From assembly GCF_001512305.1 (NCBI RefSeq), contig NZ_LNUT01000004.1, positions 363,811 to 427,810 of the forward strand: a stretch of 64,000 nt of DNA, written 5' to 3'. Position numbers and translations under genes: made by a program. Numbering within the stretch: position 1 is the first letter of the stretch; each line of letters opens with the position of its first letter. The notes under the pieces were generated by a model. It saw nothing but the letters and a program-made list of their open reading frames with translations, was not told the DNA's origin and ran no database searches. This DNA comes from Arthrobacter sp. EPSL27. GTDB taxonomy: Bacteria > Actinomycetota > Actinomycetes > Actinomycetales > Micrococcaceae. Of the stretch, positions 1 to 64,000 are shown piece after piece.

Positions 1-299
1 TCGTCACCAACGGAGGGTTCGGCGGCGTGCTCCTCAGCCTGTCCCACGGGGTCCCGCTGGTGACGGCAGGCATCAACGAGGGCAAGAGCGACGTCAACGC
101 CCGGGTGGAGCACGCCGGCGTCGGGATCAACCTGAAAACCGAAACACCCCGCGCCGCCGCGGTCCGGGCCGCCGTCGACACCGTGCTGGCAGACCCGTCG
201 TGGCGGGCCCGGGCACAAGCAGTGCGCGGGCAGTTCGAGGCGGAGGACAGCATCGGCGCCGCCGTCGACGTCATCCTGGCGACCGCCGCCAGGGGCTGA
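1..299 (+). CDS. Glycosyltransferase, MGT/UGT-like, C-terminal fragment
   Basis: The reading frame is open from base 3, so the gene starts before the window. The visible residues begin with VTNGGFGGVLLSLSHGVPLV, which matches the nucleotide-sugar binding loop of GT1-family (MGT/UGT) glycosyltransferases, where a HGG-type motif is followed by LxxGVPLV. A later segment with ARVEHAGVGINL is also typical of the C-terminal lobe, followed by the closing helix. The usual His of the HGG motif reads as Asn here. The acceptor and sugar cannot be judged from about 98 residues. Confidence 0.75.
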   Translation, partial: VTNGGFGGVLLSLSHGVPLVTAGINEGKSDVNARVEHAGVGINLKTETPRAAAVRAAVDTVLADPSWRARAQAVRGQFEAEDSIGAAVDVILATAARG

Positions 300-343
300 C
301 ACCCGGCGCTGCGGCCGCAGACGCCTGCACCCCGGCAGGCATA

Positions 344-1051
344 ATGGAGCCCATGCGACGGACACTTCTGGGGATCCTGGCCGCCCTGACCCTGCTGGTG
401 GCCACCGCGTGCACTGTCACGCAGAAGGATCCGGATTACGTCCCGCCCGCGCCGCTGCCTGCGCTGGAGCAGCTCCGGCAGGCGCCCCTCGCCGACGCAG
501 AGAAGTTCGCCGCCGGGCAGGACATCCTCAGCTTCGCCACCGCGGACCGGAACGTGGTCTGCTCCCTGACCTCGGCCCGCGGTGAGCACGTGAACCTGCC
601 GTACGAACAGAACGGCTACTCCGACTCCGCCAACAACAAGCTGGCCATAGTGCCGGTGGCGCACTGCGAACTGGCGGCCTACCCCAAGCCGGAAGCCAAG
701 GACATCACGGACGACTGCGGCGGGACCGGCCTGGGCTACCTCGGCGGCGCCGCACTGCTCACCCCGGACACCGCCACGTACGGCGGATGCCGGTCCGGCG
801 TCACACAGCAGGAAGCGGAGTTCGGACCCAAGGGGACCCGCAACGGCCCGATTTCCCAGCTGCAGGTCCTGGATGATGGCCAGAACCTGGAACGCAACGG
901 CCTCCGCTGTTCGGCTTACGACGGCGGTGTCGCCTGCGGAAACGTCTCCGCCGGCGTCGCCTTCTTTGTGTCCCGGGACCGTTACGAACTAATCTCCGAC
1001 GCCGGCCAAACAGCCTCTCCGACGCCCTCCGAGGCCCCAAAAACCCCGTAA
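344..1051 (+). CDS. Putative lipoprotein, secreted, function unknown
   Basis: The protein of about 235 residues starts MEPMRRTLLGILAALTLLVA and then has a TAC lipobox, so it is a predicted diacylglyceryl-anchored lipoprotein. A second ATG at 353 is equally possible and gives a slightly shorter signal peptide. An open frame extends upstream to base 200, but it overlaps the preceding gene and lacks a signal sequence, so I reject it. The mature part contains six or more cysteines, including one in a DDCGG segment, which suggests disulfides outside the cell. The C-terminus is rich in Thr, Pro and Ser. I do not recognise the domain. Confidence 0.75.
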   Translation: MEPMRRTLLGILAALTLLVATACTVTQKDPDYVPPAPLPALEQLRQAPLADAEKFAAGQDILSFATADRNVVCSLTSARGEHVNLPYEQNGYSDSANNKLAIVPVAHCELAAYPKPEAKDITDDCGGTGLGYLGGAALLTPDTATYGGCRSGVTQQEAEFGPKGTRNGPISQLQVLDDGQNLERNGLRCSAYDGGVACGNVSAGVAFFVSRDRYELISDAGQTASPTPSEAPKTP

Positions 1052-1276
1052 TCTAGCGGTTTTTCTACGCTCCATAGAATAGTGTCCTTACTCACATAAC
1101 GGGTACTCTGGGACGGGCCGGTCCCCAGAAAGGACTAGAGTTCAAAAAAGGAGCATTGCGCCGTGTGGCTTGTTTCCAAGCCAGTCGCAGGGTGCGTTTA
1201 TTCCGCAGCCCGGTAACCGCGAGAACGCGGGGTCCGGCTGTACAGAAACTACTTCGACGTAGAAGGACACTAAACC

Positions 1277-2443
1277 GTGGACCTGTTTGAATATCAGGCG
1301 CGCGATATGTTCGAGGCGCACGGTGTACCCGTGCTTGCTGGCATCGTGGCGCACACCCCTGAAGAAGCAAAGGCAGCTGCCGAGAAGATCGGCGGCGTAA
1401 CTGTCGTCAAGGCACAGGTTAAGGTCGGTGGCCGCGGCAAGGCCGGCGGCGTTAAGGTCGCCAAGACCGCGGATGAGGCGCTGGAACACTCCACCAACAT
1501 CCTCGGCATGGACATCAAGGGCCACACCGTCAACAAGGTGATGATTGCCCAGGGTGCGGACATCGCCGAAGAATACTACTTCTCCGTCCTGCTGGATCGA
1601 GCCAACCGCAACTACCTGGCCATGTGCTCGGTTGAGGGCGGCATGGAGATCGAGCAGCTCGCCGTCGAACGCCCGGAGGCCCTCGCGAAGGTTGCGATCG
1701 ACCCCGCCGTCGGCATCGACCAGGCCAAGGCCGACGAAATCGTCGCCGCCGCCGGATTCGCTGAGGAGCTGCGCGGCAAGGTCGCCGCCGTCATCCTCAA
1801 GCTCTGGGATGTCTTCAAGAAGGAAGACGCCACCCTCGTGGAGGTCAACCCGCTCGTCAAGACCGGCGCCGGCGACATCGTCGCCCTCGACGGCAAGGTC
1901 TCCCTCGACGAGAACGCCGACTTCCGCCACCCCAAGCACTCGCACCTTGAAGACAAGGACGCTGCTGACCCGCTGGAGGCCAAGGCCAAGGCGCAGGATC
2001 TCAACTACGTCAAGCTCGACGGCGAAGTGGGCATCATCGGTAACGGTGCCGGCCTGGTCATGTCCACGCTCGACGTTGTTGCCTACGCCGGCGAGAACCA
2101 CGGCAACGTCAAGCCCGCCAACTTCCTGGACATCGGCGGTGGAGCTTCCGCCGAGGTCATGGCCGCAGGCCTCGACGTCATCCTGGGCGACCCGCAGGTC
2201 AAGTCCGTCTTCGTCAACGTCTTCGGCGGCATCACCGCCTGTGACGCCGTCGCCAAGGGCATCGTCGGTGCTCTGGCCGAGCTGGGCCACTCCGCGAACA
2301 AGCCGCTGGTAGTCCGCCTCGACGGCAACAACGTCGAGGAAGGCCGCCGCATCCTGGCCGAGGCCAACCACCCGCTGGTTACCCTGGCCGCCACCATGGA
2401 CGAGGGCGCCGACAAGGCTGCCGAGCTCGCCAACTCGAAGTAA
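1277..2443 (+). CDS. sucC: Succinyl-CoA synthetase (ADP-forming) beta subunit
   Basis: The 388-residue protein begins [20 protein letters not shown], the standard SucC N-terminus, followed by an ATP-grasp domain (about residues 1-240) and a C-terminal CoA-ligase domain with GGG and [11 protein letters not shown] motifs. The length is normal for SucC. It makes ATP from succinyl-CoA in the TCA cycle together with SucD, whose gene starts 27 bases downstream. The start is GTG, preceded by AGAAGGA. The leader of about 225 bases upstream holds an imperfect small hairpin near 1108-1128 but no promoter I can assign with confidence. Confidence 0.97.
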
Positions 2444-2469
2444 GCACCGGGAAGTAAGGCGACTTAATA

Positions 2470-3372
2470 ATGTCTATCTATCTGAACAAAGACTCCAAGG
2501 TCATCGTCCAGGGCATCACCGGCGGCGAAGGCACCAAGCACACCGCCCTGATGCTGAAGGCCGGCACCAACGTTGTTGGCGGCGTCAACGCCCGCAAGGC
2601 CGGCACCACGGTCATGCACGGCGACAACGAGATCACCGTCTTCGGCACCGTCAAGGAAGCCATGGCCGAGACCGGCGCCGACGTCTCCATCGTCTTCGTC
2701 CCGCCGGCCTTTACCAAGGACGCCGTCGTCGAAGCCATCGAGGCCGGCATCGGCCTGGTTGTTGTCATCACCGAGGGCGTGCCGGTCCAGGACTCCGCCG
2801 AGTTCTGGGCACTGGCCCAGTCCAAGGTTGACGCCAACGGCAAGCAGGTCACCCGCATCATCGGGCCGAACTGCCCCGGCATCATCACCCCGGGCGAGGC
2901 CCTCGTCGGCATCACCCCGGCCAACATCACGGGCAAGGGTCCCATCGGCCTCGTCTCCAAGTCGGGCACCCTGACCTACCAGATGATGTACGAACTGCGC
3001 GACCTCGGCTTCTCCACCGCCATCGGCATCGGCGGCGACCCGGTCATCGGCACCACGCACATCGACGCGCTCGAAGCGTTCGAGGCCGACCCGGAGACCA
3101 AGGCGATCGTGATGATCGGCGAAATCGGCGGCGACGCCGAAGAGCGTGCCGCGGACTACATCAAGGCCAACGTCACCAAGCCGGTTGTCGGCTACGTGGC
3201 CGGCTTCACCGCTCCGGAAGGCAAGACCATGGGCCACGCAGGCGCCATCGTCTCGGGTTCCGCGGGCACCGCCCAGGCCAAGAAGGAAGCCCTCGAGGCT
3301 GCCGGCGTCAAGGTCGGCAAGACGCCGTCCGAGACCGCCAAGCTCCTGCGCGAGGTCTTCGCAGCCCTCTAG
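2470..3372 (+). CDS. sucD: Succinyl-CoA synthetase (ADP-forming) alpha subunit
   Basis: The 300-residue SucD has a CoA-binding Rossmann domain ([12 protein letters not shown] near the N-terminus) and a ligase domain. The catalytic phosphohistidine lies in GHAGAIVSG at about residue 256. It forms the heterodimeric or heterotetrameric TCA-cycle enzyme with SucC. The genes are co-transcribed, and a strong terminator follows within 20 bases of the stop codon, so sucCD look like a self-contained operon. Confidence 0.97.
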
Positions 3373-3390
3373 GCCCGAAGCACCACCAAA

Positions 3391-3455
3391 CGCGGGGCCA
3401 CCTCCGGCCCGTCCCACCTGTGGGATGGACCGGAGGTGGCCCCGCGTTTTGCGTT
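3391..3455. terminator. Bidirectional terminator after sucD
   Basis: CGCGGGGCCACCTCCGG at 3391 pairs with CCGGAGGTGGCCCCGCG ending at 3446. The inner arms pair with one mismatch around a small loop, and the hairpin is followed by TTTTGCGTT. It lies between convergent sucD and the SRPBCC gene, so it can serve both directions. Confidence 0.88.
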
Positions 3456-3470
3456 GAAGAAGACTGCCGC

Positions 3471-3953
3471 TCAGACCTTCGCTCCGGCGAGGAGTTCGTC
3501 GAGCCGCTCGTAGCCCTCGGTCATGCCGCCCTCCATGCCCGACTGCGCCATCCCGTCGCGGGCCTCCAGGCTGGGGTAGACGGAGTGGCCGCGCAGCCTG
3601 CACCGGCCGCCGCCCAGGTCCTCGAAGGTCATGTACTCCAGGCTGACCACGTCCGGGTAGCCTCCGAACTCGAAGGTCTGCAGGGCGAACTCGTTCTCAC
3701 GGACGGTGTGGAAGATCCCGCGGAACTCGTAGGGGACCCCCTCCGGTCCGGTGTGGATGTACCGGTACGTGCCGCCGGTGCGGAAATCGTAGTGGTCCAT
3801 CTCCATCTTCATGCCGCGAGGGCCGAGCCACTGCACTATGAGGCCGGGTTCCTTGTGGGCGCGGAAGACATCGGCGACAGGGAAATCGAAGTCCCGTTCG
3901 TAGTCGATGAAGGGCAGTCCCTCCGGGACCCTGAGTTTCAGGGCGTTGGTCAT
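3471..3953 (-). CDS. SRPBCC (AHSA1-like) domain protein
   Basis: The 160-residue protein has the START/Bet v1-like pattern of the activator-of-Hsp90-ATPase homologue (AHSA1) family: a hydrophobic pocket protein with VFRAHKEPGLIVQWLGP near the N-terminus and a C-terminal helix with GMEGGMTEGYERLDELL. Its ATG overlaps the stop codon of the upstream ArsR-family gene by 4 bases (ATGA), so the two are translationally coupled. ArsR/AHSA1 pairs are common in actinobacteria. The ligand is unknown. Confidence 0.85.
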   Translation of the reverse strand: MTNALKLRVPEGLPFIDYERDFDFPVADVFRAHKEPGLIVQWLGPRGMKMEMDHYDFRTGGTYRYIHTGPEGVPYEFRGIFHTVRENEFALQTFEFGGYPDVVSLEYMTFEDLGGGRCRLRGHSVYPSLEARDGMAQSGMEGGMTEGYERLDELLAGAKV

Positions 3954-4312
3954 GATGACTCCTTGGCCTGTGTGCCGCGAGCCGCGGCGTTGGATTGGAG
4001 CACGGCGTCAAGGCTGCGGAACTGCTCCTCGCGGACCAGCCGGTACTGGCCGATCCATGCGGTGAGCGCCTCCAGCCGTGCGGGGTTCAGGTGGACGGGC
4101 CGGCGCTGGGCATCACGGGTGCGGGTGACCAGCTGCGCCTGCTCGAGAACCTGGATGTGCTTCGAGACCGCCTGCTTGGTGATCGCGAAAGGTTCCGCCA
4201 GTTCGTTCACGGTGGCCGGGCCCCGGCTGAGCCGGGAAATGATGCGGCGGCGGACGGGATCGGCGAGGGCCAGGAAGGCCGAGTCGAGCTCGCCGTCGTC
4301 GCTGGAATCCAA
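3950..4312 (-). CDS. ArsR-family winged-helix transcriptional regulator
   Basis: I call a TTG start at 4312, preceded by a strong AGAGGAGG at the right distance, giving about 120 residues. The frame runs further upstream to 4420, but that extension has no ribosome binding site and overlaps the divergent promoter. The helix-turn-helix is seen in the run from FLALADPVRRRIISRLSRGP to AITKQAVSKHIQVLEQAQLV. There are no clustered cysteines, so metal sensing is not indicated. It probably controls itself and the coupled SRPBCC gene, and perhaps the divergent tautomerase. Confidence 0.85.
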   Translation of the reverse strand: MDSSDDGELDSAFLALADPVRRRIISRLSRGPATVNELAEPFAITKQAVSKHIQVLEQAQLVTRTRDAQRRPVHLNPARLEALTAWIGQYRLVREEQFRSLDAVLQSNAAARGTQAKESS

Positions 4313-4403
4313 GTACGTGCCTCCTCTGTAATCAACTTGTCCTTTGATCAACCTATTGGTTGTTAACGCTACTCCGGCACTTCGGGGCCCGCAAGACCCG
4401 ACC

Positions 4404-4433
4404 TTGCAGGCTATCTTCACAGTTTGTTAGTAT
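4404..4433 (+). promoter_or_regulatory. Candidate promoter of the tautomerase gene
   Basis: TTGCAG at 4404 and TAGTAT at 4428 are separated by 18 bases and could be the -35 and -10 boxes. The operator-like element starting at 4432 would overlap the -10 box and transcription start. Both boxes are imperfect. Confidence 0.4.
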
Positions 4434-4447
4434 GTCAGGACAAACTA
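4421..4447. promoter_or_regulatory. Operator-like element upstream of tautomerase
   Basis: AGTTTGT (4421-4427) and ACAAACT (4440-4446) form an inverted repeat, and an inner TGTC-AG-GACA palindrome sits at 4433-4442. The 16 bases ATGTCAGGACAAACTA (4432-4447) are identical to the element before the sugar ABC operon (19451-19466) and nearly identical to that before iolC (4937-4950). Confidence 0.6.
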
Positions 4448-4462
4448 CAAAAGGAGCACCGA

Positions 4463-4867
4463 ATGCCTCTTGTGCGCATCGACGTCAACCAGGGCCGCAC
4501 CCCCGAGGAGCTGCAGTCCCTCAGCCGGGGCATCCATGACGCCATCCTGGCCGAATACGGTATCCCCGAGCGGGATTACTTCCACGTGCTGACCGAACAT
4601 CCGGCGGGCCAGATTGTCGCCCAGGATGCCGGCCTGGGGTTCGAGCGGACGCGCAACGTGGTGATGATCCAGATTTTCACCCAGACTGGACGCAGTCAGG
4701 AGGCCAAGCAGGCCCTCTTTGCCGCAATCGCAGCGAACCTGGCGGACTCCGGGATCGCCGGCGAGGACGTCTTCATCGGCTATGTCGAGAACACGGCGGG
4801 GGACTGGTCCTTCGGCTTTGGCCGGGCACAGTATGTCACCGGCGAGCTCGCCACTCCTGGGCGGTAG
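4463..4867 (+). CDS. Tautomerase family protein
   Basis: The 134-residue protein starts MPLVRIDVNQGRTPEELQSL. After Met removal it exposes Pro1, the catalytic base of the tautomerase superfamily. The length is that of the two-motif Tautomerase_2/cis-CaaD-like group rather than the 62-residue 4-OT group. The start at 4463 follows AAAGGAG; an upstream in-frame start at 4424 would remove the N-terminal proline and overlap the operator, so it is rejected. The promoter region carries the same 16-base element as the inositol and ABC transporter promoters, so it may belong to that regulon. The substrate is unknown. Confidence 0.8.
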   Translation: MPLVRIDVNQGRTPEELQSLSRGIHDAILAEYGIPERDYFHVLTEHPAGQIVAQDAGLGFERTRNVVMIQIFTQTGRSQEAKQALFAAIAANLADSGIAGEDVFIGYVENTAGDWSFGFGRAQYVTGELATPGR

Positions 4868-4936
4868 CCCGGCGCCGGAGGCGGGGGCCCCGCGGATAAT
4901 CCGCCGAAAATCCGCGCCCCGTGTCATGTTGTAAAT

Positions 4937-4958
4937 ATGTCAGTACAAACCTTTGACA
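4937..4958 (+). promoter_or_regulatory. iolC promoter/operator element
   Basis: ATGTCAGTACAAAC (4937-4950) is followed two bases later by TTGACA (4953-4958), a consensus -35 box. No good -10 box is clear 17 bases on. The block matches the one at 19451-19472 at 19 of 22 positions with identical spacing, which suggests a shared regulator acting at the -35 region. Confidence 0.6.
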
Positions 4959-5096
4959 GTACATGGATTCTAAGGCAAAGTAGTCGATGTGGTCCCGCTC
5001 ACTGCAGGGCCCCCGGAACCACTCCGGACCACGCATTCCGACAGGCAGCCGCTGTGTAAAGGTACAGAGCCCACACCAGAAAGGTCCACGATCACC

Positions 5097-6098
5097 GTGA
5101 CCCACGAACTGCTCACCATCGGGCGCATCAGCGTTGATATCTACCCGAACGACATCGGCGTGGATCTGGAGGATGTCACGTCCTTCGGCAAGTATCTGGG
5201 CGGCTCCCCGTCCAACGTGGCCGTCGCCGCTGCCCGCCACGGCCGCCGCACCGCCGTCATCACCCGCACCGGCGACGACGCCTTCGGCCGGTACCTGCAC
5301 CGCGAACTGCGCAAGTTCCACGTGGACGATTCCTTCGTCACCGCCGTCAAGGAATGGCCGACGGCGGTTACGTTCTGCGCCATCAAACCCCCCGAGGACT
5401 TTCCGCTGTACTTCTACGGCCGGTTCCCCACAGCACCGGACCTGCAGATCAAAACCGAGGACCTGGACCTCGGCGCCATCCGCGACGCCGGCATCTTTTG
5501 GTCCACCGTGACCGGCCTCTGCCAGGAACCCAGCCGCGCCGCGCACCTCGCAGCCCACGAGGCCAGGCCCCGAACCGGCCTGAAGCCGGGCCAGTTCACC
5601 ATCCTGGACCTCGACTACCGGCCGATGTTCTGGGCCTCGGAAGAGGAAGCCCGGGAGCAGGTGGCCAAGATCCTGCCGCACGTCACCGTCGCAATCGGCA
5701 ATGACAAGGAATGCGCCGTCGCCGTCGGCGAGGGCACCCCGGACGAGCAGGCGGACCGGCTGCTCGCCGCCGGAGTCGAAATCGCCGTCGTCAAACTGGG
5801 CCCCGAGGGCGTGATGGCGAAGACCCGCACCGAGCGCGTGGTGTCCGCGCCCGTTCCGGTCGAAACCGTCAACGGCCTCGGCGCCGGCGACTCCTTCGGC
5901 GGGGCCTTCTGCCACGGACTGCTGTCCGGCTGGCCGCTGGCCCAGGTCCTCGACTTCGCGAACGCCGCCGGCGCCCTGGTCGCCTCCCGGGTGTCCTGCG
6001 CCGACGCGATGCCGACCCCGGACGAAGTAACGGGCCTGCTCGCCGAACGCGGCCGCCTGGCACCGGGCGCCTACGCCATCGAGGGAGCAACACTGTGA
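5097..6098 (+). CDS. iolC: 5-dehydro-2-deoxygluconokinase (PfkB family)
   Basis: The 333-residue sugar kinase contains the PfkB/ribokinase signatures: GGSPSNVAVAAARHG near the N-terminus and GLGAGDSFGGAF, with the catalytic Asp at about residue 265. It is the first gene of an inositol catabolic operon, so phosphorylation of 5-dehydro-2-deoxy-D-gluconate is the expected reaction. I choose the GTG at 5097 (VTHELLTIGRIS, after AGAAAGG); the frame runs to 4989 but that extension is not kinase-like. Its stop overlaps the next GTG. Confidence 0.93.
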   Translation: MTHELLTIGRISVDIYPNDIGVDLEDVTSFGKYLGGSPSNVAVAAARHGRRTAVITRTGDDAFGRYLHRELRKFHVDDSFVTAVKEWPTAVTFCAIKPPEDFPLYFYGRFPTAPDLQIKTEDLDLGAIRDAGIFWSTVTGLCQEPSRAAHLAAHEARPRTGLKPGQFTILDLDYRPMFWASEEEAREQVAKILPHVTVAIGNDKECAVAVGEGTPDEQADRLLAAGVEIAVVKLGPEGVMAKTRTERVVSAPVPVETVNGLGAGDSFGGAFCHGLLSGWPLAQVLDFANAAGALVASRVSCADAMPTPDEVTGLLAERGRLAPGAYAIEGATL

Positions 6099-7072
6099 GC
6101 GTCATCCCAGCCTCCGCCAACGTCGCGGTGGACGATGATCCCCGCCGCTACGAGCACCTCAGCGTCATCCGGCTCGAAGACCCGGACGCCGTGGCCCGTG
6201 CCGCCAAGGCCCGCCGCCGCCACCCCGGCGTCCAGGCCGGCAAACAGAACTTCATTGTCGCGGCCGACCACCCGGCCCGCGGCGCCCTCGCCGTCGGCAG
6301 CGACCCCGTGGCGATGGCGGACCGGCGCCTGCTCCTGGACCGGCTGCAGATTGCCCTCGCCAACCCGGACGTGGACGGCGTCCTCGCCTCACCCGACATC
6401 ATGGACGACCTGCTCCTGCTCGGAGCCCTGGACGGCAAGCTGCTCTTCGGGTCCATGAACCGGGGCGGACTCTCCGGCCTGGTCAACGAGTTCGACGACC
6501 GCTTCACAGGCCACACGGCCGCCGCGCTGGAGGCCCTCGGCGCCGACGGCGGCAAGATGCTCACCCGCATCTGCCTCGGCGACCCGGACACGGTGGGAAC
6601 CCTGGAAGCCACCGCCAAGGCGATCGATTCCCTCGCCGAGCGCAAGCTGATCGCCATGGTGGAACCGTTCCTCTCCGTCCGGGAACACGGGAAGGTCCGC
6701 AACGACCTCTCCACCAACGCCGTGATCAAGTCCATCGGCATCGCCCAGGGCCTGGGCTCCACCAGCGCCTACACCTGGATGAAGCTCCCGGTGGTGGCGG
6801 AGATGGAGCGCGTCATGGCGGCCACCACCATGCCCACCGTGCTCCTCGGCGGGGACCCGGACAGCAGCCAGGACGACGTCTTCGCCAGCTGGGAGGCGGC
6901 CCTCGCGCTGCCCGGGGTCCAGGGCCTCACGGTCGGCCGGACGCTGCTCTACCCGCACGACGGCGATGTGGCCGGCGCCGTCGCGACGGCAGCGTCGCTG
7001 CTGCACCGGTCCGCCCCGCGCACCCGCTCCACCCACACCACATCCACCCGCACCGCAGAAGTATCGGAGTAG
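6095..7072 (+). CDS. Cgl0159-type (beta/alpha)8 aldolase, inositol pathway
   Basis: The 325-residue protein starts at GTG 6095, overlapping the iolC stop by 4 bases. It resembles the Cgl0159 family of (beta/alpha)8 proteins found next to iolC in corynebacterial and arthrobacterial inositol clusters. Segments such as AGKQNFIVAADHPARG and GGDPDSSQDDVFASW are consistent with a class I aldolase-type barrel. By position it is the likely 2-deoxy-5-keto-gluconate-6-phosphate aldolase, the IolJ step, giving DHAP and malonate semialdehyde. No separate iolJ is seen. The reaction is inferred from context. Confidence 0.8.
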   Translation: MSVIPASANVAVDDDPRRYEHLSVIRLEDPDAVARAAKARRRHPGVQAGKQNFIVAADHPARGALAVGSDPVAMADRRLLLDRLQIALANPDVDGVLASPDIMDDLLLLGALDGKLLFGSMNRGGLSGLVNEFDDRFTGHTAAALEALGADGGKMLTRICLGDPDTVGTLEATAKAIDSLAERKLIAMVEPFLSVREHGKVRNDLSTNAVIKSIGIAQGLGSTSAYTWMKLPVVAEMERVMAATTMPTVLLGGDPDSSQDDVFASWEAALALPGVQGLTVGRTLLYPHDGDVAGAVATAASLLHRSAPRTRSTHTTSTRTAEVSE

Positions 7073-7078
7073 CTTCCC

Positions 7079-9040
7079 ATGGGAATGAGCACTGCACCCG
7101 GAACCCGCAGGATGACGGTCGCCCAGGCCGTCGTCGAGTACCTGTCCAAGCAGTACACCGTTGACTCGATCGGCGGCCAGGACTACCGCGAGCGGCTGAT
7201 CCCGGGCACGTTCGGGATCTTCGGCCACGGCAACGTGGCCGGCGTCGGGCAGGCCCTGAAGCAGTACCAGCAGCTGGACCCCGCCATCATGCCGTACTAC
7301 CAGGGCCGCAACGAACAGGCCCAGGCGCACCAGGCCGTCGGCTACGCCCGGCACACCCGGCGCCGCCAGACCTTCGCGGTCAGCACCTCGATCGGGCCGG
7401 GCTCCTCAAACCTGCTCACCGGCGCGGCGCTGGCCACCACCAACCGGCTGCCCGTCCTGCTGCTGCCCTCCGACACGTTCGCCACCCGGGCCGCCGACCC
7501 AGTGCTGCAGCAGCTGGAACAGCCCTACGCCTACGACATCACCGTCAACGACGCGTTCCGGCCGCTGTCCAAGTTCTTCGACCGGGTGTCCCGGCCCGAG
7601 CAGCTGTTCTCCGCGTTCCACCACGGCCTGCGCGTCCTCACGGACCCGGCCGAGACCGGTGCGGTGACCATCTCCCTGCCGCAGGACGTCCAGGCCGAGG
7701 CCTTCGACGTCCCCGAGGAGTTCCTCGCCGAACGCGAGTGGCGGATCCGCCGGCCCGACGCCGACGACGCGGACATCCGCCGTGCCGCCGAGGCGATCCG
7801 CGCCGCGAAGCGCCCGCTCATCATCGCCGGCGGCGGCGTCCTCTACGCCTACGCCAACGACGAACTGGCAAAATTCGCCGAACTGACCGGCATCCCGGTG
7901 GGCAACACCCAGGCCGGCGTCGGCGTCCTGCCGTGGGACCACAAGCTCTCCCTCGGCGCCGTCGGTTCCACCGGGACGACGGCGGCCAACGCCATCGCCG
8001 CCGGCGCGGACCTCATCATCGGCATCGGCACCCGCTACGAGGACTTCACCACCGCATCCCGCACCGCGTTCCAGAACCCGGACGTCACGTTCATCAACAT
8101 CAACGTCGCGCCGATCGACGCCTACAAGCACGGCAGCTCCCTGCCGATCGTCGCGGACGCCCGCAAGGCCCTGGTCAAGCTGAACCAGGCCCTGGGCGGC
8201 TACCGGGCCGGCGCCGACCTGGAACAGCAGATCGCCGCCGAGAAGGCCCGCTGGGACGAGACCGTGGATACGGCGTTCGACACCCGTTTCACCCCGCTGC
8301 CGGCACAGAACGAGATCATCGGCGCCACGCACCGGGCCATGGACGCCTCCGACGTGGTCATCTGCGCCGCCGGGTCCCTGCCCGGGGACCTGCACAAGAT
8401 GTGGCGCGTCCGGGACCCGTTCGGCTACCACGTCGAATACGCCTACTCCTGCATGGGCTACGAGATCCCCGGCGGCCTCGGCGTCAAGCGCGCTGCGCTG
8501 GCCGAAGCCAAGCGCGGCGGGGCCCAGCGCGACGTCGTCGTTATGGTGGGGGACGGGTCCTACCTGATGATGCACACCGAACTGGTCACCGCCGTCGCCG
8601 AACGGATCAAGCTGATCGTGGTCCTGATCCAGAACCACGGCTACGCCTCGATCGGCTCGCTCTCCGAATCCCTCGGCTCCCAGCGCTTCGGCACCCAGTA
8701 CCGCGCCCTGGACGAGGAACACCACAGCTTCGACGACGGCGAGCGGCTCCCCGTCGACCTGGCGCTGAACGCCGAAAGCCTCGGCGTGAAGGTCATCCGG
8801 ATCGAACCGGGGGAGAAGGTCATCGCCCAGCTCGAACAGGCGGTCCGGGACGCGAAGGCCGCGCCCGAACACGCCGGGCCGATCCTCATCCACGTCGAAT
8901 CCGACCCCCTGCTGGACGCCCCCAGTTCCGAGTCCTGGTGGGACGTTCCCGTCTCCGCAGTCTCCGAACTGGACTCCACGAAGCAGGCCTTCCAGACCTA
9001 CGTCGACCACAAGAGCCGCCAGCGCAAACTGCTGGGCTGA
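7079..9040 (+). CDS. iolD: 3D-(3,5/4)-trihydroxycyclohexane-1,2-dione hydrolase
   Basis: This ThDP-dependent enzyme of about 653 residues has the family's three-domain layout. The N-terminal cofactor glutamate lies in GRNEQAQAHQ, and a GDG motif at about residues 491-493 leads to QNHGY some 28 residues later, the Mg-ThDP binding signature. The length is normal for IolD, which opens the inositol ring to 5-deoxy-glucuronate. Starts at 7079 or 7085 are both possible. It follows the aldolase gene after 6 bases. Confidence 0.95.
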   Translation: MGMSTAPGTRRMTVAQAVVEYLSKQYTVDSIGGQDYRERLIPGTFGIFGHGNVAGVGQALKQYQQLDPAIMPYYQGRNEQAQAHQAVGYARHTRRRQTFAVSTSIGPGSSNLLTGAALATTNRLPVLLLPSDTFATRAADPVLQQLEQPYAYDITVNDAFRPLSKFFDRVSRPEQLFSAFHHGLRVLTDPAETGAVTISLPQDVQAEAFDVPEEFLAEREWRIRRPDADDADIRRAAEAIRAAKRPLIIAGGGVLYAYANDELAKFAELTGIPVGNTQAGVGVLPWDHKLSLGAVGSTGTTAANAIAAGADLIIGIGTRYEDFTTASRTAFQNPDVTFININVAPIDAYKHGSSLPIVADARKALVKLNQALGGYRAGADLEQQIAAEKARWDETVDTAFDTRFTPLPAQNEIIGATHRAMDASDVVICAAGSLPGDLHKMWRVRDPFGYHVEYAYSCMGYEIPGGLGVKRAALAEAKRGGAQRDVVVMVGDGSYLMMHTELVTAVAERIKLIVVLIQNHGYASIGSLSESLGSQRFGTQYRALDEEHHSFDDGERLPVDLALNAESLGVKVIRIEPGEKVIAQLEQAVRDAKAAPEHAGPILIHVESDPLLDAPSSESWWDVPVSAVSELDSTKQAFQTYVDHKSRQRKLLG

Positions 9041-9126
9041 GCCAGCCCCTCCCGCACCGCCCCTCCCGAGAACAGCCCCCGAAAACAGCCCCCGAAAACA
9101 GCCACAGACCAAGGAAGTCCCTCACC

Positions 9127-10641
9127 ATGTCAACGACGACCGTCAGCACCAAGACCATCCACCACTTCATCAACGGCGCCGAAACCGCAGGCGCCGGCAC
9201 CCGCACCCAGCCCGTCTACAACCCGGCCACCGGCGCCGTCACCGCGGAGCTGCGGCTGGCCAACCGGGCGGACCTGGACGCCACCGTGGCCGCCGCCCGC
9301 GCCGCCGCCGATTCCTGGGGCGATTTCTCCCTGGCCAAGCGCACCGCCGTGCTGTTCAAGTTCCGCGAACTGGTCGCAGCCCACGTGGACGAACTCGCCG
9401 AACTGGTCACCGCCGAACACGGCAAGGTCCTCTCCGACGCCAAGGGCGAAATCGGCCGCGGCCTCGAGGTCATCGAGTACGCCTGCGGCATCCCCACCCT
9501 GCTCAAGGGCGACTACTCGGACCAGGTCTCCACCGGGATCGATGTATTCTCCTTCCGCGAGCCGCTCGGCGTCGTCGCCGGCATCACGCCGTTCAACTTC
9601 CCGGTCATGGTGCCGCTGTGGATGGCGCCGATGGCCATCGCCACCGGCAACGCATTCATCCTCAAGCCCTCCGAGCGTGACCCGTCCGCCTCGATGCTGC
9701 TGGCCAAGCTGTGGAAGGACGCGGGCCTGCCCGACGGCGTCTTCCAGGTCCTGCACGGCGACAAGGAAACCGTGGACGGCCTCCTGACCCACCCGGACGT
9801 GGACGGCATCTCGTTCGTCGGCTCCACCCCGATCGCCCGGTACGTCCACGAGACCGCCACCGCCCACGGCAAGCGTGTCCAGGCCCTCGGCGGGGCCAAG
9901 AACCACGCAATCGTCCTGCCCGACGCCGATCTCGACAACGCCGCCGACCATCTCGCCGCCGCCGCCTTCGGCTCCGCCGGGGAACGCTGCATGGCCATCT
10001 CGGTCGCCGTCGCCGTCGGGGACGCCGCCGACCTGCTGGTCAAGAAGGTCCAGGAACGCGCCCTGGCCGTCAAGGTCAACAACGGCACCGCCCCCGGCGC
10101 CGAAATGGGCCCGGTCATCACCCCGGCCTCCAAGGAACGCATCGTGAAGATCGTCACCGAAGCCGAAGCCGCGGGGGCCGCCATGGTGGTGGACGGCCGC
10201 GACCTGGTGGTCCCCGGCCACGAGGACGGCTTCTGGGTCGGCCCCACCGTTATCGACCACGTCAAGACCGAAATGACCGCCTACAGCGAGGAAATCTTCG
10301 GACCCGTCCTCGTCGTCGTGCGGGTGGAGGACCTCGACGCCGGCATCGCCCTGATCAACTCCAACCCGTACGGCAACGGCACCGCCATCTTCACCTCCTC
10401 CGGCGCCGCCGCCCGCAAATTCCAGCGCTCCGTCACGGTCGGCATGATCGGCATCAACGTGCCGCTGCCTGTGCCCGTGGCACACCACTCCTTCGGCGGC
10501 TGGAAGGCCTCGCTCTTCGGCGACAAGCACATCTACGGCCCGGAAGGCGTCTCGTTCTACACCCGCGGTAAAGTCGTCACCTCCCGCTGGCCCGAACCCA
10601 CCCACGCCTCCGGCGCCTCCTACAACTTCCCCTCCAACTGA
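9127..10641 (+). CDS. iolA: CoA-acylating methylmalonate/malonate semialdehyde dehydrogenase
   Basis: The 504-residue aldehyde dehydrogenase has ITPFNFPVMVPLWM, typical of MmsA/IolA, and the catalytic Cys288 in GSAGERCMAIS. IolA converts malonate semialdehyde to acetyl-CoA and CO2, the last inositol step. The start at 9127 follows AAGGAAG. The frame stays open far upstream, overlapping iolD out of frame, but that part is a high-GC shadow. The spacer before it holds three short copies of a (G)AAAACAGCCCC-like unit (about 9069-9105), probably slippage. Confidence 0.95.
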   Translation: MSTTTVSTKTIHHFINGAETAGAGTRTQPVYNPATGAVTAELRLANRADLDATVAAARAAADSWGDFSLAKRTAVLFKFRELVAAHVDELAELVTAEHGKVLSDAKGEIGRGLEVIEYACGIPTLLKGDYSDQVSTGIDVFSFREPLGVVAGITPFNFPVMVPLWMAPMAIATGNAFILKPSERDPSASMLLAKLWKDAGLPDGVFQVLHGDKETVDGLLTHPDVDGISFVGSTPIARYVHETATAHGKRVQALGGAKNHAIVLPDADLDNAADHLAAAAFGSAGERCMAISVAVAVGDAADLLVKKVQERALAVKVNNGTAPGAEMGPVITPASKERIVKIVTEAEAAGAAMVVDGRDLVVPGHEDGFWVGPTVIDHVKTEMTAYSEEIFGPVLVVVRVEDLDAGIALINSNPYGNGTAIFTSSGAAARKFQRSVTVGMIGINVPLPVPVAHHSFGGWKASLFGDKHIYGPEGVSFYTRGKVVTSRWPEPTHASGASYNFPSN

Positions 10642-10661
10642 CGCCCCGACAACCAACCACG

Positions 10662-10721
10662 ATCGACTGCTCCGTACCCGCCGTTTTGAGCGTCCAAAAC
10701 GGCACCTGCGGAGCAATCGAT
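10662..10721. repeat. Nested two-tier hairpin between iolA and iolE
   Basis: The 60-base element is almost symmetric. The outer arm ATCGACTGCTCCG pairs with CGGAGCAATCGAT (one G-T/C-A difference), then 5-base internal loops, then the inner arm GCCGTTTTG pairs with CAAAACGGC around a 6-base loop. It ends directly at the ribosome binding site of iolE. It has no T-tract, so it looks more like an mRNA processing/attenuation element or a dispersed palindromic repeat than a normal terminator. Confidence 0.75.
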
Positions 10722-10735
10722 GAGAAGGAATGGAC

Positions 10736-11647
10736 ATGACTGAGAACAAGCTGATCATCGGCACCGCACCGGACTCCTGGGGCGTCTGGTTCGCGGACGA
10801 CCCGCAGCAGACCCCGTGGGAGCGTTTCCTGGACGAGGTGGCTGAATCCGGCTACAAGTGGATCGAACTGGGGCCTTACGGCTACCTGCCCTCCGACCCG
10901 GCCCGGCTGGCGGAGGAACTCAAGGCCCGCGACCTCAAGGTCACGGCCGGCACCGTGTTCACCGCGTTCCACCGCGGCGCCCACCAGTACGAGGAAGCGT
11001 GGGAACCGGCCCGCAAGGTCGCCGAACTCACGGCGGCGATGGGCGGCGAACACATCGTGGTGATCCCGGCCATGTGGCGCGACGACGTCACCGGCGAGGC
11101 GGTGGAGAGCGGCACACTCACGGACAAGGCCTGGAGCGACCTCTTCGCCGGCCACAACCGCATGGGCAAGACCCTCCTGGAGGATTTCGGTCTGAAGCAG
11201 CAGTTCCACTCGCACGCCGACTCCCACGTCGGCGCGCAGCAGGACATCGAGACCCTCCTCGCCGCCACGGACCCTCAGTACCTGAACCTGTGCCTGGACA
11301 CCGGCCACGCCGAATACTGCGGGGCGTCCAGCCTGGACCTGATCAAGAACTACCCCGACCGGATCGGCTACCTGCACTTGAAGCAGATCAACCCCGAGAT
11401 CCTGAAAAAGGTCAACGAGGAAAACATGACCTGGGCCGCCGCCAACCTGGCCGGCGTGATGACCGAACCGCCCAACGGCCTGCCGGACCTGCGCGCCGTC
11501 ATCGAGGCCGTGGAGGCGCTGGACCGGCCAATCTTTGGCATTGTGGAACAGGACATGTACCCGGTTGCCTTCGACGTCCCGATGCCGATCGCCAAGCGGA
11601 CCCGCAACTACCTGCTGTCCTGCGGCTCCCGCACCGCCGTCAACTAG
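10736..11647 (+). CDS. iolE: Myo-inosose-2 dehydratase
   Basis: The 303-residue xylose-isomerase-like TIM barrel has GTAPDSWGVWF at the start, the hallmark of IolE, followed by EVAESGYKWIELGPYGYLP. Metal ligands are expected in HSHADSHVG and LDTGHAEYCG. It removes water from 2-keto-myo-inositol to give the trione substrate of IolD. ATG 10736 is preferred over ATG 10730 because GAGAAGGA lies 6 bases away instead of touching the start. It is separated from iolA by the nested hairpin. Confidence 0.93.
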   Translation: MTENKLIIGTAPDSWGVWFADDPQQTPWERFLDEVAESGYKWIELGPYGYLPSDPARLAEELKARDLKVTAGTVFTAFHRGAHQYEEAWEPARKVAELTAAMGGEHIVVIPAMWRDDVTGEAVESGTLTDKAWSDLFAGHNRMGKTLLEDFGLKQQFHSHADSHVGAQQDIETLLAATDPQYLNLCLDTGHAEYCGASSLDLIKNYPDRIGYLHLKQINPEILKKVNEENMTWAAANLAGVMTEPPNGLPDLRAVIEAVEALDRPIFGIVEQDMYPVAFDVPMPIAKRTRNYLLSCGSRTAVN

Positions 11648-11675
11648 ACCTCACCGAGAACGAAGGACAAACACC

Positions 11676-12689
11676 ATGACCACCACCCTCCGTGTTGCCG
11701 TCATCGGCGCCGGCCGTATGGGCGCCGACCACATCCAGCGTCTCAATACCCGCATCCACGGCGCGGAAGTTGCCGCCGTCGTCGACGTCGACCTGGCCCG
11801 CGCGCAGGCCGCCATCGAAGGCATCCCGGGCGCCGTCGCCCTGGCGGACGCCGACGAGGCGCTGGGCAACGGCGACGTCAACGCCGTCCTGATCGCCACC
11901 CCCGGCTTCCTGCACGAGGACATCCTGCTCAAGGCGATCGCCAAGGACATCCCGATTCTCTGCGAGAAGCCGCTCACGCCGGACGCCGCCTCAGCCTGGA
12001 AGATCGTCCAGGCCGAGGAGCAGCTGGGCCATAAGCGCATCCAGGTCGGCTTTATGCGCCGCTTCGACGCTGAATACGCCGCCCTGGGCGACATCATCCG
12101 GAGCTCCGAACTCGGTGAACTGCTGATGCTGCACCACCAGCACCGCAACCCGAACACCCCGGCCGGCTTCACCAACGAGATGCTCATCAACGACTCCGTG
12201 GTCCACGAATTCGACGCCATCCGGTTCTTCACCGGCGAGGAGATCACGTCGGTCCAGGTCCGCCTCGGCAAGGCCACGAAGAACGCCCCGGCCGGCCAGC
12301 ATGACCCGCAGCACGTCCTGATCGAAACCGAATCCGGGGTCCTGGCCGACGTCGAGATCTTCGTCAACGCCAAGTTCGGCTACGAAGTGGCCACCCAGGC
12401 CTCCTTCGAGGACGGCATCGTCAACATCGGCGGCGACACGGGCCCCTACACCCGCTCTGCCGGCCGCTGGGGCGGCAATGTCACCCCCGGCTTCGAGGAG
12501 CGTTTCGGCGCAGCGTACGACGTCGAAATCCAGTCGTGGGTGGACGCCGCGCTTCGCGGCGAAATCGGCGGCCCCACCGCGTGGGACGGGTACGCCACGG
12601 CTGCCTGCTGCGAGGCCGGGGTTGAGGCGCAGAAGAACGGCGAAAAGGTCGCCGTGAAGCTGAACGCCAAGCCCGCGCTCTACCGCTAA
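11676..12689 (+). CDS. iolG: Inositol 2-dehydrogenase (Gfo/Idh/MocA)
   Basis: The 337-residue oxidoreductase has an N-terminal Rossmann fold (GAGRMG at residues 9-14), the EKPL motif, and the GFMRRFD segment typical of inositol dehydrogenases. It should oxidise myo-inositol to 2-keto-myo-inositol with NAD+. ATG 11676 follows GAAGGA; the open frame upstream overlaps iolE and is ignored. A GC-rich hairpin follows the stop. Confidence 0.93.
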   Translation: MTTTLRVAVIGAGRMGADHIQRLNTRIHGAEVAAVVDVDLARAQAAIEGIPGAVALADADEALGNGDVNAVLIATPGFLHEDILLKAIAKDIPILCEKPLTPDAASAWKIVQAEEQLGHKRIQVGFMRRFDAEYAALGDIIRSSELGELLMLHHQHRNPNTPAGFTNEMLINDSVVHEFDAIRFFTGEEITSVQVRLGKATKNAPAGQHDPQHVLIETESGVLADVEIFVNAKFGYEVATQASFEDGIVNIGGDTGPYTRSAGRWGGNVTPGFEERFGAAYDVEIQSWVDAALRGEIGGPTAWDGYATAACCEAGVEAQKNGEKVAVKLNAKPALYR

Positions 12690-12695
12690 GGCGGC

Positions 12696-12726
12696 CGGGA
12701 GGGGGCCACGGCCCCCTCCCGCATTT
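12696..12726 (+). terminator. Hairpin after iolG, possible partial terminator
   Basis: CGGGAGGGGGCC pairs with GGCCCCCTCCCG around a tiny loop, followed by CATTTG. The T-tract is weak. iolH and the porter follow on the same strand, so this may only reduce downstream transcription. Confidence 0.55.
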
Positions 12727-12773
12727 GCCGGTGCCACGCACAACCCGACTGATCCACAATGGAGTGTTCCGAA

Positions 12774-13649
12774 GTGAAAATCGCACTTGATCCCACGCCG
12801 TTCCACCACTCGCACAGCCTGCTTGAATTCCCGCGGGTGGTGGCGGACCTTGGCTACAAGTACATGCAGATGACCCCGCACGCCGACTTCATCCCGTTCT
12901 ACAACCACCCGAAGGCAGACGACGAGCTGGTGGGCCAGCTCAAGGCGGCCTGCAAGGACGCCGGGATCGAAATTGCCTCGGTCCTGCCGGTGCTGCGCTG
13001 GTCCGGGCCGGACGAGGACGCCCGCGAGGCAGCCGTCCGCTACTGGAAGCGTGCCATCCAGATCGCCGTGGACCTCGGTGTCAGCACCATGAACACGGAA
13101 TTCAGCGGCCGCCCGGAAAAGGCCGAGGAATCGGAGCGCGCCTTCTACCGCTCCATGGAAGAGCTGCTGCCCATCATCGAACGCGAGGGCATCGACCTGC
13201 TGATCGATCCGCACCCGGACGACTTCGTCGAAGAGGGCCTGGCCGCCATCAGGGTGATCCGCGGCCTCAACTCCAAAAACGTGGGCCTGGTCTACGTGGC
13301 CTCGCACAGCTTCCACATGAAGGACGCACCCCTGGAGATCATGCGGGCCGCAGGGGACAAGCTGCGCCTGGTCCACGTCGCGGACACCATGAACCATCAC
13401 GCCTCGCACGGGCTGCGCTACATCACCAACCCGCCCGGCAACCCGGTGCGGGTGCACCAGCACCTGAAAATCGGCGACGGCGACGTCAACTGGGAGGAGT
13501 TCTTCGGCGGCCTCCGCGAGATCGGGTTCCTCGACCGCGAGGACACCGTGATGGTCTCCAGCGTCTTCGCCGAGGACGAGAACGCCGCCGAGGTCTCCCG
13601 CTACCAGCTGGACACGATCAGGCAGCACATCCAGAAGGCCACCGTATGA
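12774..13649 (+). CDS. iolH: IolH-like sugar phosphate isomerase/epimerase
   Basis: The 291-residue TIM barrel of the xylose isomerase-like superfamily starts MKIALDPTPFHHSHSLLEFP, the usual IolH opening. Metal-ligand candidates lie in IDPHPDDF, SHSFHMKD and VHVADTMNHH. Its exact reaction in inositol catabolism is not settled in the family. The GTG at 12774 follows GGAG by 9 bases; ATG 12759 is in frame but has no ribosome binding site. Its stop overlaps the porter start by 4 bases. Confidence 0.88.
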   Translation: MKIALDPTPFHHSHSLLEFPRVVADLGYKYMQMTPHADFIPFYNHPKADDELVGQLKAACKDAGIEIASVLPVLRWSGPDEDAREAAVRYWKRAIQIAVDLGVSTMNTEFSGRPEKAEESERAFYRSMEELLPIIEREGIDLLIDPHPDDFVEEGLAAIRVIRGLNSKNVGLVYVASHSFHMKDAPLEIMRAAGDKLRLVHVADTMNHHASHGLRYITNPPGNPVRVHQHLKIGDGDVNWEEFFGGLREIGFLDREDTVMVSSVFAEDENAAEVSRYQLDTIRQHIQKATV

Positions 13650-15064
13650 CGACGGCAACCGCCCAGCAGCGGAAGGCGCCCGCCAACCACAAGAAGGCAC
13701 TGCGCACCGCCACCATCATCTCCACCTTCGGCGGCCTGCTCTTCGGATACGACACCGGCGTCATCAACGGCGCCCTGCCGTACATGCAGGAGGACCTGGG
13801 GCTGACGCCGCTCACGGAAGGGCTGGTGACCTCCTCGCTGCTCTTCGGTGCCGCCTTCGGCGCCCTGTTCGGCGGGCGCCTCGCGGACCGCAACGGGCGG
13901 CGCCGGATGATCATGGTGCTCGCCGTGATCTTCCTGCTCGGCACCCTGGCCTGCACGTTCGCGCCGAACACTGAAGTCATGATCCTGGCCCGGTTCGTCC
14001 TGGGCCTCGCCGTCGGCGGGGCGTCCGTCACCGTGCCCGTCTACCTCGCCGAAGTCTCGCCGAGCACCCGGCGCGGCCGGATCGTCACCCAGAACGAGCT
14101 GATGATCGTCACCGGCCAGCTGCTGGCCTTCATCTTCAACGCCTACCTCGGCAACACCTTCGGTGAATCCGGCGGGATCTGGCGCTGGATGCTGGTCATC
14201 GCCACCCTCCCGGCGATCGCCCTCTGGATCGGCATGCACTTTATGCCCGAAAGCCCGCGGTGGCTGGCCTCGATGGGCAGCTTCGGCGAAACCCTCAGCG
14301 TGCTGCAGCGGATCCGCTCGCAGTCCGAGGCCCGGGCCGAGTTCGAGGAAGTCAAGGCCATGGCCGTGGAGGACTACAAGTCCAAAATGGGCTCCTGGCG
14401 CGACCTCAGCGTGCCCTGGCTGCGCCGCATCTTCGTGGTGGGGATCGGCCTGGCGGTCATCCAGCAGATCACGGGCGTGAACTCGATCATGTACTACGGC
14501 ACCCAGATCCTGGCGGAGTCCGGCTTCGGCCGGGAAGCCGCCCTGACGGCGAACATCGCCAACGGCGTCATCTCGGTCCTCGCCACGTTCGTGGGGATCT
14601 GGCTGCTGGGCAGGGTGGGCCGGCGCAGGATGCTGATCACCGGCCAGATCGGCACGACGGCGGCGCTGCTGCTGATCGGGTTGTTCTCGCTGGTCCTGCC
14701 CGAAGGCACCGCCCGCGGCTTCGTGATCCTGGCCCTGACGGTGACGTTCCTGGCATTCCAGCAGGGCGCCATCTCCCCGGTGACCTGGCTGATGCTGTCC
14801 GAGATCTTCCCGCTGAAAATCCGGGGCCTCGGCATGGGCGCCTCAGCCTTTGTGCTGTGGACGGTGAACTTCCTAGTGGGTTTCGGCTTCCCGCAGCTCC
14901 TCGCGGCGATCGGCCTGTCCAGCACCTTCTTCGTCTTTGCCGTGCTGGGCGTCGGCGCCATCGCATTCGCCGCGAAATACATCCCGGAAACCAAGGACAA
15001 GAGCCTGGAAGACCTGGAGCACCACTTCAAGCAGCTGGCTGCCAAAGAACCAGCCGCCGGCTAG
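13646..15064 (+). CDS. MFS sugar porter, inositol uptake (IolT-like)
   Basis: The 472-residue protein has 12 predicted membrane segments and the sugar porter signatures: FGYDTGVINGALP in TM1, GRLADRNGRRRM after TM2, PESPRWL after TM6 and PETKDKSLEDLE after TM12. The gene ends the inositol operon and is translationally coupled to iolH, so proton-driven myo-inositol uptake (IolT type) is the best inference. The true substrate is not proven by the sequence. Confidence 0.88.
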   Translation: MTTATAQQRKAPANHKKALRTATIISTFGGLLFGYDTGVINGALPYMQEDLGLTPLTEGLVTSSLLFGAAFGALFGGRLADRNGRRRMIMVLAVIFLLGTLACTFAPNTEVMILARFVLGLAVGGASVTVPVYLAEVSPSTRRGRIVTQNELMIVTGQLLAFIFNAYLGNTFGESGGIWRWMLVIATLPAIALWIGMHFMPESPRWLASMGSFGETLSVLQRIRSQSEARAEFEEVKAMAVEDYKSKMGSWRDLSVPWLRRIFVVGIGLAVIQQITGVNSIMYYGTQILAESGFGREAALTANIANGVISVLATFVGIWLLGRVGRRRMLITGQIGTTAALLLIGLFSLVLPEGTARGFVILALTVTFLAFQQGAISPVTWLMLSEIFPLKIRGLGMGASAFVLWTVNFLVGFGFPQLLAAIGLSSTFFVFAVLGVGAIAFAAKYIPETKDKSLEDLEHHFKQLAAKEPAAG

Positions 15065-15078
15065 CTTGGGCAGAGAAA

Positions 15079-15120
15079 CGCCCCGCCCGCGGTGACCCGC
15101 AGGCGGGGCGCTTCTGCGTT
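15079..15120. terminator. Bidirectional terminator after the inositol operon
   Basis: CGCCCCGCC (15079-15087) pairs with GGCGGGGCG (15102-15110), followed by CTTCTGCGTT. It lies between the convergent porter and marR genes. Confidence 0.75.
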
Positions 15121-15126
15121 GGCGGG

Positions 15127-15576
15127 TCAGACGCGTGCGTGGAGCCGGGGGAGGGCATCCACCAGCGGCGCCAGCTCCGGCACCTCGTGCGCCCCGGCCA
15201 GCGCACGCTCCAAGGCGGCGTCATGGCTTGGCCGGGCCTCCTCCAGCAGGTCGACCCCCTTCGGGGTGAGCTCGGTGTAGATCCCGCGGCGGTCATCGGC
15301 GCACAGAATCCGCGTCAGCAGGCCGCGGTCCTCGAGCCGGGTCACCAGGCGGGTGGTGGCGCTGGCGCTCAGCGCTGTGGCGCGGGCCAGCTGCTGCATC
15401 CGCATGTGCCAGCCGTCCTGGCGGCTCAGCGCATCCAGCACGGTGTACTCCACGACGGACAGCTGAGCCACCGCCTGCAGCGAGCGTTCCAGCTCCGCTT
15501 CGATCAGCCCGTGCAAGGCCGCGAGGGTCCGCCAGCCTTGCGCCCGGACCTCGACAGCGTCGTCCTTGATGCCCAT
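15127..15576 (-). CDS. MarR-family transcriptional regulator
   Basis: The 149-residue winged-helix protein has LSVVEYTVLDALSRQDGWHM, then the recognition helix ATALSASATTRLVTRLEDRG and the DDRRGIYTELTPKG wing, all standard for MarR. It is divergent from an MFS exporter gene with palindromic sites between them, so it probably represses that gene and itself. Confidence 0.93.
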   Translation of the reverse strand: MGIKDDAVEVRAQGWRTLAALHGLIEAELERSLQAVAQLSVVEYTVLDALSRQDGWHMRMQQLARATALSASATTRLVTRLEDRGLLTRILCADDRRGIYTELTPKGVDLLEEARPSHDAALERALAGAHEVPELAPLVDALPRLHARV

Positions 15577-15640
15577 GAGTTCTCCCTTTCACATCGTCCT
15601 GCACCGGCTCCTGGAGACCACGGAACGGCGGCAGCAGAAA

Positions 15641-15697
15641 TAGTTGCTTGCGCGGTATAGTTGCTTGTGCAACAATAAATAACGCGTCTGCAACTAA
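15641..15697. promoter_or_regulatory. MarR operator cluster
   Basis: TAGTTGCTTG occurs at 15641 and 15658. The second forms a palindrome, GTTGC-TTGT-GCAAC (15660-15673), and an inverted half site, TGCAACTA, ends at 15696. The sites lie in the marR-MFS divergent region. Confidence 0.65.
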
Positions 15698-15746
15698 TAT
15701 GCTACGCCTCGAATTTCTTTCCGTACAGTTTTGAAGGAGCTTCTCC

Positions 15747-17054
15747 ATGCCTCTTGGCCTGATAGCACTCGCGCTTGGCGGGTTCGGCATCGGACTCACC
15801 GAGTTCGTCATTATGGGTCTGCTGCCTGAGGTGGCGGCAGACTTCCGGGTCAGCGAAGCCGTGGCCGGCTGGCTCATCTCCGGGTATGCGCTCGCCGTCG
15901 TGGTGGGAGCGCTGCTCCTGACCGCCGCGGTAACGCGCTTCCAGCGCAAACCGGTGCTGGCCGTGCTGATGGTGCTCTTTATCGCCGGAAACCTGGTTTC
16001 AGCCGTGGCGCCCGACTACTTGCTGATGATGGCGGGCCGGATTATCGCGGCGCTGGCGCACGGCGCCTTCTTTGGCATCGGTGCGGTGGTCGCTGCCAGC
16101 ATGGTGGCGCCCGCCAAAAAGGCCGGTGCGATCGCCATCATGTTCACCGGGCTGACGGCGGCAAACGTCCTGGGCGTCCCGTTCGGCACCATGCTGGGCC
16201 AGGCCGCCGGCTGGCGGTCAACGTTCTGGGCCATCACCGGCATCGGCGTGCTGGCCCTCGTGGGCATCCTTGCCCTCGTCCCCAAGGCCGCCCCCGCCGA
16301 GGGCGGTTCGGCCCGCACCGGTTCGGCCCGCACCGATTCCGCCGGTGCCGGTTCTGCTGCTGGCAGTCTGCGGGGCGAGCTCCGGGCCTTCCGCTCCGGC
16401 CAGGTCTGGCTGTCCATCCTTGTCACGATCCTGGGCTACGGCGGCATGTTCGGAGCCTTCACCTACATCGCTTTCACCCTGACGGAAGTCAGCGGCTTCT
16501 CCGCGTCCACCGTCCCGTGGCTGCTGATCCTGTTCGGCGTGGGCCTCTTCATCGGCAACACCGCCGGCGGCAAGGCGGCCGACCGCAACGTGGACCGCAC
16601 CCTGCTCGTGGCCCTGGCCGTGCTGGTGATCGTGCTGGTGGTCTTCGCCCTCACCGCTGCCAGCCAGCCGGTGACCATCGCGTCCATGGTGCTGCTGGGC
16701 GGCTTCGGCTTCGCCACCGTCCCCGGACTGCAGATGCGCGTCATGAAGTACGCAGAGGCCGCGCCCACGCTGGCGTCCGGCGCCAACATCGGCGCCTTTA
16801 ATGTGGGCAATGCCCTCGGCGCATGGATGGGCGGCGTGACCATCACCGCCGGCCTGGGCTACACCTCGCCCATCTGGGCCGGTGCCGGCATCACCCTGCT
16901 GGGGTTGGGGGTCATGGTCTTCGCGGCGGCGGCGGCGAAGCGGGGCGACGTCGAACGGCGCAGCCTGGTCTCGGACCCGTCCGACGGCCTTTCCGGAGCC
17001 GACGTAGAATCTCTCGGCACTGCACGGGAGCATGCGGAACTCCAGCGGAGCTGA
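15747..17054 (+). CDS. MFS transporter, DHA1-type exporter
   Basis: The 435-residue protein has 12 predicted membrane segments, opening with LALGGFGIGLTEFVIMGLLP, a pattern typical of AraJ/DHA1-type drug or sugar efflux proteins. The loop between TM6 and TM7 is rich in Ala, Gly, Ser and Thr with repeated GSART units. ATG follows GAAGGAG. It is divergent from and likely repressed by the MarR protein, released by an unknown aromatic or drug-like ligand. Confidence 0.85.
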   Translation: MPLGLIALALGGFGIGLTEFVIMGLLPEVAADFRVSEAVAGWLISGYALAVVVGALLLTAAVTRFQRKPVLAVLMVLFIAGNLVSAVAPDYLLMMAGRIIAALAHGAFFGIGAVVAASMVAPAKKAGAIAIMFTGLTAANVLGVPFGTMLGQAAGWRSTFWAITGIGVLALVGILALVPKAAPAEGGSARTGSARTDSAGAGSAAGSLRGELRAFRSGQVWLSILVTILGYGGMFGAFTYIAFTLTEVSGFSASTVPWLLILFGVGLFIGNTAGGKAADRNVDRTLLVALAVLVIVLVVFALTAASQPVTIASMVLLGGFGFATVPGLQMRVMKYAEAAPTLASGANIGAFNVGNALGAWMGGVTITAGLGYTSPIWAGAGITLLGLGVMVFAAAAAKRGDVERRSLVSDPSDGLSGADVESLGTAREHAELQRS

Positions 17055-17084
17055 AGTCCTGAGTTGCCGACTGCCGGCGGAGCC

Positions 17085-19199
17085 CTATAGGAGCGTTGCC
17101 GGTCCAGACTCCTGGCCTAGGCGCCGGATGGCGAACTCGAACCAGTCCGGGAACGGGTCTGCGGGTAGTTCCAGTCCTGGTTCCGGGCCGGGGTCCGGCG
17201 GGAGCTCCGGTTCGGGGTCCTGACCGGCGGCGAACGGGTACCATTCCGCGAACTGGTCCGGAGGCGGTTCCATGTCGGGGCACCATCCGGGGTCGAGTGC
17301 TGGTCCCGGATCAAACGGCTCGCGAGGATCGTTGCCAGGGAAGCCAGCCGCAAACTGGTCCGGAGGCGGTTCCATGTCGGGGCACCCTCCGGGGTCGAGT
17401 GATGGTCCCGGGTCAAACAGCTCGCCAGGATCGTCGCCAGGGAAGCCAGTCGCGAACTGGTTCCAGTCCGCGCCAGAATCCGGGCAGCGGCTTTGGTCCG
17501 GGGGCGTGCCGGGGTCCGGCTGCCAGCCCGGGTCCGGTGGCGCCTCGGGGTCCGGGCACCAGCCTTGGTCCGGCGGCGTGCTCGGATCCGGGTTTGCGTC
17601 AGTGAGTGGGATGTTGTCCGGCCAGTGGGGTGGTTCCCAGTCCTGGTGTTCGCTGGGGTAGGTCCGTCCGGTCGGTGAGGTCCAACCGGGCGGGCTCTCT
17701 TTGGTGGGTCCGGCGGGTGTCCAGGCGGTCGTGTGTTTGAGGCGGTGGTGTTTCCGGCAGGGCTGGCCAAGGTTGCTGATGCCTGTGGTCCCGCCGTCAG
17801 CCCAAGCTAGGACGTGGTCCGCATCGTTGTCGAGCGAGGCGTTGTTACAGCCCCGGAAGGAGCATTTGGCGTCCCGAAGCCGCAACCATTGCCGCAGGGC
17901 CTTGGTGACCCGGTAGCTGGTCCGGCCGATCTCCAGCGGCGCCCCGTCCCGCGGATCAACCAGGACCCGGTGGAACGAATCCGCACCATCGGCGACGAGG
18001 CGGCGCGCCATGGACGGCGGGATCGGCCCGTATCCGTCCAGCATCGCCGGTTCCTCCGAGACACCCAAGAGCGACATCACCGGTACGGTGACCAGGACCT
18101 GCGCCCGCGGCACCGGCACACCGCTGGTCCAATCCCGGCCGCCAGGATGCCCGCTGTCGGCCGGCCTACGCTCAGCTGCAGCCCCGCCCGGCCCATCCAT
18201 CCTGCTCCCGGTGCCTGCGCCGCCGGCCGTCCCTAAGCCTGTGATGTCCCGGTTGCCGGCTGTGGTGTCGACAGTTGTGGTGTTGCCGTTGAGGAGGAGG
18301 GTGGCAGCGATGTCGGCGCGGAGCTGGGTCAGGGTCCGGGACTCCTCCGGGCCTTGCAGCGCTCTCGCCTGCGCGGTGGTCCGGTTTCAGATCCCCGCCG
18401 TGGTCTCCGCCGGAAGATAGGTGTTGAACCAGGCCATGCCGTCGCTGTCCGGAACGAACTCGACCCGCAGGTCTGCCGCGCATTTCCTGTGGCGGGTTTC
18501 GATGCTGACCGGGTGGTGGCGTTCGCGCCACGTGCGGGCCTTGGCCCGGAACCGCCCCGGGACCAGTTCCCCGGCCGGGCAGCCCCGGGCCGGGTCGGGT
18601 GCGGACGGGTCCAGGAAATGCGCCTCCAGCGCCGCCGCCCCCGCGGCGTCCAGGTTCGCCGTCTCGTCCACCATGACCCGTGCATGCTGCCACGAGAGTG
18701 TCCCGGCACCCAGCGCCGCCAGCGTCAGCGGCAGGCGCGAGGTCAACGCCACACACTCACCCAGAAACGCCCCGGCCGACCGTTCCGAGATCCCCAGCAC
18801 ACCCGCGACCTCGGCGATCTCCGCCATTTCCTGCGCCGTGCCGGAGGCCTCGGGTGCCGCTAAAGCCTGGGTTGTTTCCAAATACTCCCCGGTGACCAGG
18901 ACCTTCAACGCCGCGGTCTGCGCTTCCACCCGGGCGAGCCCCGACAACCCATCCAGGCTCGCATCGGCCAGATCCCGCAACGGATCCCCACCCTCCAACG
19001 GACCAGAACCGCCCTCGGGAGAACCACCCTCAGAACCACCCTCGGAACTACCCTCAGACCCGCCGTCGGGAAGACCGGAAGGATCCGCGCCCATCGAGGC
19101 AGCCAGCGCCACCGCGGACGCGGCCAAAGCCCGCGCCGCTTCCCGAGACTCGCTACTAAAAACCACTCTGCTGAAAACAACCCTGTTTTCCATACCCAC
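17085..19199 (-). pseudogene. DUF222/HNH endonuclease gene with in-frame TGA
   Basis: Two open segments (19199-18390 and the remainder down to 17085) lie in the same frame, separated only by TGA at 18389-18387. Reading through gives a continuous DUF222 domain: ...YLPAETTAGI-stop-NRTTAQARAL..., followed by LRADIAATLLLNG and an HNH domain (CSFRGCNN, DNDADHVLAWADGGTT, CRKHHRLKH). Relatives normally have an aromatic residue at the stop, so a TGG to TGA change is the simplest explanation. The start is uncertain: GTG 19199 or ATG 19193. The C-terminal tail is Pro/Asp-rich and contains a 34-residue tandem repeat. These genes are common in Arthrobacter, often in many copies. A sequencing error cannot be excluded. 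Confidence 0.8.
17251..17460. repeat. 102-bp tandem repeat inside DUF222 gene
   Basis: AACTGGTCCGGAGGCGGTTC starts at 17251 and again at 17353, with a third partial copy at 17455. The period is 102 bases (34 codons), so the frame is kept. The copies differ by several substitutions. Confidence 0.85.
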
Positions 19200-19565
19200 A
19201 TCGTCTCAAGGGGCACCGACAAAAAGCCGAGCCCAGCCGCCGTCGGGCTGGCCGCCCCCGGGCACCGCGGCCCCAGCCGCCGTCGGGCTGGCCGCCCCGG
19301 ACGCCGCCTTCGCCGCCGCTGGATCGAGCGCACCCCGGCATCGCAGCCCTGCCGACGTCGTCGATTCCGGAACTGCAAGCCTCCGGAACGCGCCCTCAGG
19401 CGCCAGCTCTTTCGCCGAACGAAACCCATTCGTTACGTAACTACATCCTAATGTCAGGACAAACTATTGACATGCGTGAGCTAAGTCACCATGATCAGTT
19501 GTAGATGGCTCACGGACTGACGCAACGAAGCGGTCGGCGTGGCCCGGAATCAAAGGAGATTGATC
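19200..19565. other. Intergenic region with direct repeat and ABC promoter
   Basis: No gene is supported here. It holds a 27-base direct repeat, CCCAGCCGCCGTCGGGCTGG plus seven bases, at 19232 and 19272 (40-base period), an AT-richer patch, the operator/promoter at 19451-19495 and the ribosome binding site of the binding-protein gene. Confidence 0.7.
19451..19495 (+). promoter_or_regulatory. Promoter/operator of the sugar ABC operon
   Basis: ATGTCAGGACAAAC (19451-19464) precedes TTGACA (19467-19472); CATGAT (19490-19495) lies 17 bases on as a -10 box. The spacer contains CGTGA-N6-TCACC (19475-19490), close to the CRP/GlxR consensus. The upstream half is shared with the iolC promoter. Confidence 0.65.
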
Positions 19566-20561
19566 GTGACCAAGTTCTCGTGGCGGAAGACGGCCCTCGT
19601 AGCGGCCGTGGTACCCATGCTGGCCCTGAGCGCGTGTTCCAGCACCGGCGGCAAGCCCGCAGATTCAGGCAACGCGGCAGGCGGCGGCCAGGTCGCCTCC
19701 ACGGAGCGGATCAAAGTAGCACTGATCACCCACGCCGCGGCGGGGGACACCTTCTGGGACATCGTCCGCAAGGGCGCCGAGGAAGCCGCGGCTAAGGACA
19801 ACGTCGAGCTCCTCTACACCTCCGATCCTGAGGCCGGCCGCCAGGCCCAGCTCGTCCAGCAGGCTATCGACCAGAAAGTGGACGGCATTGCCGTCACGCT
19901 CGCCAAGCCCGACGCCCTGAAGGACGTGCTGAAGTCGGCCACCGACGCCGGCATCGCAGTGGTGAGCCTCAATGCCGGCGAGGGGGTCTCAGCCCAGCTG
20001 GGGGCCTTCACCCACTTCGGTTCCAACGAAAAGCTCGCCGGTGAGGCCGTGGGCACGCGGCTTGCCGCGGAGAACTACAAGCACCCCGTCTGCGTGATCC
20101 AGGAGCAGGGCCACGTAGGCCTGGAAGCGCGCTGCGCCGGCGTCAAGGCCAAGGTGCCCGGAACCGAGATCCTCTACGTTGATGGCAAGGACATGACCTC
20201 CGTGCAGTCCACCGCAACGGCCAAGCTCCAGGCCACCAAGGACGCCGACGTCATCATCGGCCTCGGCGCCCCCATCACCCTGACTCTCCTGAAGTCGGTC
20301 ACCGACGCCGGCAGCTCTGCCAAGGTGGCCAGCTTTGACCTGAACGCGGACCTGGCCCAGAAGATCGTTGACGGGGCAGTGCTCTTCACCGTGGACCAGC
20401 AGCCGTGGCTCCAGGGCTACGGCGCCGTCGACGCCATCTGGCAGCACAAGCGCGGCGGCTTCAGCATCGGCGGCGGCCAGTCCGTGCTCACCGGACCCGC
20501 GCTCATCGACAAGGACAACGCGGCTGATGTCCTGACCTTCGCCCAGCAGGGCATCCGCTAA
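19566..20561 (+). CDS. Sugar ABC transporter, substrate-binding lipoprotein
   Basis: The 331-residue protein has a signal peptide and lipobox (LALSAC, Cys24) and a periplasmic binding protein type I (RbsB-like) fold: KVALITHAAAGDTFWDIVRKG, then two lobes ending with TVDQQPWLQGYGAVDAIW. I use GTG 19566, which follows AAAGGAG by 9 bases; the frame upstream to 19539 lacks a ribosome binding site. It is the first gene of a CUT2-type operon. The order and neighbouring dehydrogenases suggest an inositol or related cyclitol/sugar as ligand. Confidence 0.92.
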   Translation: MTKFSWRKTALVAAVVPMLALSACSSTGGKPADSGNAAGGGQVASTERIKVALITHAAAGDTFWDIVRKGAEEAAAKDNVELLYTSDPEAGRQAQLVQQAIDQKVDGIAVTLAKPDALKDVLKSATDAGIAVVSLNAGEGVSAQLGAFTHFGSNEKLAGEAVGTRLAAENYKHPVCVIQEQGHVGLEARCAGVKAKVPGTEILYVDGKDMTSVQSTATAKLQATKDADVIIGLGAPITLTLLKSVTDAGSSAKVASFDLNADLAQKIVDGAVLFTVDQQPWLQGYGAVDAIWQHKRGGFSIGGGQSVLTGPALIDKDNAADVLTFAQQGIR

Positions 20562-20576
20562 CAGTCCGCTGGCCGG

Positions 20577-20602
20577 GCCGGGCCGGCGCAAGCCGGCCCG
20601 GC
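20577..20602 (+). repeat. Intra-operon hairpin with GCAA tetraloop
   Basis: GCCGGGCCGGC and GCCGGCCCGGC form a perfect 11-bp stem closed by a GCAA (GNRA) tetraloop. It lies between the binding protein and permease genes, without a T-tract. It probably stabilises the upstream mRNA end or lowers permease transcription. Confidence 0.75.
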
Positions 20603-20618
20603 AGCAAGGAGAATCATC

Positions 20619-21674
20619 ATGACCATCACCCAGACACAGACAACAACAAAGTCGGCGGCGGCCGACGAGCGCGTCGCCAAACGCAGCCCGTTTCAGAAAC
20701 TGCTCGGCCGGCCCGAGATCGGTGCCCTGGTGGGCGCGATCGTCCTGTTCGTCTTCTTTGCGCTGGTGTCCCCGACCTTCACCCAGCCGAATGCCTTCGC
20801 CACCGTGCTCTACGGGTCCTCCACGATCGGGATCATGGCGGTAGGGGTGTCCCTGCTGATGATCGGCGGGGAGTTCGACCTCTCGACCGGAGTCGCCGTG
20901 ATCAGCTCCGCGCTGACGGCGTCGATGTTCAGCTGGTACTTCAGCACCAACGTCTGGGTCGGTGTGGGCCTGGCACTGCTGGTCTCCCTGGGCATCGGCT
21001 ACATCAACGGCTGGATCCTGATGAAGACCAAGCTGCCCAGCTTCATCGTCACATTGGCCACCTTCCTGATGCTGACCGGCCTGAACCTTGGCCTGACCCG
21101 GCTGATCGGCGGCGGCGTGGCCTCCCCCTCGATCTCGAACATGGACGGCTTCGGCTCCGCGCGGGCCGTGTTCGCCTCCTCGGTGAACATCGCCGGCGTC
21201 GACGTCAAAATCACTGTGTTCATCTGGATCGCACTGGTGGCTGTGGCCACCTGGGTGCTCATGCGGACCCGCGTCGGCAACTGGATCTTCGCCGTCGGCG
21301 GCGACGCGAACGCGGCCCGCGCCGTGGGTGTTCCGGTCAAGGCCACCAAGATCGGCCTGTTCATGGGTGTTGGCTTCTGCGGCTGGATCCTGGGCATGCA
21401 CAACCTTTTCGCCTTCGACACCGTGCAGTCCGGTGAAGGCGTGGGCAACGAGTTCCTCTACATCATCGCCGCAGTGATCGGCGGCTGCCTCCTGACCGGC
21501 GGCTACGGCTCCGCGATCGGCGGCGCGATCGGTGCGTTCATCTTCGGCATGGCCAACAAGGGCATCGTCTACGCGCAGTGGAACCCGGACTGGTTCAAGT
21601 TCTTCCTCGGCCTGATGCTGCTGCTGGCCACCATCGTCAACCTCATCGTCAAGCGCCGCGCGGAACTCAAGTAA
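20619..21674 (+). CDS. Sugar ABC transporter permease (CUT2)
   Basis: The 351-residue inner-membrane protein has about ten hydrophobic segments. It contains LLMIGGEFDLSTGVAVISSA and GNWIFAVGGDANAARAVGVP, the conserved RbsC/FrcC-type EAA-like region. The start follows AAGGAG. It should form the channel with the single-domain ATPase encoded next. Confidence 0.93.
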   Translation: MTITQTQTTTKSAAADERVAKRSPFQKLLGRPEIGALVGAIVLFVFFALVSPTFTQPNAFATVLYGSSTIGIMAVGVSLLMIGGEFDLSTGVAVISSALTASMFSWYFSTNVWVGVGLALLVSLGIGYINGWILMKTKLPSFIVTLATFLMLTGLNLGLTRLIGGGVASPSISNMDGFGSARAVFASSVNIAGVDVKITVFIWIALVAVATWVLMRTRVGNWIFAVGGDANAARAVGVPVKATKIGLFMGVGFCGWILGMHNLFAFDTVQSGEGVGNEFLYIIAAVIGGCLLTGGYGSAIGGAIGAFIFGMANKGIVYAQWNPDWFKFFLGLMLLLATIVNLIVKRRAELK

Positions 21675-21689
21675 GGGGCCGGAAGAGTT

Positions 21690-22607
21690 ATGAACGCCAA
21701 CGAGATCAACCAGCAAACGCTGCTTCAGAATGAAGCGGACCCCCTTACCCACACCCCGGTCCACCTGCTCTCCCTTGAAGGGGTCGGGAAGCACTACGGC
21801 AACATCATCGCCCTGTCCGACGTCACCATGGCCGTCGACAACGGCCGCGTCACGTGCGTCCTGGGCGACAACGGCGCCGGGAAATCCACCCTGATCAAGA
21901 TCATCGCCGGCCTGCACCAGCACGACGCCGGAACCCTGAACGTCATGGGCGAGGAACGGAAATTCACCTCGCCCCGGGACGCCCTCGACGTCGGCATCGC
22001 CACCGTCTACCAGGACCTCGCCGTCGTGCCGCTCATGCCGATCTGGCGGAACTTCTTCCTCGGCTCGGAACTGACCTCCGGCTTCGGTCCGTTCAAGCGC
22101 ATGGACGTCGAGAAGATGAAGGAGATCACGCTCAAGGAACTCGCCCAAATGGGCATCGACCTCCGCGACGTGGAGCAGCCCATCGGCCAGCTCTCCGGCG
22201 GTGAGCGCCAGTGCGTCGCGATCGCCCGCGCCGTGTACTTCGGCGCGAAGGTCCTGATCCTCGACGAGCCCACCGCCGCCCTCGGCGTCAAGCAGTCCGG
22301 TGTGGTGCTCCGCTACATCCTGCAGGCCCGCGACCGCGGCCTGGGGGTCATCTTCATCACCCACAACCCCCACCACGCCTACCCCGTCGGCGACCGGTTC
22401 CTGCTGCTCAAGCGCGGCAAGTCGATCGGCTACTACGACAAGAAGGACATCACCCTCGACGAGCTCACCGCCCAGATGGCCGGCGGCGCCGAACTGGCAG
22501 AACTCGCCCACGAGCTCGAACAGCTCGGCGGCCACGGCGACGTGGTCAAAGAGGTCAAGGGCGAAGTCGCCGACGTGTCCCAGACCACCGGCAAGACCTA
22601 CCAGTAG
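21690..22607 (+). CDS. Sugar ABC transporter ATP-binding protein, single NBD
   Basis: The 305-residue protein has one complete nucleotide-binding domain: Walker A in [10 protein letters not shown], signature LSGGERQ, Walker [12 protein letters not shown] and the switch His in [13 protein letters not shown]2 systems of the RbsA type have two fused NBDs; this one has a single NBD as in the FrcBCA fructose type. The C-terminus is Glu/Val-rich. The start is 15 bases after the permease stop. Confidence 0.92.
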
Positions 22608-22638
22608 CTGTCGTCCCACTTCCTGAAAGGACAAGCCT

Positions 22639-23769
22639 TTGGCTTACCTGAACCACACCCCGGCCCAGACCTCCGCACCGGTCAGGATCGGACTCATCGG
22701 CTCCGGCTGGATGGGCGCCTTCCATGCCGAGAGTATCGCCCGCCGGGTCCCCGGCGCCGAGCTGGCCGCCATCGCGGACCCCAATGTGGAGTCGGCCGCG
22801 GCGCTGGCATCCGCCCTGGGAACGGCCAAGGTGACAGCCGACGCGGCCGACATCCTGGCCGACCCGGAGATCGATGCCGTGATTATCGCCAGCCCGGCAC
22901 GCTTCCACGCGCAGCTGATCGGCCAGGCCGCCGCCGCCGGAAAGCACGTGTTCTGCGAGAAGCCGGCCGGCCAGGGCCTCGATGAACTCGACGCCGCCCT
23001 GGCCGCCGTGGAGGCAGCCGGAGTGCACTTCCAGATCGGCTTCAACCGCCGGTACGCGTCGGACTTCCAGGCCGCAAAGAAGGACCTCGCGGCCGGCACC
23101 GCCGGCACACCCCAGCTCCTGCGCTCGCTGACCCGGGACCCGGGGACGGGAAGCATTCCGCACGCGGCCAAGGTCCCGGCCTGGACCGTCTTCCTGGAAA
23201 CCCTCATCCACGACTTCGACACGCTGAACTGGTTCAACGAAGGCGCCGAGCCGGTGGAGGTCTACGCGGTTGCCGACGCGCTGGTGGAACCCGGGCTGCG
23301 CGAGCAGGGCTTCCTGGACACCGCCGTCGTCACCATCCGCTACAGCAACGCTGCTATCGCCGTGGCCGAGGCAAACTTCAGTGCCCTCTACGGCTACGAC
23401 ATCCGCGGCGAAGTCTTCGGCTCCAAGGGGATGGTGCAGGCAGGGCGCGCCACGGAAACCGCCGCCCGGCGCTACACAGCCGACGGAATGTCTGCCGACA
23501 CGCCCCGGCTGAACGTCGAACTGTTCCGCGATGCCTACACGGATGAGCTCGCCGACTTCGCCGCCGCCGTCCGGTCACAGCGGGACGGCCGCAGCGACGA
23601 TGCCGCGCCGTCCGCCGCCTCGTACACACTGACGCCCGGCGCGGCGGACGCCCGCCGCGCGCTTGCCGTAGCGCTCGCCTGCATCGAGTCGGTCAAGAGC
23701 GGGGCTCCCGTAGGGGTCAAAACAGCAGGCGTCCCAACAGCGGCCGTTACCGAGACGGCAGCCCTCTGA
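22639..23769 (+). CDS. Gfo/Idh/MocA oxidoreductase
   Basis: The 376-residue protein starts at TTG (GAAAGG 8 bases before). The Rossmann fold begins GLIGSGWMGAFHAESI, with FCEKPAG and QIGFNRRY motifs and the C-terminal substrate domain including LIHDFDTLNWF. The sequence resembles inositol 2-dehydrogenases and scyllo-inositol or related cyclitol dehydrogenases. Being in the transporter operon, it probably oxidises the imported compound. The substrate is not defined by motifs. Confidence 0.88.
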   Translation: MAYLNHTPAQTSAPVRIGLIGSGWMGAFHAESIARRVPGAELAAIADPNVESAAALASALGTAKVTADAADILADPEIDAVIIASPARFHAQLIGQAAAAGKHVFCEKPAGQGLDELDAALAAVEAAGVHFQIGFNRRYASDFQAAKKDLAAGTAGTPQLLRSLTRDPGTGSIPHAAKVPAWTVFLETLIHDFDTLNWFNEGAEPVEVYAVADALVEPGLREQGFLDTAVVTIRYSNAAIAVAEANFSALYGYDIRGEVFGSKGMVQAGRATETAARRYTADGMSADTPRLNVELFRDAYTDELADFAAAVRSQRDGRSDDAAPSAASYTLTPGAADARRALAVALACIESVKSGAPVGVKTAGVPTAAVTETAAL

Positions 23770-24563
23770 TGCGGCTCGCCGTCTGCGCGGAGATGGTCTT
23801 CACCGACCTCCCGTTCACCGAGCGGGTGCGCCGGATCCACGACGCCGGTTTCGACGTCGAGCTTTGGGACCCGCGGACCACAGACATCGCCGCCCTGAAG
23901 GCCACCGGGGCAACTTTTTCCTCCATGACGGGATACACCGCCGGCAGCCTGGTGGACCCCGAGACCGCCGACGAGGTGGTGCGGACCGCCGAAACACTGA
24001 TCCCCACGGCCCTGGAGCTCGGCGTAAGCCGGATGGTGGTGCACCCGGCGGAACTCGTCGACGGCCAGGCGGCACGCCCGGCCTACCGGTCCACCGGCCA
24101 GATGTGGATCACCGGCGCCCGCACCCTGGAACGGCTGGGCCGGCTGGGCGAGAAGCACGGGGTGACCTTCTGCCTCGAGAACCTCAACACCATCCTGGAC
24201 CACCCCGGCATCCCGCTGGCCCGCGCCATGGACACCCTGGCGCTGGTGCAGGCTGCCGGGCACCCCAACGCCCGGCTCATGCTGGACCTGTACCACGCCC
24301 AGATGGGGGAGGGGAACCTGATCGAGCTGGTCCGGAGCGCCCTTCCGTACCTCGGAGAAATCCAAGTGGCGGATGTGCCGGGCCGGTGCGAACCCGGGAC
24401 CGGCGAGATCAACTACGCCGCCGTCGCCAGGGCCCTCGCGGACGCCGGCTACGACGGGACCGTGGGCATGGAAGCCTGGGCCAGCGGCGACAGCCAGGCT
24501 GCCCTGGATGCCTTCCGGGCAGCGTTCACCGTCTCCGCAGACCGAGTGAAGGCGGAAGTATGA
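23769..24563 (+). CDS. Hydroxypyruvate isomerase-like TIM barrel protein
   Basis: The 264-residue protein belongs to the xylose isomerase-like superfamily and opens MRLAVCAEMVFTDLPFTERV. The FCLENLNT, MLDLYHAQMGEGNL, QVADVPGRCEPGTGEINY and GMEAWASGD segments match the hydroxypyruvate isomerase (Hyi) group closely. Many such proteins act on other ketoses or keto-inositols. Its ATG overlaps the previous stop by one base, so it is coupled to the Gfo/Idh gene. Confidence 0.88.
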   Translation: MRLAVCAEMVFTDLPFTERVRRIHDAGFDVELWDPRTTDIAALKATGATFSSMTGYTAGSLVDPETADEVVRTAETLIPTALELGVSRMVVHPAELVDGQAARPAYRSTGQMWITGARTLERLGRLGEKHGVTFCLENLNTILDHPGIPLARAMDTLALVQAAGHPNARLMLDLYHAQMGEGNLIELVRSALPYLGEIQVADVPGRCEPGTGEINYAAVARALADAGYDGTVGMEAWASGDSQAALDAFRAAFTVSADRVKAEV

Positions 24564-25594
24564 AAGACGTCGTTCTCGGACTGGTCGGCGTGGGGCGCAT
24601 CGGCGTCATGCACGCCAAAAACATCGCCGCGCTCAACGGCACCTTGAACCCGCAAGGCATCAATGTCCGGCTCCGGCTCACCGACGTCGCCGCAGACCAT
24701 GCCCGGGCTGTGGCCGCCGGGCTCGGGGCCGAGTTCCTGCCCTCAGTGGAGGCGCTCCTGGCCTCCGGACTGGACGGCCTGGTCATCGCCACCGGAACCG
24801 GAACCCACCCGGACCTGATCAAGGCCGGGGTGGACTCCGGCGTCCCGGTTTTCTGCGAAAAGCCCGTTGCCCTGAACGTGGCGGATGCCCTGCCGTTGCT
24901 GGGCTACATCCGGGAACGGAACGGCGTGGTGCAGATCGGCCACCAGCGCCGTTTCGACGCCGGATACCTGGAGGCCCGGCGCGCTTACCAGGCCGGGGAA
25001 CTGGGCTGGATCCACTCGCTGCGCGCCGTCACCTGCGACATGGCGCCGCCGCCGGTCGAGTTCCTGGCCAGCTCCGGCGGGCTGTTCCGGGACTGCTCGG
25101 TCCATGATTTCGACATTCTGCGCTGGCTGACCGGCCGCGAAATCGTCGAGGTCTATGCCAAGGGCTCCAACAACGGGGACCCCGCCATCGGGGCTGCCGG
25201 TGATGTGGACACGGCCCTTGCGCTGGTGACGTTCGACGACGGCACCGTCGGCACGGTCTCCGCCACCCGGTACAACGGCGCGGGACACGACGTGCGGCTG
25301 GAAATCCAGGGTTCACGCAGTTCGATCATGGTGGGCCTGGACGACCAGGCGGCCCTGGCCTCAGCCGAACCAGGGGTCACCTTCCCGTCCGGGGACCCGC
25401 ACCGCACTTTCGCCGAGCGCTTCGAGGCGGCCTACCGTTCCGAGATGGCAGCCTTCGTTGAACTCATCCTCGGCCGCCGGGAGAATCCCTGCACTCCGGA
25501 TGACGCTGTGGCCGCCTCCCGGGTGGCGGACGCCGCCCAGGAATCCCTCGCGGCCGGGGTGCCGGTCCGGGTGGTCCAGGCCGTGTCCCGCTGA
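24560..25594 (+). CDS. Gfo/Idh/MocA oxidoreductase, inositol dehydrogenase-like
   Basis: The 344-residue protein has GLVGVGRIGVMHAKNI, FCEKPVAL, QIGHQRRFD and SVHDFDILRWL. The HDFD motif places the catalytic Asp and His of IolG-type enzymes. It overlaps the Hyi-like gene by 4 bases. It is the second dehydrogenase in this operon and the third inositol-dehydrogenase-like gene in the window, so it may process a different cyclitol isomer. Confidence 0.88.
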   Translation: MKDVVLGLVGVGRIGVMHAKNIAALNGTLNPQGINVRLRLTDVAADHARAVAAGLGAEFLPSVEALLASGLDGLVIATGTGTHPDLIKAGVDSGVPVFCEKPVALNVADALPLLGYIRERNGVVQIGHQRRFDAGYLEARRAYQAGELGWIHSLRAVTCDMAPPPVEFLASSGGLFRDCSVHDFDILRWLTGREIVEVYAKGSNNGDPAIGAAGDVDTALALVTFDDGTVGTVSATRYNGAGHDVRLEIQGSRSSIMVGLDDQAALASAEPGVTFPSGDPHRTFAERFEAAYRSEMAAFVELILGRRENPCTPDDAVAASRVADAAQESLAAGVPVRVVQAVSR

Positions 25595-25637
25595 CAGCGC
25601 CGCAGGTCCGACCCCGCTAATCAGACACCCAGATCAA

Positions 25638-25674
25638 AGAACCCCGGAGCCCATCGGGCTCCGGGGTTCTTCTG
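25638..25674. terminator. Terminator between Gfo/Idh operon and iolB
   Basis: AGAACCCCGGAGCCC and GGGCTCCGGGGTTCT form a perfect 15-bp stem with an ATC loop, followed by TCTG. An A-rich stretch on the other side lets it act for both convergent genes. Confidence 0.88.
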
Positions 25675-25714
25675 TACTCCGGCGTTCTTCTGTTCAGGGA
25701 TGCAGCTGCGGGCT

Positions 25715-26611
25715 TCAGGCGCCGAACGGCAGCCGCGGGTCTACGTCCTGGCCCTCCCAGGTCTGGCGGATCCAGCCGTGGTGCGGGTCGTCGCTGATAA
25801 GCCAGTCGCGCACCGGGCCGGGGCCCGCCATCACGTTCAGGTAGTACAGGTCGTAGCCCGGCGCGGCCATGGCCGGCCCGTGCCAGCCGTAGGGCACCAG
25901 GACGACGTCGCCGGTGCGCACCTCCGCGGAGACGTCGATGGGGCGCTCGTCCGAGGCGTAAACCCGCTGGTAGCCGATCGCGTCGTCCCCGCCCGGCCGG
26001 GCGGGAGCGCCGGGGGAGACCCGGGTCTCGAAGTAGTAGATCTCCTCCAAGCTGGTCTCGCCGTCCTTCTCCTCGTCGTGCTTGTGCGGAGGATAGGAGG
26101 ACCAGTTGCCGGCCGGAGTGAGGACCTCGCAGACGATAAAGCGGTCCGCCTCCAGCGCCGCGGGGGTGCCGAAATTGTGGACCTGGCGGGAGCAGTTGCC
26201 GGCGCCGCGCAGTTCCACCGGCGTCTCGGCAGCGGTGATCAGGCGGGTCGGGTAGGAGGCATGGGCCGGGGCAGTGGCGATGGCGACGCGCCCGCCGTCG
26301 GCCGAGCTGATGGTCAACGCCTTGCCGGTTCCGGTGTAGAGCACGTCGCTGGGGCCGCTGAAGACGCTTTCGCGGCCGGCCAGCCGGTACTTCTCGCCGT
26401 CGACCGCGGCCGTGAAGGAGCCGCCCAGCGGCACCACAATGCGTTCCTCGCCCGCGGCGGGAAGCTCGACGGCGGCTCCAGGGGCCAGCGTGGCGACCTT
26501 CAGGCCGGTGTGCGCCCAGCCCGGTACGTCCAGTGCGGAGTCGGTGGTCCCCAGGGATACGTCCCAGGGGCCGTGGGCGGCGGTGCCGAGCGGATAGACC
26601 CAGTTGGCCAT
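25715..26611 (-). CDS. iolB: 5-deoxy-glucuronate isomerase
   Basis: The 298-residue bicupin starts MANWVYPLGTAAHGPWDVSLG after AGAAAGG. The metal-binding cupin motif is PPHKHDE with later EEIYYFE and the GWHGPAMAAPGYDLYYLNV segment typical of IolB. It converts 5-deoxy-glucuronate from IolD into the IolC substrate, so it completes the pathway although it lies about 15 kb from iolC-iolT. The frame is open a further 21 codons upstream, but the ribosome binding site supports 26611. Confidence 0.95.
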   Translation of the reverse strand: MANWVYPLGTAAHGPWDVSLGTTDSALDVPGWAHTGLKVATLAPGAAVELPAAGEERIVVPLGGSFTAAVDGEKYRLAGRESVFSGPSDVLYTGTGKALTISSADGGRVAIATAPAHASYPTRLITAAETPVELRGAGNCSRQVHNFGTPAALEADRFIVCEVLTPAGNWSSYPPHKHDEEKDGETSLEEIYYFETRVSPGAPARPGGDDAIGYQRVYASDERPIDVSAEVRTGDVVLVPYGWHGPAMAAPGYDLYYLNVMAGPGPVRDWLISDDPHHGWIRQTWEGQDVDPRLPFGA

Positions 26612-26718
26612 AAGTTCTGCCCTTTCTTGTCGCGCCGGAGGGCTGCGCGGGGATTGACGGGTGGTGGAGTCCACGGCAGGGCGGTGCGCCGTGTCCGGCC
26701 GCCCCGCCTGCCGGAGGC

Positions 26719-27474
26719 CTACCTTTGGACGAGCGTCATTTCGAAGCTGTAGGAATCCGCCCGGTACACGTGGTGACCGGTCTCCACCTGGCGTCCGGTG
26801 TCATCCACGGCGGTGCGCTCCATGGTGACCAGGGCGGAGCCCGGGGTGGTTTCCAGCATGGAGGCCTGGTAGTCGTTGGCGATCACGGCACCGATCCGCT
26901 GCGACGCGAGCCGGAAGTTCACGCCGCCGTTGCGGAGGATGCCGTAGAGGCCCTGCTCGGCAAGCAGCGCTTCATCGATGGCGGTGATGTCGTCGCGGAC
27001 CCAGTTCTCCATCAGGGCCAGGGGTTTCCCACCGACTTTCCGGAGCCGGGTGAAATGGTAAACCTTTGCGCCGGCGGGAAGCTGCAGGGCCGTGCGGGTC
27101 GCGGCGTCGGCCTCGTCGTGGGAGAAGCTCAGCACCTCGGTGGTGGGCGTGCTGCCGTTGTTGCTGAGGTCGTCGAAGAGGCTGGAGAGTTCGAGGGGGC
27201 GCCGGACCTGGCTGGAGACCACCTGCGTGCCCACCCCGCGCTTGCGCACCAGCAGGCCCGAGCGGACCAGTTCGTCCATGGCCTTGCGCATGGTGGGCCG
27301 GGACAGGTTCAGCTGGGCGGCGAGGTCAATCTCGTTGTCGAGGCGGCTGCCCGGCGGCAGCAGGCCGCCGTGGATCGCGGCTTCGATGCCTTGCACCACC
27401 TGGTGATACAGCGGCACGGGGGAGGACCGGTCGATGTTGAGGTTAAGCTGATTCGTCAGTTTCTGTGCCACCAC
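26719..27474 (-). CDS. GntR-family regulator (HutC/UTRA type), likely iol regulator
   Basis: The protein of about 251 residues has an N-terminal winged helix (SPVPLYHQVVQGIEAAIHGG, then DLAAQLNLSRPTMRKAMDEL) and a C-terminal UTRA ligand domain ending SYSFEMTLVQR. I choose GTG 27474 with AGGGAG 10 bases upstream; the frame runs on to 27570 without regulator-like sequence. It is transcribed towards iolB. It is the best candidate for the factor that binds the shared ATGTCAG elements. Confidence 0.88.
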   Translation of the reverse strand: MVAQKLTNQLNLNIDRSSPVPLYHQVVQGIEAAIHGGLLPPGSRLDNEIDLAAQLNLSRPTMRKAMDELVRSGLLVRKRGVGTQVVSSQVRRPLELSSLFDDLSNNGSTPTTEVLSFSHDEADAATRTALQLPAGAKVYHFTRLRKVGGKPLALMENWVRDDITAIDEALLAEQGLYGILRNGGVNFRLASQRIGAVIANDYQASMLETTPGSALVTMERTAVDDTGRQVETGHHVYRADSYSFEMTLVQR

Positions 27475-27539
27475 GACTGTTGCGCTCCCTTGTGCCCCGG
27501 ACCGGAAACCGGTGCGGCTGCCAGTACTTTGTCGGCAGT

Positions 27540-27576
27540 ATTGTCCGCGTATGTTCGCTTGATAGGACATACTGCC
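27540..27576. promoter_or_regulatory. Candidate autoregulatory site of GntR gene
   Basis: ATTGTCC and GGACATACT flank an 18-base spacer as an imperfect inverted repeat. Read on the minus strand, ATGTCCTATCAAGC resembles the shared ATGTCAGTACAAAC element at 9 of 14 positions. This is weak support for binding by the GntR product. Confidence 0.4.
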
Positions 27577-27609
27577 TAAGTCGATAGTAGCAGGGCGTCA
27601 GGCACGCTG

Positions 27610-28440
27610 TCAGGATTGAATGCGCCCCGAATTGCCGGACCGGCACACGTCGGCAAAGGCCCGGAACGGTGCCAGCCGCTGCTCGGCCGGCAGCTCCAGG
27701 GCCTCCGGGTGCCACTGTACGGACGCCACCCAGCGGTCCGGGTCCTCCAACGCCTCGACGGTGCCGTCCTCGGCCACCGCTGTGACCACCAGTCCGTCCG
27801 CCACCCGGGCCACGGCCTGGTGGTGGCCGGAGGCGATCTTGACCGTGACGCCGCCGGCGCCGTGGCCCTCCCCGTGCTCCTGGCCGCCGTTCTCTTGGCC
27901 GCCGGATCCCGCGGTTCTGCCGTACAGGCCGGCCACCTTGGTGCCGCCCCGGACCTCCACCTCGTGCCAGGCCCACGGCCCCGCGCCGGGCACGGGCACG
28001 GGGACCGGTTCCCGGTGCGGCACGGTGCCGGGGTCCATGTCCTGGAGCAGCGTCCCGCCGTAGAGGACGTTGAGCAGCTGGTGGCCCCGGCAGATGCCCA
28101 GCACGGGCAGGCCGGCGTCGATCGACCGCCGCGCGATGGCAAGGTCCAGGCCGTCCTGCGCCTGGCTGACGTCGTAGCAGGCGTCCCCCGGTTCCTCGCC
28201 GTAGAGCCGGGGGTCCAGGTCGCCGCCGCCCGGGAGGACGACGCCGTCGAGCGCCTCCAGCGGCTCCTCCGGCGAGGAAAGGAGCACCGGTTCGCCGCCG
28301 CCGTCGCGCACCAGTTCCACGATGTAGTCGAAGAGTTCGTTGGCCTCCGCCACCCGCGGATCAGGGTCCGACGAGCTGCTGAGGCGGACGGGAATGCCGA
28401 TGCGCGGCCGGCTGCTGCGGGGGAGGGGCGGAGTCTGCAT
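27610..28440 (-). CDS. Gamma-glutamyl-gamma-aminobutyrate hydrolase family (peptidase C26)
   Basis: The 276-residue class I glutamine amidotransferase-like protein has VLPGGGDLDP, the nucleophile Cys117 in LGICRGHQLLNV, and the catalytic His-Glu pair in QWHPEALEL. That layout fits PuuD-like hydrolases. An insertion with Gly/Glu/His-rich repeats (ENGGQEHGEGHGAGG) sits before the last domain part. It is monocistronic as far as I can see. Gamma-glutamyl polyamine or GABA derivatives are plausible substrates. Confidence 0.88.
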   Translation of the reverse strand: MQTPPLPRSSRPRIGIPVRLSSSSDPDPRVAEANELFDYIVELVRDGGGEPVLLSSPEEPLEALDGVVLPGGGDLDPRLYGEEPGDACYDVSQAQDGLDLAIARRSIDAGLPVLGICRGHQLLNVLYGGTLLQDMDPGTVPHREPVPVPVPGAGPWAWHEVEVRGGTKVAGLYGRTAGSGGQENGGQEHGEGHGAGGVTVKIASGHHQAVARVADGLVVTAVAEDGTVEALEDPDRWVASVQWHPEALELPAEQRLAPFRAFADVCRSGNSGRIQS

Positions 28441-28480
28441 GATTCATTCTGCACACATGCGCCGGGTCTAGGATTGCCGG

Positions 28481-28975
28481 ATGACGAACCGATATCTCGT
28501 GTCCCGCAGCCGCTTCATCGCGGCCGCCCCGGAAGCCATCTTCGACGTGCTCGCCACCCCCGCGCTGCACAGCGTGATTGACGGCTCGGATACCGTCAAA
28601 GGCGCCCAGCCGCGCGGCCCGGAGCGGCTGTCCCTGGGGGCGAAGTTCGGCATGGAGATGAACATCCTGCTCGACTACAAGATCCTCAATACCGTGTGCG
28701 AGTTCGAGGAGGGCCGCCGGATCGCGTGGCGGCACTTCGGCGGCCACATCTGGCGTTACCTGCTGGAGCCCGCCGTTGACGCCGCCGGCAGGCCCGGCAC
28801 CACGGTCACCGAGCAGTGGGACGCCCGGCACGTGCCCGCACGGATCCTCCTGCGCCTGCTCGGTTACGTCCGCCGGCACCCGGCCAACATCGAGCAGACG
28901 CTCGCCAAGCTGGACGCCTACATGAGCTCCGAAACCGCATCCAGCACCGGGTCCGCCCCGGACCAGCTCCGCTAG
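28481..28975 (+). CDS. SRPBCC family protein
   Basis: The 164-residue protein is of the polyketide cyclase/START-like type: RSRFIAAAPEAIFDVLATPALHSVIDG is the usual N-terminal strand and helix, and the C-terminal helix RHPANIEQTLAKLDAYM closes the cavity. It starts 40 bases from the divergent C26 gene and is followed after 9 bases by a LOG-family gene. No ligand can be inferred. Confidence 0.8.
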   Translation: MTNRYLVSRSRFIAAAPEAIFDVLATPALHSVIDGSDTVKGAQPRGPERLSLGAKFGMEMNILLDYKILNTVCEFEEGRRIAWRHFGGHIWRYLLEPAVDAAGRPGTTVTEQWDARHVPARILLRLLGYVRRHPANIEQTLAKLDAYMSSETASSTGSAPDQLR

Positions 28976-28984
28976 GGGCCCCGG

Positions 28985-30118
28985 ATGAGTGCCGCCCGCA
29001 GCCTGCACCCGAGCCCCCGGACGCTGGAGGTCGAAAGCCTGGACAGCTTCGACCGGCTGGTCGCGGCCGGGGCGAGGTCCATGCAGGGCTGGCATGCCCA
29101 GTCGCTGGACCTGCGCGGACGATCGGCGCAGCTCGCCGCGATGCAGGCGCAGGGCGGGATCTTCCTGGGCTGCACGTTCGACGACGGCGTGGAGGATCTG
29201 CTGCGCAGCCGCGGCGCCCTCATCTTTCCGCGGCTTGAGGCGGTGCCGTTCAACCCTTACCGCGGGCGGCTGTACACGCCGCAGGAGCTCTACGAGGGCA
29301 TTACCGAGACACGCTACGAGGACACCCCGGATGCCAGGGTGTACCAGTGGAGCATCCGCCCCGGCCAGCGGCACCGCCTGGACGCGACCCTGGCCGCGGC
29401 GCTGCACGACCACTCGATCGGCGATGCCCTCGATGACCTGACCCGCTCGGATCTCTGCGTCGGCCGGACCATGGTGGGCGTCATGGGCGGGCACGCGGCG
29501 CACCGCGGATCAGCTGTTTTCGAGGAGGCCGCCCTGCTGGGGCGCCTGCTGGCCCGGGACGGCCGTGTGGTTGCCACCGGCGGCGGCCCCGGCACCATGG
29601 AGGCAGCCAACCTCGGCGCCTATCTCAGCGAGGCCCCGGAACAGGACTTCAGGCGGGCGCTGGCTGACCTTGCCGCAGTGCCCGGGTTCCGCCCGTCCGT
29701 CTCGGCGTGGGCACGGTCCGCCGCCGCCGTCGTCGAACGCCACCCGGAAGGAGCCCCGTCGCTGGGGATTCCCACCTGGTTCTACGGGCACGAGCCGCCG
29801 AACTTTTTCGCCACGCACATCGCCAAGTACTTCGCGAACGCCATCCGCGAGGCCATCCTGCTGGAGCTGTGCAACGGCGGCATCGTCTTCCTGCCGGGCT
29901 CCGGGGGCACCGTGCAGGAGATTTTCCAGGACGCCTGCGAGAACTACTACGGCACCCCGGAAACCATCACGCCGATGGTGCTGGTGGGCGAGGAGCACTG
30001 GCTGCGGCGCTACCCGGCGTGGCCCCTCCTGCAGAGCCTCGCGGCGGGCCGGCAGATGGAGCGCCGGATCTTCCTTGTGGACACGGTGGAGGAAGCGCTC
30101 GCGGTCCTGGACCGGTAG
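28985..30118 (+). CDS. LOG-family Rossmann-fold nucleotide-binding protein
   Basis: The 377-residue protein holds the two LOG/lysine decarboxylase-like motifs, GGGPGTMEAANLGAY and PGSGGTVQEIFQDA, in its C-terminal half. Known LOG proteins are phosphoribohydrolases of about 200 residues; this one carries an N-terminal extension of about 160 residues with no domain I recognise, and an insert between the motifs. It is probably co-transcribed with the SRPBCC gene. Confidence 0.8.
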   Translation: MSAARSLHPSPRTLEVESLDSFDRLVAAGARSMQGWHAQSLDLRGRSAQLAAMQAQGGIFLGCTFDDGVEDLLRSRGALIFPRLEAVPFNPYRGRLYTPQELYEGITETRYEDTPDARVYQWSIRPGQRHRLDATLAAALHDHSIGDALDDLTRSDLCVGRTMVGVMGGHAAHRGSAVFEEAALLGRLLARDGRVVATGGGPGTMEAANLGAYLSEAPEQDFRRALADLAAVPGFRPSVSAWARSAAAVVERHPEGAPSLGIPTWFYGHEPPNFFATHIAKYFANAIREAILLELCNGGIVFLPGSGGTVQEIFQDACENYYGTPETITPMVLVGEEHWLRRYPAWPLLQSLAAGRQMERRIFLVDTVEEALAVLDR

Positions 30119-30122
30119 GTGC

Positions 30123-31031
30123 CTAGAGGTCCTTGCGGCACTGCGCTTTGCCCAGTTCGTACAGGCCGTTCAGGTCCCCGGCGGCCAGGCCGTCCGGCGC
30201 GCCGATCTCCGGGTACATCAGCTGGACAGGATCGTCCACGTGCTCCAGCCCCATCACATGGCCCAGCTCATGCAGGATCACCGCGGTGGCATACGCCGCG
30301 CCGTCCTGCCGGCCCAGCTCCTCGGCGATCTGCGGGGCGTCGAGTTCCAGGCTGCCGGTGACGAAGCTCTTGGGGCCGTCGCCAAAACTGAAGTGGGTGC
30401 TGCCCCCGGTGCCGATCACCGGGCCCTTCAGCTGCGGGGCTTGGTCCGGGGTGGTCCAAGTGATCAGCAGCGGTGCCCAGCGTTCCCCGTAGGCCTCCGG
30501 CTGGTAGGGGACCCGGGTCGGTGAGGGCTCCTCGGTGGTGGCGCCGTCGGCGACGAACCGGATGCCGGTGGCCGTGGAGATCGTCCTGATCGCGTTCTCC
30601 ACCAGGTTCTCGGCGCCCTCCGGGGCCAGTGCCGCGTTCACCACGTAGTGCAGCGGCCGGCACGGCGAATAGCCCACCGGAGTGCCGTCGTCGTTGACGG
30701 CCAGGAACCTGTAGGAGCTGCTGGCGACGGCCGGCTTCTGCGGATGCCCCAGCGGCTTGTCCTCCTCCTCGACACCGGGCGGCGGAGTGTCCGTCCGGAG
30801 TTCCTCGGGGGCAGCCGGCTGGCCGGGCTGGCCTGCCATCGCGGTGCCGTGCCCGGTGCCGCGGCTGACTTCGAAGAGCCCGGAGAAGCGCGGATCCCCG
30901 TAGATGAAGCCGGCGGCCACAAACGCCGCGCCGGCAATCAGGGCAGCGGCGGCGAGGCCGCGGACAATGCGCCAGGTGGTGCGGGAGCGGCTGTGCCGCG
31001 GGGTGCGGTCCCGGAACTCCGGACCGTCCAC
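30123..31031 (-). CDS. Matrixin-like zinc metalloprotease, membrane-anchored
   Basis: The 302-residue protein has one N-terminal membrane segment (LAAAALIAGAAFVAAGFIYG), so the catalytic part is outside. The zinc motif HELGHVMGLEH (HExxHxxGxxH) is followed by the Met-turn candidate PVQLMYPE. Two cysteines (CRPLHY and the C-terminal QCRKDL) may pair. The GTG start overlaps the stop of the upstream ferritin-VIT1 gene by one base, so the two are translationally coupled. Confidence 0.88.
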   Translation of the reverse strand: MDGPEFRDRTPRHSRSRTTWRIVRGLAAAALIAGAAFVAAGFIYGDPRFSGLFEVSRGTGHGTAMAGQPGQPAAPEELRTDTPPPGVEEEDKPLGHPQKPAVASSSYRFLAVNDDGTPVGYSPCRPLHYVVNAALAPEGAENLVENAIRTISTATGIRFVADGATTEEPSPTRVPYQPEAYGERWAPLLITWTTPDQAPQLKGPVIGTGGSTHFSFGDGPKSFVTGSLELDAPQIAEELGRQDGAAYATAVILHELGHVMGLEHVDDPVQLMYPEIGAPDGLAAGDLNGLYELGKAQCRKDL

Positions 31032-32230
31032 TAGGCCACCACAGCGCCGAAGGCCAGTCCCAGCAGGTACGTCACGGCAGCGGCGCCCATGCCGATCGCC
31101 AGCTGGCGCAGGCCCCGGGTGGTGGGGGAGGTGCCGGAGAGCAGGCCCACCACGCCGCCGGTGAACAGCAGGGCGATGCCCACCAGCACGGCGGACACCA
31201 CCAGCGCCGCGATGCCGGTCATCCCGAGGACGAACGGCAGGATCGGCACAATGGCGCCGGAGGCGAAGAAGCAGAAGCTCGACGCCGCCGCGCTCCAGGC
31301 AGTGCCGACGGCCTCGTGCTCGTCGTGGGACTCCGGGACGTCAGGCTGCAGGGACAGGCTGGGGTCGCAGTCGCAGTCGAGCAGGCCCATCCGCTCCGCG
31401 ACGCGGTGCTCGGCGGCCTCCCGGGACATGCCGCGGGCCAGGTACACCAGCAGCAGTTCGTTGTGCTCGATGTCCAGGGACGGGGCGGCGGCGAGGGTGA
31501 TCTGGGTGGGCCGGGTGGCGGCCAGGAGTTCGCGCTGAGAGCGCACCGAGATGAACTCGCCCGCTCCCATGGACAGTGCCCCGGCCAGCAGGCCGGCGAC
31601 GCCGCTGAGCAACACCACGGAACTTCCCACACCGGAGGCCGCCATGCCCATGACCAGGGAAAGGTTGCTGACCAAACCGTCGTTTGCTCCGAAGACGGCG
31701 GCCCGGAAGGTGCCGGCCAGCCGGTTCCGGCCGCGGGTGGCCAGGCCTCGGACCACTTCCTCGTGGATTTGTTCGTCGGCCACCATGGCCGGGGTGGCGG
31801 AAGGGTCGTTGGCGTACGGGGACCGGCTTTCGGCGCGCTGCGCGAGGGCCAGGACAAAGACAGAGCCGAAGTGGCGGGCCAGGAAGCCCAGGAGCTGGCT
31901 GCGCAGCGATGCGGGGCGGGGGCGGCCGGCGTGTTCACCCAGCAGCTGGAGCCAGTGCGCCTCGTGGCGGCCTTCGGCGTCGGCGAGGGCAAGGAGGATG
32001 TCGCGTTCTTCGCCGGTGCGGTTCTGGGCGAGGTCCCGGTAGACCGCGGCCTCGGCCCGTTCGTCGGCGAGGTACTGGCGCCACCGCCGGATGTCCGCGG
32101 AGCTGGGCGCTGCGGCGGGTGCCGGCGGCTCCGGGTTTGCGGCGGGGGTGCCGGGGCCGGGTGCGTCCTGCGGGGACTCCGGGCGGCTCGGGTCGTGCTG
32201 GAACGGGTCAGATGTGGCGTGCTGGGACAC
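31031..32230 (-). CDS. Ferritin-like domain fused to VIT1/CCC1 transporter (MbfA-like)
   Basis: The 399-residue protein combines an N-terminal ferritin-like four-helix region (about residues 45-190, with ADERAEAAVYRDLA and an ADAEGRHEAHWLQLL metal site) and a C-terminal VIT1/CCC1 membrane domain with five segments, beginning FRAAVFGANDGLVSNLSLVMG. This is the MbfA/ErvA layout known for iron or manganese export. I start at GTG 32230, six bases after AGGAG; the frame runs to 32512 but would overlap a divergent gene. Confidence 0.88.
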   Translation of the reverse strand: MSQHATSDPFQHDPSRPESPQDAPGPGTPAANPEPPAPAAAPSSADIRRWRQYLADERAEAAVYRDLAQNRTGEERDILLALADAEGRHEAHWLQLLGEHAGRPRPASLRSQLLGFLARHFGSVFVLALAQRAESRSPYANDPSATPAMVADEQIHEEVVRGLATRGRNRLAGTFRAAVFGANDGLVSNLSLVMGMAASGVGSSVVLLSGVAGLLAGALSMGAGEFISVRSQRELLAATRPTQITLAAAPSLDIEHNELLLVYLARGMSREAAEHRVAERMGLLDCDCDPSLSLQPDVPESHDEHEAVGTAWSAAASSFCFFASGAIVPILPFVLGMTGIAALVVSAVLVGIALLFTGGVVGLLSGTSPTTRGLRQLAIGMGAAAVTYLLGLAFGAVVA

Positions 32231-32493
32231 GGAAGCTCCTGGGCTGGAAAGGGCATGGTTCGGCCCCGTTGCGTAACCAGCGTACCCCGTCTTTCCGCGG
32301 ATTTTCGGCCGGTGATCCTCAGTAGGGAGTTTAGGCAAACCGTAAAAAGCCCGGTGCCGCGGGGCGGTCCGGGCCGGCCGGAGCGGCCGTGCGCGGGAGG
32401 CCTTGACCGTCCGGGTCCGCGGTGTTCGAATGAAACCCCAGGGCGGGTTCTCCGGAACCACAGCCGCCACAGCCGTTCTACGGAGGTTGCAAC

Positions 32494-32730
32494 ATGGACA
32501 ACATCGGCTCACGTCCGATCCAGCCGGCCCGGGATTCCCTTGAGTCAGATCCCGCGTACGACTACGCCGAGGACGCTCCCGTCAGTGACACCGGCGAGAC
32601 CGAGGAGGAGGAGCTCCTGGAGGAGGCCGACCGGCTGGTGCCCTTGGACGCGGAGGACTTCCTGGGCGATGAGAAACCCGTGGTGCCCCTGGAGGGGGAG
32701 GAGTTCCTGGCAGCGGAAGAGGAAGAGTGA
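32494..32730 (+). CDS. Small acidic protein, function unknown
   Basis: The 78-residue protein has a good ribosome binding site (CGGAGG, 7 bases before ATG). More than a third of its residues are Asp or Glu, ending in a run of glutamates. There is no signal peptide, membrane segment or cysteine. It is divergent from the iron-transporter gene and is followed by a strong terminator. I do not recognise a family. Confidence 0.6.
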   Translation: MDNIGSRPIQPARDSLESDPAYDYAEDAPVSDTGETEEEELLEEADRLVPLDAEDFLGDEKPVVPLEGEEFLAAEEEE

Positions 32731-32780
32731 CCACCCTCCCGCTGTCCTGAATGTCATGACCATAACGTTCTGCCGATAAA

Positions 32781-32830
32781 CGCCCGACGGCGGCGCCCCC
32801 GCGAAGGGAGCGCCGCCGTCGGGCGTTGTG
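32781..32830. terminator. Terminator after small acidic protein
   Basis: CGCCCGACGGCGGCG (32781-32795) pairs perfectly with CGCCGCCGTCGGGCG (32811-32825), followed by TTGTG. It separates the acidic protein gene from the convergent symporter. Confidence 0.82.
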
Positions 32831-32851
32831 CAGTGGCGTTGGCCTTAGAGA

Positions 32852-32916
32852 GTCAGGACCCCTAGTGGGTCAGGACCTCTAATGGGTCAGGACCTCTAAT
32901 GGGTTAGGACAGGGGC
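32852..32916. repeat. 17-bp tandem repeat at the symporter 3' end
   Basis: GTCAGGACC(C/T)CTA(A/G)TGG occurs at 32852, 32869 and 32886, with a partial fourth copy at 32903. On the minus strand each copy reads GTCCTGACCCATTAG or close to it, repeating the last codons (VLTH) and stop of the symporter. Confidence 0.85.
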
Positions 32917-34419
32917 CTGTTCCTCTTCGGCGGCGCCGCCGGCCACCCTGCGGCGCCAGTTGGCCATGACCGCGGGGTCTGTCGGCTTGGTCAGCAGGGA
33001 CACGGCAATGTAGACCGCCGCGGACGCCAGCAGGCCGTAGTAGATCGGCTCGTTGGCGTAGATGCCGTCCAGCGGGACCTCGGCGTTGATCTCCAGAATG
33101 ATCATGGTGCCGAGGGTGATGACCGAACCCACCGCCATGGAGGCGGCTGCGGCGGCACCGGTGCCGCGCTTCCAGACCAGCCCGCCGAGGATGGCGACGA
33201 GGAGCCCGCCCACCAGGATGTCGTAGGCGATGGTGAGGGCCGCCACCACGTCTTGCGTGACGATGGCGATGACGATCGCGACGATGCCGAGCCCCAGGAC
33301 CCACATGCGGTTGGCGCGGACGTCGTGCTCCGGGTTGTCCGTGTCATCGGTGTTGATGTTTTTGCCGAACCAGCTGGCGACGAACGGCAGGACGTCGGCG
33401 CGGGCCACGGTGGCTGCGGCGATCAGGGCGCCGGACGCCGTGGACATCATGGCGGCGACGGCGGCGGCGAGCACCAGGCCGCCGATGCCGATGGGCAGCA
33501 GGTTGGTGGCAACCTCCGCGTAGACAACGTCCTTGCCGAGGGCCTTGACGTCGATGTCCGGCAGCGCGACGCGGGCGCCGAGGCCGATCAGTGCGCCGGC
33601 GGCACCGTAGAGGATGCAGTAGATGCCGGCGGTGGCGCCGCCCCAGCGGGCAACCGCGGGGGTCTTGGCGGTGAAGACGCGCTGCCAGATGTCCTGGCCG
33701 ATCAGCAGGCCCAGGGTGTAGACGACGAAGTAGGTGATGATCGTCTGGACGCCGATGCCGTCGATCTGGAAGAAGCTGGCGTCCACCCGTTCGCGGATGC
33801 CTTCGAAGCCGCCGGCGGCGTTGAGCGTGAACGGCAGCATCAGCAGGAAGATGCCGACGGTCTTGATCACGAACTGGACCTGGTCGGCGAGGGTGATGGA
33901 CCACATGCCGCCGATGGTCGAGTAGACCAGGACGATCGCGCCGCCGACGGCGATGGCGACCGCGCGGTCCCAGCCGAAGAGGACCACGAAGATGGTGGCG
34001 TAGGCGCCCGTTGAGGTGGCGCAGAGCATCAGCGTGTAGGCCAGCATGACGATGCCGGAGGTCTGGGTGGCGCGGCTGCCGTAGCGCAGGCTCAGCATCT
34101 GGGACACCGTGTAGATCTTGAGCTTTTGGATGGTGCCGGCGAAGAGCAGGCTGAGCAGCAGCACGCCGGCGCCGATGGCGACCACCAGCCACATGCCGGA
34201 GATGCCGAACTTGTAGCCCAGTCCGACGCCGCCGACGGTGGAGGCGCCACCGAGCACGACGGCGGCCATGGTGCCGGTGTAGAGGAACGGGCCGAGGCGG
34301 CGGCCGGCCACCAGGAAGTCGCTGTTGTTCTTGGTGCGGGATTTGCCCCACCAGCCGAAGGCCAACATGGCGATCAGATACACCACCACTATGGCGATGT
34401 TGACGAAACTTGCGTCCAT
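32896..34419 (-). CDS. Sodium:solute symporter (SSS family)
   Basis: The 507-residue protein has about 13 membrane segments and starts MDASFVNIAIVVVYLIAMLAFGWWG, with FLVAGRRLGPF typical of SSS proteins and a C-terminal Ala/Glu-rich tail. Its start lies in a 304-base region shared with a divergent XRE-cupin regulator. The neighbours (agmatinase-family enzyme, ThDP decarboxylase) suggest import of a nitrogenous compound such as arginine or a guanidino acid. The substrate is inferred only. Confidence 0.9.
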   Translation of the reverse strand: MDASFVNIAIVVVYLIAMLAFGWWGKSRTKNNSDFLVAGRRLGPFLYTGTMAAVVLGGASTVGGVGLGYKFGISGMWLVVAIGAGVLLLSLLFAGTIQKLKIYTVSQMLSLRYGSRATQTSGIVMLAYTLMLCATSTGAYATIFVVLFGWDRAVAIAVGGAIVLVYSTIGGMWSITLADQVQFVIKTVGIFLLMLPFTLNAAGGFEGIRERVDASFFQIDGIGVQTIITYFVVYTLGLLIGQDIWQRVFTAKTPAVARWGGATAGIYCILYGAAGALIGLGARVALPDIDVKALGKDVVYAEVATNLLPIGIGGLVLAAAVAAMMSTASGALIAAATVARADVLPFVASWFGKNINTDDTDNPEHDVRANRMWVLGLGIVAIVIAIVTQDVVAALTIAYDILVGGLLVAILGGLVWKRGTGAAAAASMAVGSVITLGTMIILEINAEVPLDGIYANEPIYYGLLASAAVYIAVSLLTKPTDPAVMANWRRRVAGGAAEEEQAPVLTH

Positions 34420-34723
34420 TTAGGGCTCCTCAGAGCGGTTCGGAGCACGGCTGACCAGCCGGTGACCAGATGGCAACCGGGGCCAGGTGCTTCTTGACGG
34501 GTACGGTGACGGATTGCCGGCGGATAGACCCGGGGTCGGGACGGCTCCGTGTTTTGGCGGTGATTGCCCATTAGGCAACAGTTGTTGCCACACAGTATGT
34601 TGTGATCCGAGTAACAGTCAAGACGCATTACGCGTCGCGGGCGGATCAGGCGTGCCGGGGATGCGGCCGCGTCTAGTATTGCTCCAACAATGGGGCCAAG
34701 CGCCGGCCGGGAAAGGTTCCTAC
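34420..34723. promoter_or_regulatory. Divergent control region, symporter and XRE regulator
   Basis: No gene is supported. TTGCC-CATTA-GGCAA (34564-34578) and the overlapping palindrome GGCAAC-AGTT-GTTGCC (34574-34589) form a compound operator-like site, followed by CACAGTATGTTGTG. A similar TTGCC-TTA-GGCAA occurs before the marR gene at 39411. Confidence 0.55.
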
Positions 34724-35299
34724 ATGAAGGCTCTACCAGTTGAACCGAGCAACGTTCCTGTTGCGATCGGTTCCCGGATCCGCGCCGCGCGGCAGTCCCA
34801 GCGGCTCACCATCGAGCAGGTTGCCGACGCCACCGGGCTGACCAAGGGGTTCCTCAGCCGCGTGGAGCGCGACCTCACCTCGCCCTCGGTGGCGTCCCTG
34901 GTGACGCTGTGCCAGGTGCTCTCCATCTCGATCGGCGATCTCTTTGCCGCCCCGGAAACCCATCTGACCAAGAAAAACGAAGGGCCGCGGATCTCGCTCG
35001 GCGGCGAGGGGATTGTGGAGCGGCTGCTGACCGCACGGTCGGAACGCCGGGTGCAGATCATCCAGGCCGTGATCGAGCCCCGCGGCCGCGGCGAATCGGA
35101 GCTGTACGCGGTGGACTGCGACGTCGATGTGCTGCACGTGGTCCGGGGCAGCATCCGGCTCATCCTCACCAATGAGGAGTTCGAGCTGCACACGGGCGAC
35201 ACCGTAACCTTCCCCGGCCGCGAGCCGCACACCTGGGTCAACCCGACGGATGACGCCGTTGAGGTCCTCTGGGTCCTGGTGCCCGCCGCGAGCCGGTAG
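34724..35299 (+). CDS. XRE-family regulator with cupin domain
   Basis: The 191-residue protein has an N-terminal helix-turn-helix (IGSRIRAARQSQRLTIEQVA, then TKGFLSRVERDLTSPSVASL) and a C-terminal cupin with DVLHVVRGSIRLIL and FPGREPHTWVNPT. This PuuR-like layout is common in regulators of polyamine and amino-acid catabolism. ATG 34724 follows GAAAGG. It is likely to control the divergent symporter and perhaps the agmatinase operon 1.2 kb downstream. Confidence 0.9.
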   Translation: MKALPVEPSNVPVAIGSRIRAARQSQRLTIEQVADATGLTKGFLSRVERDLTSPSVASLVTLCQVLSISIGDLFAAPETHLTKKNEGPRISLGGEGIVERLLTARSERRVQIIQAVIEPRGRGESELYAVDCDVDVLHVVRGSIRLILTNEEFELHTGDTVTFPGREPHTWVNPTDDAVEVLWVLVPAASR

Positions 35300-35313
35300 C
35301 TTCCCCGCCTGTG

Positions 35314-36135
35314 TCAGGCGGCGGCGCGGCGGCCCAGCGCGGCGCGGATCTCGGCCACGACGCGCTCGGGCTCAAACCAGATGTGCTCCGGCATGTAATG
35401 GAGCGAGGCAAAACCGCCCAATGTTGAGGCGTTGTTCCGGTTCAGGTCCCGGCGCATGTCCGCCCGGCGGGAGTGGAATGCGAAGCCGTCCACCTCCACG
35501 ATCAGGAACCCTTCGAGCAGGAAGTCCACCCGGCCGATCCCCGGCAGGTAAACCTGGGCGTCGTAGCCGATCCCGTTGGCGCGGAAGAGGTGCTGGGCAT
35601 CGACCTCCACGATGGATTCGGCCCGGAGGTCCAGTTCGTGCAGTGCCTTGCGGACCCGGCCGGACCGGTCGGCGGTCAGCTGGTCCTTCAACAATGCCAG
35701 CGGGACGCCGTGCAGGCGCAGGGCCGACGTCGCGATGGCCGTCGACGCCGGGGGAGCGAGGCAGGTCATGGCGTGCAGCACCACGTCCTCGACTGCGGCC
35801 ACGGGCAGCGCCGGATGGGGCGCGAACCGGACCGTCCGGTGGCGGATGAAGCCGCTGCCGTGGCCGTGGTTGCAGGCCAGATGGTGCTGCGCCGGAGGTC
35901 TGCGGAGCCACAGGCCGTAAGTCTCTGCCGCGCTGGCACAGCTGACCCGGGCGTTGCAGAGAATTGCCGCTTCGAACTCGGGGCGGCACCCCGGAACGGC
36001 GAACACGCCGCGCCGGGGCTGGCGGACCCCGGAGGCCACCAGGTGGCTGAGGTCCGTCCGGGAGTAGCCCGCGGCCAACAATTGCCCGGTCCGGGCGACG
36101 CCGCCCACGTGCCTGAGGTAGTCCGCGATGTCCAT
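35314..36135 (-). CDS. DUF559/AbiEi-like domain protein
   Basis: The 273-residue protein starts MDIADYLRHVGGVARTGQLL, a winged-helix region as in the AbiEi antitoxin N-terminus, and ends with a DUF559 domain of the PD-(D/E)xK type (GRVDFLLEGFLIVEVDGFAFH, then RRADMRRDLNRNN). Such proteins are frequent as singletons in actinobacteria; no partner toxin gene is seen here. An in-frame start nine codons upstream (36162) is possible. Confidence 0.75.
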   Translation of the reverse strand: MDIADYLRHVGGVARTGQLLAAGYSRTDLSHLVASGVRQPRRGVFAVPGCRPEFEAAILCNARVSCASAAETYGLWLRRPPAQHHLACNHGHGSGFIRHRTVRFAPHPALPVAAVEDVVLHAMTCLAPPASTAIATSALRLHGVPLALLKDQLTADRSGRVRKALHELDLRAESIVEVDAQHLFRANGIGYDAQVYLPGIGRVDFLLEGFLIVEVDGFAFHSRRADMRRDLNRNNASTLGGFASLHYMPEHIWFEPERVVAEIRAALGRRAAA

Positions 36136-36232
36136 GACACCAGTACAGGTCGCCCCGGACACCCGCGAAACCGGCCATCAGTGCTATCTGGATAAACGGG
36201 CTATCTGGATAACTGGCATCGACGGCGGGCGG

Positions 36233-36346
36233 CGCTCCTGCCCAGTTACCGGCCGCGGCGCCACGTCCGCCGGCCGCGCAACCTTGGATTCCCGCGATTT
36301 GTCCCGGCCCGGCCGCGGTGCGCGGGCCAGTAACTGGGCAGGAGCG
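36233..36346. repeat. 17-bp inverted repeat, 80-bp spacer
   Basis: CGCTCCTGCCCAGTTAC (36233-36249) is the exact reverse complement of GTAACTGGGCAGGAGCG (36330-36346). The GC-rich spacer carries further partial complementarity (CCGGCCGCGG units). No target-site duplication is evident. Confidence 0.75.
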
Positions 36347-36405
36347 TACGACTGCGGGGATCGCCGCCTCCCGGCGTCCGCGCAGGTCAGCGAGAAGTAA
36401 ACATT

Positions 36406-36437
36406 TGATGCGCATCAGGCAACTTCGAGTGTATGAT
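36406..36437 (+). promoter_or_regulatory. Agmatinase promoter with TGATGC-GCATCA palindrome
   Basis: TGATGCGCATCA (36406-36417) is a perfect 12-base palindrome, and TATGAT at 36432-36437 is a good -10 box. If transcription starts near 36443, the ATG codons at 36433 and 36436 fall outside the mRNA, which supports the TTG start at 36481. Confidence 0.55.
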
Positions 36438-36480
36438 GGCTGTCACACCCGTCGGTCAGTCCTTGAAGGAGAGGCTTCTT

Positions 36481-37587
36481 TTGGAAGAGCTGCGCATCGA
36501 GGCCAATGGCAACCTTGGCCCCATCGATTCATCCCGCATCCCGCGCTACGCCGGAGCCGCCACCTATGCCCGCCTGCCACGGCTGGACCAGGTCGCCAAG
36601 GCCGACGTCACAGTGGTGGGCGTCCCCTTCGACTCCGGCGTCTCCTACCGCCCCGGAGCCCGCTTCGGCTCCAACCACATCCGTGAGGCCAGCCGCCTGC
36701 TCCGCCCGTACAACCCGGCTTGGGACGTCAGCCCCTTCGAAAATATCCAGGTGGCCGACGCCGGCGACATGGCCGTCAATCCCTTCCACATCAACGAAGC
36801 GATCGAGACCATCCAGCAGAACGCGCTGGACCTGACCGCCTCCGGCAGCAAGCTGCTGACCCTCGGCGGCGACCACACCATCGCCCTGCCGCTTCTCCGC
36901 GCCGCCGCGGAACGCGCCGGTGAGCCCGTCGCCATGCTGCACTTCGACGCGCACCTGGACACCTGGGACACCTACTTCGGTGCGGAGTACACCCACGGCA
37001 CCCCGTTCCGCCGCGCAGTCGAGGAAGGCATCCTCGACACCGAGGCCATCAGCCACATCGGGACCCGCGGCCCGCTCTACGGCAAAAAGGACCTCGACGA
37101 CGACCACCGCTTCGGCTTCGGCATTGTCACCTCCGCCGACGTCTACTACCAGGGCGTGCTTGAAACCGTCGCCAAGGTCCGCGACCGGATCGGCAACCGT
37201 CCGCTCTACATCTCGGTGGACATCGACGTGCTGGATCCCGCGCACGCGCCCGGCACCGGTACCCCGGAAGCCGGCGGCATCACCAGCCGCGAACTGCTGG
37301 AAATCATCCGCGGCTTCCGCGGCATGAACCTGGTGGGGGCCGACGTCGTCGAGGTCGCCCCGGCCTACGACCACGCGGACATCACCGGCGTCGCCGCCAG
37401 CCACGTGGCCTATGAACTGGTGACCCTCATGGCGGACAGCGCCGTCGACGGCGACCGCTTCGGCGCCGCCAACGGATACGCCGCACAGGCCCTCGGCCAG
37501 GAAACCCGGCGCCCTGCCGGCTTCGAGGCTCCCACGGCCCGCGTGGAAAGCAATGCCCAGCGCGTGGAAACCGGGGTCTCCCGATGA
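36481..37587 (+). CDS. Agmatinase-family ureohydrolase, possible guanidinobutyrase
   Basis: The 368-residue enzyme has all the manganese-ligand motifs of the arginase/agmatinase family: [15 protein letters not shown] and [19 protein letters not shown]. Family members release urea from arginine, agmatine or guanidino acids. The next gene encodes a ThDP decarboxylase, which fits 4-guanidinobutyrate as substrate (GbuA role). I choose the TTG at 36481, six bases after AAGGAGAGG; ATG 36433 has no ribosome binding site. It overlaps the next gene by 4 bases. Confidence 0.88.
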
Positions 37588-39263
37588 CCGGCGTACGCAA
37601 CGGCGGCGACCTCGTCGTCGAGACCCTCGAAGCCCTCGGTGCCAAGACCGTCTTCGGCATCCCGGGCCAGCACGCCCTGGGCCTCTTTGACGCCATGGGC
37701 CGCGGAAACCTGCACTTCGTGTCCTCCCGGGTGGAGAACAACTCCGCCTTCGCCGCGGACGGCTACTCCCGCGCCACCGGAGAAGTGGGTGTCCTCTTCC
37801 TCTCCACCGGCCCCGGCGCGCTGACGTCGCTGGCCGGGCTGCAGGAGGCCTACGCCACCGGCGTTCCGATGGTGGTGGTGGCCAGCCAGATCCCGCTCGA
37901 AGGACTCGGTGCGCGCCGCAAGGGCATGCTGCACCAGCTCGATGACCAGAAGGCCTCGGCCGCGAACGTCACCAAGAGCCAGCGGCTGATCCAGCACGCC
38001 TCCGGCATCCCCTCGGCCATCCAGGACGCCTGGACCGAGGCCATCTCCTCGCCGCAGGGCCCCGTCTGGCTGGAAATCCCGCAGAACGTCCTGCTGGACC
38101 CCATCATGGTGCCCCCGGTGGAGGACGCCCTCGCCGAGGCTGCCGACAACCCGCCGCGCGTCGAACTGGTCCGCGAGGCCGTGAGATGGCTGGCGACGGC
38201 GGAACGCCCCGCCATCATCGCCGGTGGCGGCACGCGCCGCGGCCGGGCCGAGAAGTCGCTGCTCTCCATCGCGGAGAAGCTGCGGGCCCCGGTCATCTGC
38301 ACCCCCGGCGGCAACGGCGCGTTCCCGTGGAACCACGAACTCTCGCTGCAGTCCTGGATCGAGGACCAGTACATGACGGAGGTGCTCGAGGACGCCGACG
38401 TGCTGATCGTGATCGGCTCCTCCCTCGGTGAAGTCACCTCCAACTACTTCACCTTCGAGCCGCGCGGCAGGATCATCCAGATCGACGCCGAACCCCGGGT
38501 GCTGGAGTCCAACCGCCCCGGCCTGGGGATCAGGGCCGACGCCGGGCAGGCCCTCGCCGCGCTCGACGCGGCCCTGACAGAGCCGCACGCCGAGCGTGCC
38601 GACTGGCACGGCACCCCACCCGAGGCCTTGGTCAAGGAAACCCTGGCCAAGGTCAAGGCCCGGCTGGAATCCCAGGACCTTGGCAAGGAGCTGAAGTTCA
38701 TGGCGGACATCCGGGAAGCCGTGCCCGCCACCATGCAGACGTTCTGGGACATGACCATTTCCGCCTACTGGGGCTGGAGCTGCTGGGACGCCCGCGAGGG
38801 ACAGTTCCACTCCGCCCAGGGCGCCGGCGGACTCGGCTTCGGCTTCCCCGCGGCGATCGGTGGCGCCGTCGGCCTGGAAACAACCGGCCACGATGCAGCC
38901 GGCAAGTCCGGGGGATCGTCCCGGGTGCTCGCAGTCTCCGGCGACGGCTCGGCGATGTACTCCATCTCTGAACTGGCCACCGCGAAACAGCACAATGTTC
39001 CGGTGACCTGGCTGATTGTGGACGACGGCGGCTACGGCATCCTGCGCGAATACATGGTGGGCGCCTTCGGCAAGGCCACCGCCACCGAGCTCGCGCGCCC
39101 GGACTTCGTCAAGCTGGCCGAGGCCTTCGGGGTTCCGGCCGTCCGGGTCGCCCCCGAGGATGTAGGGGACGCGCTCCGCGCCGGGTTCGCCGCGGACGGA
39201 CCGAACGTCGTCGTCGTAGAAACCCTGCTCAAGATGTTCGCCCCCACCCATCTGGAGGCCTGA
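37584..39263 (+). CDS. ThDP-dependent decarboxylase, AruI-like candidate
   Basis: The 559-residue enzyme belongs to the acetolactate synthase/benzoylformate decarboxylase superfamily. It has the cofactor glutamate in [10 protein letters not shown], a TPP_enzyme_M middle domain ([14 protein letters not shown]) and the GDGSAM motif ending VDDGGYG, where Asp replaces the usual Asn. It is coupled to the agmatinase-family gene. In the arginine transaminase pathway AruI decarboxylates 2-ketoarginine to 4-guanidinobutyraldehyde; context suggests that reaction. Another 2-keto acid is possible. Confidence 0.82.
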
Positions 39264-39295
39264 CCCGGGGCGGCGCACCAAGCCCAGCCCCGCTA

Positions 39296-39350
39296 AAAAC
39301 GGCCCAACGCGGACCGGCAGCACTGCTGCCGGTCCGCGTTGGGCGTTTAA
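39296..39350. terminator. Strong terminator after the ThDP enzyme gene
   Basis: The arms 39302-39322 and 39324-39344 are perfect reverse complements (GCCCAACGCGGACCGGCAG core), flanked by AAAAC and GTTTAA. Confidence 0.9.
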
Positions 39351-39373
39351 GCCCGCAACCGCCCCTGCCAGGG

Positions 39374-39423
39374 TTAGTTTCCCAAAGTAACTAATCTCCT
39401 GCTATATTTGTTGCCTTAGGCAA
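39374..39423. promoter_or_regulatory. marR operator region
   Basis: TTAGTT-N9-AACTAA (39374-39394) and TTGCC-TTA-GGCAA (39411-39423) are two palindromes upstream of the marR start. The first resembles typical MarR sites; the second overlaps the likely transcription start. Confidence 0.6.
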
Positions 39424-39448
39424 GCAAAGCCAGCAGGAGGAAGCCAGC

Positions 39449-39925
39449 ATGGCCGTCGCGCCGGATACCGCCGCCGAACTCGTCCACCAGATCTTCGACC
39501 TCCAGCGCGCAGTCCGCTGCGTGGCTGCCGTGAAGCTGCGCGGTGAGGATACCGGCGTCGCCCTCCAGGGCGTGCTGCGCTTTGTGGGGGAGGGGGAGTC
39601 CCGGGCCACCGCCCTGGCGGAGCGGCTCGGCGTCAGCGCCCCCGTCCTGAGCCGGCATATCGCCGAACTGGAGGAGCAGGGCTTCGTGGTCCGCAGGCCC
39701 GACCCCCTGGACGGGCGCGCGCAACTGGTGGCCCTCTCCGCGTCCGGAGTCGAAAAGCTCCGGTCCATCGAGGAACAGCGCGCCGCCACCCTCCTTGAGT
39801 TCCTGCAGGACTGGAGCGAACAGGACGTCGAGCAAACCACCACCACCCTGCAAAAACTTGCTGAGTCCCTGAGGACAGCAGCCCGGGCAACGACGGCCGG
39901 ATCCACCACCACCGACCTTGTTTGA
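39449..39925 (+). CDS. MarR-family transcriptional regulator
   Basis: The 158-residue regulator has ESRATALAERLGVSAPVLSRHIAELEEQG as its helix-turn-helix and RPDPLDGRAQLVALS as the wing. ATG follows GGAGGAAG. It lies immediately upstream of a DHA2 exporter on the same strand, 10 bases apart, an EmrR-EmrB-like arrangement, so it likely represses this operon. Confidence 0.92.
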   Translation: MAVAPDTAAELVHQIFDLQRAVRCVAAVKLRGEDTGVALQGVLRFVGEGESRATALAERLGVSAPVLSRHIAELEEQGFVVRRPDPLDGRAQLVALSASGVEKLRSIEEQRAATLLEFLQDWSEQDVEQTTTTLQKLAESLRTAARATTAGSTTTDLV

Positions 39926-39935
39926 GGAGCGCCCC

Positions 39936-41648
39936 ATGACAGCAACCGTTGAGAAACCACCCGCACCGCAGGCGGCCATGACCCACCGCCAGATCATGGA
40001 GGCCCTGACGGGCCTCCTGGCCGCGTTCTTCACCGCGATCATCAGCAGCACCATCGTGGCGAACGCGCTGCCCACCATCATGTCCGAGCTCCACGGCACC
40101 CAGACGGACTTCGCCTGGGTCATCACCGCGGCCCTCCTCGCGAACGCCGCCACCACGCCGATCTGGGGCAAGCTGGCGGACCTGTTCAACAAGAAGCTCC
40201 TGGTCCAGCTCAGCATCGTGGTCTTCGTGGCCGGGTCCGTCATGGCGGGCCTGTCGGAAACCATCCCGCTGCTGCTGACCGCCCGCGTGATCCAGGGTGT
40301 GGCCATGGGCGGACTGACCGCGCTGGCCATGGCCATCATCGGCTCCATCATCCCGCCCCGCGACCGCGGCAAGTACTCCGGCTACATGGGCGCGGTGATG
40401 GCCGTGGGCACCGCCGGCGGCCCGCTGCTGGGCGGCTTCATCGTTGACAGCCCGCTGGGGTGGCGCTGGACCTTCTTCGTCTGTGTCCCGCTCGCCGTCA
40501 TCGCCCTCATCCTTCTGCAGATCACCCTGAAGCTGCCGCACGTCAAGCGCCCCGCCAAGATCGACTGGCTCGGATCCGTCCTGCTGACCTCCGGCGTGAG
40601 CCTCCTGCTGATCTGGGTGTCCTTCGCCGGCAACCCGGACTATTACGACTGGTGGTCCTGGCAGACCGTGGCCATGGTGGGCGGCGGCATCGCACTGCTG
40701 GCACTCCTGGTCTTCGTAGAGTCCAAGGTGCCGCAGCCCATCATCCCGCTGAAGATCATCTCCCAGCGCACCACCGCCCTGGCCATCCTCGCCTCGGTCG
40801 CCGTCGGCGTCGGAATGTTCGGCTCCTCCGCGTTCCTTGGCCAGTATTTCCAGGTGGCGCGTGGCGCGTCCCCCACCGAGGCCGGGCTTCTCACCCTGCC
40901 CATGATCGCCGGAAACCTGATCGGATCAGTGGTCTCCGGCCAGCTGATCAGCCGCACCGGGAAGTGGAAGCGGTACCTGATCGCGGGCTCTATTCTGCTG
41001 GTCGGCGGCCTCGGGCTGACCGGAACCATCGACCACACCACCGAACTCTGGCTGACCGGCATCTACACCGCGATCCTGGGCATCGGCCTGGGCCTGCTGA
41101 TGCAGAACCTCGTCCTGGCCGTGCAGAACACCGTGCGTGCCAGCGACATCGGAACCGCCAGCGCCTCGGTCGCGTTCTTCCGGTCCGTCGGCGGCGCCAT
41201 CGGCGTCTCCGTCCTGGGCGCCGTCATGGGCAACCGGGTCAAGGAACTCGCCACTGAGGGCCTCGCAGCCGCCGGCATTCCCGTCAGCGGCGGAGCGGGC
41301 GCCACCATGGACCTCAAGGACATGCCCGAGCCTGTCCGCGAGATCATGCGGGCCGCCTACGGCGATGCCACGGCCCAGATTTTTATGATCTCGGCGATCG
41401 TCGGCCTCGTTGCCCTGGTGGCGATCCTCTTCATCAAGGAAGAGCCGCTGCGGCGCACCGTGGACATTGTCAGCCCTGCCAAGTCCGACGGCGGCCCGGC
41501 CCCGTCCGCTGCGACGGCGGTGGAGTCCGCGGCCCCCGCCTCGGCTGCATCAGCCAGCTCCGTCGCCGGAACGGGGATCGTGGACCTCGACCGGGAATTC
41601 GTGGACGTCCTCAGCCGGGAACGCGAGAGCCAGCACCGGGCGAACTGA
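39936..41648 (+). CDS. MFS exporter, DHA2 (EmrB/QacA) family
   Basis: The 570-residue protein has 14 predicted membrane segments. LAAFFTAIISSTIVANALPTIM in TM1 and GKLADLFNKKL after TM2 are DHA2 signatures, and GGPLLGGFIVDSPLGWRW is motif C. A soluble Ala/Ser/Pro-rich tail of about 90 residues follows TM14. ATG 39936 follows GAGGAG. It likely exports drugs or toxic metabolites and is regulated by the MarR protein encoded just upstream. Confidence 0.92.
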   Translation: MTATVEKPPAPQAAMTHRQIMEALTGLLAAFFTAIISSTIVANALPTIMSELHGTQTDFAWVITAALLANAATTPIWGKLADLFNKKLLVQLSIVVFVAGSVMAGLSETIPLLLTARVIQGVAMGGLTALAMAIIGSIIPPRDRGKYSGYMGAVMAVGTAGGPLLGGFIVDSPLGWRWTFFVCVPLAVIALILLQITLKLPHVKRPAKIDWLGSVLLTSGVSLLLIWVSFAGNPDYYDWWSWQTVAMVGGGIALLALLVFVESKVPQPIIPLKIISQRTTALAILASVAVGVGMFGSSAFLGQYFQVARGASPTEAGLLTLPMIAGNLIGSVVSGQLISRTGKWKRYLIAGSILLVGGLGLTGTIDHTTELWLTGIYTAILGIGLGLLMQNLVLAVQNTVRASDIGTASASVAFFRSVGGAIGVSVLGAVMGNRVKELATEGLAAAGIPVSGGAGATMDLKDMPEPVREIMRAAYGDATAQIFMISAIVGLVALVAILFIKEEPLRRTVDIVSPAKSDGGPAPSAATAVESAAPASAASASSVAGTGIVDLDREFVDVLSRERESQHRAN

Positions 41649-41854
41649 CGCCCGGGGTGCCCGGCACCCGGAAAAGTACGCCGTTTGGATGATTTTCCGT
41701 GCCCGATGTTCCCAGCCGGCCGGTGGTTTCGTAGAGTTGGATGGCTATGGCTGTCGGCCCCCTTTGCTAGTAATGGGAGCATCCGGTTGAGGTTCCCTTG
41801 CCAGATACTTCACCAGCCTCAACTATTCGGTATTTCCTCAAAGGACTCGTGGGC

Positions 41855-43588
41855 ATGCTTGTCACTCTTATACGGCGCTACTCGAAGCCGTATCTGCCGT
41901 ACATCTGGGCAGTGGTACTTTTCCAGCTCGCCTCCACCATCGCGGCGCTGTACCTCCCCAGCCTCAACGCCCAGATCATCGACGAGGGGGTGTCCCGCGG
42001 CGACACGGACTACATCTGGCGCACAGGCGGGGTGATGCTGGGTGTCGCCCTGGTCCAGGTCGCCACCGCGATCGCCGGGGTCTACTTCGGCTCCAAGGCC
42101 GCCATGGCGTTTGGCCGCGACCTGCGCCGCGGGGTGTTCCGCAAGGTCACCAGCTTCTCCGCGAAGGACGTCAACGTCTTCGGCGCCCCCACCCTGATCA
42201 CGCGCGGCACCAACGATGTGCAGCAGGTACAGATGCTGATGCTGATGGGCCTGAACTTCATGGTGGCCACACCCATCATGTGCATCGGCGGCATCGTGAT
42301 GGCCGTCCGCGAGGACCTCAACCTGTCCTGGCTGGTCTGGGTCTCCGTTCCGGTCCTGGTGGTGGTGGTCGGGTACCTCGTGGTCCGCCTCATGCCGCTC
42401 TTCCGGTCCATGCAGGCGAAGATTGACCGGCTCAACGGCATCCTCCGCGAGCAGATCATCGGCATCCGCGTGGTCCGCGCCTTCGTCCGCGAACCGCACG
42501 AGGCCCAGCGTTTCGGCGCGGCCAACAAGGACCTCACCGACGTGTCGCTGAAAATCGGCGCCCTCTTTGTCCTCATGTTCCCTGCCATCGGCATGATCCT
42601 CCACGTCTCCACCGCCGCCGTGCTGTGGTTCGGCGGCCAGCGGGTGGACGCCGGCGAAATGCAGGTCGGCGCACTGACGGCGTTCCTGCAGTACCTGCTG
42701 CAGATCCTCATGGCCGTCATGATGGGCACCTTTATGGCCATGATGATTCCGCGCGCCTCGGTCTGCGCGGACCGCATCGGCGAGGTGCTCGACGTCGAAC
42801 CCTCCATCCACGAGACCCTCACCCCCGTGACGCCGGCCGAAAAAGCCGGCCGGGTCGAGTTCCGGAACGTGTCCTTCGCCTACCCCGGCGCCGAAGCGCC
42901 GGTGCTCAGCAACATCAGCTTCACGGCCGAACCCGGGCAGACGGTAGCCATCATCGGCTCCACCGGCGCCGGCAAGTCCACCCTCCTGGCACTGCTGCCC
43001 CGCCTGCACGACGCCGCCTCCGGGGAAGTCCTGCTCGACGGCGTCCCGGTCACCAACCTGGACCGGGCGGAGATCACCCAGCGCGTCGGCATGGTGCCGC
43101 AGCGGCCGTACCTGTTCTCCGGAACCATCGAGCACAACCTGCGCTTCGGCAAGCCCGACGCCACCGACCAGCAGCTGTGGGACGCCCTCACCGTGGCCCA
43201 GGCCGCGGACTTCGTGCGCGAGAAAAAGAACGGCCTCGACTCCCGGATCGCCCAGGGCGGCACCAACGTCTCGGGCGGCCAGCGGCAGCGGCTCTGCATC
43301 GCCCGGGCGCTGGTCACCGAGCCCAAGGTCTTCCTCTTTGACGATTCCTTCTCCGCCCTCGACGTCGCCACCGACGCCCGGCTCCGCAAGGCCCTCAAAG
43401 CGAAGACCGCCGACGCCACTGTGATCATCGTGGGCCAGCGCGTCTCCACCATTGCCGATGCGGACCAGATCCTGGTGCTCGACAACGGACGGATCGTGGA
43501 CCGCGGCACGCACGAACAGCTGCTGCAGAGTTCCGCGACCTACCAGGAAATTGTCGAATCCCAGCTGACCGCGGAGGCCGTGGCATGA
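41855..43588 (+). CDS. ABC exporter half-transporter, subunit 1 (degenerate NBD)
   Basis: The 577-residue protein has six membrane segments and one nucleotide-binding domain: Walker A GSTGAGKST (from residue 368), signature NVSGGQRQR and Walker B FLFDD. The residue after the Walker B Asp496 is Asp497, not the catalytic Glu, as in the degenerate subunit of heterodimeric exporters. ATG 41855 has AAAGGA at a good distance; a TTG at 41798 is in frame but less supported. It overlaps the next subunit gene by 4 bases. Confidence 0.9.
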   Translation: MLVTLIRRYSKPYLPYIWAVVLFQLASTIAALYLPSLNAQIIDEGVSRGDTDYIWRTGGVMLGVALVQVATAIAGVYFGSKAAMAFGRDLRRGVFRKVTSFSAKDVNVFGAPTLITRGTNDVQQVQMLMLMGLNFMVATPIMCIGGIVMAVREDLNLSWLVWVSVPVLVVVVGYLVVRLMPLFRSMQAKIDRLNGILREQIIGIRVVRAFVREPHEAQRFGAANKDLTDVSLKIGALFVLMFPAIGMILHVSTAAVLWFGGQRVDAGEMQVGALTAFLQYLLQILMAVMMGTFMAMMIPRASVCADRIGEVLDVEPSIHETLTPVTPAEKAGRVEFRNVSFAYPGAEAPVLSNISFTAEPGQTVAIIGSTGAGKSTLLALLPRLHDAASGEVLLDGVPVTNLDRAEITQRVGMVPQRPYLFSGTIEHNLRFGKPDATDQQLWDALTVAQAADFVREKKNGLDSRIAQGGTNVSGGQRQRLCIARALVTEPKVFLFDDSFSALDVATDARLRKALKAKTADATVIIVGQRVSTIADADQILVLDNGRIVDRGTHEQLLQSSATYQEIVESQLTAEAVA

Positions 43589-45627
43589 GCACCGACCAGA
43601 ACGTCTCACCGCAGTCCGCTGCGCCGGAGCCGGACGAGGACTTCTTCGAAGAGGAATACCGTCCGGGCGAAGCCGACGGCGGCATGTTCGGCGACCTTCC
43701 GGCCAAAAAAGCCCAGCACTTCTGGCCCTCCGCGAAGCGCCTGATGGGGCTGCTGAAACCCGAACGCGCCGGCATCATCGCCGTCCTGGCCATGGTGACG
43801 GTCGCCGTCGTCCTGAACGTGGTGGCCCCGCGGATCCTCGGCCAGGCCATGGACGTGATCTTCGGCGGAGTCGTCGGCAAACAGCTGCCCGCGGGCGGAA
43901 CCAAGGAGCAGTTCGTCGACGGCCTGCGCGCCCAAGGCCAGGACAACTTCGCGGACATGCTGTCCACCATGGACGTGGTCCCCGGCGCCGGCATCGACTT
44001 CCAGAAACTCGCGTTCCTCATCAGCGTTGTCCTGCTGATGTACTTCGTCGCCAACATCTTCCTGTGGCTGCAGGGCTACGTCCTGAACATCCTGGTGATG
44101 CGGGTGGTCCGCAAGCTGCGCGACGACACCGAAAAGAAGCTCAACAGGCTGCCGCTGAACTACTTCGACACCCGCCAGCGCGGCGACATCCTCTCCCGGG
44201 TCACCAACGATGTGGACAACATCCAGCAGGCCCTGCAGCAGGCCTTCGCGCAGCTGGTGAACTCGGCCCTGACGGTGATCGGCATCGTCATCATGATGTT
44301 CATCGTGTCCTGGCAGCTGGCCCTGATCGCCCTGGTCGCCCTGCCGCTCTCGGCCGTGGCCGCCGGCATCATCGGCGCCCGCAGCCAGAAGCTCTTCGCC
44401 GCCCAGTGGAAGAACACCGGCGAGCTCAACGGCCAGATCGAGGAATCGTTCTCCGGCCACGACCTGGTCCGGGTCTTCGGCCGCGACGCCGACATGCTGG
44501 ACCGCTTCGACGAGCGGAACGAGGCCCTCTACAAGGCCAGCTTCGGGGCGCAGTTCGTATCCGGCATGATCATGCCGGTCATGCAGTTCATCTCCTACCT
44601 GAGCTACGTCGGCATCGCCGTCGTCGGCGGCCTGCGCGTTGCCTCCGGCGGAATGAGCCTGGGCGACGCCACTGCGTTCATCCAGTACTCGCGCGAGTTC
44701 ACCCAGCCGCTGGGCCAGATGGCGGGCATGGCGAATATGCTGCAGTCCGGCGTCGCGTCCGCGGAGCGGGTCTTCGAGTTCCTCGACGCCGAGGAACAGG
44801 ACGCCGAAACCGCCACGGAGCACCTGCCGGCCAAGACCGACGGCCACGTCGAGTTCCGCAACGTCACGTTCAGCTACACCCCGGACAAGCCGCTGATCGA
44901 GGACCTCTCCTTCACCGCGGAGCCCGGCCACACAGTGGCGATTGTCGGCCCCACCGGTGCCGGCAAGACCACCCTGGTGAACCTCGTGATGCGCTTCTAC
45001 GAGCTCCAGGGCGGCAGCATCACGCTGGACGGGGTCGACATCACCCAGCTGAGCCGGTCCGAGCTGCGCGCCAAGGTGGGCATGGTGCTCCAGGATGCCT
45101 GGCTCTTCGGCGGGTCCATCTACGACAACATCCGCTACGGCAAGCTGGACGCCACCGAGGAGCAGGTGATGGAGGCGGCGAAGGCCACCTTCGTGGACCG
45201 GTTCGTCCGGGCCCTTCCCGACGGCTACAACACCGTCATCGACGAGGAAGGCAACAACGTCAGCGCCGGCGAGAAGCAGCTGATCACCATTGCCCGGGCA
45301 TTCGTGGCCAACCCCTCCCTCCTGATCCTGGACGAGGCCACCAGCTCCGTGGACACCCGCACGGAGGTGCTGGTCCAGAAGGCCATGGCCGCCCTGCGCA
45401 CCGACCGCACCAGCTTTGTGATCGCCCACCGCCTCTCCACCATCCGCGACGCCGACACCATCCTTGTGATGGAGGCCGGGCGGATCGTGGAGCAGGGCGC
45501 CCACGCCCAGCTGCTGGACCTCAAAGGCGCCTACTACCGCCTGTACATGTCCCAGTTCGCCGGCGAGGATGCCGAGGCAGCCTTCTCGGTAGACCCGGAA
45601 CATGACGCGACGGCGGTGCACAGTTGA
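43585..45627 (+). CDS. ABC exporter half-transporter, subunit 2 (catalytic NBD)
   Basis: The 680-residue protein has an acidic N-terminal extension of about 50 residues, six membrane segments with a larger extracellular loop between TM1 and TM2, and an NBD with GPTGAGKTT, NVSAGEKQL and LLILDEATSSVD (Asp583, Glu584). It keeps the catalytic Glu that subunit 1 lacks, but its signature reads SAGEK instead of SGGQR. The pair fits a heterodimeric multidrug or lipid exporter. Confidence 0.92.
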   Translation: MSTDQNVSPQSAAPEPDEDFFEEEYRPGEADGGMFGDLPAKKAQHFWPSAKRLMGLLKPERAGIIAVLAMVTVAVVLNVVAPRILGQAMDVIFGGVVGKQLPAGGTKEQFVDGLRAQGQDNFADMLSTMDVVPGAGIDFQKLAFLISVVLLMYFVANIFLWLQGYVLNILVMRVVRKLRDDTEKKLNRLPLNYFDTRQRGDILSRVTNDVDNIQQALQQAFAQLVNSALTVIGIVIMMFIVSWQLALIALVALPLSAVAAGIIGARSQKLFAAQWKNTGELNGQIEESFSGHDLVRVFGRDADMLDRFDERNEALYKASFGAQFVSGMIMPVMQFISYLSYVGIAVVGGLRVASGGMSLGDATAFIQYSREFTQPLGQMAGMANMLQSGVASAERVFEFLDAEEQDAETATEHLPAKTDGHVEFRNVTFSYTPDKPLIEDLSFTAEPGHTVAIVGPTGAGKTTLVNLVMRFYELQGGSITLDGVDITQLSRSELRAKVGMVLQDAWLFGGSIYDNIRYGKLDATEEQVMEAAKATFVDRFVRALPDGYNTVIDEEGNNVSAGEKQLITIARAFVANPSLLILDEATSSVDTRTEVLVQKAMAALRTDRTSFVIAHRLSTIRDADTILVMEAGRIVEQGAHAQLLDLKGAYYRLYMSQFAGEDAEAAFSVDPEHDATAVHS

Positions 45628-46163
45628 GCGCCGCCGGCGGTGCGGCGCCGTCCGCAGAGTCAGAGTCCGCAGAGTCACAGTCCGTAGAGGGGTCCGCTGA
45701 GCCGGAGTCCCGGCGCATCGAGGTGCAGATCCCGATGCGCTGGGGCGACATGGACGCCTACGGCCACATCAACAACGTCCAGATCGTCCGGATCCTGGAG
45801 GAGGCCCGCATCGCGGCCTTCGGCCCGCCCCGCGGGACGGGTCTGCCCGGCGTCGAGCCGCCCGTGGCGCTCTTCAATGAAGTGCCGGAGGGGACCCTGG
45901 CGCTGATCGTGGACCACAAGATCCGCTACGTCCGGACCCTGGAGTACCGCAATGTGCCGGCCGTGGTCCAGCTGTGGATCGGGGCCGTGAAGGGCGCCAG
46001 CTTCGACATTCACTACCTGGTGCTGGACCCCGTCACGCGCGAGGACTGCGTCCGAGCCAGCAGCCACCTGGCGTTCGTGGACGAGGCAACGGGCCGGGTG
46101 CTCAGGCTGACGCCGGAGCAGAAAGAGAAGCTGGCCCGCTTCACGCCCGCTGCCGCGGGCTGA
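45624..46163 (+). CDS. Hotdog-fold acyl-CoA thioesterase
   Basis: The 179-residue protein contains RWGDMDAYGHINNVQIVRILEEAR, the 4HBT hotdog motif with catalytic Asp. An N-terminal Ser/Glu-rich stretch of about 30 residues precedes it and looks disordered, with near-repeats of SAES. The TTG start overlaps the upstream ABC gene stop by 4 bases, so it is coupled to it, although a later start would remove the extension. The acyl substrate is unknown. Confidence 0.82.
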   Translation: MSAAGGAAPSAESESAESQSVEGSAEPESRRIEVQIPMRWGDMDAYGHINNVQIVRILEEARIAAFGPPRGTGLPGVEPPVALFNEVPEGTLALIVDHKIRYVRTLEYRNVPAVVQLWIGAVKGASFDIHYLVLDPVTREDCVRASSHLAFVDEATGRVLRLTPEQKEKLARFTPAAAG

Positions 46164-46260
46164 CCGAAACCGGTCCCATAGCCTCTACTCCGCCCTATCG
46201 ATCGTCCCTAGAATGAAGAACCCGCGGGCACGTCGGCCCGGTAGCGAAGGAGCGCAGACC

Positions 46261-46539
46261 ATGGTGAACAAACGAGCCCAGATGATGGCGGACAAGCGCA
46301 AGAAGTACGCCCGGAAGAAGGCGTGGAAAGAGCTCTCGCCGATGGCGAAGTTCGGAACCATTACCGCCGCCGTCGTCCAACTCTCGCTTCTTGTCGCGGC
46401 CCAGACGGACATCACCCGCCGCCCGGCGAATCAGATCCGCGGCAGCAAGGCGATGTGGCGGGTCGCCACGCTGATCAACTTCGTCGGCCCGGGCAGCTAC
46501 TTCACCTTCGGCGTCAAGCGGCATTCCGCCGCAAAGTAG
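46261..46539 (+). CDS. Small membrane protein, PLDc_N-like
   Basis: The 92-residue protein starts MVNKRAQMMADKRKKYARKK, a strongly basic end, then two hydrophobic stretches (FGTITAAVVQLSLLVAA and WRVATLINFVGPGSYFTFGV). The second with GPGSYFTFG fits the phospholipase D nuclease N-terminal (PLDc_N) two-helix domain. GAAGGAG precedes ATG 46261. No catalytic domain is attached. Confidence 0.65.
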   Translation: MVNKRAQMMADKRKKYARKKAWKELSPMAKFGTITAAVVQLSLLVAAQTDITRRPANQIRGSKAMWRVATLINFVGPGSYFTFGVKRHSAAK

Positions 46540-46641
46540 GGAGTCTGACCAGCGATAGGGCCGATCTTCGGAACCTACCCGGAAGTAGCATCCGGGTGTC
46601 CCGTTATGCGGGCGTCCAGCTTAAGCCTGTAAATTGAAAGC

Positions 46642-48873
46642 ATGACCCCAGCCAAAAAGCCTGCCATGCACCGTGCCCTCGGCATCTCCAAGGAGATCGA
46701 AGACGCAGCGTGGTTCGTGCTGGGGCCGGGGCTGCACGGCAAACCGTCGGCGCTGGACGGGCGCACCAGGACCTGGTCCGTGCAGGCCGCCGCGGAGCTC
46801 CTCGACCGCCTGGAACGCGGGGTCCCGGACCCCAAGGCCCCCATGATGACCAACCTGCGGGAGAACCTGCAGGGCGCCTCCCGGGGAGCGAAGCAGCTGG
46901 CCGTTGAGCTGCTGTTCCTCCAGTCCCTGCCGCTGGCCCACGAGGTGAAATCCCTCAAGGTCAAGCGCGCGCGGGTGGCGGAGGCCGCCAGCTGGCTGGA
47001 GCCGCCGCTGGAACTGCCGGACGAGCTGTACGCCGGCATGACCGATCACGGGGTCATCCGGGACCGCACCGCGGAATTCAACTGGACCATCTGGGACCAC
47101 CTGAAATGGCTCTGCCGGTTCGTCCAGCACGTGGCCCAGCGGCCCCCGGGCGCCGTCGCGGCCGCCGTCAAGGATCCGCTGGCGTTCCACCGGCTGGTGG
47201 CCGGCACGCCGGACGACCAGCCGGCCATCCGCCGCAGCATCGAGTTCCTGGTGTGGCCCAGCTATTTCGAACCCGTAGTGGCCGACGTCGAACGCCAGGA
47301 AATCCGCGACGCGTTCGCCTCCCTGGTGGGCGGGGCGAAGGGCGACAGCGACGAGGAAATCTCGGCGGACATCCACCGCATCCGCCTGCACCTTGACGAG
47401 CAGGCCGGCCAGCGGATCGACTGGTACGCCCGGCAGCTGGTGAGCCAGTGGCGGAAGGTGGGCGATCCCGGCCGGCGCGCCTGGCTGCTGCGCACCCACC
47501 ACGACAACGCCGAACTGCTCAGCACCTGGCAGTCCGAGGAATCGGTGACGCTCGACGTCGAGCACCTCCGGCTGCTGGACCCCGGCGTCACCGCCGGGGT
47601 GGTCCAGCACGCCGTGGACGAGGACTACAAGCACCTCGGCTACGTCGAGCGCGAGGACACCAAAACCGCGGTGTTCGCATTCCTGACCGTGATGAAACCC
47701 GGCGACCTGACCCTGTACCAGAGCTCCGGCACGGTCCGGGTGGGCGTGGTCCTCGGCGAGCCCGAGCACCGCGAGGACAACCGCCGCCTGCGCCGCAAGG
47801 TCCGCTGGTTCGACGAGACCCACAACATGACCGAGCTGCCCCGCCACGTGCAGCGGCAGCTGGCCACCTCCGGCATCGTCGCGGACATTACCCGCGTGAT
47901 CCAGGCCCTCGAGGCCCTGCTGCCCGCCGAAGCGGAAGCCCAGCCCGGCGACGGCACCGAGCCGGCCGCCGTCGTCGAACCCGCCTGCGAAGGGTTCCGC
48001 CCGCTGACGCCGGAGTTCGCCGCATCCCTGCACATGGACCTGGAACCGCTGCAGGAAATCGCCGAGCTGCTGGAGGAGAACCGCCAGCTGGTGCTCTACG
48101 GCCCGCCCGGCACCGGCAAGACGTACCTCGCCAAGCACCTGGCCGCCCAGCTCGCCGGCGACACCACGGACGAACGCGTGAAGCTGGTGCAGTTCCACCC
48201 GTCGTACGCCTACGAGGACTTCTTCGAGGGCTTCCGGCCGGACAAGACCGAGGAAGGGCAGGTGTCCTTCAAGCTCGTTGCCGGGCCGCTGCGGCGAATC
48301 GCCGAGGAGGCTGCCAAACCGGGCAACGAGAGCAAGCCCTACTTCCTGATCATCGATGAGATGAACCGGGCGAACCTCGCGAAGGTGTTCGGCGAGCTGT
48401 ACTTCCTGCTCGAATACCGCGACGACCGGATCTACCTGCAGTACAGCCCCAACGAGCCGTTCACGCTGCCGGACAACCTTTACATCATCGGCACCATGAA
48501 CACCGCGGACCGGTCCATCGCGATGATGGACGCCGCGATCCGCCGCCGCTTCTCCTTCATCGAGCTGCACCCCAAAACGGAGCCGGTGAAGGGCTCGCTG
48601 CTGCGGTTCCTGGAGGCCCGCGGCCTGGACACGACGCCGGCCCTGCTGATGGACGCGCTCAACGACGCCATCGACGAGTGGGACAGGGACCTGATGATCG
48701 GCCCGTCCTACTTCATGAAGCCCTCCGCCCAGACACCCAAGGGTCTGCGGCGGATCTGGAAGTACGAACTGATGCCGTTGCTGGAGGAGCACTACCACGG
48801 CCAGCTGAACCGGGCCCAGCTGGAGGAGCGGTTCGGTTTGGACCAGCTGCTTGACCGTCTTGCGCGCGTCTAG
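46642..48873 (+). CDS. mcrB: McrB-type AAA+ GTPase, modification-dependent restriction
   Basis: The 743-residue protein has an N-terminal region of about 440 residues (probable DNA or modified-base recognition, no EVE/YTH/DUF3578 fold that I can assign) and a C-terminal McrB AAA+ domain: Walker A GPPGTGKT at 487-494, YEDFFEGFRP, Walker B LIIDEMNRAN (Asp572, Glu573) and the NTAD motif GTMNTADRS. McrB translocates DNA with GTP and recruits the nuclease McrC, encoded next with 23 bases overlap. Confidence 0.92.
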   Translation: MTPAKKPAMHRALGISKEIEDAAWFVLGPGLHGKPSALDGRTRTWSVQAAAELLDRLERGVPDPKAPMMTNLRENLQGASRGAKQLAVELLFLQSLPLAHEVKSLKVKRARVAEAASWLEPPLELPDELYAGMTDHGVIRDRTAEFNWTIWDHLKWLCRFVQHVAQRPPGAVAAAVKDPLAFHRLVAGTPDDQPAIRRSIEFLVWPSYFEPVVADVERQEIRDAFASLVGGAKGDSDEEISADIHRIRLHLDEQAGQRIDWYARQLVSQWRKVGDPGRRAWLLRTHHDNAELLSTWQSEESVTLDVEHLRLLDPGVTAGVVQHAVDEDYKHLGYVEREDTKTAVFAFLTVMKPGDLTLYQSSGTVRVGVVLGEPEHREDNRRLRRKVRWFDETHNMTELPRHVQRQLATSGIVADITRVIQALEALLPAEAEAQPGDGTEPAAVVEPACEGFRPLTPEFAASLHMDLEPLQEIAELLEENRQLVLYGPPGTGKTYLAKHLAAQLAGDTTDERVKLVQFHPSYAYEDFFEGFRPDKTEEGQVSFKLVAGPLRRIAEEAAKPGNESKPYFLIIDEMNRANLAKVFGELYFLLEYRDDRIYLQYSPNEPFTLPDNLYIIGTMNTADRSIAMMDAAIRRRFSFIELHPKTEPVKGSLLRFLEARGLDTTPALLMDALNDAIDEWDRDLMIGPSYFMKPSAQTPKGLRRIWKYELMPLLEEHYHGQLNRAQLEERFGLDQLLDRLARV

Positions 48874-50155
48874 CCAGCCGGGGCCGGCCAGCCCCGCCGC
48901 CCGCGACGGCGGGCCGGGTTCGGGTGCGCCGGGTTCCGGGCAGGTCCGCAGGATTGTCCTCGATGAGCTCTCCGGCGGCGTCGTCGAGCGGCTGACCCCG
49001 GACAGCGCGGCCTACATCAACGGCAGCGGCCTGGCCAAGGCATCGCCGATGGGCATGGGGCTGTACCGGATCGAGCCCGTCGGGAAAGTCGGTTCCGTGC
49101 GGACGCCGGCGGTGCAGCTTGAGGTGCGGCCCAAGGACCGGCTGGGCCTGGACCGGCTCCTGTTCCTGCTGGGCTACGCGGGCGACCAGGGTTTCCGCGA
49201 GGAGCCCGTGGCCGCGGTCGAGGAAGCGGACCTGTGGAGCGCGCTGGCGGAGTCGCTGGCGCAGCTCGCCGAGCGGGCGCTCAGCCGCGGCGTGCTGCAG
49301 GGCTACCTGAATGTGGATGACTCCCTGCGCACAGTCAAGGGCCGGATCAGGATTTCGGACCAGATCTCCCGGCGCCCCGGCATGCTGGTGCCGCTGGAGG
49401 TCTCCTACGACGAGTTCACCGAGGACATCGCGGAGAACCGCATCCTGCGGGCGGCGCTGGAACGGATGTCCCAGGTCCCGGGTGTGCGGCCGGAGGTGCT
49501 GAGCCGGCTGCGCCAGCTCAAGGGCAAGCTCGCCGCCGTGACCCGCCTGCAGTCCGGCGCGCCGTTGCCGGTGTGGCGGGCCAGCCGGATGAACACGCGG
49601 TACCAGGCTGCCCTGCGGCTCGCCGAAGTGGTCCTGCGCCACGCCTCGGCGGAAGCCGGCGACGGTGCGCAGCAGTCGGCGTCGTTTGTGGTGGACATGT
49701 CCGTTGTGTTCGAGGACTTCGTCGGCACGGCGCTGCGCGAGGCCATGGCGGCTTACCCGGGGGAGATGCGCCTGCGCTACAACGCCCTGCTCAACGAGGC
49801 GGTCCGCGACTCGGACCGGATTGTGGTGCGGCCCGGTGCCGTCCACTTATTAGGCGGGCGGCCGGTGATGGTTTACGACGCCAAGTACCAGGCAGCGGCC
49901 GACGCCGGTGCCTCCTTGTCGGGCGACCATTACCGGATGCTGGCGTACTGCACGTCCCTGCGGGTGCCGACAGCCTGGCTGGTGTATCCGGGCGCTGGGG
50001 AGATCAAGCTGCGCCGGATCCTGAACACGGACATTGACGTGGTGGAGTTCCCGCTGGACCTGTCGAAGCCGCCGGCGGAGATTTTGGCGTCCGTGGCGGA
50101 CCTCGCGCAGCAGTCGTGGGGCGAAGTGGTGCGCCAGGCGACCATCAGCCGCTGA
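48851..50155 (+). CDS. mcrC: McrC-type nuclease subunit
   Basis: The 434-residue protein has the McrC 5-methylcytosine restriction layout: an N-terminal beta-rich region (INGSGLAKASPMGMG) and a PD-(D/E)xK nuclease core, with VYDAKYQ giving Asp343 and Lys345. The TTG start lies inside mcrB, giving 23 bases of overlap, so the two are coupled. The first 30 residues are Gly/Pro/Ser-rich and a later start is possible. Confidence 0.9.
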   Translation: MTVLRASSQPGPASPAARDGGPGSGAPGSGQVRRIVLDELSGGVVERLTPDSAAYINGSGLAKASPMGMGLYRIEPVGKVGSVRTPAVQLEVRPKDRLGLDRLLFLLGYAGDQGFREEPVAAVEEADLWSALAESLAQLAERALSRGVLQGYLNVDDSLRTVKGRIRISDQISRRPGMLVPLEVSYDEFTEDIAENRILRAALERMSQVPGVRPEVLSRLRQLKGKLAAVTRLQSGAPLPVWRASRMNTRYQAALRLAEVVLRHASAEAGDGAQQSASFVVDMSVVFEDFVGTALREAMAAYPGEMRLRYNALLNEAVRDSDRIVVRPGAVHLLGGRPVMVYDAKYQAAADAGASLSGDHYRMLAYCTSLRVPTAWLVYPGAGEIKLRRILNTDIDVVEFPLDLSKPPAEILASVADLAQQSWGEVVRQATISR

Positions 50156-50177
50156 CACGCTCCCAGGGCAGGTGCCG

Positions 50178-50471
50178 CTAGCTGGCGTCCTGGTCCACGG
50201 AGACAGCCAGGAGGTGGCACAGGAGAGCTTTTTCCGGCTGGCCCGGGTTGTTCTTGATGTGCTGGCGGAGCTTCTCGCGCACGTGAGCCTCTTCAGGCTT
50301 AGTGTCGGAGAGGATCGCATCGATGATGGCGGATACCTGCTGGCGGAGGGGCTCCAGGTCGTGGTCCACCTCGGTGGACCGCCGGTGCTCCTGCGACCGG
50401 TAGTCAGGGGACGTCCTCGACGGACCGGTGGTAATCCTCGGCGACGTGGTGGACCTCAGCAAGTGCGGCAT
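50178..50471 (-). CDS. Hypothetical protein, 97 residues
   Basis: I start at ATG 50471 because GGGAG lies 7 bases before; the open frame runs to 50555. The first 35 residues are Ser/Thr/Arg-rich and look disordered. The rest is helical, with DLEPLRQQVSAIIDAILSDT and HVREKLRQHIKNNPGQPEK. It is convergent with mcrC and lies between mcrC and vsr. No family recognised. Confidence 0.5.
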   Translation of the reverse strand: MPHLLRSTTSPRITTGPSRTSPDYRSQEHRRSTEVDHDLEPLRQQVSAIIDAILSDTKPEEAHVREKLRQHIKNNPGQPEKALLCHLLAVSVDQDAS

Positions 50472-50589
50472 CTGGCGCTCCCGTGGAGTTGAAAGACGAG
50501 TGAATGCGGATTCAGTAGAGTCCTTGTCCCCAGATTCGGATATTACCTGAGGCAACGTAATCTGTCCCGCATGGCCGGTGGATTATTTT

Positions 50590-51117
50590 TTAGGCGTCGC
50601 CTTCAACCAACCCCGGCTGGTCTTCCGTCAGCACGACGCGGGGTCCGGCCGATGACTCTCCTGCGGAGCCGGAGTGCGGGCCGCCCGGCGGGATTGGGTC
50701 GACGAGGAACCGGTCCAGCTGGGCTTCCAGCGCCGAAAGGTCCTTGAGTCCGCACTCCCAGACGGTGAGTACCTCCCAGCCCAGATTCTCCAGCTGCTGG
50801 CGCTGCAGGGCATCGCGGGTCCGGGTGCGGGTGCGCTTGGCTTCCCAAAATTCGGCGTTGGCCTTGGGAGCGTGCTGCCCCACCCGGCAGTCATGGAAGT
50901 GCCAGAAACAGCCGTTGACGAAGATGACTTTGTGCCGGCCGGCGAACACCAGATCAGGGTTGCCGGGAAGCCGGCCTCCGCGGGTGGCGCCGTGCAGCCT
51001 GTAGCGGTACCCCTTGGCGTGGAGCAGCCGGCGGACCAGCAGTTCCGGTTTGGTGTTCTTCCCGCGGATGCGGGACATGTTCCAGCTGCGCCGCTCGGGT
51101 GTCAGCTTGTCCGCCAT
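50590..51117 (-). CDS. vsr: Very short patch repair endonuclease
   Basis: The 175-residue protein opens MADKLTPERRSWNMSRIRGKNTKPE, the standard Vsr N-terminus. It has the catalytic Asp55 in GNPDLVF and the NGCFWHFHDC zinc/active-site motif. Vsr nicks T:G mismatches arising from deaminated 5-methylcytosine and is usually encoded with a cytosine methyltransferase; none is in this window. The C-terminal 30 residues are Gly/Ser/Pro-rich. Confidence 0.93.
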   Translation of the reverse strand: MADKLTPERRSWNMSRIRGKNTKPELLVRRLLHAKGYRYRLHGATRGGRLPGNPDLVFAGRHKVIFVNGCFWHFHDCRVGQHAPKANAEFWEAKRTRTRTRDALQRQQLENLGWEVLTVWECGLKDLSALEAQLDRFLVDPIPPGGPHSGSAGESSAGPRVVLTEDQPGLVEGDA

Positions 51118-51218
51118 GACTTAAGTCTAGGCGGCGGTGCCCTGGCGGACCGGGGCGGGATCGGTCAGGGCGGACGGCAGCGGGCGACGGCGGGCGACCT
51201 TACCGCCGTCGTACAGTT

Positions 51219-51662
51219 TCAGATCTCCCGCTCCGGATGCTCGCCGAACCGGAAGTGCCGACCGGTGACGCTGGTCGGTGCAATCTCGACGTAGAAGTCC
51301 TTGAGCGTGGGCACCCACGGCTTGAGCCCAAGGGCTTCTGCGGCTGCGATATCCGCGGACTTGTCCAGCACCCGGGCCGTGCCGCGGAGGACAACTGACC
51401 ACGCCTCGTCGGCGAGGATGCCGTCCGTTTCGAACAGCACTTTGGCGTTGATGGTCAGCTCCGCGAGCTTGTTCCCCGGCGCCGTGCGGAGGTAAAGCTT
51501 CCGACCGCTCACGGCGTAATTCACCGGGAAAATGTCGGGTTCGCCGCCGACAGTGACCACAAGCCGGCCGTGCTTGGTGCCCTCGATCAATTTCCAGCAC
51601 TGATCGTCATCGAGTACGAGGACGGGGTTCTCATCTGCATGTTCGAACATCATGGCGTTCAT
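51219..51662 (-). CDS. Pyridoxamine 5'-phosphate oxidase-like flavoprotein
   Basis: The 147-residue protein has a split-barrel fold: LIEGTKHGRLVVTVGGEPDIFPVNYAV and LYLRTAPGNKLAELTINAKVLFETDG match small PNPOx-like, FMN or F420-binding proteins of actinobacteria. The start is set at ATG 51662; ATG 51653 or 51650 are also possible, and no ribosome binding site is strong. Monocistronic. Confidence 0.85.
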   Translation of the reverse strand: MNAMMFEHADENPVLVLDDDQCWKLIEGTKHGRLVVTVGGEPDIFPVNYAVSGRKLYLRTAPGNKLAELTINAKVLFETDGILADEAWSVVLRGTARVLDKSADIAAAEALGLKPWVPTLKDFYVEIAPTSVTGRHFRFGEHPEREI

Positions 51663-51833
51663 TGTTCTGGGCTGTGTAGAAAAGCGCCAGAGGCTTGAGC
51701 CGGGAAAATCGGCCGAAGAATGCCCGGTAGATGGCCTGTGGATAACTTCCAACTCCAAAATGTGACGTCGGTTACCCTTGAGGCATTGTTTGGCTTCAGG
51801 CGTCTTGATTTTCTATCGGGGGAGTAGCTGACC

Positions 51834-52490
51834 ATGACATCTCGCACCGCAGTTTTCGGCCGTCACAGGCGCATTTGCGCGGTGCTGGCCGCGCTACTCC
51901 TTCTGCCCGCCACGGCCTGCACCGGCGGAGGTTCAACGCCGGGCGCAACCGCCGCCCCGGAGTCGCCAGGCCCGACGGCGTCTCCCACCTCGTCCGCCAC
52001 TCCCACGCCAACGGCAAGCTACAAACCCGCGGACGCCTCGGGCAGGGCGCAGAACGTCCCCGTTCCGGTGCTGCCAGAAGCTGCGAAGGCGGAGACGAAG
52101 GAAGGTCTCGAGGCCTTCGCGCGGTACTGGTTTCAATTGTTGAGTTACGGCTATGAGACTGGTGACGTAACGCGGATTGGTGAAATAACCAGTCCTGCTT
52201 GCCGCGCATGTGAGAGGGCTAAAGCGGTAATTTCAGGCTGGAATGAGGGAGGGCGGTGGCTCGTTGGCGGCAAGGTGGAAACCCCGTCTGTCAGCACGAC
52301 ATTCGTCGTGGCACCAGACGGCAACTATCAAGTCGCTGTTCAAGGGTCACAGGCCGCCATTTCGTACTACAACGCGGATGGGACGCTACATCAAGCAGAC
52401 CCGAAGCCCGATGACACAGGCAACCTTATGCTTGCCGTCTTCCGCGACGGGGCGTGGTACGTAAATAACATTCAGCCAATTGTCGGCTAG
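51834..52490 (+). CDS. DUF6318-type lipoprotein
   Basis: The 218-residue protein has a signal peptide with lipobox LPATAC, a Pro/Thr/Ser linker, then a domain from about residue 85 (EGLEAFARYWFQLLSYGYETG, SPACRACERAKAVISGW) matching the DUF6318 group found in Micrococcaceae. The paired cysteines may form a disulfide. The second half of the gene is visibly less GC-rich than its neighbours. It is followed directly by a secreted PKD-like protein gene. Confidence 0.75.
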   Translation: MTSRTAVFGRHRRICAVLAALLLLPATACTGGGSTPGATAAPESPGPTASPTSSATPTPTASYKPADASGRAQNVPVPVLPEAAKAETKEGLEAFARYWFQLLSYGYETGDVTRIGEITSPACRACERAKAVISGWNEGGRWLVGGKVETPSVSTTFVVAPDGNYQVAVQGSQAAISYYNADGTLHQADPKPDDTGNLMLAVFRDGAWYVNNIQPIVG

Positions 52491-52494
52491 CCAA

Positions 52495-53433
52495 GTGAAG
52501 GCATCCAGGTGGTTCAAGACTTTATGGACGGCAGTCTTAGTTGTCGTTTTGGCAGGACAGCCTTGGCCGGCATTTGGTGGCAATGAACCGCCCCCAATAA
52601 CGGGCGACTGGGGAGAAGACACCGTCGATGTTGGCGGTTGGGCGCACGACGCAGGCACTGGCCAATTTGTCTGGGCTGTGCCCGGTACGGTTCGTGCCGA
52701 CCCCAACCAGTACAAGTACGAATTGCAGTGCCACCTCGGCGGCGGAGACTTCGACACAGACTGCCTTGCTGTCCTGGTCGATTGCAAGAACGGCCCCGAC
52801 GGAAATGACGGTATTCCGGTCGTCTGGTTGAAAGCCCCGGCTGGTGTGCCAAACCCGACGTGGACGTACCACTCCGGCCCTACCTGCCTCTTCGATCCGA
52901 GGCCGGAGGACCTGCTGCCCAGGATTGCCGCCATGATCCAAGCGGAGTTCCAGCGTTTGCCGGTCGCCGCAGGATCTGTCACCGCGCAGCCGAGCCCGCA
53001 TACCCTGCGGGGCGCCGAGACCAACTTCTTCGCCGAAGCGGCCGAGCAGGCGTTCGACATCACCATCCTGGCCCAGAAGGTCCACGTCGTCGCCAAGCCC
53101 GTCCAGTACACCTGGAACTACGGCGACGGAACGTTGCTGGGTCCGCAGAGCGCAGCCGGGGGGCCCTTGCCGCAGGACCGCTGGGGCGAAAAGACCGCCA
53201 CCAGCCACGTCTACACCCAGACCGGTGATTTCTCCGTGGTGCTGACCACGCACTTCCAGGGCACGTACTCGGTCAACGGCGGGCCGCCGTTGCCCATCCC
53301 GGGCCAAGGGCAATTCAATTCCCCGCCCCAGACCGTGAGCGTCTGGCGCTCCATCACCCGCAATTACGCCGACGACTGCCTCCGCAACCCGCAGGGACAG
53401 GGCTGCCCCGGCGTCGCGCCGCCCTCGCCCTGA
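52495..53433 (+). CDS. Secreted PKD-like protein
   Basis: The protein of about 312 residues starts at GTG 52495 (a TTG at 52480 is in frame). A signal peptide (TLWTAVLVVVLAG) precedes a mature region with GGDFDTDCLAVLVDCKNG, and a C-terminal PKD-like fold: YTWNYGDGTLLGP, then SHVYTQTGDFSVVLTTHF. Four or more Cys suggest disulfides. The gene starts 4 bases after the DUF6318 stop, so they are probably one unit at the cell surface. Confidence 0.75.
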   Translation: MKASRWFKTLWTAVLVVVLAGQPWPAFGGNEPPPITGDWGEDTVDVGGWAHDAGTGQFVWAVPGTVRADPNQYKYELQCHLGGGDFDTDCLAVLVDCKNGPDGNDGIPVVWLKAPAGVPNPTWTYHSGPTCLFDPRPEDLLPRIAAMIQAEFQRLPVAAGSVTAQPSPHTLRGAETNFFAEAAEQAFDITILAQKVHVVAKPVQYTWNYGDGTLLGPQSAAGGPLPQDRWGEKTATSHVYTQTGDFSVVLTTHFQGTYSVNGGPPLPIPGQGQFNSPPQTVSVWRSITRNYADDCLRNPQGQGCPGVAPPSP

Positions 53434-53447
53434 CGGCAGTTCCGCTT

Positions 53448-54776
53448 CTAAGCCCTCAGCTCCCGGTCGAGCCGCTCCATCCGGGCGCTCACCAGCTGCC
53501 CGCGCGGATCCTGCGGTCCCAGCAGCGCAGCTAGGGATGCCGCGGCGGCGGTGTCGGCGGAGCCCATGTCACTGGTGCACCACTGCAGCATCAGCCGGGC
53601 ATCGCCGCTGGAACGCACCGAGGCGCCGACGGCGTCGTTGAGTTCGTCGCGCATGAACCCGACGGCGAGGTTGCTCGAACGGTTCAGCAGCCGGGCCCGG
53701 TAGGCGGCAAGAGCCTCCGCCACCCGGCCCTCGCGCAAGTGCCCGGCCACGGTGGCGGCGTCCGTCACCACCTTGACGGTCGGGGCAAATCGGTACGGGT
53801 TTGCGTCCACCACATTGCCCAGCGCGCTGCGGATCCGGTGCATCTCGGTCCGGATCGCCGCCGGAGTGCCCGCGTCGCCGTGGAGCTCGTACGCCAGTTC
53901 GTCGGCGCTCCAACCCTGCGTCCGCGACGCCAACAGGGCCAGGATCTCGGCCCGGCGCAGGGTCAGCGGCCGGCCATGACCGCCGTCGAGCGCTGCCGAC
54001 GGCGCGTCCCCCAGCAGCCGCAGCGTCAACAGGGCCTGGACCCCGGTCCCGTGGCGGCCCGCAGGAGTGCTGCCCGGCCAGCCATCGGCACTGGCGGGGC
54101 CTGCGGACTTCAGCAGTTCCTCAGCCAGCCGCACGCCGCACCGCACCAGCCGGAGGCTGTCCGGCGTGACGGACTCGAACGGTCCGGACACATCCAGAAC
54201 GCCGACCACATCCCCCGTCAGGGGGTCCCGGATCGGCGACGCGGTGCAGGCCCAGTCGTGGTGGGTCCGGACGAGGTGTTCGGCCGAGAAGAGCTGTGCC
54301 GGGGCGCCGGTCACCAGCGCCTCGCTGATGGCGTTGGTCCCGACGCCGGACTCGGACCAGTCGGCGCCTTCCACGAACTCCAGGGAATCCGCCTGCTTCA
54401 ACGCCTGTTTGCTGCCGACGCGCCACAGCACCTCGCCCTCGTGGTCGGTCACGATCAGCAGGTGGCGCCCGGTGGCGGTCTCATCGGCCAGCAGCTGGGA
54501 CAGCGCGGGCATCACGGCGGCCAGCCGGTGGCCGGCACTCAGAGAGCGGGCCTCGGACACCTCGTGCCGGTGCAGCGGGCGGTGCTGGTCCGGGTTGATG
54601 CCGAGCGCAAGGGAACGCTGCCAGGATTTGGCGAGGGACGGCGACAAGTGCGGATGCGGCGTGCCGGACACGGCCGCCTCATGAGCCGTTCGGAGCGCCC
54701 TCGCATACTCGGCCGGCGCAGAAAACCGCAGGTCCGCGAACTGCGTGATGGAGCGGCCGCCATGGCGCATGCTCAT
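53448..54776 (-). CDS. GAF-domain transcriptional regulator (AcoR-like N-terminus)
   Basis: The 442-residue protein has an N-terminal region like AcoR/AcxR activators (SLAKSWQRSLALGINPD, then a GAF domain with EVLWRVGSKQAL, SESGVGTNAISEAL and DWACTASPIRDPLTGDVVGVLD). It lacks the sigma-54 AAA+ domain. The C-terminal part (LRRAEILALLASRTQGWSAD) looks like a winged-helix of the bacterial transcriptional activator type. It is divergent from the FMO operon and is the likely regulator of it. Confidence 0.85.
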   Translation of the reverse strand: MSMRHGGRSITQFADLRFSAPAEYARALRTAHEAAVSGTPHPHLSPSLAKSWQRSLALGINPDQHRPLHRHEVSEARSLSAGHRLAAVMPALSQLLADETATGRHLLIVTDHEGEVLWRVGSKQALKQADSLEFVEGADWSESGVGTNAISEALVTGAPAQLFSAEHLVRTHHDWACTASPIRDPLTGDVVGVLDVSGPFESVTPDSLRLVRCGVRLAEELLKSAGPASADGWPGSTPAGRHGTGVQALLTLRLLGDAPSAALDGGHGRPLTLRRAEILALLASRTQGWSADELAYELHGDAGTPAAIRTEMHRIRSALGNVVDANPYRFAPTVKVVTDAATVAGHLREGRVAEALAAYRARLLNRSSNLAVGFMRDELNDAVGASVRSSGDARLMLQWCTSDMGSADTAAAASLAALLGPQDPRGQLVSARMERLDRELRA

Positions 54777-54822
54777 TCTCCCAACTCGCCGTCGAATCGT
54801 CGCACTTCGCTCTCTCCGGCAA

Positions 54823-54854
54823 GCCCCCGGCCGGCTTTTGCGCCGGCCGGGGGC
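54823..54854. repeat. Perfect GC-rich hairpin in divergent region
   Basis: GCCCCCGGCCGGC and GCCGGCCGGGGGC form a 13-bp stem with a TTTTGC loop, between the GAF regulator and FMO genes. Confidence 0.75.
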
Positions 54855-54866
54855 CTGGGAGCTCTG

Positions 54867-54916
54867 TGTAACCCGATTGTAACCCCCTGCGACTTTTACT
54901 TGTGATGCGGGTCACG
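54867..54916 (+). promoter_or_regulatory. Direct repeats and CRP/GlxR-like site before FMO gene
   Basis: TGTAACCC occurs at 54867 and 54878, one helical turn apart, as expected for an activator site. TGTGA-TGCGGG-TCACG (54901-54916) matches the CRP/GlxR consensus TGTGA-N6-TCACA at nine of ten positions. Confidence 0.55.
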
Positions 54917-54974
54917 CCGCGGCCCGGACGCCGCGCATCGGAGCGACCCACAGTCAGCAATGGAAAGAGGAAAC

Positions 54975-56765
54975 ATGCCCGGGACACCAAACGGCGTGGT
55001 CGAGGCGTGGCTGGCGCAGTTCGAGGAAGCGCTGCGCAGCCGCACCATCGACGACGTGCTTGATCTCTTCGACGACGATTCGTACTGGCGCGACTTCGTC
55101 TCGTTCACCTGGAACCTCAAGACCCTGGAAGGCAAGGAAGACATTGGCCGTATGCTCAACGCGACACTGGACGACGTCCAGCCGCACAACTGGACACTGG
55201 CCGAAGACGCCACCGGCGACGCCGCCAACACCGAGGCCTGGATCAACTTCGAGACTGCCCAGGCCCGCGGCCACGCCCACCTGCGCCTTCGCAACGGCAA
55301 ATGCTGGACCCTGCTCACCACCATGCAGGAGCTCAAGGGGTTCGAGGAAAAGAAGGGACCCCGCCGCGAGAAAGGCGTCGCCCACGAGATCACCCGGGGC
55401 CGTAAATCCTGGCTGGAACTAAAAGAGGAACAGGAAGCCCGGCTCGGCTACGAGGAGCAGCCCTACACGGTGATCATCGGAGGCGGTCAGGGCGGCATCG
55501 GCCTGGCGGCACGGCTGCGCCGGCTTGGCGTGCCCACCATCATCATCGAGAAAAACGACCGCCCCGGCGACTCCTGGCGGAACCGCTACAAGTCCCTCCA
55601 CCTCCACGATCCGGTCTGGTACGACCACCTGCCCTACATGAAGTTCCCCGATGACTGGCCGGTGTTCGCGGCCAAGGACAAGATTGGCGACTGGCTGGAG
55701 CACTACACCCGGATCATGGAACTGAATTACTGGTCCAAGACCGAGTGCACCGGCGCCCGCTTCGACGACGCCTCCGGGGAGTGGGTGGTGGACGTGGTGC
55801 GCGACGGCGAACCGGTCACCCTGCGCCCGAAGCAGCTGGTCTTCGCCCTCGGGGTCTCGGGCTACCCCAACATTCCCGCGTTCGACGGCGCCGACTCCTT
55901 CCTGGGGGAGCAGTACCACTCGTCCAAGCACCCCGGCGGCGGCGACTGGACCGGGAAGAAGGCCGTGGTGATCGGGTCCAACAACTCGGCGCACGACATC
56001 TGCGCGGACCTCTGGGAGCACGGCGCCGACGTCACCATGGTGCAGCGCTCCTCCACGCACATCGCCCGCAGCGAATCCCTCATGGACCTCGCCCTGGGCG
56101 GGCTGTACTCGGAGGAGGCCCTGGCCAACGGGGTCACCACCGAAAAAGCCGACCTGCTCTTCGCCTCCCTGCCCTACCGGATCCTGCCCGAGGCCCAAAT
56201 CCCCATCTATACCGAGATGGCACAGCGCGACGCCGAGTTTTACTCCCAGCTGGAAGCCGCAGGCTTCGACCTGGACTTCGGCGTGGACGGGTCCGGCCTG
56301 TTCCTCAAGTACCTGCGGCGCGGCTCCGGCTACTACATCGACGTCGGCGCCTCGCAGCTGATCATCGACGGCCGGGTCAAGCTCGCCAGCGGCGAGGTCG
56401 ACAAGATCACCGGGAACGCCGTCGTAATGGCTGACGGGACCGAACTCGAAGCGGACGCCATCATCTACGCCACGGGGTACGGATCCATGAACGGCTGGCT
56501 GGCCGATCTGGTCTCACCCGAGGTGGCCGACGCCGTCGGGAAGTGCTGGGGCTTTGGCTCCGATACTCCCAAGGATCCCGGCCCCTGGGAAGGTGAACTG
56601 CGCAACATGTGGAAACCCACCAACGTGGAAAACCTCTGGATCCACGGCGGCAACCTGCACCAGAGCCGGCACTACTCCAACTACTTGGCGCTGCAGCTCA
56701 AGGCACGGATGGAGGGGCTGCCGACGCCGGTCTTCGAGCTCCAGCCCACGCACCACACGCGCTGA
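54975..56765 (+). CDS. Flavin-containing monooxygenase with N-terminal SnoaL-like domain
   Basis: The 596-residue protein has a SnoaL/NTF2-like domain (about 1-130, VEAWLAQFEEALRSRTIDDV) fused to an FMO. The FAD site starts at Gly169 (GGGQGGIGLAARL), a central FMO motif-like GDSWRNRYKSLHLH follows, and the NADPH site is at Gly334 (GSNNSAHDIC). Such enzymes catalyse Baeyer-Villiger or hydroxylation reactions; the substrate is unknown. ATG 54975 is preferred over 54960 because GAAAGAGG lies between them. Confidence 0.88.
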   Translation: MPGTPNGVVEAWLAQFEEALRSRTIDDVLDLFDDDSYWRDFVSFTWNLKTLEGKEDIGRMLNATLDDVQPHNWTLAEDATGDAANTEAWINFETAQARGHAHLRLRNGKCWTLLTTMQELKGFEEKKGPRREKGVAHEITRGRKSWLELKEEQEARLGYEEQPYTVIIGGGQGGIGLAARLRRLGVPTIIIEKNDRPGDSWRNRYKSLHLHDPVWYDHLPYMKFPDDWPVFAAKDKIGDWLEHYTRIMELNYWSKTECTGARFDDASGEWVVDVVRDGEPVTLRPKQLVFALGVSGYPNIPAFDGADSFLGEQYHSSKHPGGGDWTGKKAVVIGSNNSAHDICADLWEHGADVTMVQRSSTHIARSESLMDLALGGLYSEEALANGVTTEKADLLFASLPYRILPEAQIPIYTEMAQRDAEFYSQLEAAGFDLDFGVDGSGLFLKYLRRGSGYYIDVGASQLIIDGRVKLASGEVDKITGNAVVMADGTELEADAIIYATGYGSMNGWLADLVSPEVADAVGKCWGFGSDTPKDPGPWEGELRNMWKPTNVENLWIHGGNLHQSRHYSNYLALQLKARMEGLPTPVFELQPTHHTR

Positions 56766-56783
56766 CCGGCCAGGCAGTGACAA

Positions 56784-56815
56784 CGCCCTCCCCGGCAACC
56801 ACACTGGGGAGGGCG
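56784..56815 (+). repeat. Hairpin between FMO and bdhA genes
   Basis: CGCCCTCCCC (56784-56793) pairs with GGGGAGGGCG (56806-56815) around 12 bases, without a T-tract. It may give partial termination. Confidence 0.55.
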
Positions 56816-56896
56816 GCACCCGTTGTGATCATCCAGCGACACGCCGTTGACGCCCCTCACCGGGCGTCCACGGCCCGTACAGCGAAGGAAAACACC

Positions 56897-57952
56897 ATGA
56901 AAGCAGCACGATTCCATGCCCGTGAGGACCTCCGGATCGACGATGTGCCGGAGCCGGAGCTGCGCCCTGGGGCGGTGAAGATCGCCGTCGCCTGGTGCGG
57001 GATCTGCGGCACTGACCTCCACGAGTTCCTGGAGGGGCCCATCTTCACGCCGCCGCCCGGAAGCCCCCATGCGCTGTCCCACGAAGCCGCCCCGGTCACC
57101 ATGGGCCACGAGTTTTCCGGCACCATCCAGGAACTGGGCGAAGGGGTGACCGGACTCGCCGTCGGGGACTCCGTGGTGGTGGAGCCATACATCGTCTGCA
57201 ACGAATGCGGACCGTGCCGCAGCGGCCACTACAACCTGTGCACCAAGCTGGGCTTCATCGGCCTGGCCGGCGGTGGCGGGGGACTCAGCGAGACAATCGT
57301 CGTCGATACCCGGTGGGTCCACCCCGTGGGCGACATCCCGCTGGACGAGGCCGCCCTCATCGAACCCCTCGCCGTGGCCTATCACGCCGTCGGCCGCAGC
57401 GACGTCAAAGCCGGGGACGTCGCCGTCGTCGGCGGTGCGGGCCCCATCGGGCTGCTCACCGCGGCGGTCCTCAAAGGCCTCGGCGTCACCACGATTGTCA
57501 CCGAACTGTCGGCCGCGCGGAAGGAGAAGGCCGTGTCCTCGGGCGTCGCGGACCATGTGCTGGACCCCAGCTCCGACGACGTCAAGGCCCGCGTGCTGGA
57601 ACTGACCGATGGCGCCGGGTCCGATGCGGCCTTTGAATGCGCCGGCGTGAACGCGGTGCTGGACACCATGCTCGACGTCGTCAAGCCGGCCGGCGTCGTG
57701 GTCAACGTGTCGATCTGGGGGCATCCTGCCACCGTCGACATGCAGAAGGTGGTCCTGAAGGAAATTGACCTGCGCGGCACCATCGCCTACTGCGGCGATC
57801 ATGCGGCAGCCATCAAGCTCGTCCAGGACGGAAAGGTCGACCTGAAACCCTTCATCACCGGCAGGATTCCTCTGGAGGATCTGGTGGACAAGGGCTTCGA
57901 CACTCTGATCAATCACAACGATACGGCGGTGAAGATCATCGTCCACCCGTAG
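56897..57952 (+). CDS. 2,3-butanediol dehydrogenase-like zinc alcohol dehydrogenase
   Basis: The 351-residue MDR enzyme has catalytic-zinc ligands in WCGICGTDLHEF and MGHEFSG, structural-zinc cysteines in CNECGPCRSGHYNLC, and a Rossmann GGAGPIGLL. The insertion LEGPIFTPPPGSPH matches the BdhA/R,R-butanediol dehydrogenase group. ATG follows GAAGGA. In this operon it may interconvert a ketone/alcohol pair together with the FMO, and the AcoR-like regulator nearby fits acetoin or diol chemistry. Confidence 0.88.
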   Translation: MKAARFHAREDLRIDDVPEPELRPGAVKIAVAWCGICGTDLHEFLEGPIFTPPPGSPHALSHEAAPVTMGHEFSGTIQELGEGVTGLAVGDSVVVEPYIVCNECGPCRSGHYNLCTKLGFIGLAGGGGGLSETIVVDTRWVHPVGDIPLDEAALIEPLAVAYHAVGRSDVKAGDVAVVGGAGPIGLLTAAVLKGLGVTTIVTELSAARKEKAVSSGVADHVLDPSSDDVKARVLELTDGAGSDAAFECAGVNAVLDTMLDVVKPAGVVVNVSIWGHPATVDMQKVVLKEIDLRGTIAYCGDHAAAIKLVQDGKVDLKPFITGRIPLEDLVDKGFDTLINHNDTAVKIIVHP

Positions 57953-58034
57953 TGATCCGGGTCGCATCCGGAATACTTGCATACGCCGGGCAGTTGGCAT
58001 CAGAGAACCCAATCCCTGGTGAAAGGAAATGCGC

Positions 58035-59105
58035 ATGCTGTTTTCCCCGATGACTCTTGGCGAGCTGGAACTGCCCAACCGACTGGTGATGGCGCCGCTG
58101 ACCCGCGTCCGCTCCGGCCGGGAAGGCGTGCCCGGTCCGCTGGTGGTGGAGCACTACCGCCAGCGGGCATCGCTCGGCCTCATTGTGAGCGAGGGAACCT
58201 ACCCGAGCCACGCCGGCCAGGGTTTCCCGGGCCAGCCCGGGCTCGTCACGGACCAGCAGCTGCAGGGCTGGTCCGAGGTCACGGCGGCGGTGCATGCCGA
58301 GGGCGGCCGGATCTTCGCCCAGGTGATGCACGCCGGCCGGGTCACGCATGAGGACACCACCGGCGGCTACGAAGTGGTTGCGCCCAGCGCCATCGCGATC
58401 GACGGCGAGACCCGCACCTACGAGGGCAAAAAGCCGTTCCCTGTTCCGCGGGCCCTGGACACCTCGGAACTGCCGGGCCTCATCGAGGAGTTCGTCACGG
58501 CGTCCCGCAAGGCGATCAACGCCGGGTTCGACGGCGTGGAGCTGCACTCCGCCAACGGCTACCTGCTGCACGAATTCCTGACCCCTGCCGCCAACCAGCG
58601 CGACGACGTCTACGGCGGCTCGCCCGCTAACCGGGCGCGCTTCGTCATTGAGGTCGCGCAGGCCGTGGCCGACGCCATCGGTGCGGACCGGGTGGGCATC
58701 CGGATCTCGCCCGAGCATAACGTCCAGGGTGCAGTGGAGGTCGACGCGGCCGACGTGCAGGAAACCTACGCGCACCTGGTGGACGCTCTGGCGCCGCTGA
58801 AGCTCGCGTACCTGAGCGTGCTGCACAAGGACCCCACCAGCGACCTGGTGCGCGACCTGCGCACCCGGTTTGGTGGAACCTTCCTGCTGAACAGCGGGTT
58901 TGGTGTCATCACCACCCGCGAGGAAGCCATGTCCATCGTTGCGGACGGCCACGCCGACGCAGTGGTGGTGGGCCGGCCTGCGATCGCCAACCCGGACCTG
59001 GTCCGCCGCTGGCGTGACGGGCTCCCGACCAACGAGCCGGACGCGTCGACGTTCTACACGGACGGCGCCAAGGGCTACACGGACTACCCGGCGTACCAGA
59101 ACTAG
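58035..59105 (+). CDS. Old yellow enzyme family alkene reductase
   Basis: The 356-residue FMN TIM barrel has LFSPMTLGELELPNRLVMAPLTRVR, the catalytic pair region in ELHSANGYLLHEFLTPAANQR, and GGTFLLNSGFG with VVVGRPAIANPDLV for phosphate binding. It reduces activated C=C bonds with NADPH. ATG 58035 has GAAAGGA at proper spacing; ATG 58029 touches it. It is the last gene of the FMO operon. Confidence 0.92.
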   Translation: MLFSPMTLGELELPNRLVMAPLTRVRSGREGVPGPLVVEHYRQRASLGLIVSEGTYPSHAGQGFPGQPGLVTDQQLQGWSEVTAAVHAEGGRIFAQVMHAGRVTHEDTTGGYEVVAPSAIAIDGETRTYEGKKPFPVPRALDTSELPGLIEEFVTASRKAINAGFDGVELHSANGYLLHEFLTPAANQRDDVYGGSPANRARFVIEVAQAVADAIGADRVGIRISPEHNVQGAVEVDAADVQETYAHLVDALAPLKLAYLSVLHKDPTSDLVRDLRTRFGGTFLLNSGFGVITTREEAMSIVADGHADAVVVGRPAIANPDLVRRWRDGLPTNEPDASTFYTDGAKGYTDYPAYQN

Positions 59106-59125
59106 CTTCACCAACTAGTTCCACT

Positions 59126-59340
59126 GGACATGTCCACTGGTGGCCGCGCTCACCACCGGACATGTCCCCCGGCATCCACGAAGAGTGGGCAGAACGCCAT
59201 TCTGCCCACTCTTCGGGTTTAGGACTGGGCATGTCCCGTGGGTGCGGGTGCCAGGGATGAGCATGTCCCGTGGGTGCGGATGCGAAGAATGGGCATGTCC
59301 CGTGGGCGCGGGCGCGAAGAATGGGCATGTCCTATGCTCA
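59126..59340. repeat. 32-bp repeat array around CATGTCC
   Basis: GGACATGTCC occurs at 59126 and 59158, and (G/A)GCATGTCC units start at 59227, 59259, 59291 and 59323. Spacing is exactly 32 bases within each block. The last units read GGGCATGTCCCGTGGGYGCG and continue with GMKGCGAAGAAT. Copies are contiguous with no unique spacers, so it is a minisatellite, not CRISPR. A terminator sits between the blocks. Confidence 0.85.
59179..59220 (+). terminator. Terminator after the FMO/BDH/OYE operon
   Basis: CGAAGAGTGGGCAGAA (59179-59194) pairs perfectly with TTCTGCCCACTCTTCG (59200-59215) around CGCCA, followed by GGTTT. Its left arm resembles the GCGAAGAATGGGCA part of the neighbouring 32-bp repeat. 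Confidence 0.82.
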
Positions 59341-59368
59341 CGCGTCCGGGCGCTTGGCCGGGGAGCGG

Positions 59369-59378
59369 TCCTATAGGA
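59369..59378. promoter_or_regulatory. CTATAGG operator at the gntR start
   Basis: TCCTATAGGA is a perfect 10-base palindrome ending 8 bases before the ATG of the GntR gene. Two more copies of the core lie before the isomerase gene. Confidence 0.7.
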
Positions 59379-59385
59379 TTTGACC

Positions 59386-60096
59386 ATGAAACCAGCTTCA
59401 CCCGGGGCCGGCACCGGGACCCGCCCCGCAGGCCGACCCGTCAGTCGCCAGGTCCTCGCAGACCACGTCTACGAGGAACTCCTGGCGTCGCTGATGGACG
59501 GGCGGCTTGAGCCCGGGGCTGCGGTGAGCATCGACGGAACCGCCCGGGAGCTGGACGTGTCCCCGACGCCCGTCCGCGAAGCGCTTGCCAGGCTGGAACA
59601 CACCGGTATGGTCCGCCGCGTGGCGCTCAAGGGGTACCGGGTGGCGCCGGTCTTCACCCAGGAAGACTTCGCCGAGCTCATGGAGGCGCGCCTGGCAATA
59701 GAGCCCGTGAACGCCCGTCTTGCATGCGCCCGGCTTACCCCGGCGCACCTCGCCGAGCTGACGCAGGCCGTCGCGGATCTCAAGCAGGCACCGCGAGGCC
59801 CGTCGTTTGCCGAATACCGCGACTACCTGGAGGCGGACGAGCGTTTCCACCGGCTGATCGCTGAATACACCGGCAACCAGTTTATGGTTGCCGCCTACGC
59901 GGCCCTCGGCGGGCAGGTCCAGCGCTTCCGGCTCTTCGGGGGAGTGGGCATCACCGACGCCGAACACGCCATCGCCGAGCATCAGTCCGTGCTGGACGCG
60001 TTCTCCTCCGGCGATCCGGACAAAGCGGCCGACGCCATGGCCGAGCACGTGCGCCGGGTCCGAGGCCGCGCCATCGCCGACGCACCTGCCGGCTGA
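59386..60096 (+). CDS. GntR-family regulator, FCD (FadR) subfamily
   Basis: The 236-residue protein has the winged helix VLADHVYEELLASLMDG to VSPTPVREALARLEHTGMV and an all-helical FCD domain (LMEARLAIEPVNARL, then EADERFHRLIAEYTGN and the metal-site His of AMAEHVRRV). A TTG at 59380 is in frame. Its promoter region carries TCCTATAGGA, and more sites precede the next gene, so it likely controls itself and the downstream sugar operon. Confidence 0.92.
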   Translation: MKPASPGAGTGTRPAGRPVSRQVLADHVYEELLASLMDGRLEPGAAVSIDGTARELDVSPTPVREALARLEHTGMVRRVALKGYRVAPVFTQEDFAELMEARLAIEPVNARLACARLTPAHLAELTQAVADLKQAPRGPSFAEYRDYLEADERFHRLIAEYTGNQFMVAAYAALGGQVQRFRLFGGVGITDAEHAIAEHQSVLDAFSSGDPDKAADAMAEHVRRVRGRAIADAPAG

Positions 60097-60405
60097 CGGC
60101 GCACGGCGCCCCGGAGAACCGATACCAGCGTACGGGCTCATGATCCCAGCCGGCGGCTGACACCGGCAGCCGGGCGGGCCCCTGGTCCGACACCCCAAGT
60201 CCTGTAGCCCCGGCTAACGGCCTCACCGGCGCGGATTTGCCCACCCGTAGGGCGAGAGGATTCCGTGAACGGCCCTGATCTTACATTCCGTAGGAATGCC
60301 CTATAGGATCTTCGATTGTTGCTGCCGATTCTGATGTGACCTTGACAACATCAATCCCGATAGTAAATCCTATAGGAAACAGGATTACACGAAGGAGTGA
60401 ACCCC
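60097..60405. promoter_or_regulatory. Control region of the tetrulose-type operon
   Basis: No gene is supported. It contains CATTCC-GTA-GGAATG (60284-60298), CCTATAGG (60300-60307), TTGACA (60342-60347, -35 candidate) and TCCTATAGGA (60368-60377), the last just past the expected -10 region. GAAGGAG precedes the next ATG. Confidence 0.65.
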
Positions 60406-61410
60406 ATGGCCTACACAGCCGATAACTGGCCCATCACCGCAGCACTCCTGCAGTTCCCGGGAACCGATGTGCAGGGCAACCACGTCAACGATGCCGACGC
60501 CTCCGCCTGGGCCGAGGTTCTCACCGAGGTCAAGGACGCCGGCTTCGCCAATGCCGACCTCACGGACAGCTGGGTCCGCCCGGGCGATTTGAGCTCTGCC
60601 AGGCTTGCCGAGTTCAGGCAGACCGCGGACAACGTCGGCATCGGCATCCCCGTCATCTCCGCTATCCGCCGCAGTGTCATCGAGGAAGGAAACTGGGAAG
60701 CCAACCTGGCGTACAGCCACCGCACCATCGACGCCGCCGCCGAGCTGGGCTGCGAGGTTGTCTCATTCGGACTGCACCAGGCCATCACCGCCGAGCAGCA
60801 GAAGCAGCTCTGGTTCTGGACAATCGACGGATACAAGGACCCAGTGGGGGACAAGGAAACCTGGGGCAAGGCCGTCAGCCGCCTACGCGAACTTGGCCAG
60901 CACGCGGCCGAGGTCGGTGTCCTGCTCTCGCTCGAAATGTACGAGGACACCTACCTGGGCACCGCGGATTCCTCGGTCCAACTGGTCCAGGACATCGGCC
61001 TGGCCAACGTCGGCCTCAACCCGGACATCGGCAACCTCATCCGGCTGCACCGCCCGATCGAGGACTGGCGCGAAATGGTTGCCAAGACCCTCCCGTACTC
61101 CAACTACTGGCACATGAAGAACTACATCCGCGACGAGGACGTTGCCCGCGACACCTACGTTGCCATGCCGGCTCCGATGGAAAGCGGCCTCATCAACTAC
61201 CGCGAGGCGTTCAAGGTAGCTCTCTCCGTTGGCTTCCAGGGCATCCTCTGCACCGAGCACTACGGCGGCGACGGTCTCAGCGTCACAGCCAGCAACCAGA
61301 ACTACCTCCGCCGCCAGGTCCTGCCGAAGACCGACGGTTATGCCCTCGGCACCAGCCAGGTGGCCCAGAGTCGGCAGCTGCCGGCAGCCACGGCACTCGC
61401 CGGCGTCTGA
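60406..61410 (+). CDS. Xylose isomerase-like TIM barrel, sugar isomerase/epimerase
   Basis: The 334-residue protein belongs to the sugar phosphate isomerase/epimerase group, with LLSLEMYEDTYLG, GLNPDIGNLIRLH, HMKNYIRDED and CTEHYGGDG as metal and substrate segments. ATG follows GAAGGAG. The next genes, a DAK-type kinase and an RpiB-type isomerase, suggest a four-carbon ketose such as erythrulose or its phosphate. The precise reaction is not shown by the sequence. Confidence 0.82.
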   Translation: MAYTADNWPITAALLQFPGTDVQGNHVNDADASAWAEVLTEVKDAGFANADLTDSWVRPGDLSSARLAEFRQTADNVGIGIPVISAIRRSVIEEGNWEANLAYSHRTIDAAAELGCEVVSFGLHQAITAEQQKQLWFWTIDGYKDPVGDKETWGKAVSRLRELGQHAAEVGVLLSLEMYEDTYLGTADSSVQLVQDIGLANVGLNPDIGNLIRLHRPIEDWREMVAKTLPYSNYWHMKNYIRDEDVARDTYVAMPAPMESGLINYREAFKVALSVGFQGILCTEHYGGDGLSVTASNQNYLRRQVLPKTDGYALGTSQVAQSRQLPAATALAGV

Positions 61411-61483
61411 GCGGGCAGCTGAAAAGCCGGCAGCTGAAAACTGAGCGTCTGACAGGGCGCTGAACGAACGCCGGCACCGGCGC

Positions 61484-61523
61484 GTGGTGCGGCCGTCAAA
61501 CCAATTGGGGGCGGCCGCACCAC
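61484..61523 (+). repeat. Intra-operon hairpin before the DAK gene
   Basis: GTGGTGCGGCCG (61484-61495) pairs exactly with CGGCCGCACCAC (61512-61523) around a 16-base loop. Upstream of it lie two direct copies of GGCAGCTGAAAA (61414, 61429). Confidence 0.7.
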
Positions 61524-61587
61524 CCCAGTTTCACCCCAGCTCTTTACCCACAGCTCCACTTCACCAACACGGATTCGATGAGGAACC

Positions 61588-63345
61588 ATGACCCAGATCT
61601 TCGACAACCCCGCTGACTTTGCGGATGAGGCGTTGGACGGCTTTGTGGCAGCCAACCGCGGGTACGTCGCCCGCGTCGACGGCGGCGTCGTCCGCTCCAC
61701 CGAGGTCCCGGCCGGGCAGGTTGCCCTGGTGGTCGGTGGCGGCTCCGGGCATTACCCTGCCTTCGCCGGACTTGTGGGGCCCGGACTTGCCGCCGGCTCG
61801 GCCTGCGGCAACATGTTCGCGTCGCCCGCGGCCGGCCAGGTCTACCGCGTCGCCAAGGCCGCCAGTGCGGGGGGCGGCGTGCTGCTGAGTTACGGCAACT
61901 ACGCCGGCGACGTCCTGCATTTCGGCCAGGCCCAGCTCCGCCTCAACGCCGAAGGCATCGAAACCCGCACGGTCCTGGTCACGGATGACATTGCCAGCGC
62001 GCCGCTGGACCAGATCGAGAAGCGGCGCGGCATTGCCGGCGACCTGACGGTGTTCAAAATCGCCGGCGCCGCCGCCGAAGCGGGACTGGACCTGGACGGC
62101 GTCGAACGTCTGGCTATCAGGACGAACTACCGCACGCGGTCCCTCGGTGTGGCCTTCGACGGGTGCACGCTGCCTGGCGCCGACGCGCCGCTGTTCACTG
62201 TTCCGGAAGGGCACATGTCCCTTGGTCTGGGCATCCACGGCGAACCGGGCATCTCAGATCACCCGATGCCCACCGCCTCCGAGCTGGCCGAACTCCTGGT
62301 CAGCCGGCTCCTCGCCGACAAGCCGCACGACGCCGGCAGCCGCGTCGTCGCGATCGTCAACGGACTTGGCACCGTCAAGTACGACGAGCTGTTCCTGCTG
62401 TTCGGCAAGATTGAGAAGCTTCTCATTGCGGCCGGGCTCACCGTGGTGGAACCGGAATGCGGAGAGCTTGTCACCAGCCTGGACATGTCCGGACTGTCCC
62501 TGACGCTGCTGTGGCTGGATGAGGAGCTCGAGCACTACTGGGCCGCCCCGGCCGACACCCCGGCGTTCCGCAAGGGCAGCCTGGCACCCCGGCCCCGCCG
62601 CGAACTCGCCGGCCCGGAGGCCGCGGAGACCGCCGACGTCGAACGCCCCACCCCGGCCGCGGCAGAGCTTGGACGGCAGGCGGCGGCAGTACTCCGCCAG
62701 GTCCGGGACGTCGTCGTCGAACACGAAGACGAGTTGGGCAAGCTGGACGCAATCGCCGGCGACGGCGACCACGGCATCGGGATGCGCCGCGGCGTGGAAG
62801 CAGCGGTCACCGCGGCTGAGCAGACGGCAGCGAACGACGGCGGCGCGTCGCCGGCGAGCGTCCTGACCGCCGCGGGGGAAGCGTGGAGCGAACGCGCGGG
62901 CGGCACCTCCGGCGCGCTCTGGGGATCCGCGATCATCGCCGCGGGGCTGGCGCTGGGCAACCGGGTCAGCTACTCCGGCGAGGATGCCGCGGATGCGGTC
63001 ACCGCCTTCGCCGAGGCGATCACGGAACTGGGCAAGGCAGACCGCGGGGACAAGACCATGGTGGACGCCCTGCTTCCGTTCCGGGACGCGTTCTGCACGG
63101 CGCTCGGCGGCGGCGCGTCCGCCGGAGACGCGCTCGCTGCTGCCGCCGCCGCAGCCCGGGCCGCAGCAGACGCGACCGCTGACCTCCGCCCGCTCAAGGG
63201 ACGCGCCCGGCCGCTCGCGGAGAAGAGCCTCGGCCACCCGGACCCGGGAGCGGTTTCGTTCGCCCTCATCGCAGCACAGATTTCCGCCCACACCGAGGGC
63301 CGGCTCGCCAACCCCGAACTGGCCAAGCAAGGAGCACAGGCATGA
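61588..63345 (+). CDS. Fused DhaK-DhaL dihydroxyacetone/erythrulose kinase
   Basis: The 585-residue protein joins a DhaK domain (1-330; [12 protein letters not shown] and the substrate-binding His217 in LGIHGEPG) with a DhaL domain (about 375-580; [13 protein letters not shown] and GGTSGALWG for ADP-Mg). This is the ATP-dependent DAK layout. Neighbouring RpiB-like and TIM-barrel isomerases fit the erythrulose kinases (DerK/LerK type) of tetritol catabolism better than glycerol metabolism. It overlaps the next gene by 4 bases. Confidence 0.9.
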
Positions 63346-63824
63346 GCACATCAACAGGCTGGCGCGTCGTCGTCGGCAACGACGAGGCCGGCGTCGAATA
63401 CAAAAACGCCCTCAAAGCCCTGCTTGAGGCGGACCCGCGCGTCGCCTCCGTGCGGGACATCGGAGTCGGTGCCAACGACTCCACCGCCTACCCCCACGTG
63501 GCCGTGGACGCCGCACGCAAAGTCGCCGACGGCGACGCCGACCGGGCCCTGCTCATCTGCGGCACCGGCCTGGGCGTGGCCATCGCGGCCAACAAGGTCC
63601 CCGGCATCCGCGCCGTCACCGCGCACGACAGCTACTCGGTAGAACGGTCCGTCCTCAGCAACAACGCCCAGGTCCTCACGCTCGGACAGCGTGTCATCGG
63701 CCTGGAACTCGCCAAGAAGCTCGTCAGCGAATGGCTGGGCCACCGCTTCGACGAAACCTCCTCCTCCGCCGCCAAGGTGGACGCCATCTGCTCCTACGAG
63801 CCCGAATACACGAAGGCAGTCTGA
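63342..63824 (+). CDS. RpiB/LacAB-family sugar-phosphate isomerase
   Basis: The 160-residue protein has [20 protein letters not shown], with the catalytic Cys73, and [20 protein letters not shown], both hallmarks of RpiB. Members include ribose-5-phosphate isomerase B and tetrulose-4-phosphate isomerases (EryI/DerI). Coupling to a DAK-type kinase favours the conversion of erythrulose 4-phosphate to erythrose 4-phosphate, as inference. Confidence 0.9.
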
Positions 63825-63825
63825 C

Positions 63826-64000
63826 ATGACCGAATCAGCAGCCACAGCCGCCGCCAACGCCGCCCGCAGGATCGCCGTCGTGGGTTCCGGATACATGGGC
63901 GGCGGAATTGCGCAGGTCCTCGCGCTCGGCGGTGCCCGCGTGGCCCTCGCCGATGTGTCCGCCGAAGTGGCGCAGAAGAACTACGAGCGGCTGCTGGCCG
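63826..64000 (+). CDS. 3-hydroxyacyl-CoA dehydrogenase-like NAD-binding protein, 5' part
   Basis: The gene starts one base after the previous stop and runs off the window; 58 codons are visible. After a short Ala-rich lead it shows RIAVVGSGYMGGGIAQVLAL, the GxGxxG NAD-binding motif of the 3-hydroxyacyl-CoA dehydrogenase family. In this operon it may be a sugar-acid or polyol dehydrogenase relative; the remaining sequence is needed to tell. Confidence 0.8.
   Translation, partial: MTESAATAAANAARRIAVVGSGYMGGGIAQVLALGGARVALADVSAEVAQKNYERLLA

What the first reader, a model, noticed from the sequence alone, without database searches (positions are those of the whole stretch)
32896..39263. Possible arginine transaminase-type pathway module
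A sodium symporter, XRE-cupin regulator, agmatinase-family enzyme and ThDP decarboxylase lie together, the last two coupled by 4 bases. This matches 2-ketoarginine decarboxylation (AruI) and guanidinobutyrate hydrolysis (GbuA), a route mostly described in Pseudomonas. The aldehyde dehydrogenase and transaminase would be elsewhere.
Basis: partly seen in the sequence, partly recalled or inferred. Interest (0 to 1): 0.55.

Follow-up and report, generated by a model that had tools for sequence, protein, structure and literature searches.

The report
Guanidino-acid breakdown cassette in Arthrobacter
A transporter, a urea-releasing enzyme and a thiamine-dependent enzyme that stay together in soil actinobacteria probably break down arginine-derived compounds, but both enzymes are cousins of the known Pseudomonas enzymes rather than members of their families, so their exact substrates must be tested.

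Summary
The genes are real and placed as described: SSF symporter (-), XRE-cupin regulator (+), arginase-family hydrolase (+, TTG start 36481) and ThDP enzyme (+) sharing ATGA at 37584-37587. An AbiEi/DUF559-like ORF (35314-36126, -) was overlooked. Hydrolase and ThDP gene are adjacent in 80 of 80 kept Micrococcaceae loci. In 4 of 7 loci of large unnamed actinomycetes SSF, hydrolase and ThDP gene lie in a row. The hydrolase keeps all metal ligands and the Arg that caps the substrate carboxylate in GbuA, so guanidino acids fit better than agmatine; it lies outside the GbuA clade. The ThDP enzyme misses the AruI model (312 of 500 bits) and the PRK08266 model (337 of 571), and forms its own clade. 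GbuA-clade speB does sit beside AruI and an aldehyde dehydrogenase in Roseateles and Paraburkholderia, so the module idea has precedent, with other subfamilies and an extra gene. The arginine-transaminase reading is plausible as function, not met as strict family membership. Most likely it is a guanidino-acid cassette feeding GABA plus urea; whether hydrolysis or decarboxylation comes first is open. No gene for making 2-ketoarginine was identified.

The parts
32896..34419 (-). Sodium:solute symporter (SSF), putative importer of a guanidino compound or related amino acid
   Evidence: PF00474 109 bits; ortholog 54-56% directly before the hydrolase in 4 of 7 large-actinomycete loci; divergent to the regulator in 68 of 80 loci; weak best solved relative is a choline transporter
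34564..34589 (.). Overlapping inverted repeats (TTGCCCATTAGGCAA and GGCAACAGTTGTTGCC), likely operator of the regulator
   Evidence: perfect GGCAAC-N4-GTTGCC in 22 of 69 relatives' intergenic regions; in the genome this site plus one 2-mismatch site
34724..35299 (+). XRE-cupin (PuuR-like) transcriptional regulator
   Evidence: HTH_3 and Cupin_2; PuuR model 60 bits, far below its cut-off 211
35314..36126 (-). AbiEi-antitoxin/DUF559-like ORF, intervening and probably unrelated
   Evidence: PF13338 25.8 and PF04480 22.5 bits, just over cut-off; in 24 of 80 loci
36397..36439 (+). Conserved promoter-like element of the enzyme pair, unlike the regulator's operator
   Evidence: GTATGATG upstream in 64 of 81 sequences
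36481..37587 (+). Arginase-family guanidino-acid hydrolase (368 aa, TTG start)
   Evidence: metal ligands H132 D156 H158 D160 D247 D249, Arg75, Tyr165
37584..39263 (+). ThDP-dependent enzyme, probably 2-oxo-acid decarboxylase (559 aa), unassigned subfamily beside AruI and PRK08266
   Evidence: E51, GDG 453-455

Best explanation
The symporter brings in a guanidino compound or a precursor; the arginase-family enzyme cuts the guanidino group to urea, and the ThDP enzyme decarboxylates the 2-oxo acid, both acting on the 2-ketoarginine skeleton (5-guanidino-2-oxopentanoate). Either order leads, through 4-aminobutanal or 4-guanidinobutyrate, to GABA and urea; a urease in the genome can use the urea. 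Shown: gene order, domains, metal-ligand and carboxylate-cap residues, conservation of the pair. Inferred: substrate, order of steps, transport substrate, and a dehydrogenase and a 2-ketoarginine-forming enzyme acting from elsewhere.
For: Pair adjacent in 80 of 80 kept loci, and in 9 of the 10 surveyed genomes whose hydrolase is at least 70% identical; SSF-hydrolase-ThDP in a row in 4 of 7 loci. Arg75 in the hydrolase as in GbuA and GpuA, Ala in both solved agmatinases; R72 of GbuA caps the active site on the carboxylate side (PMC9772407, passages). GbuA-clade speB beside AruI and ALDH in Roseateles and Paraburkholderia. A near-AruI ThDP (476 of 500 bits) directly precedes a relative of this hydrolase (63-69%) in 3 of 25 fetched loci of another family of the order. 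S. meliloti SpeB2 hydrolyses 2-ketoarginine, guanidinobutyraldehyde and guanidinobutyrate, and the AruI homologue IlvB1 is sevenfold more active on 5-amino-2-oxopentanoate (PMC7268258), so two enzymes suffice without an ALDH between them. This hydrolase is the genome's only arginase-family gene besides hutG; urease alpha present.
Against: ThDP enzyme only 28-33% identical to AruI-clade and 29-30% to PRK08266 proteins and outside both clades. None of 89 stretches with the ThDP gene (window 23001-49000, 80 loci, L104-L110, L119) gave a match to the ALDH, aminotransferase or amine-oxidase references used (few references, stretches up to 26 kb), and no good AspC-type transaminase was found in the genome. 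Near-AruI enzymes of the other family lie beside an Amidohydro_3 gene in 5 of the 8 loci whose flank proteins were scanned, so AruI resemblance does not fix the substrate. The hydrolase also occurs without the ThDP gene (G171; Nonomuraea L117, where an ALDH lies about 3 kb on).
Confidence: 0.45

Rival explanations
1. The hydrolase is a 4-guanidinobutyrase (or broad guanidino-acid hydrolase) for imported or otherwise made guanidino acids, while the ThDP enzyme handles a different 2-oxo acid or does a carboligation.
For: Nearly the same active-site loop ([14 protein letters not shown]...THGTPFRRA) occurs in Tsukamurella speB, which lies beside a flavin amine oxidase and a C-N hydrolase, the layout expected for the arginine 2-monooxygenase route to 4-guanidinobutyrate (pathway recalled); Embleya has hydrolase and ThDP gene at separate places; hydrolase without ThDP in Nonomuraea and G171.
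Against: No full-length relative of that amine oxidase in the window genome (best partial match 30 bits); strict pairing with the ThDP gene in two lineages argues for one shared pathway.
Confidence: 0.28
2. The cassette degrades another guanidino 2-oxo acid or natural guanidino compound, not arginine-derived 2-ketoarginine.
For: Different regulators (XRE-cupin, PucR-like) and carriers (SSF, NCS1, amino-acid permease) go with these enzymes; the ThDP subfamily is unassigned; its nearer outgroup L091 lies beside an LldD-like hydroxyacid dehydrogenase and a PuuC-like ALDH.
Against: No positive candidate substrate.
Confidence: 0.17
3. Ordinary agmatinase (as annotated) next to an acetolactate-synthase paralogue.
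For: TIGR01230 agmatinase score 222.7 over cut-off 174.3 and PRK02190 313 over 302; public annotation 'agmatinase'.
Against: Arg75 instead of Ala; the two solved agmatinases form their own clade; a human protein annotated as agmatinase proved to be a guanidino-acid hydrolase (PMC9772407, passages); ThDP enzyme below the cut-off of each acetolactate synthase model listed (best 25 of 52 families shown).
Confidence: 0.07
4. A clavulanate-type pair: carboxyethylarginine synthase plus proclavaminate amidinohydrolase.
For: Third-best solved relative of the hydrolase is proclavaminate amidino hydrolase, 249 bits.
Against: That enzyme has His, not Arg, at the cap position; no chain named carboxyethylarginine synthase among the 60 shown of 150 solved relatives of the ThDP enzyme (the other 90 not seen); the next genes downstream are a MarR regulator and an MFS carrier.
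Confidence: 0.03

Closest known systems
Pseudomonas aeruginosa arginine transaminase route: AruI (5-guanidino-2-oxopentanoate decarboxylase) and GbuA (guanidinobutyrase)
   Same: ThDP enzyme plus arginase-family guanidino-acid hydrolase; GbuA is the best solved relative (43% identity)
   Different: Both enzymes in separate clades from AruI-type and GbuA-type proteins (P. aeruginosa AruI itself was not in hand); no ALDH partner; Tyr for Met161; pair overlaps by 4 bases with an SSF carrier near
speB-AruI-ALDH operons of Roseateles sp. XES5 (L220) and Paraburkholderia sp. PGU19 (L218)
   Same: Hydrolase and ThDP gene in one short row
   Different: AruI by annotation (L220) or 73% identity to an AruI (L218); hydrolases in the GbuA clade (L220 71% to GbuA); ALDH included
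S. meliloti AspC-IlvB1 / SpeB2 network (PMC7268258)
   Same: Hydrolase and decarboxylase able to act on 2-ketoarginine and its hydrolysis product
   Different: Transaminase-ThDP pairing (as in L125, L145), not hydrolase-ThDP; PRK08266-type enzyme in those loci
Arthrobacter sp. KUJ 8602 Zn guanidinobutyrase / D-arginase (Arakawa 2003, cited in PMC11271267)
   Same: Same genus group, same enzyme family and possibly the same gene
   Different: Sequence not held here; identity not tested

Membership tests
AruI, 5-guanidino-2-oxopentanoate decarboxylase (NF005712/PRK07524) | Score over the curated cut-off (500 bits) | tested here: not met
   312.3 bits; positive controls L122 596.6, L124 870.4, L183 528.9
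AruI, 5-guanidino-2-oxopentanoate decarboxylase (NF005712/PRK07524) | Placement in the AruI clade | tested here: not met
   Own clade of 14 rows 100/100, stem 0.73 (36 rows, midpoint root)
AruI, 5-guanidino-2-oxopentanoate decarboxylase (NF005712/PRK07524) | ThDP domains, ThDP glutamate, GDG motif | tested here: met
   E51, G453-D454-G455 invariant in 18 close rows; role of E51 recalled
AruI, 5-guanidino-2-oxopentanoate decarboxylase (NF005712/PRK07524) | Activity on 2-ketoarginine | not testable with these tools
   Needs assay
PRK08266 / IlvB1-like ThDP enzymes (NF006122) | Score over cut-off (571 bits) | tested here: not met
   336.6 bits; positive controls L125 885.9, L126 708.7
GbuA, 4-guanidinobutyrase | Six metal-ligand residues of the arginase family | tested here: met
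   H132, D156, H158, D160, D247, D249; their role recalled
GbuA, 4-guanidinobutyrase | Arg capping the carboxylate (R72) | tested here: met
   R75; Arg in 28 of 32 rows, His in 2, Ala in the 2 agmatinases
GbuA, 4-guanidinobutyrase | Met161 at the recognition position | tested here: not met
   Tyr165, as in GpuA; but A. niger guanidinobutyrase also has Tyr (PMC10833137, passage)
GbuA, 4-guanidinobutyrase | Placement with GbuA in a tree | tested here: not met
   GbuA clade of 6 rows 100/100 excludes it
GbuA, 4-guanidinobutyrase | Hydrolysis of 4-guanidinobutyrate | not testable with these tools
   Needs assay
Agmatinase (TIGR01230) | Score over cut-off (174.3 bits) | tested here: met
   222.7 bits; the model gives no separation from guanidino-acid hydrolases by my reading
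Agmatinase (TIGR01230) | Grouping with solved agmatinases | tested here: not met
   4dz4 and 7lol form their own clade 100/99
Arginine transaminase pathway module | Linked or present enzyme making 2-ketoarginine, and a guanidinobutyraldehyde dehydrogenase | tested here: inconclusive
   None linked with the references used; AspC-type best 29% E 1e-5; 16 ALDH matches in the genome, best 38%

The most novel reading that the evidence does not exclude
A urea-first arginine route: the hydrolase acts on 2-ketoarginine itself and an unassigned ThDP subfamily decarboxylates the resulting 5-amino-2-oxopentanoate to 4-aminobutanal, bypassing 4-guanidinobutyrate, as a dedicated two-enzyme cassette spread through Arthrobacter and large-genome actinomycetes.
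Probability: 0.2. Interest if true: 0.5.

Novelty: new variant of a known kind. Interest (0 to 1): 0.3.

Why it matters
The pair is annotated 'agmatinase' and 'thiamine pyrophosphate-binding protein' in the public record seen, in a common group of soil bacteria. If the reading holds, it corrects an agmatinase call, gives a function to an unassigned ThDP subfamily, and shows how Arthrobacter and relatives turn arginine-type nitrogen into GABA and urea. It also yields two simple assays.

Tried and rejected
Structure prediction of the ThDP enzyme from 18 close relatives gave mean pLDDT 52.8 and pTM 0.37, so no fold search was run.

Operator search to find a regulon: only the known site (read on both strands) plus one 2-mismatch site; control counts were 4 and 5, so that extra site means nothing. 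The hydrolase promoter lacks the motif, so control of the pair by this regulator is not shown. In the window the pattern with 3 mismatches gave 2 matches against 3.2 expected.

P. aeruginosa comparison: I recall PA1417 as a ThDP decarboxylase and PA1418 as an SSF symporter near gbuA (PA1421). No call confirms these identities. PMC12607905 (passages) lists gbuA, PA1420, PA1419, PA1418, PA1417 and PA1416 all lowered in a mexT mutant, which fits one operon. PMC8844440, PMC11419262, PMC6403454 and PMC5145850 (passages) gave only PA14 locus-tag coincidences; PMC9397018 (passages) nothing specific.

Considered and rejected: plain agmatinase plus acetolactate synthase; clavulanate-type pair; the AbiEi/DUF559 ORF as a cassette member (24 of 80 loci); regulator and hydrolase as one transcript in general (distance over 2 kb in 30 of 72 loci).

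Paper searches listed no paper whose title or abstract start points to this cassette (open-licence library only; listings, not full reading). Two Pseudomonas papers were not held.

Full report
WHAT IS THERE. The window lies in a 4.18 Mb, 8-contig genome of Arthrobacter type (closest loci Arthrobacter and Pseudarthrobacter, 95-96% in the ThDP protein). The four genes are intact and carry the expected domains. Hydrolase stop and ThDP start share ATGA at 37584-37587. The hydrolase most likely starts at TTG 36481 behind AAGGAGAGG; upstream lies a conserved element GTAAACA..TGATGC...GTATGATGG (36397-36439), with GTATGATG in 64 of 81 upstream sequences. An AbiEi/DUF559-like ORF on the other strand separates the regulator from the enzyme pair.

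CONSERVATION. The search for related loci kept 80 loci, the best of 320 confirmed. Hydrolase and ThDP gene are adjacent in 80 of 80, the divergent SSF/regulator pair is seen in 68 of 80 (some loci are cut short), and the regulator-hydrolase distance exceeds 2 kb in 30 of 72, where other genes such as a permease-like gene or an ammonium-channel-like gene have come between (named by eye). These loci share wider synteny, so they count as one lineage. In an even draw of 296 genomes of the phylum, 21 have a ThDP match at E 1e-60 or better, 9 of them orthologs by my reading: two of the window's genus and seven large genomes (7.8-9.9 Mb) of one genus of the same class, probably Streptomyces (the name is inference). 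In these 9 the hydrolase lies beside it (coordinates). The hydrolase is wider: 51 of 296 at E 1e-70. Ten reach 70% identity; 9 of these have the ThDP ortholog and one (G171) does not. In the large genomes an SSF ortholog (54-56%) precedes the hydrolase in 4 of 7 loci (gene picking was heuristic, so the other three are not shown to lack it). A PmfR/CdaR-like, i.e. PucR-type, regulator lies there in L104, with relatives in L108 and L110. Only the even draw was examined, not all held genomes.

HYDROLASE. Best solved relatives: GbuA 277 bits, GpuA 268, proclavaminate amidinohydrolase 249, agmatinases 237 and lower. All six metal ligands are present. Position 75 is Arg, as in GbuA (R72) and GpuA; the two solved agmatinases have Ala. 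R72 is described as capping the active site of the neighbouring subunit and able to meet the substrate carboxylate (PMC9772407, passages). Position 165 is Tyr as in GpuA, not Met as in GbuA; but the A. niger guanidinobutyrase has Tyr there too (PMC10833137, passages), so this does not decide chain length. In a 32-row tree the window enzyme falls with actinobacterial proteins, away from the GbuA clade (100/100) and from the two agmatinases. Neighbours of these relatives suggest guanidino acids: Tsukamurella (64%) has a flavin amine oxidase and C-N hydrolase beside it, the layout expected for the arginine 2-monooxygenase route to 4-guanidinobutyrate (pathway recalled); Rubrobacter (49%) has methylmalonate-semialdehyde dehydrogenase, alanine dehydrogenase and an aminotransferase, as for beta-alanine from 3-guanidinopropionate (inference). 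Against the agmatinase reading stand residues and tree; for it stand the agmatinase models, both over cut-off. The genome's only other arginase-family gene is hutG (267 bits, cut-off 229). Urease alpha is present (954 bits).

ThDP ENZYME. All three ThDP domains are present. It is closest to PRK08266 (337 of 571 bits) and AruI (312 of 500), below both cut-offs. Controls score well: AruI proteins 597, 870 and 529, PRK08266 proteins 886 and 709. In a 36-row tree its clade (Micrococcaceae, the large actinomycetes, Embleya) has full support and a long stem, apart from AruI and PRK08266. Identity is 28-33% to five AruI-clade proteins so named or annotated and 29-30% to the two PRK08266 proteins beside transaminases. 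So it is neither by membership. A nearer outgroup (L091) lies beside an LldD-like 2-hydroxyacid dehydrogenase and a PuuC-like aldehyde dehydrogenase, each below its model's cut-off, which fits 2-oxo-acid decarboxylation. The structure prediction failed.

PRECEDENT FOR THE MODULE. Roseateles sp. XES5 has speB (71% to GbuA), an annotated 5-guanidino-2-oxopentanoate decarboxylase and an ALDH in a row. Paraburkholderia sp. PGU19 has AruI (73% to the Caballeronia one), ALDH and speB in a row. Three Caballeronia loci have AruI overlapped by four bases with ALDH. Two Rhizobium loci have an aminotransferase before a PRK08266-type ThDP gene, the layout of S. meliloti aspC-ilvB1 (PMC7268258, section 11; that IlvB1 is of this type is inference from layout). 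G075 has AruI, an ELFV amino-acid dehydrogenase and an ALDH together. In another family of the same order, 3 of 25 fetched near-AruI loci have a relative of the window hydrolase (63-69%) directly after the ThDP gene, and a fourth (L213) has a distant one (32%, cut by the edge) before a weak XRE-cupin match. Other speB relatives looked at, such as L219, L221, L222, L223 and L224, have no ThDP gene annotated nearby. Against the reading, 5 of the 8 near-AruI loci whose flank proteins were scanned (10 proteins; 25 loci fetched) have an Amidohydro_3 gene beside the ThDP gene, so the subfamily is not confined to arginine.

HOW IT PROBABLY WORKS. PMC7268258 reports that S. meliloti SpeB2 hydrolyses 2-ketoarginine, 4-guanidinobutyraldehyde and 4-guanidinobutyrate, and that IlvB1 is sevenfold more active on 5-amino-2-oxopentanoate. 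Hydrolase and decarboxylase can thus act in sequence on the same skeleton with no ALDH between them, which would explain why only these two enzymes stay coupled: none of 89 stretches with the ThDP gene matched the ALDH, transaminase or oxidase references used, while those references found ALDHs in four of five control loci. This is an inference by analogy; the order is open. The SSF carrier's substrate is unknown; its best solved relative, weakly, is a choline transporter (56 bits). Missing parts: no good AspC-type transaminase (29%, E 1e-5), only partial matches to the Tsukamurella amine oxidase (best 30 bits), 16 ALDH candidates with best 38%.

REGULATION. TTGCCCATTAGGCAACAGTTGTTGCC (34564-34589) lies between SSF and regulator. 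The second repeat is perfect in 22 of 69 relatives; a pattern search of the genome found this site and one 2-mismatch site, with control counts of 4 and 5. The enzyme pair has a different conserved promoter, so the regulator's control of the pair is unproven.

VERDICT. Observation confirmed; interpretation plausible as function, not met as family membership; a new variant of a known kind, moderately interesting.

Noticed in passing
L225 (Neorhizobium galegae pHAMBI1141b), 1-13201: speB lies in a run with cytochrome P450, ferredoxin-like protein, FAD oxidoreductase, alcohol and aldehyde dehydrogenases, aminotransferase, AtuA and an APC permease in a nodule symbiont of Galega officinalis: possibly a catabolic cluster for the host's prenylguanidine galegine (host chemistry recalled).
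   Followed up: no
L113 (Arthrobacter sp. NicSoilB11 55 kb plasmid), 1-14521: ThDP gene, MarR regulator and MFS transporter occur twice as inverted copies with identical protein accessions around one SSF, cupin regulator and speB: a large inverted duplication or an assembly artefact.
   Followed up: no
36397-36439: Strongly conserved promoter-like element before the hydrolase (GTAAACA..TGATGC...GTATGATGG), unlike the SSF/regulator operator; the factor that reads it is unknown.
   Followed up: partly
L195, L197, L199, L200, L201: Near-AruI ThDP genes beside an Amidohydro_3 hydrolase in another family of the order: a second hydrolase-ThDP pairing of unknown substrate.
   Followed up: partly
L008:4997-6430: An ammonium-channel-like gene (named by eye) stands directly before the hydrolase in this relative, a hint of nitrogen use.
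   Followed up: no
L117:11719-13149: In Nonomuraea, whose hydrolase has no ThDP gene beside it, an aldehyde dehydrogenase (43% to the L111 one) lies about 3 kb downstream.
   Followed up: no
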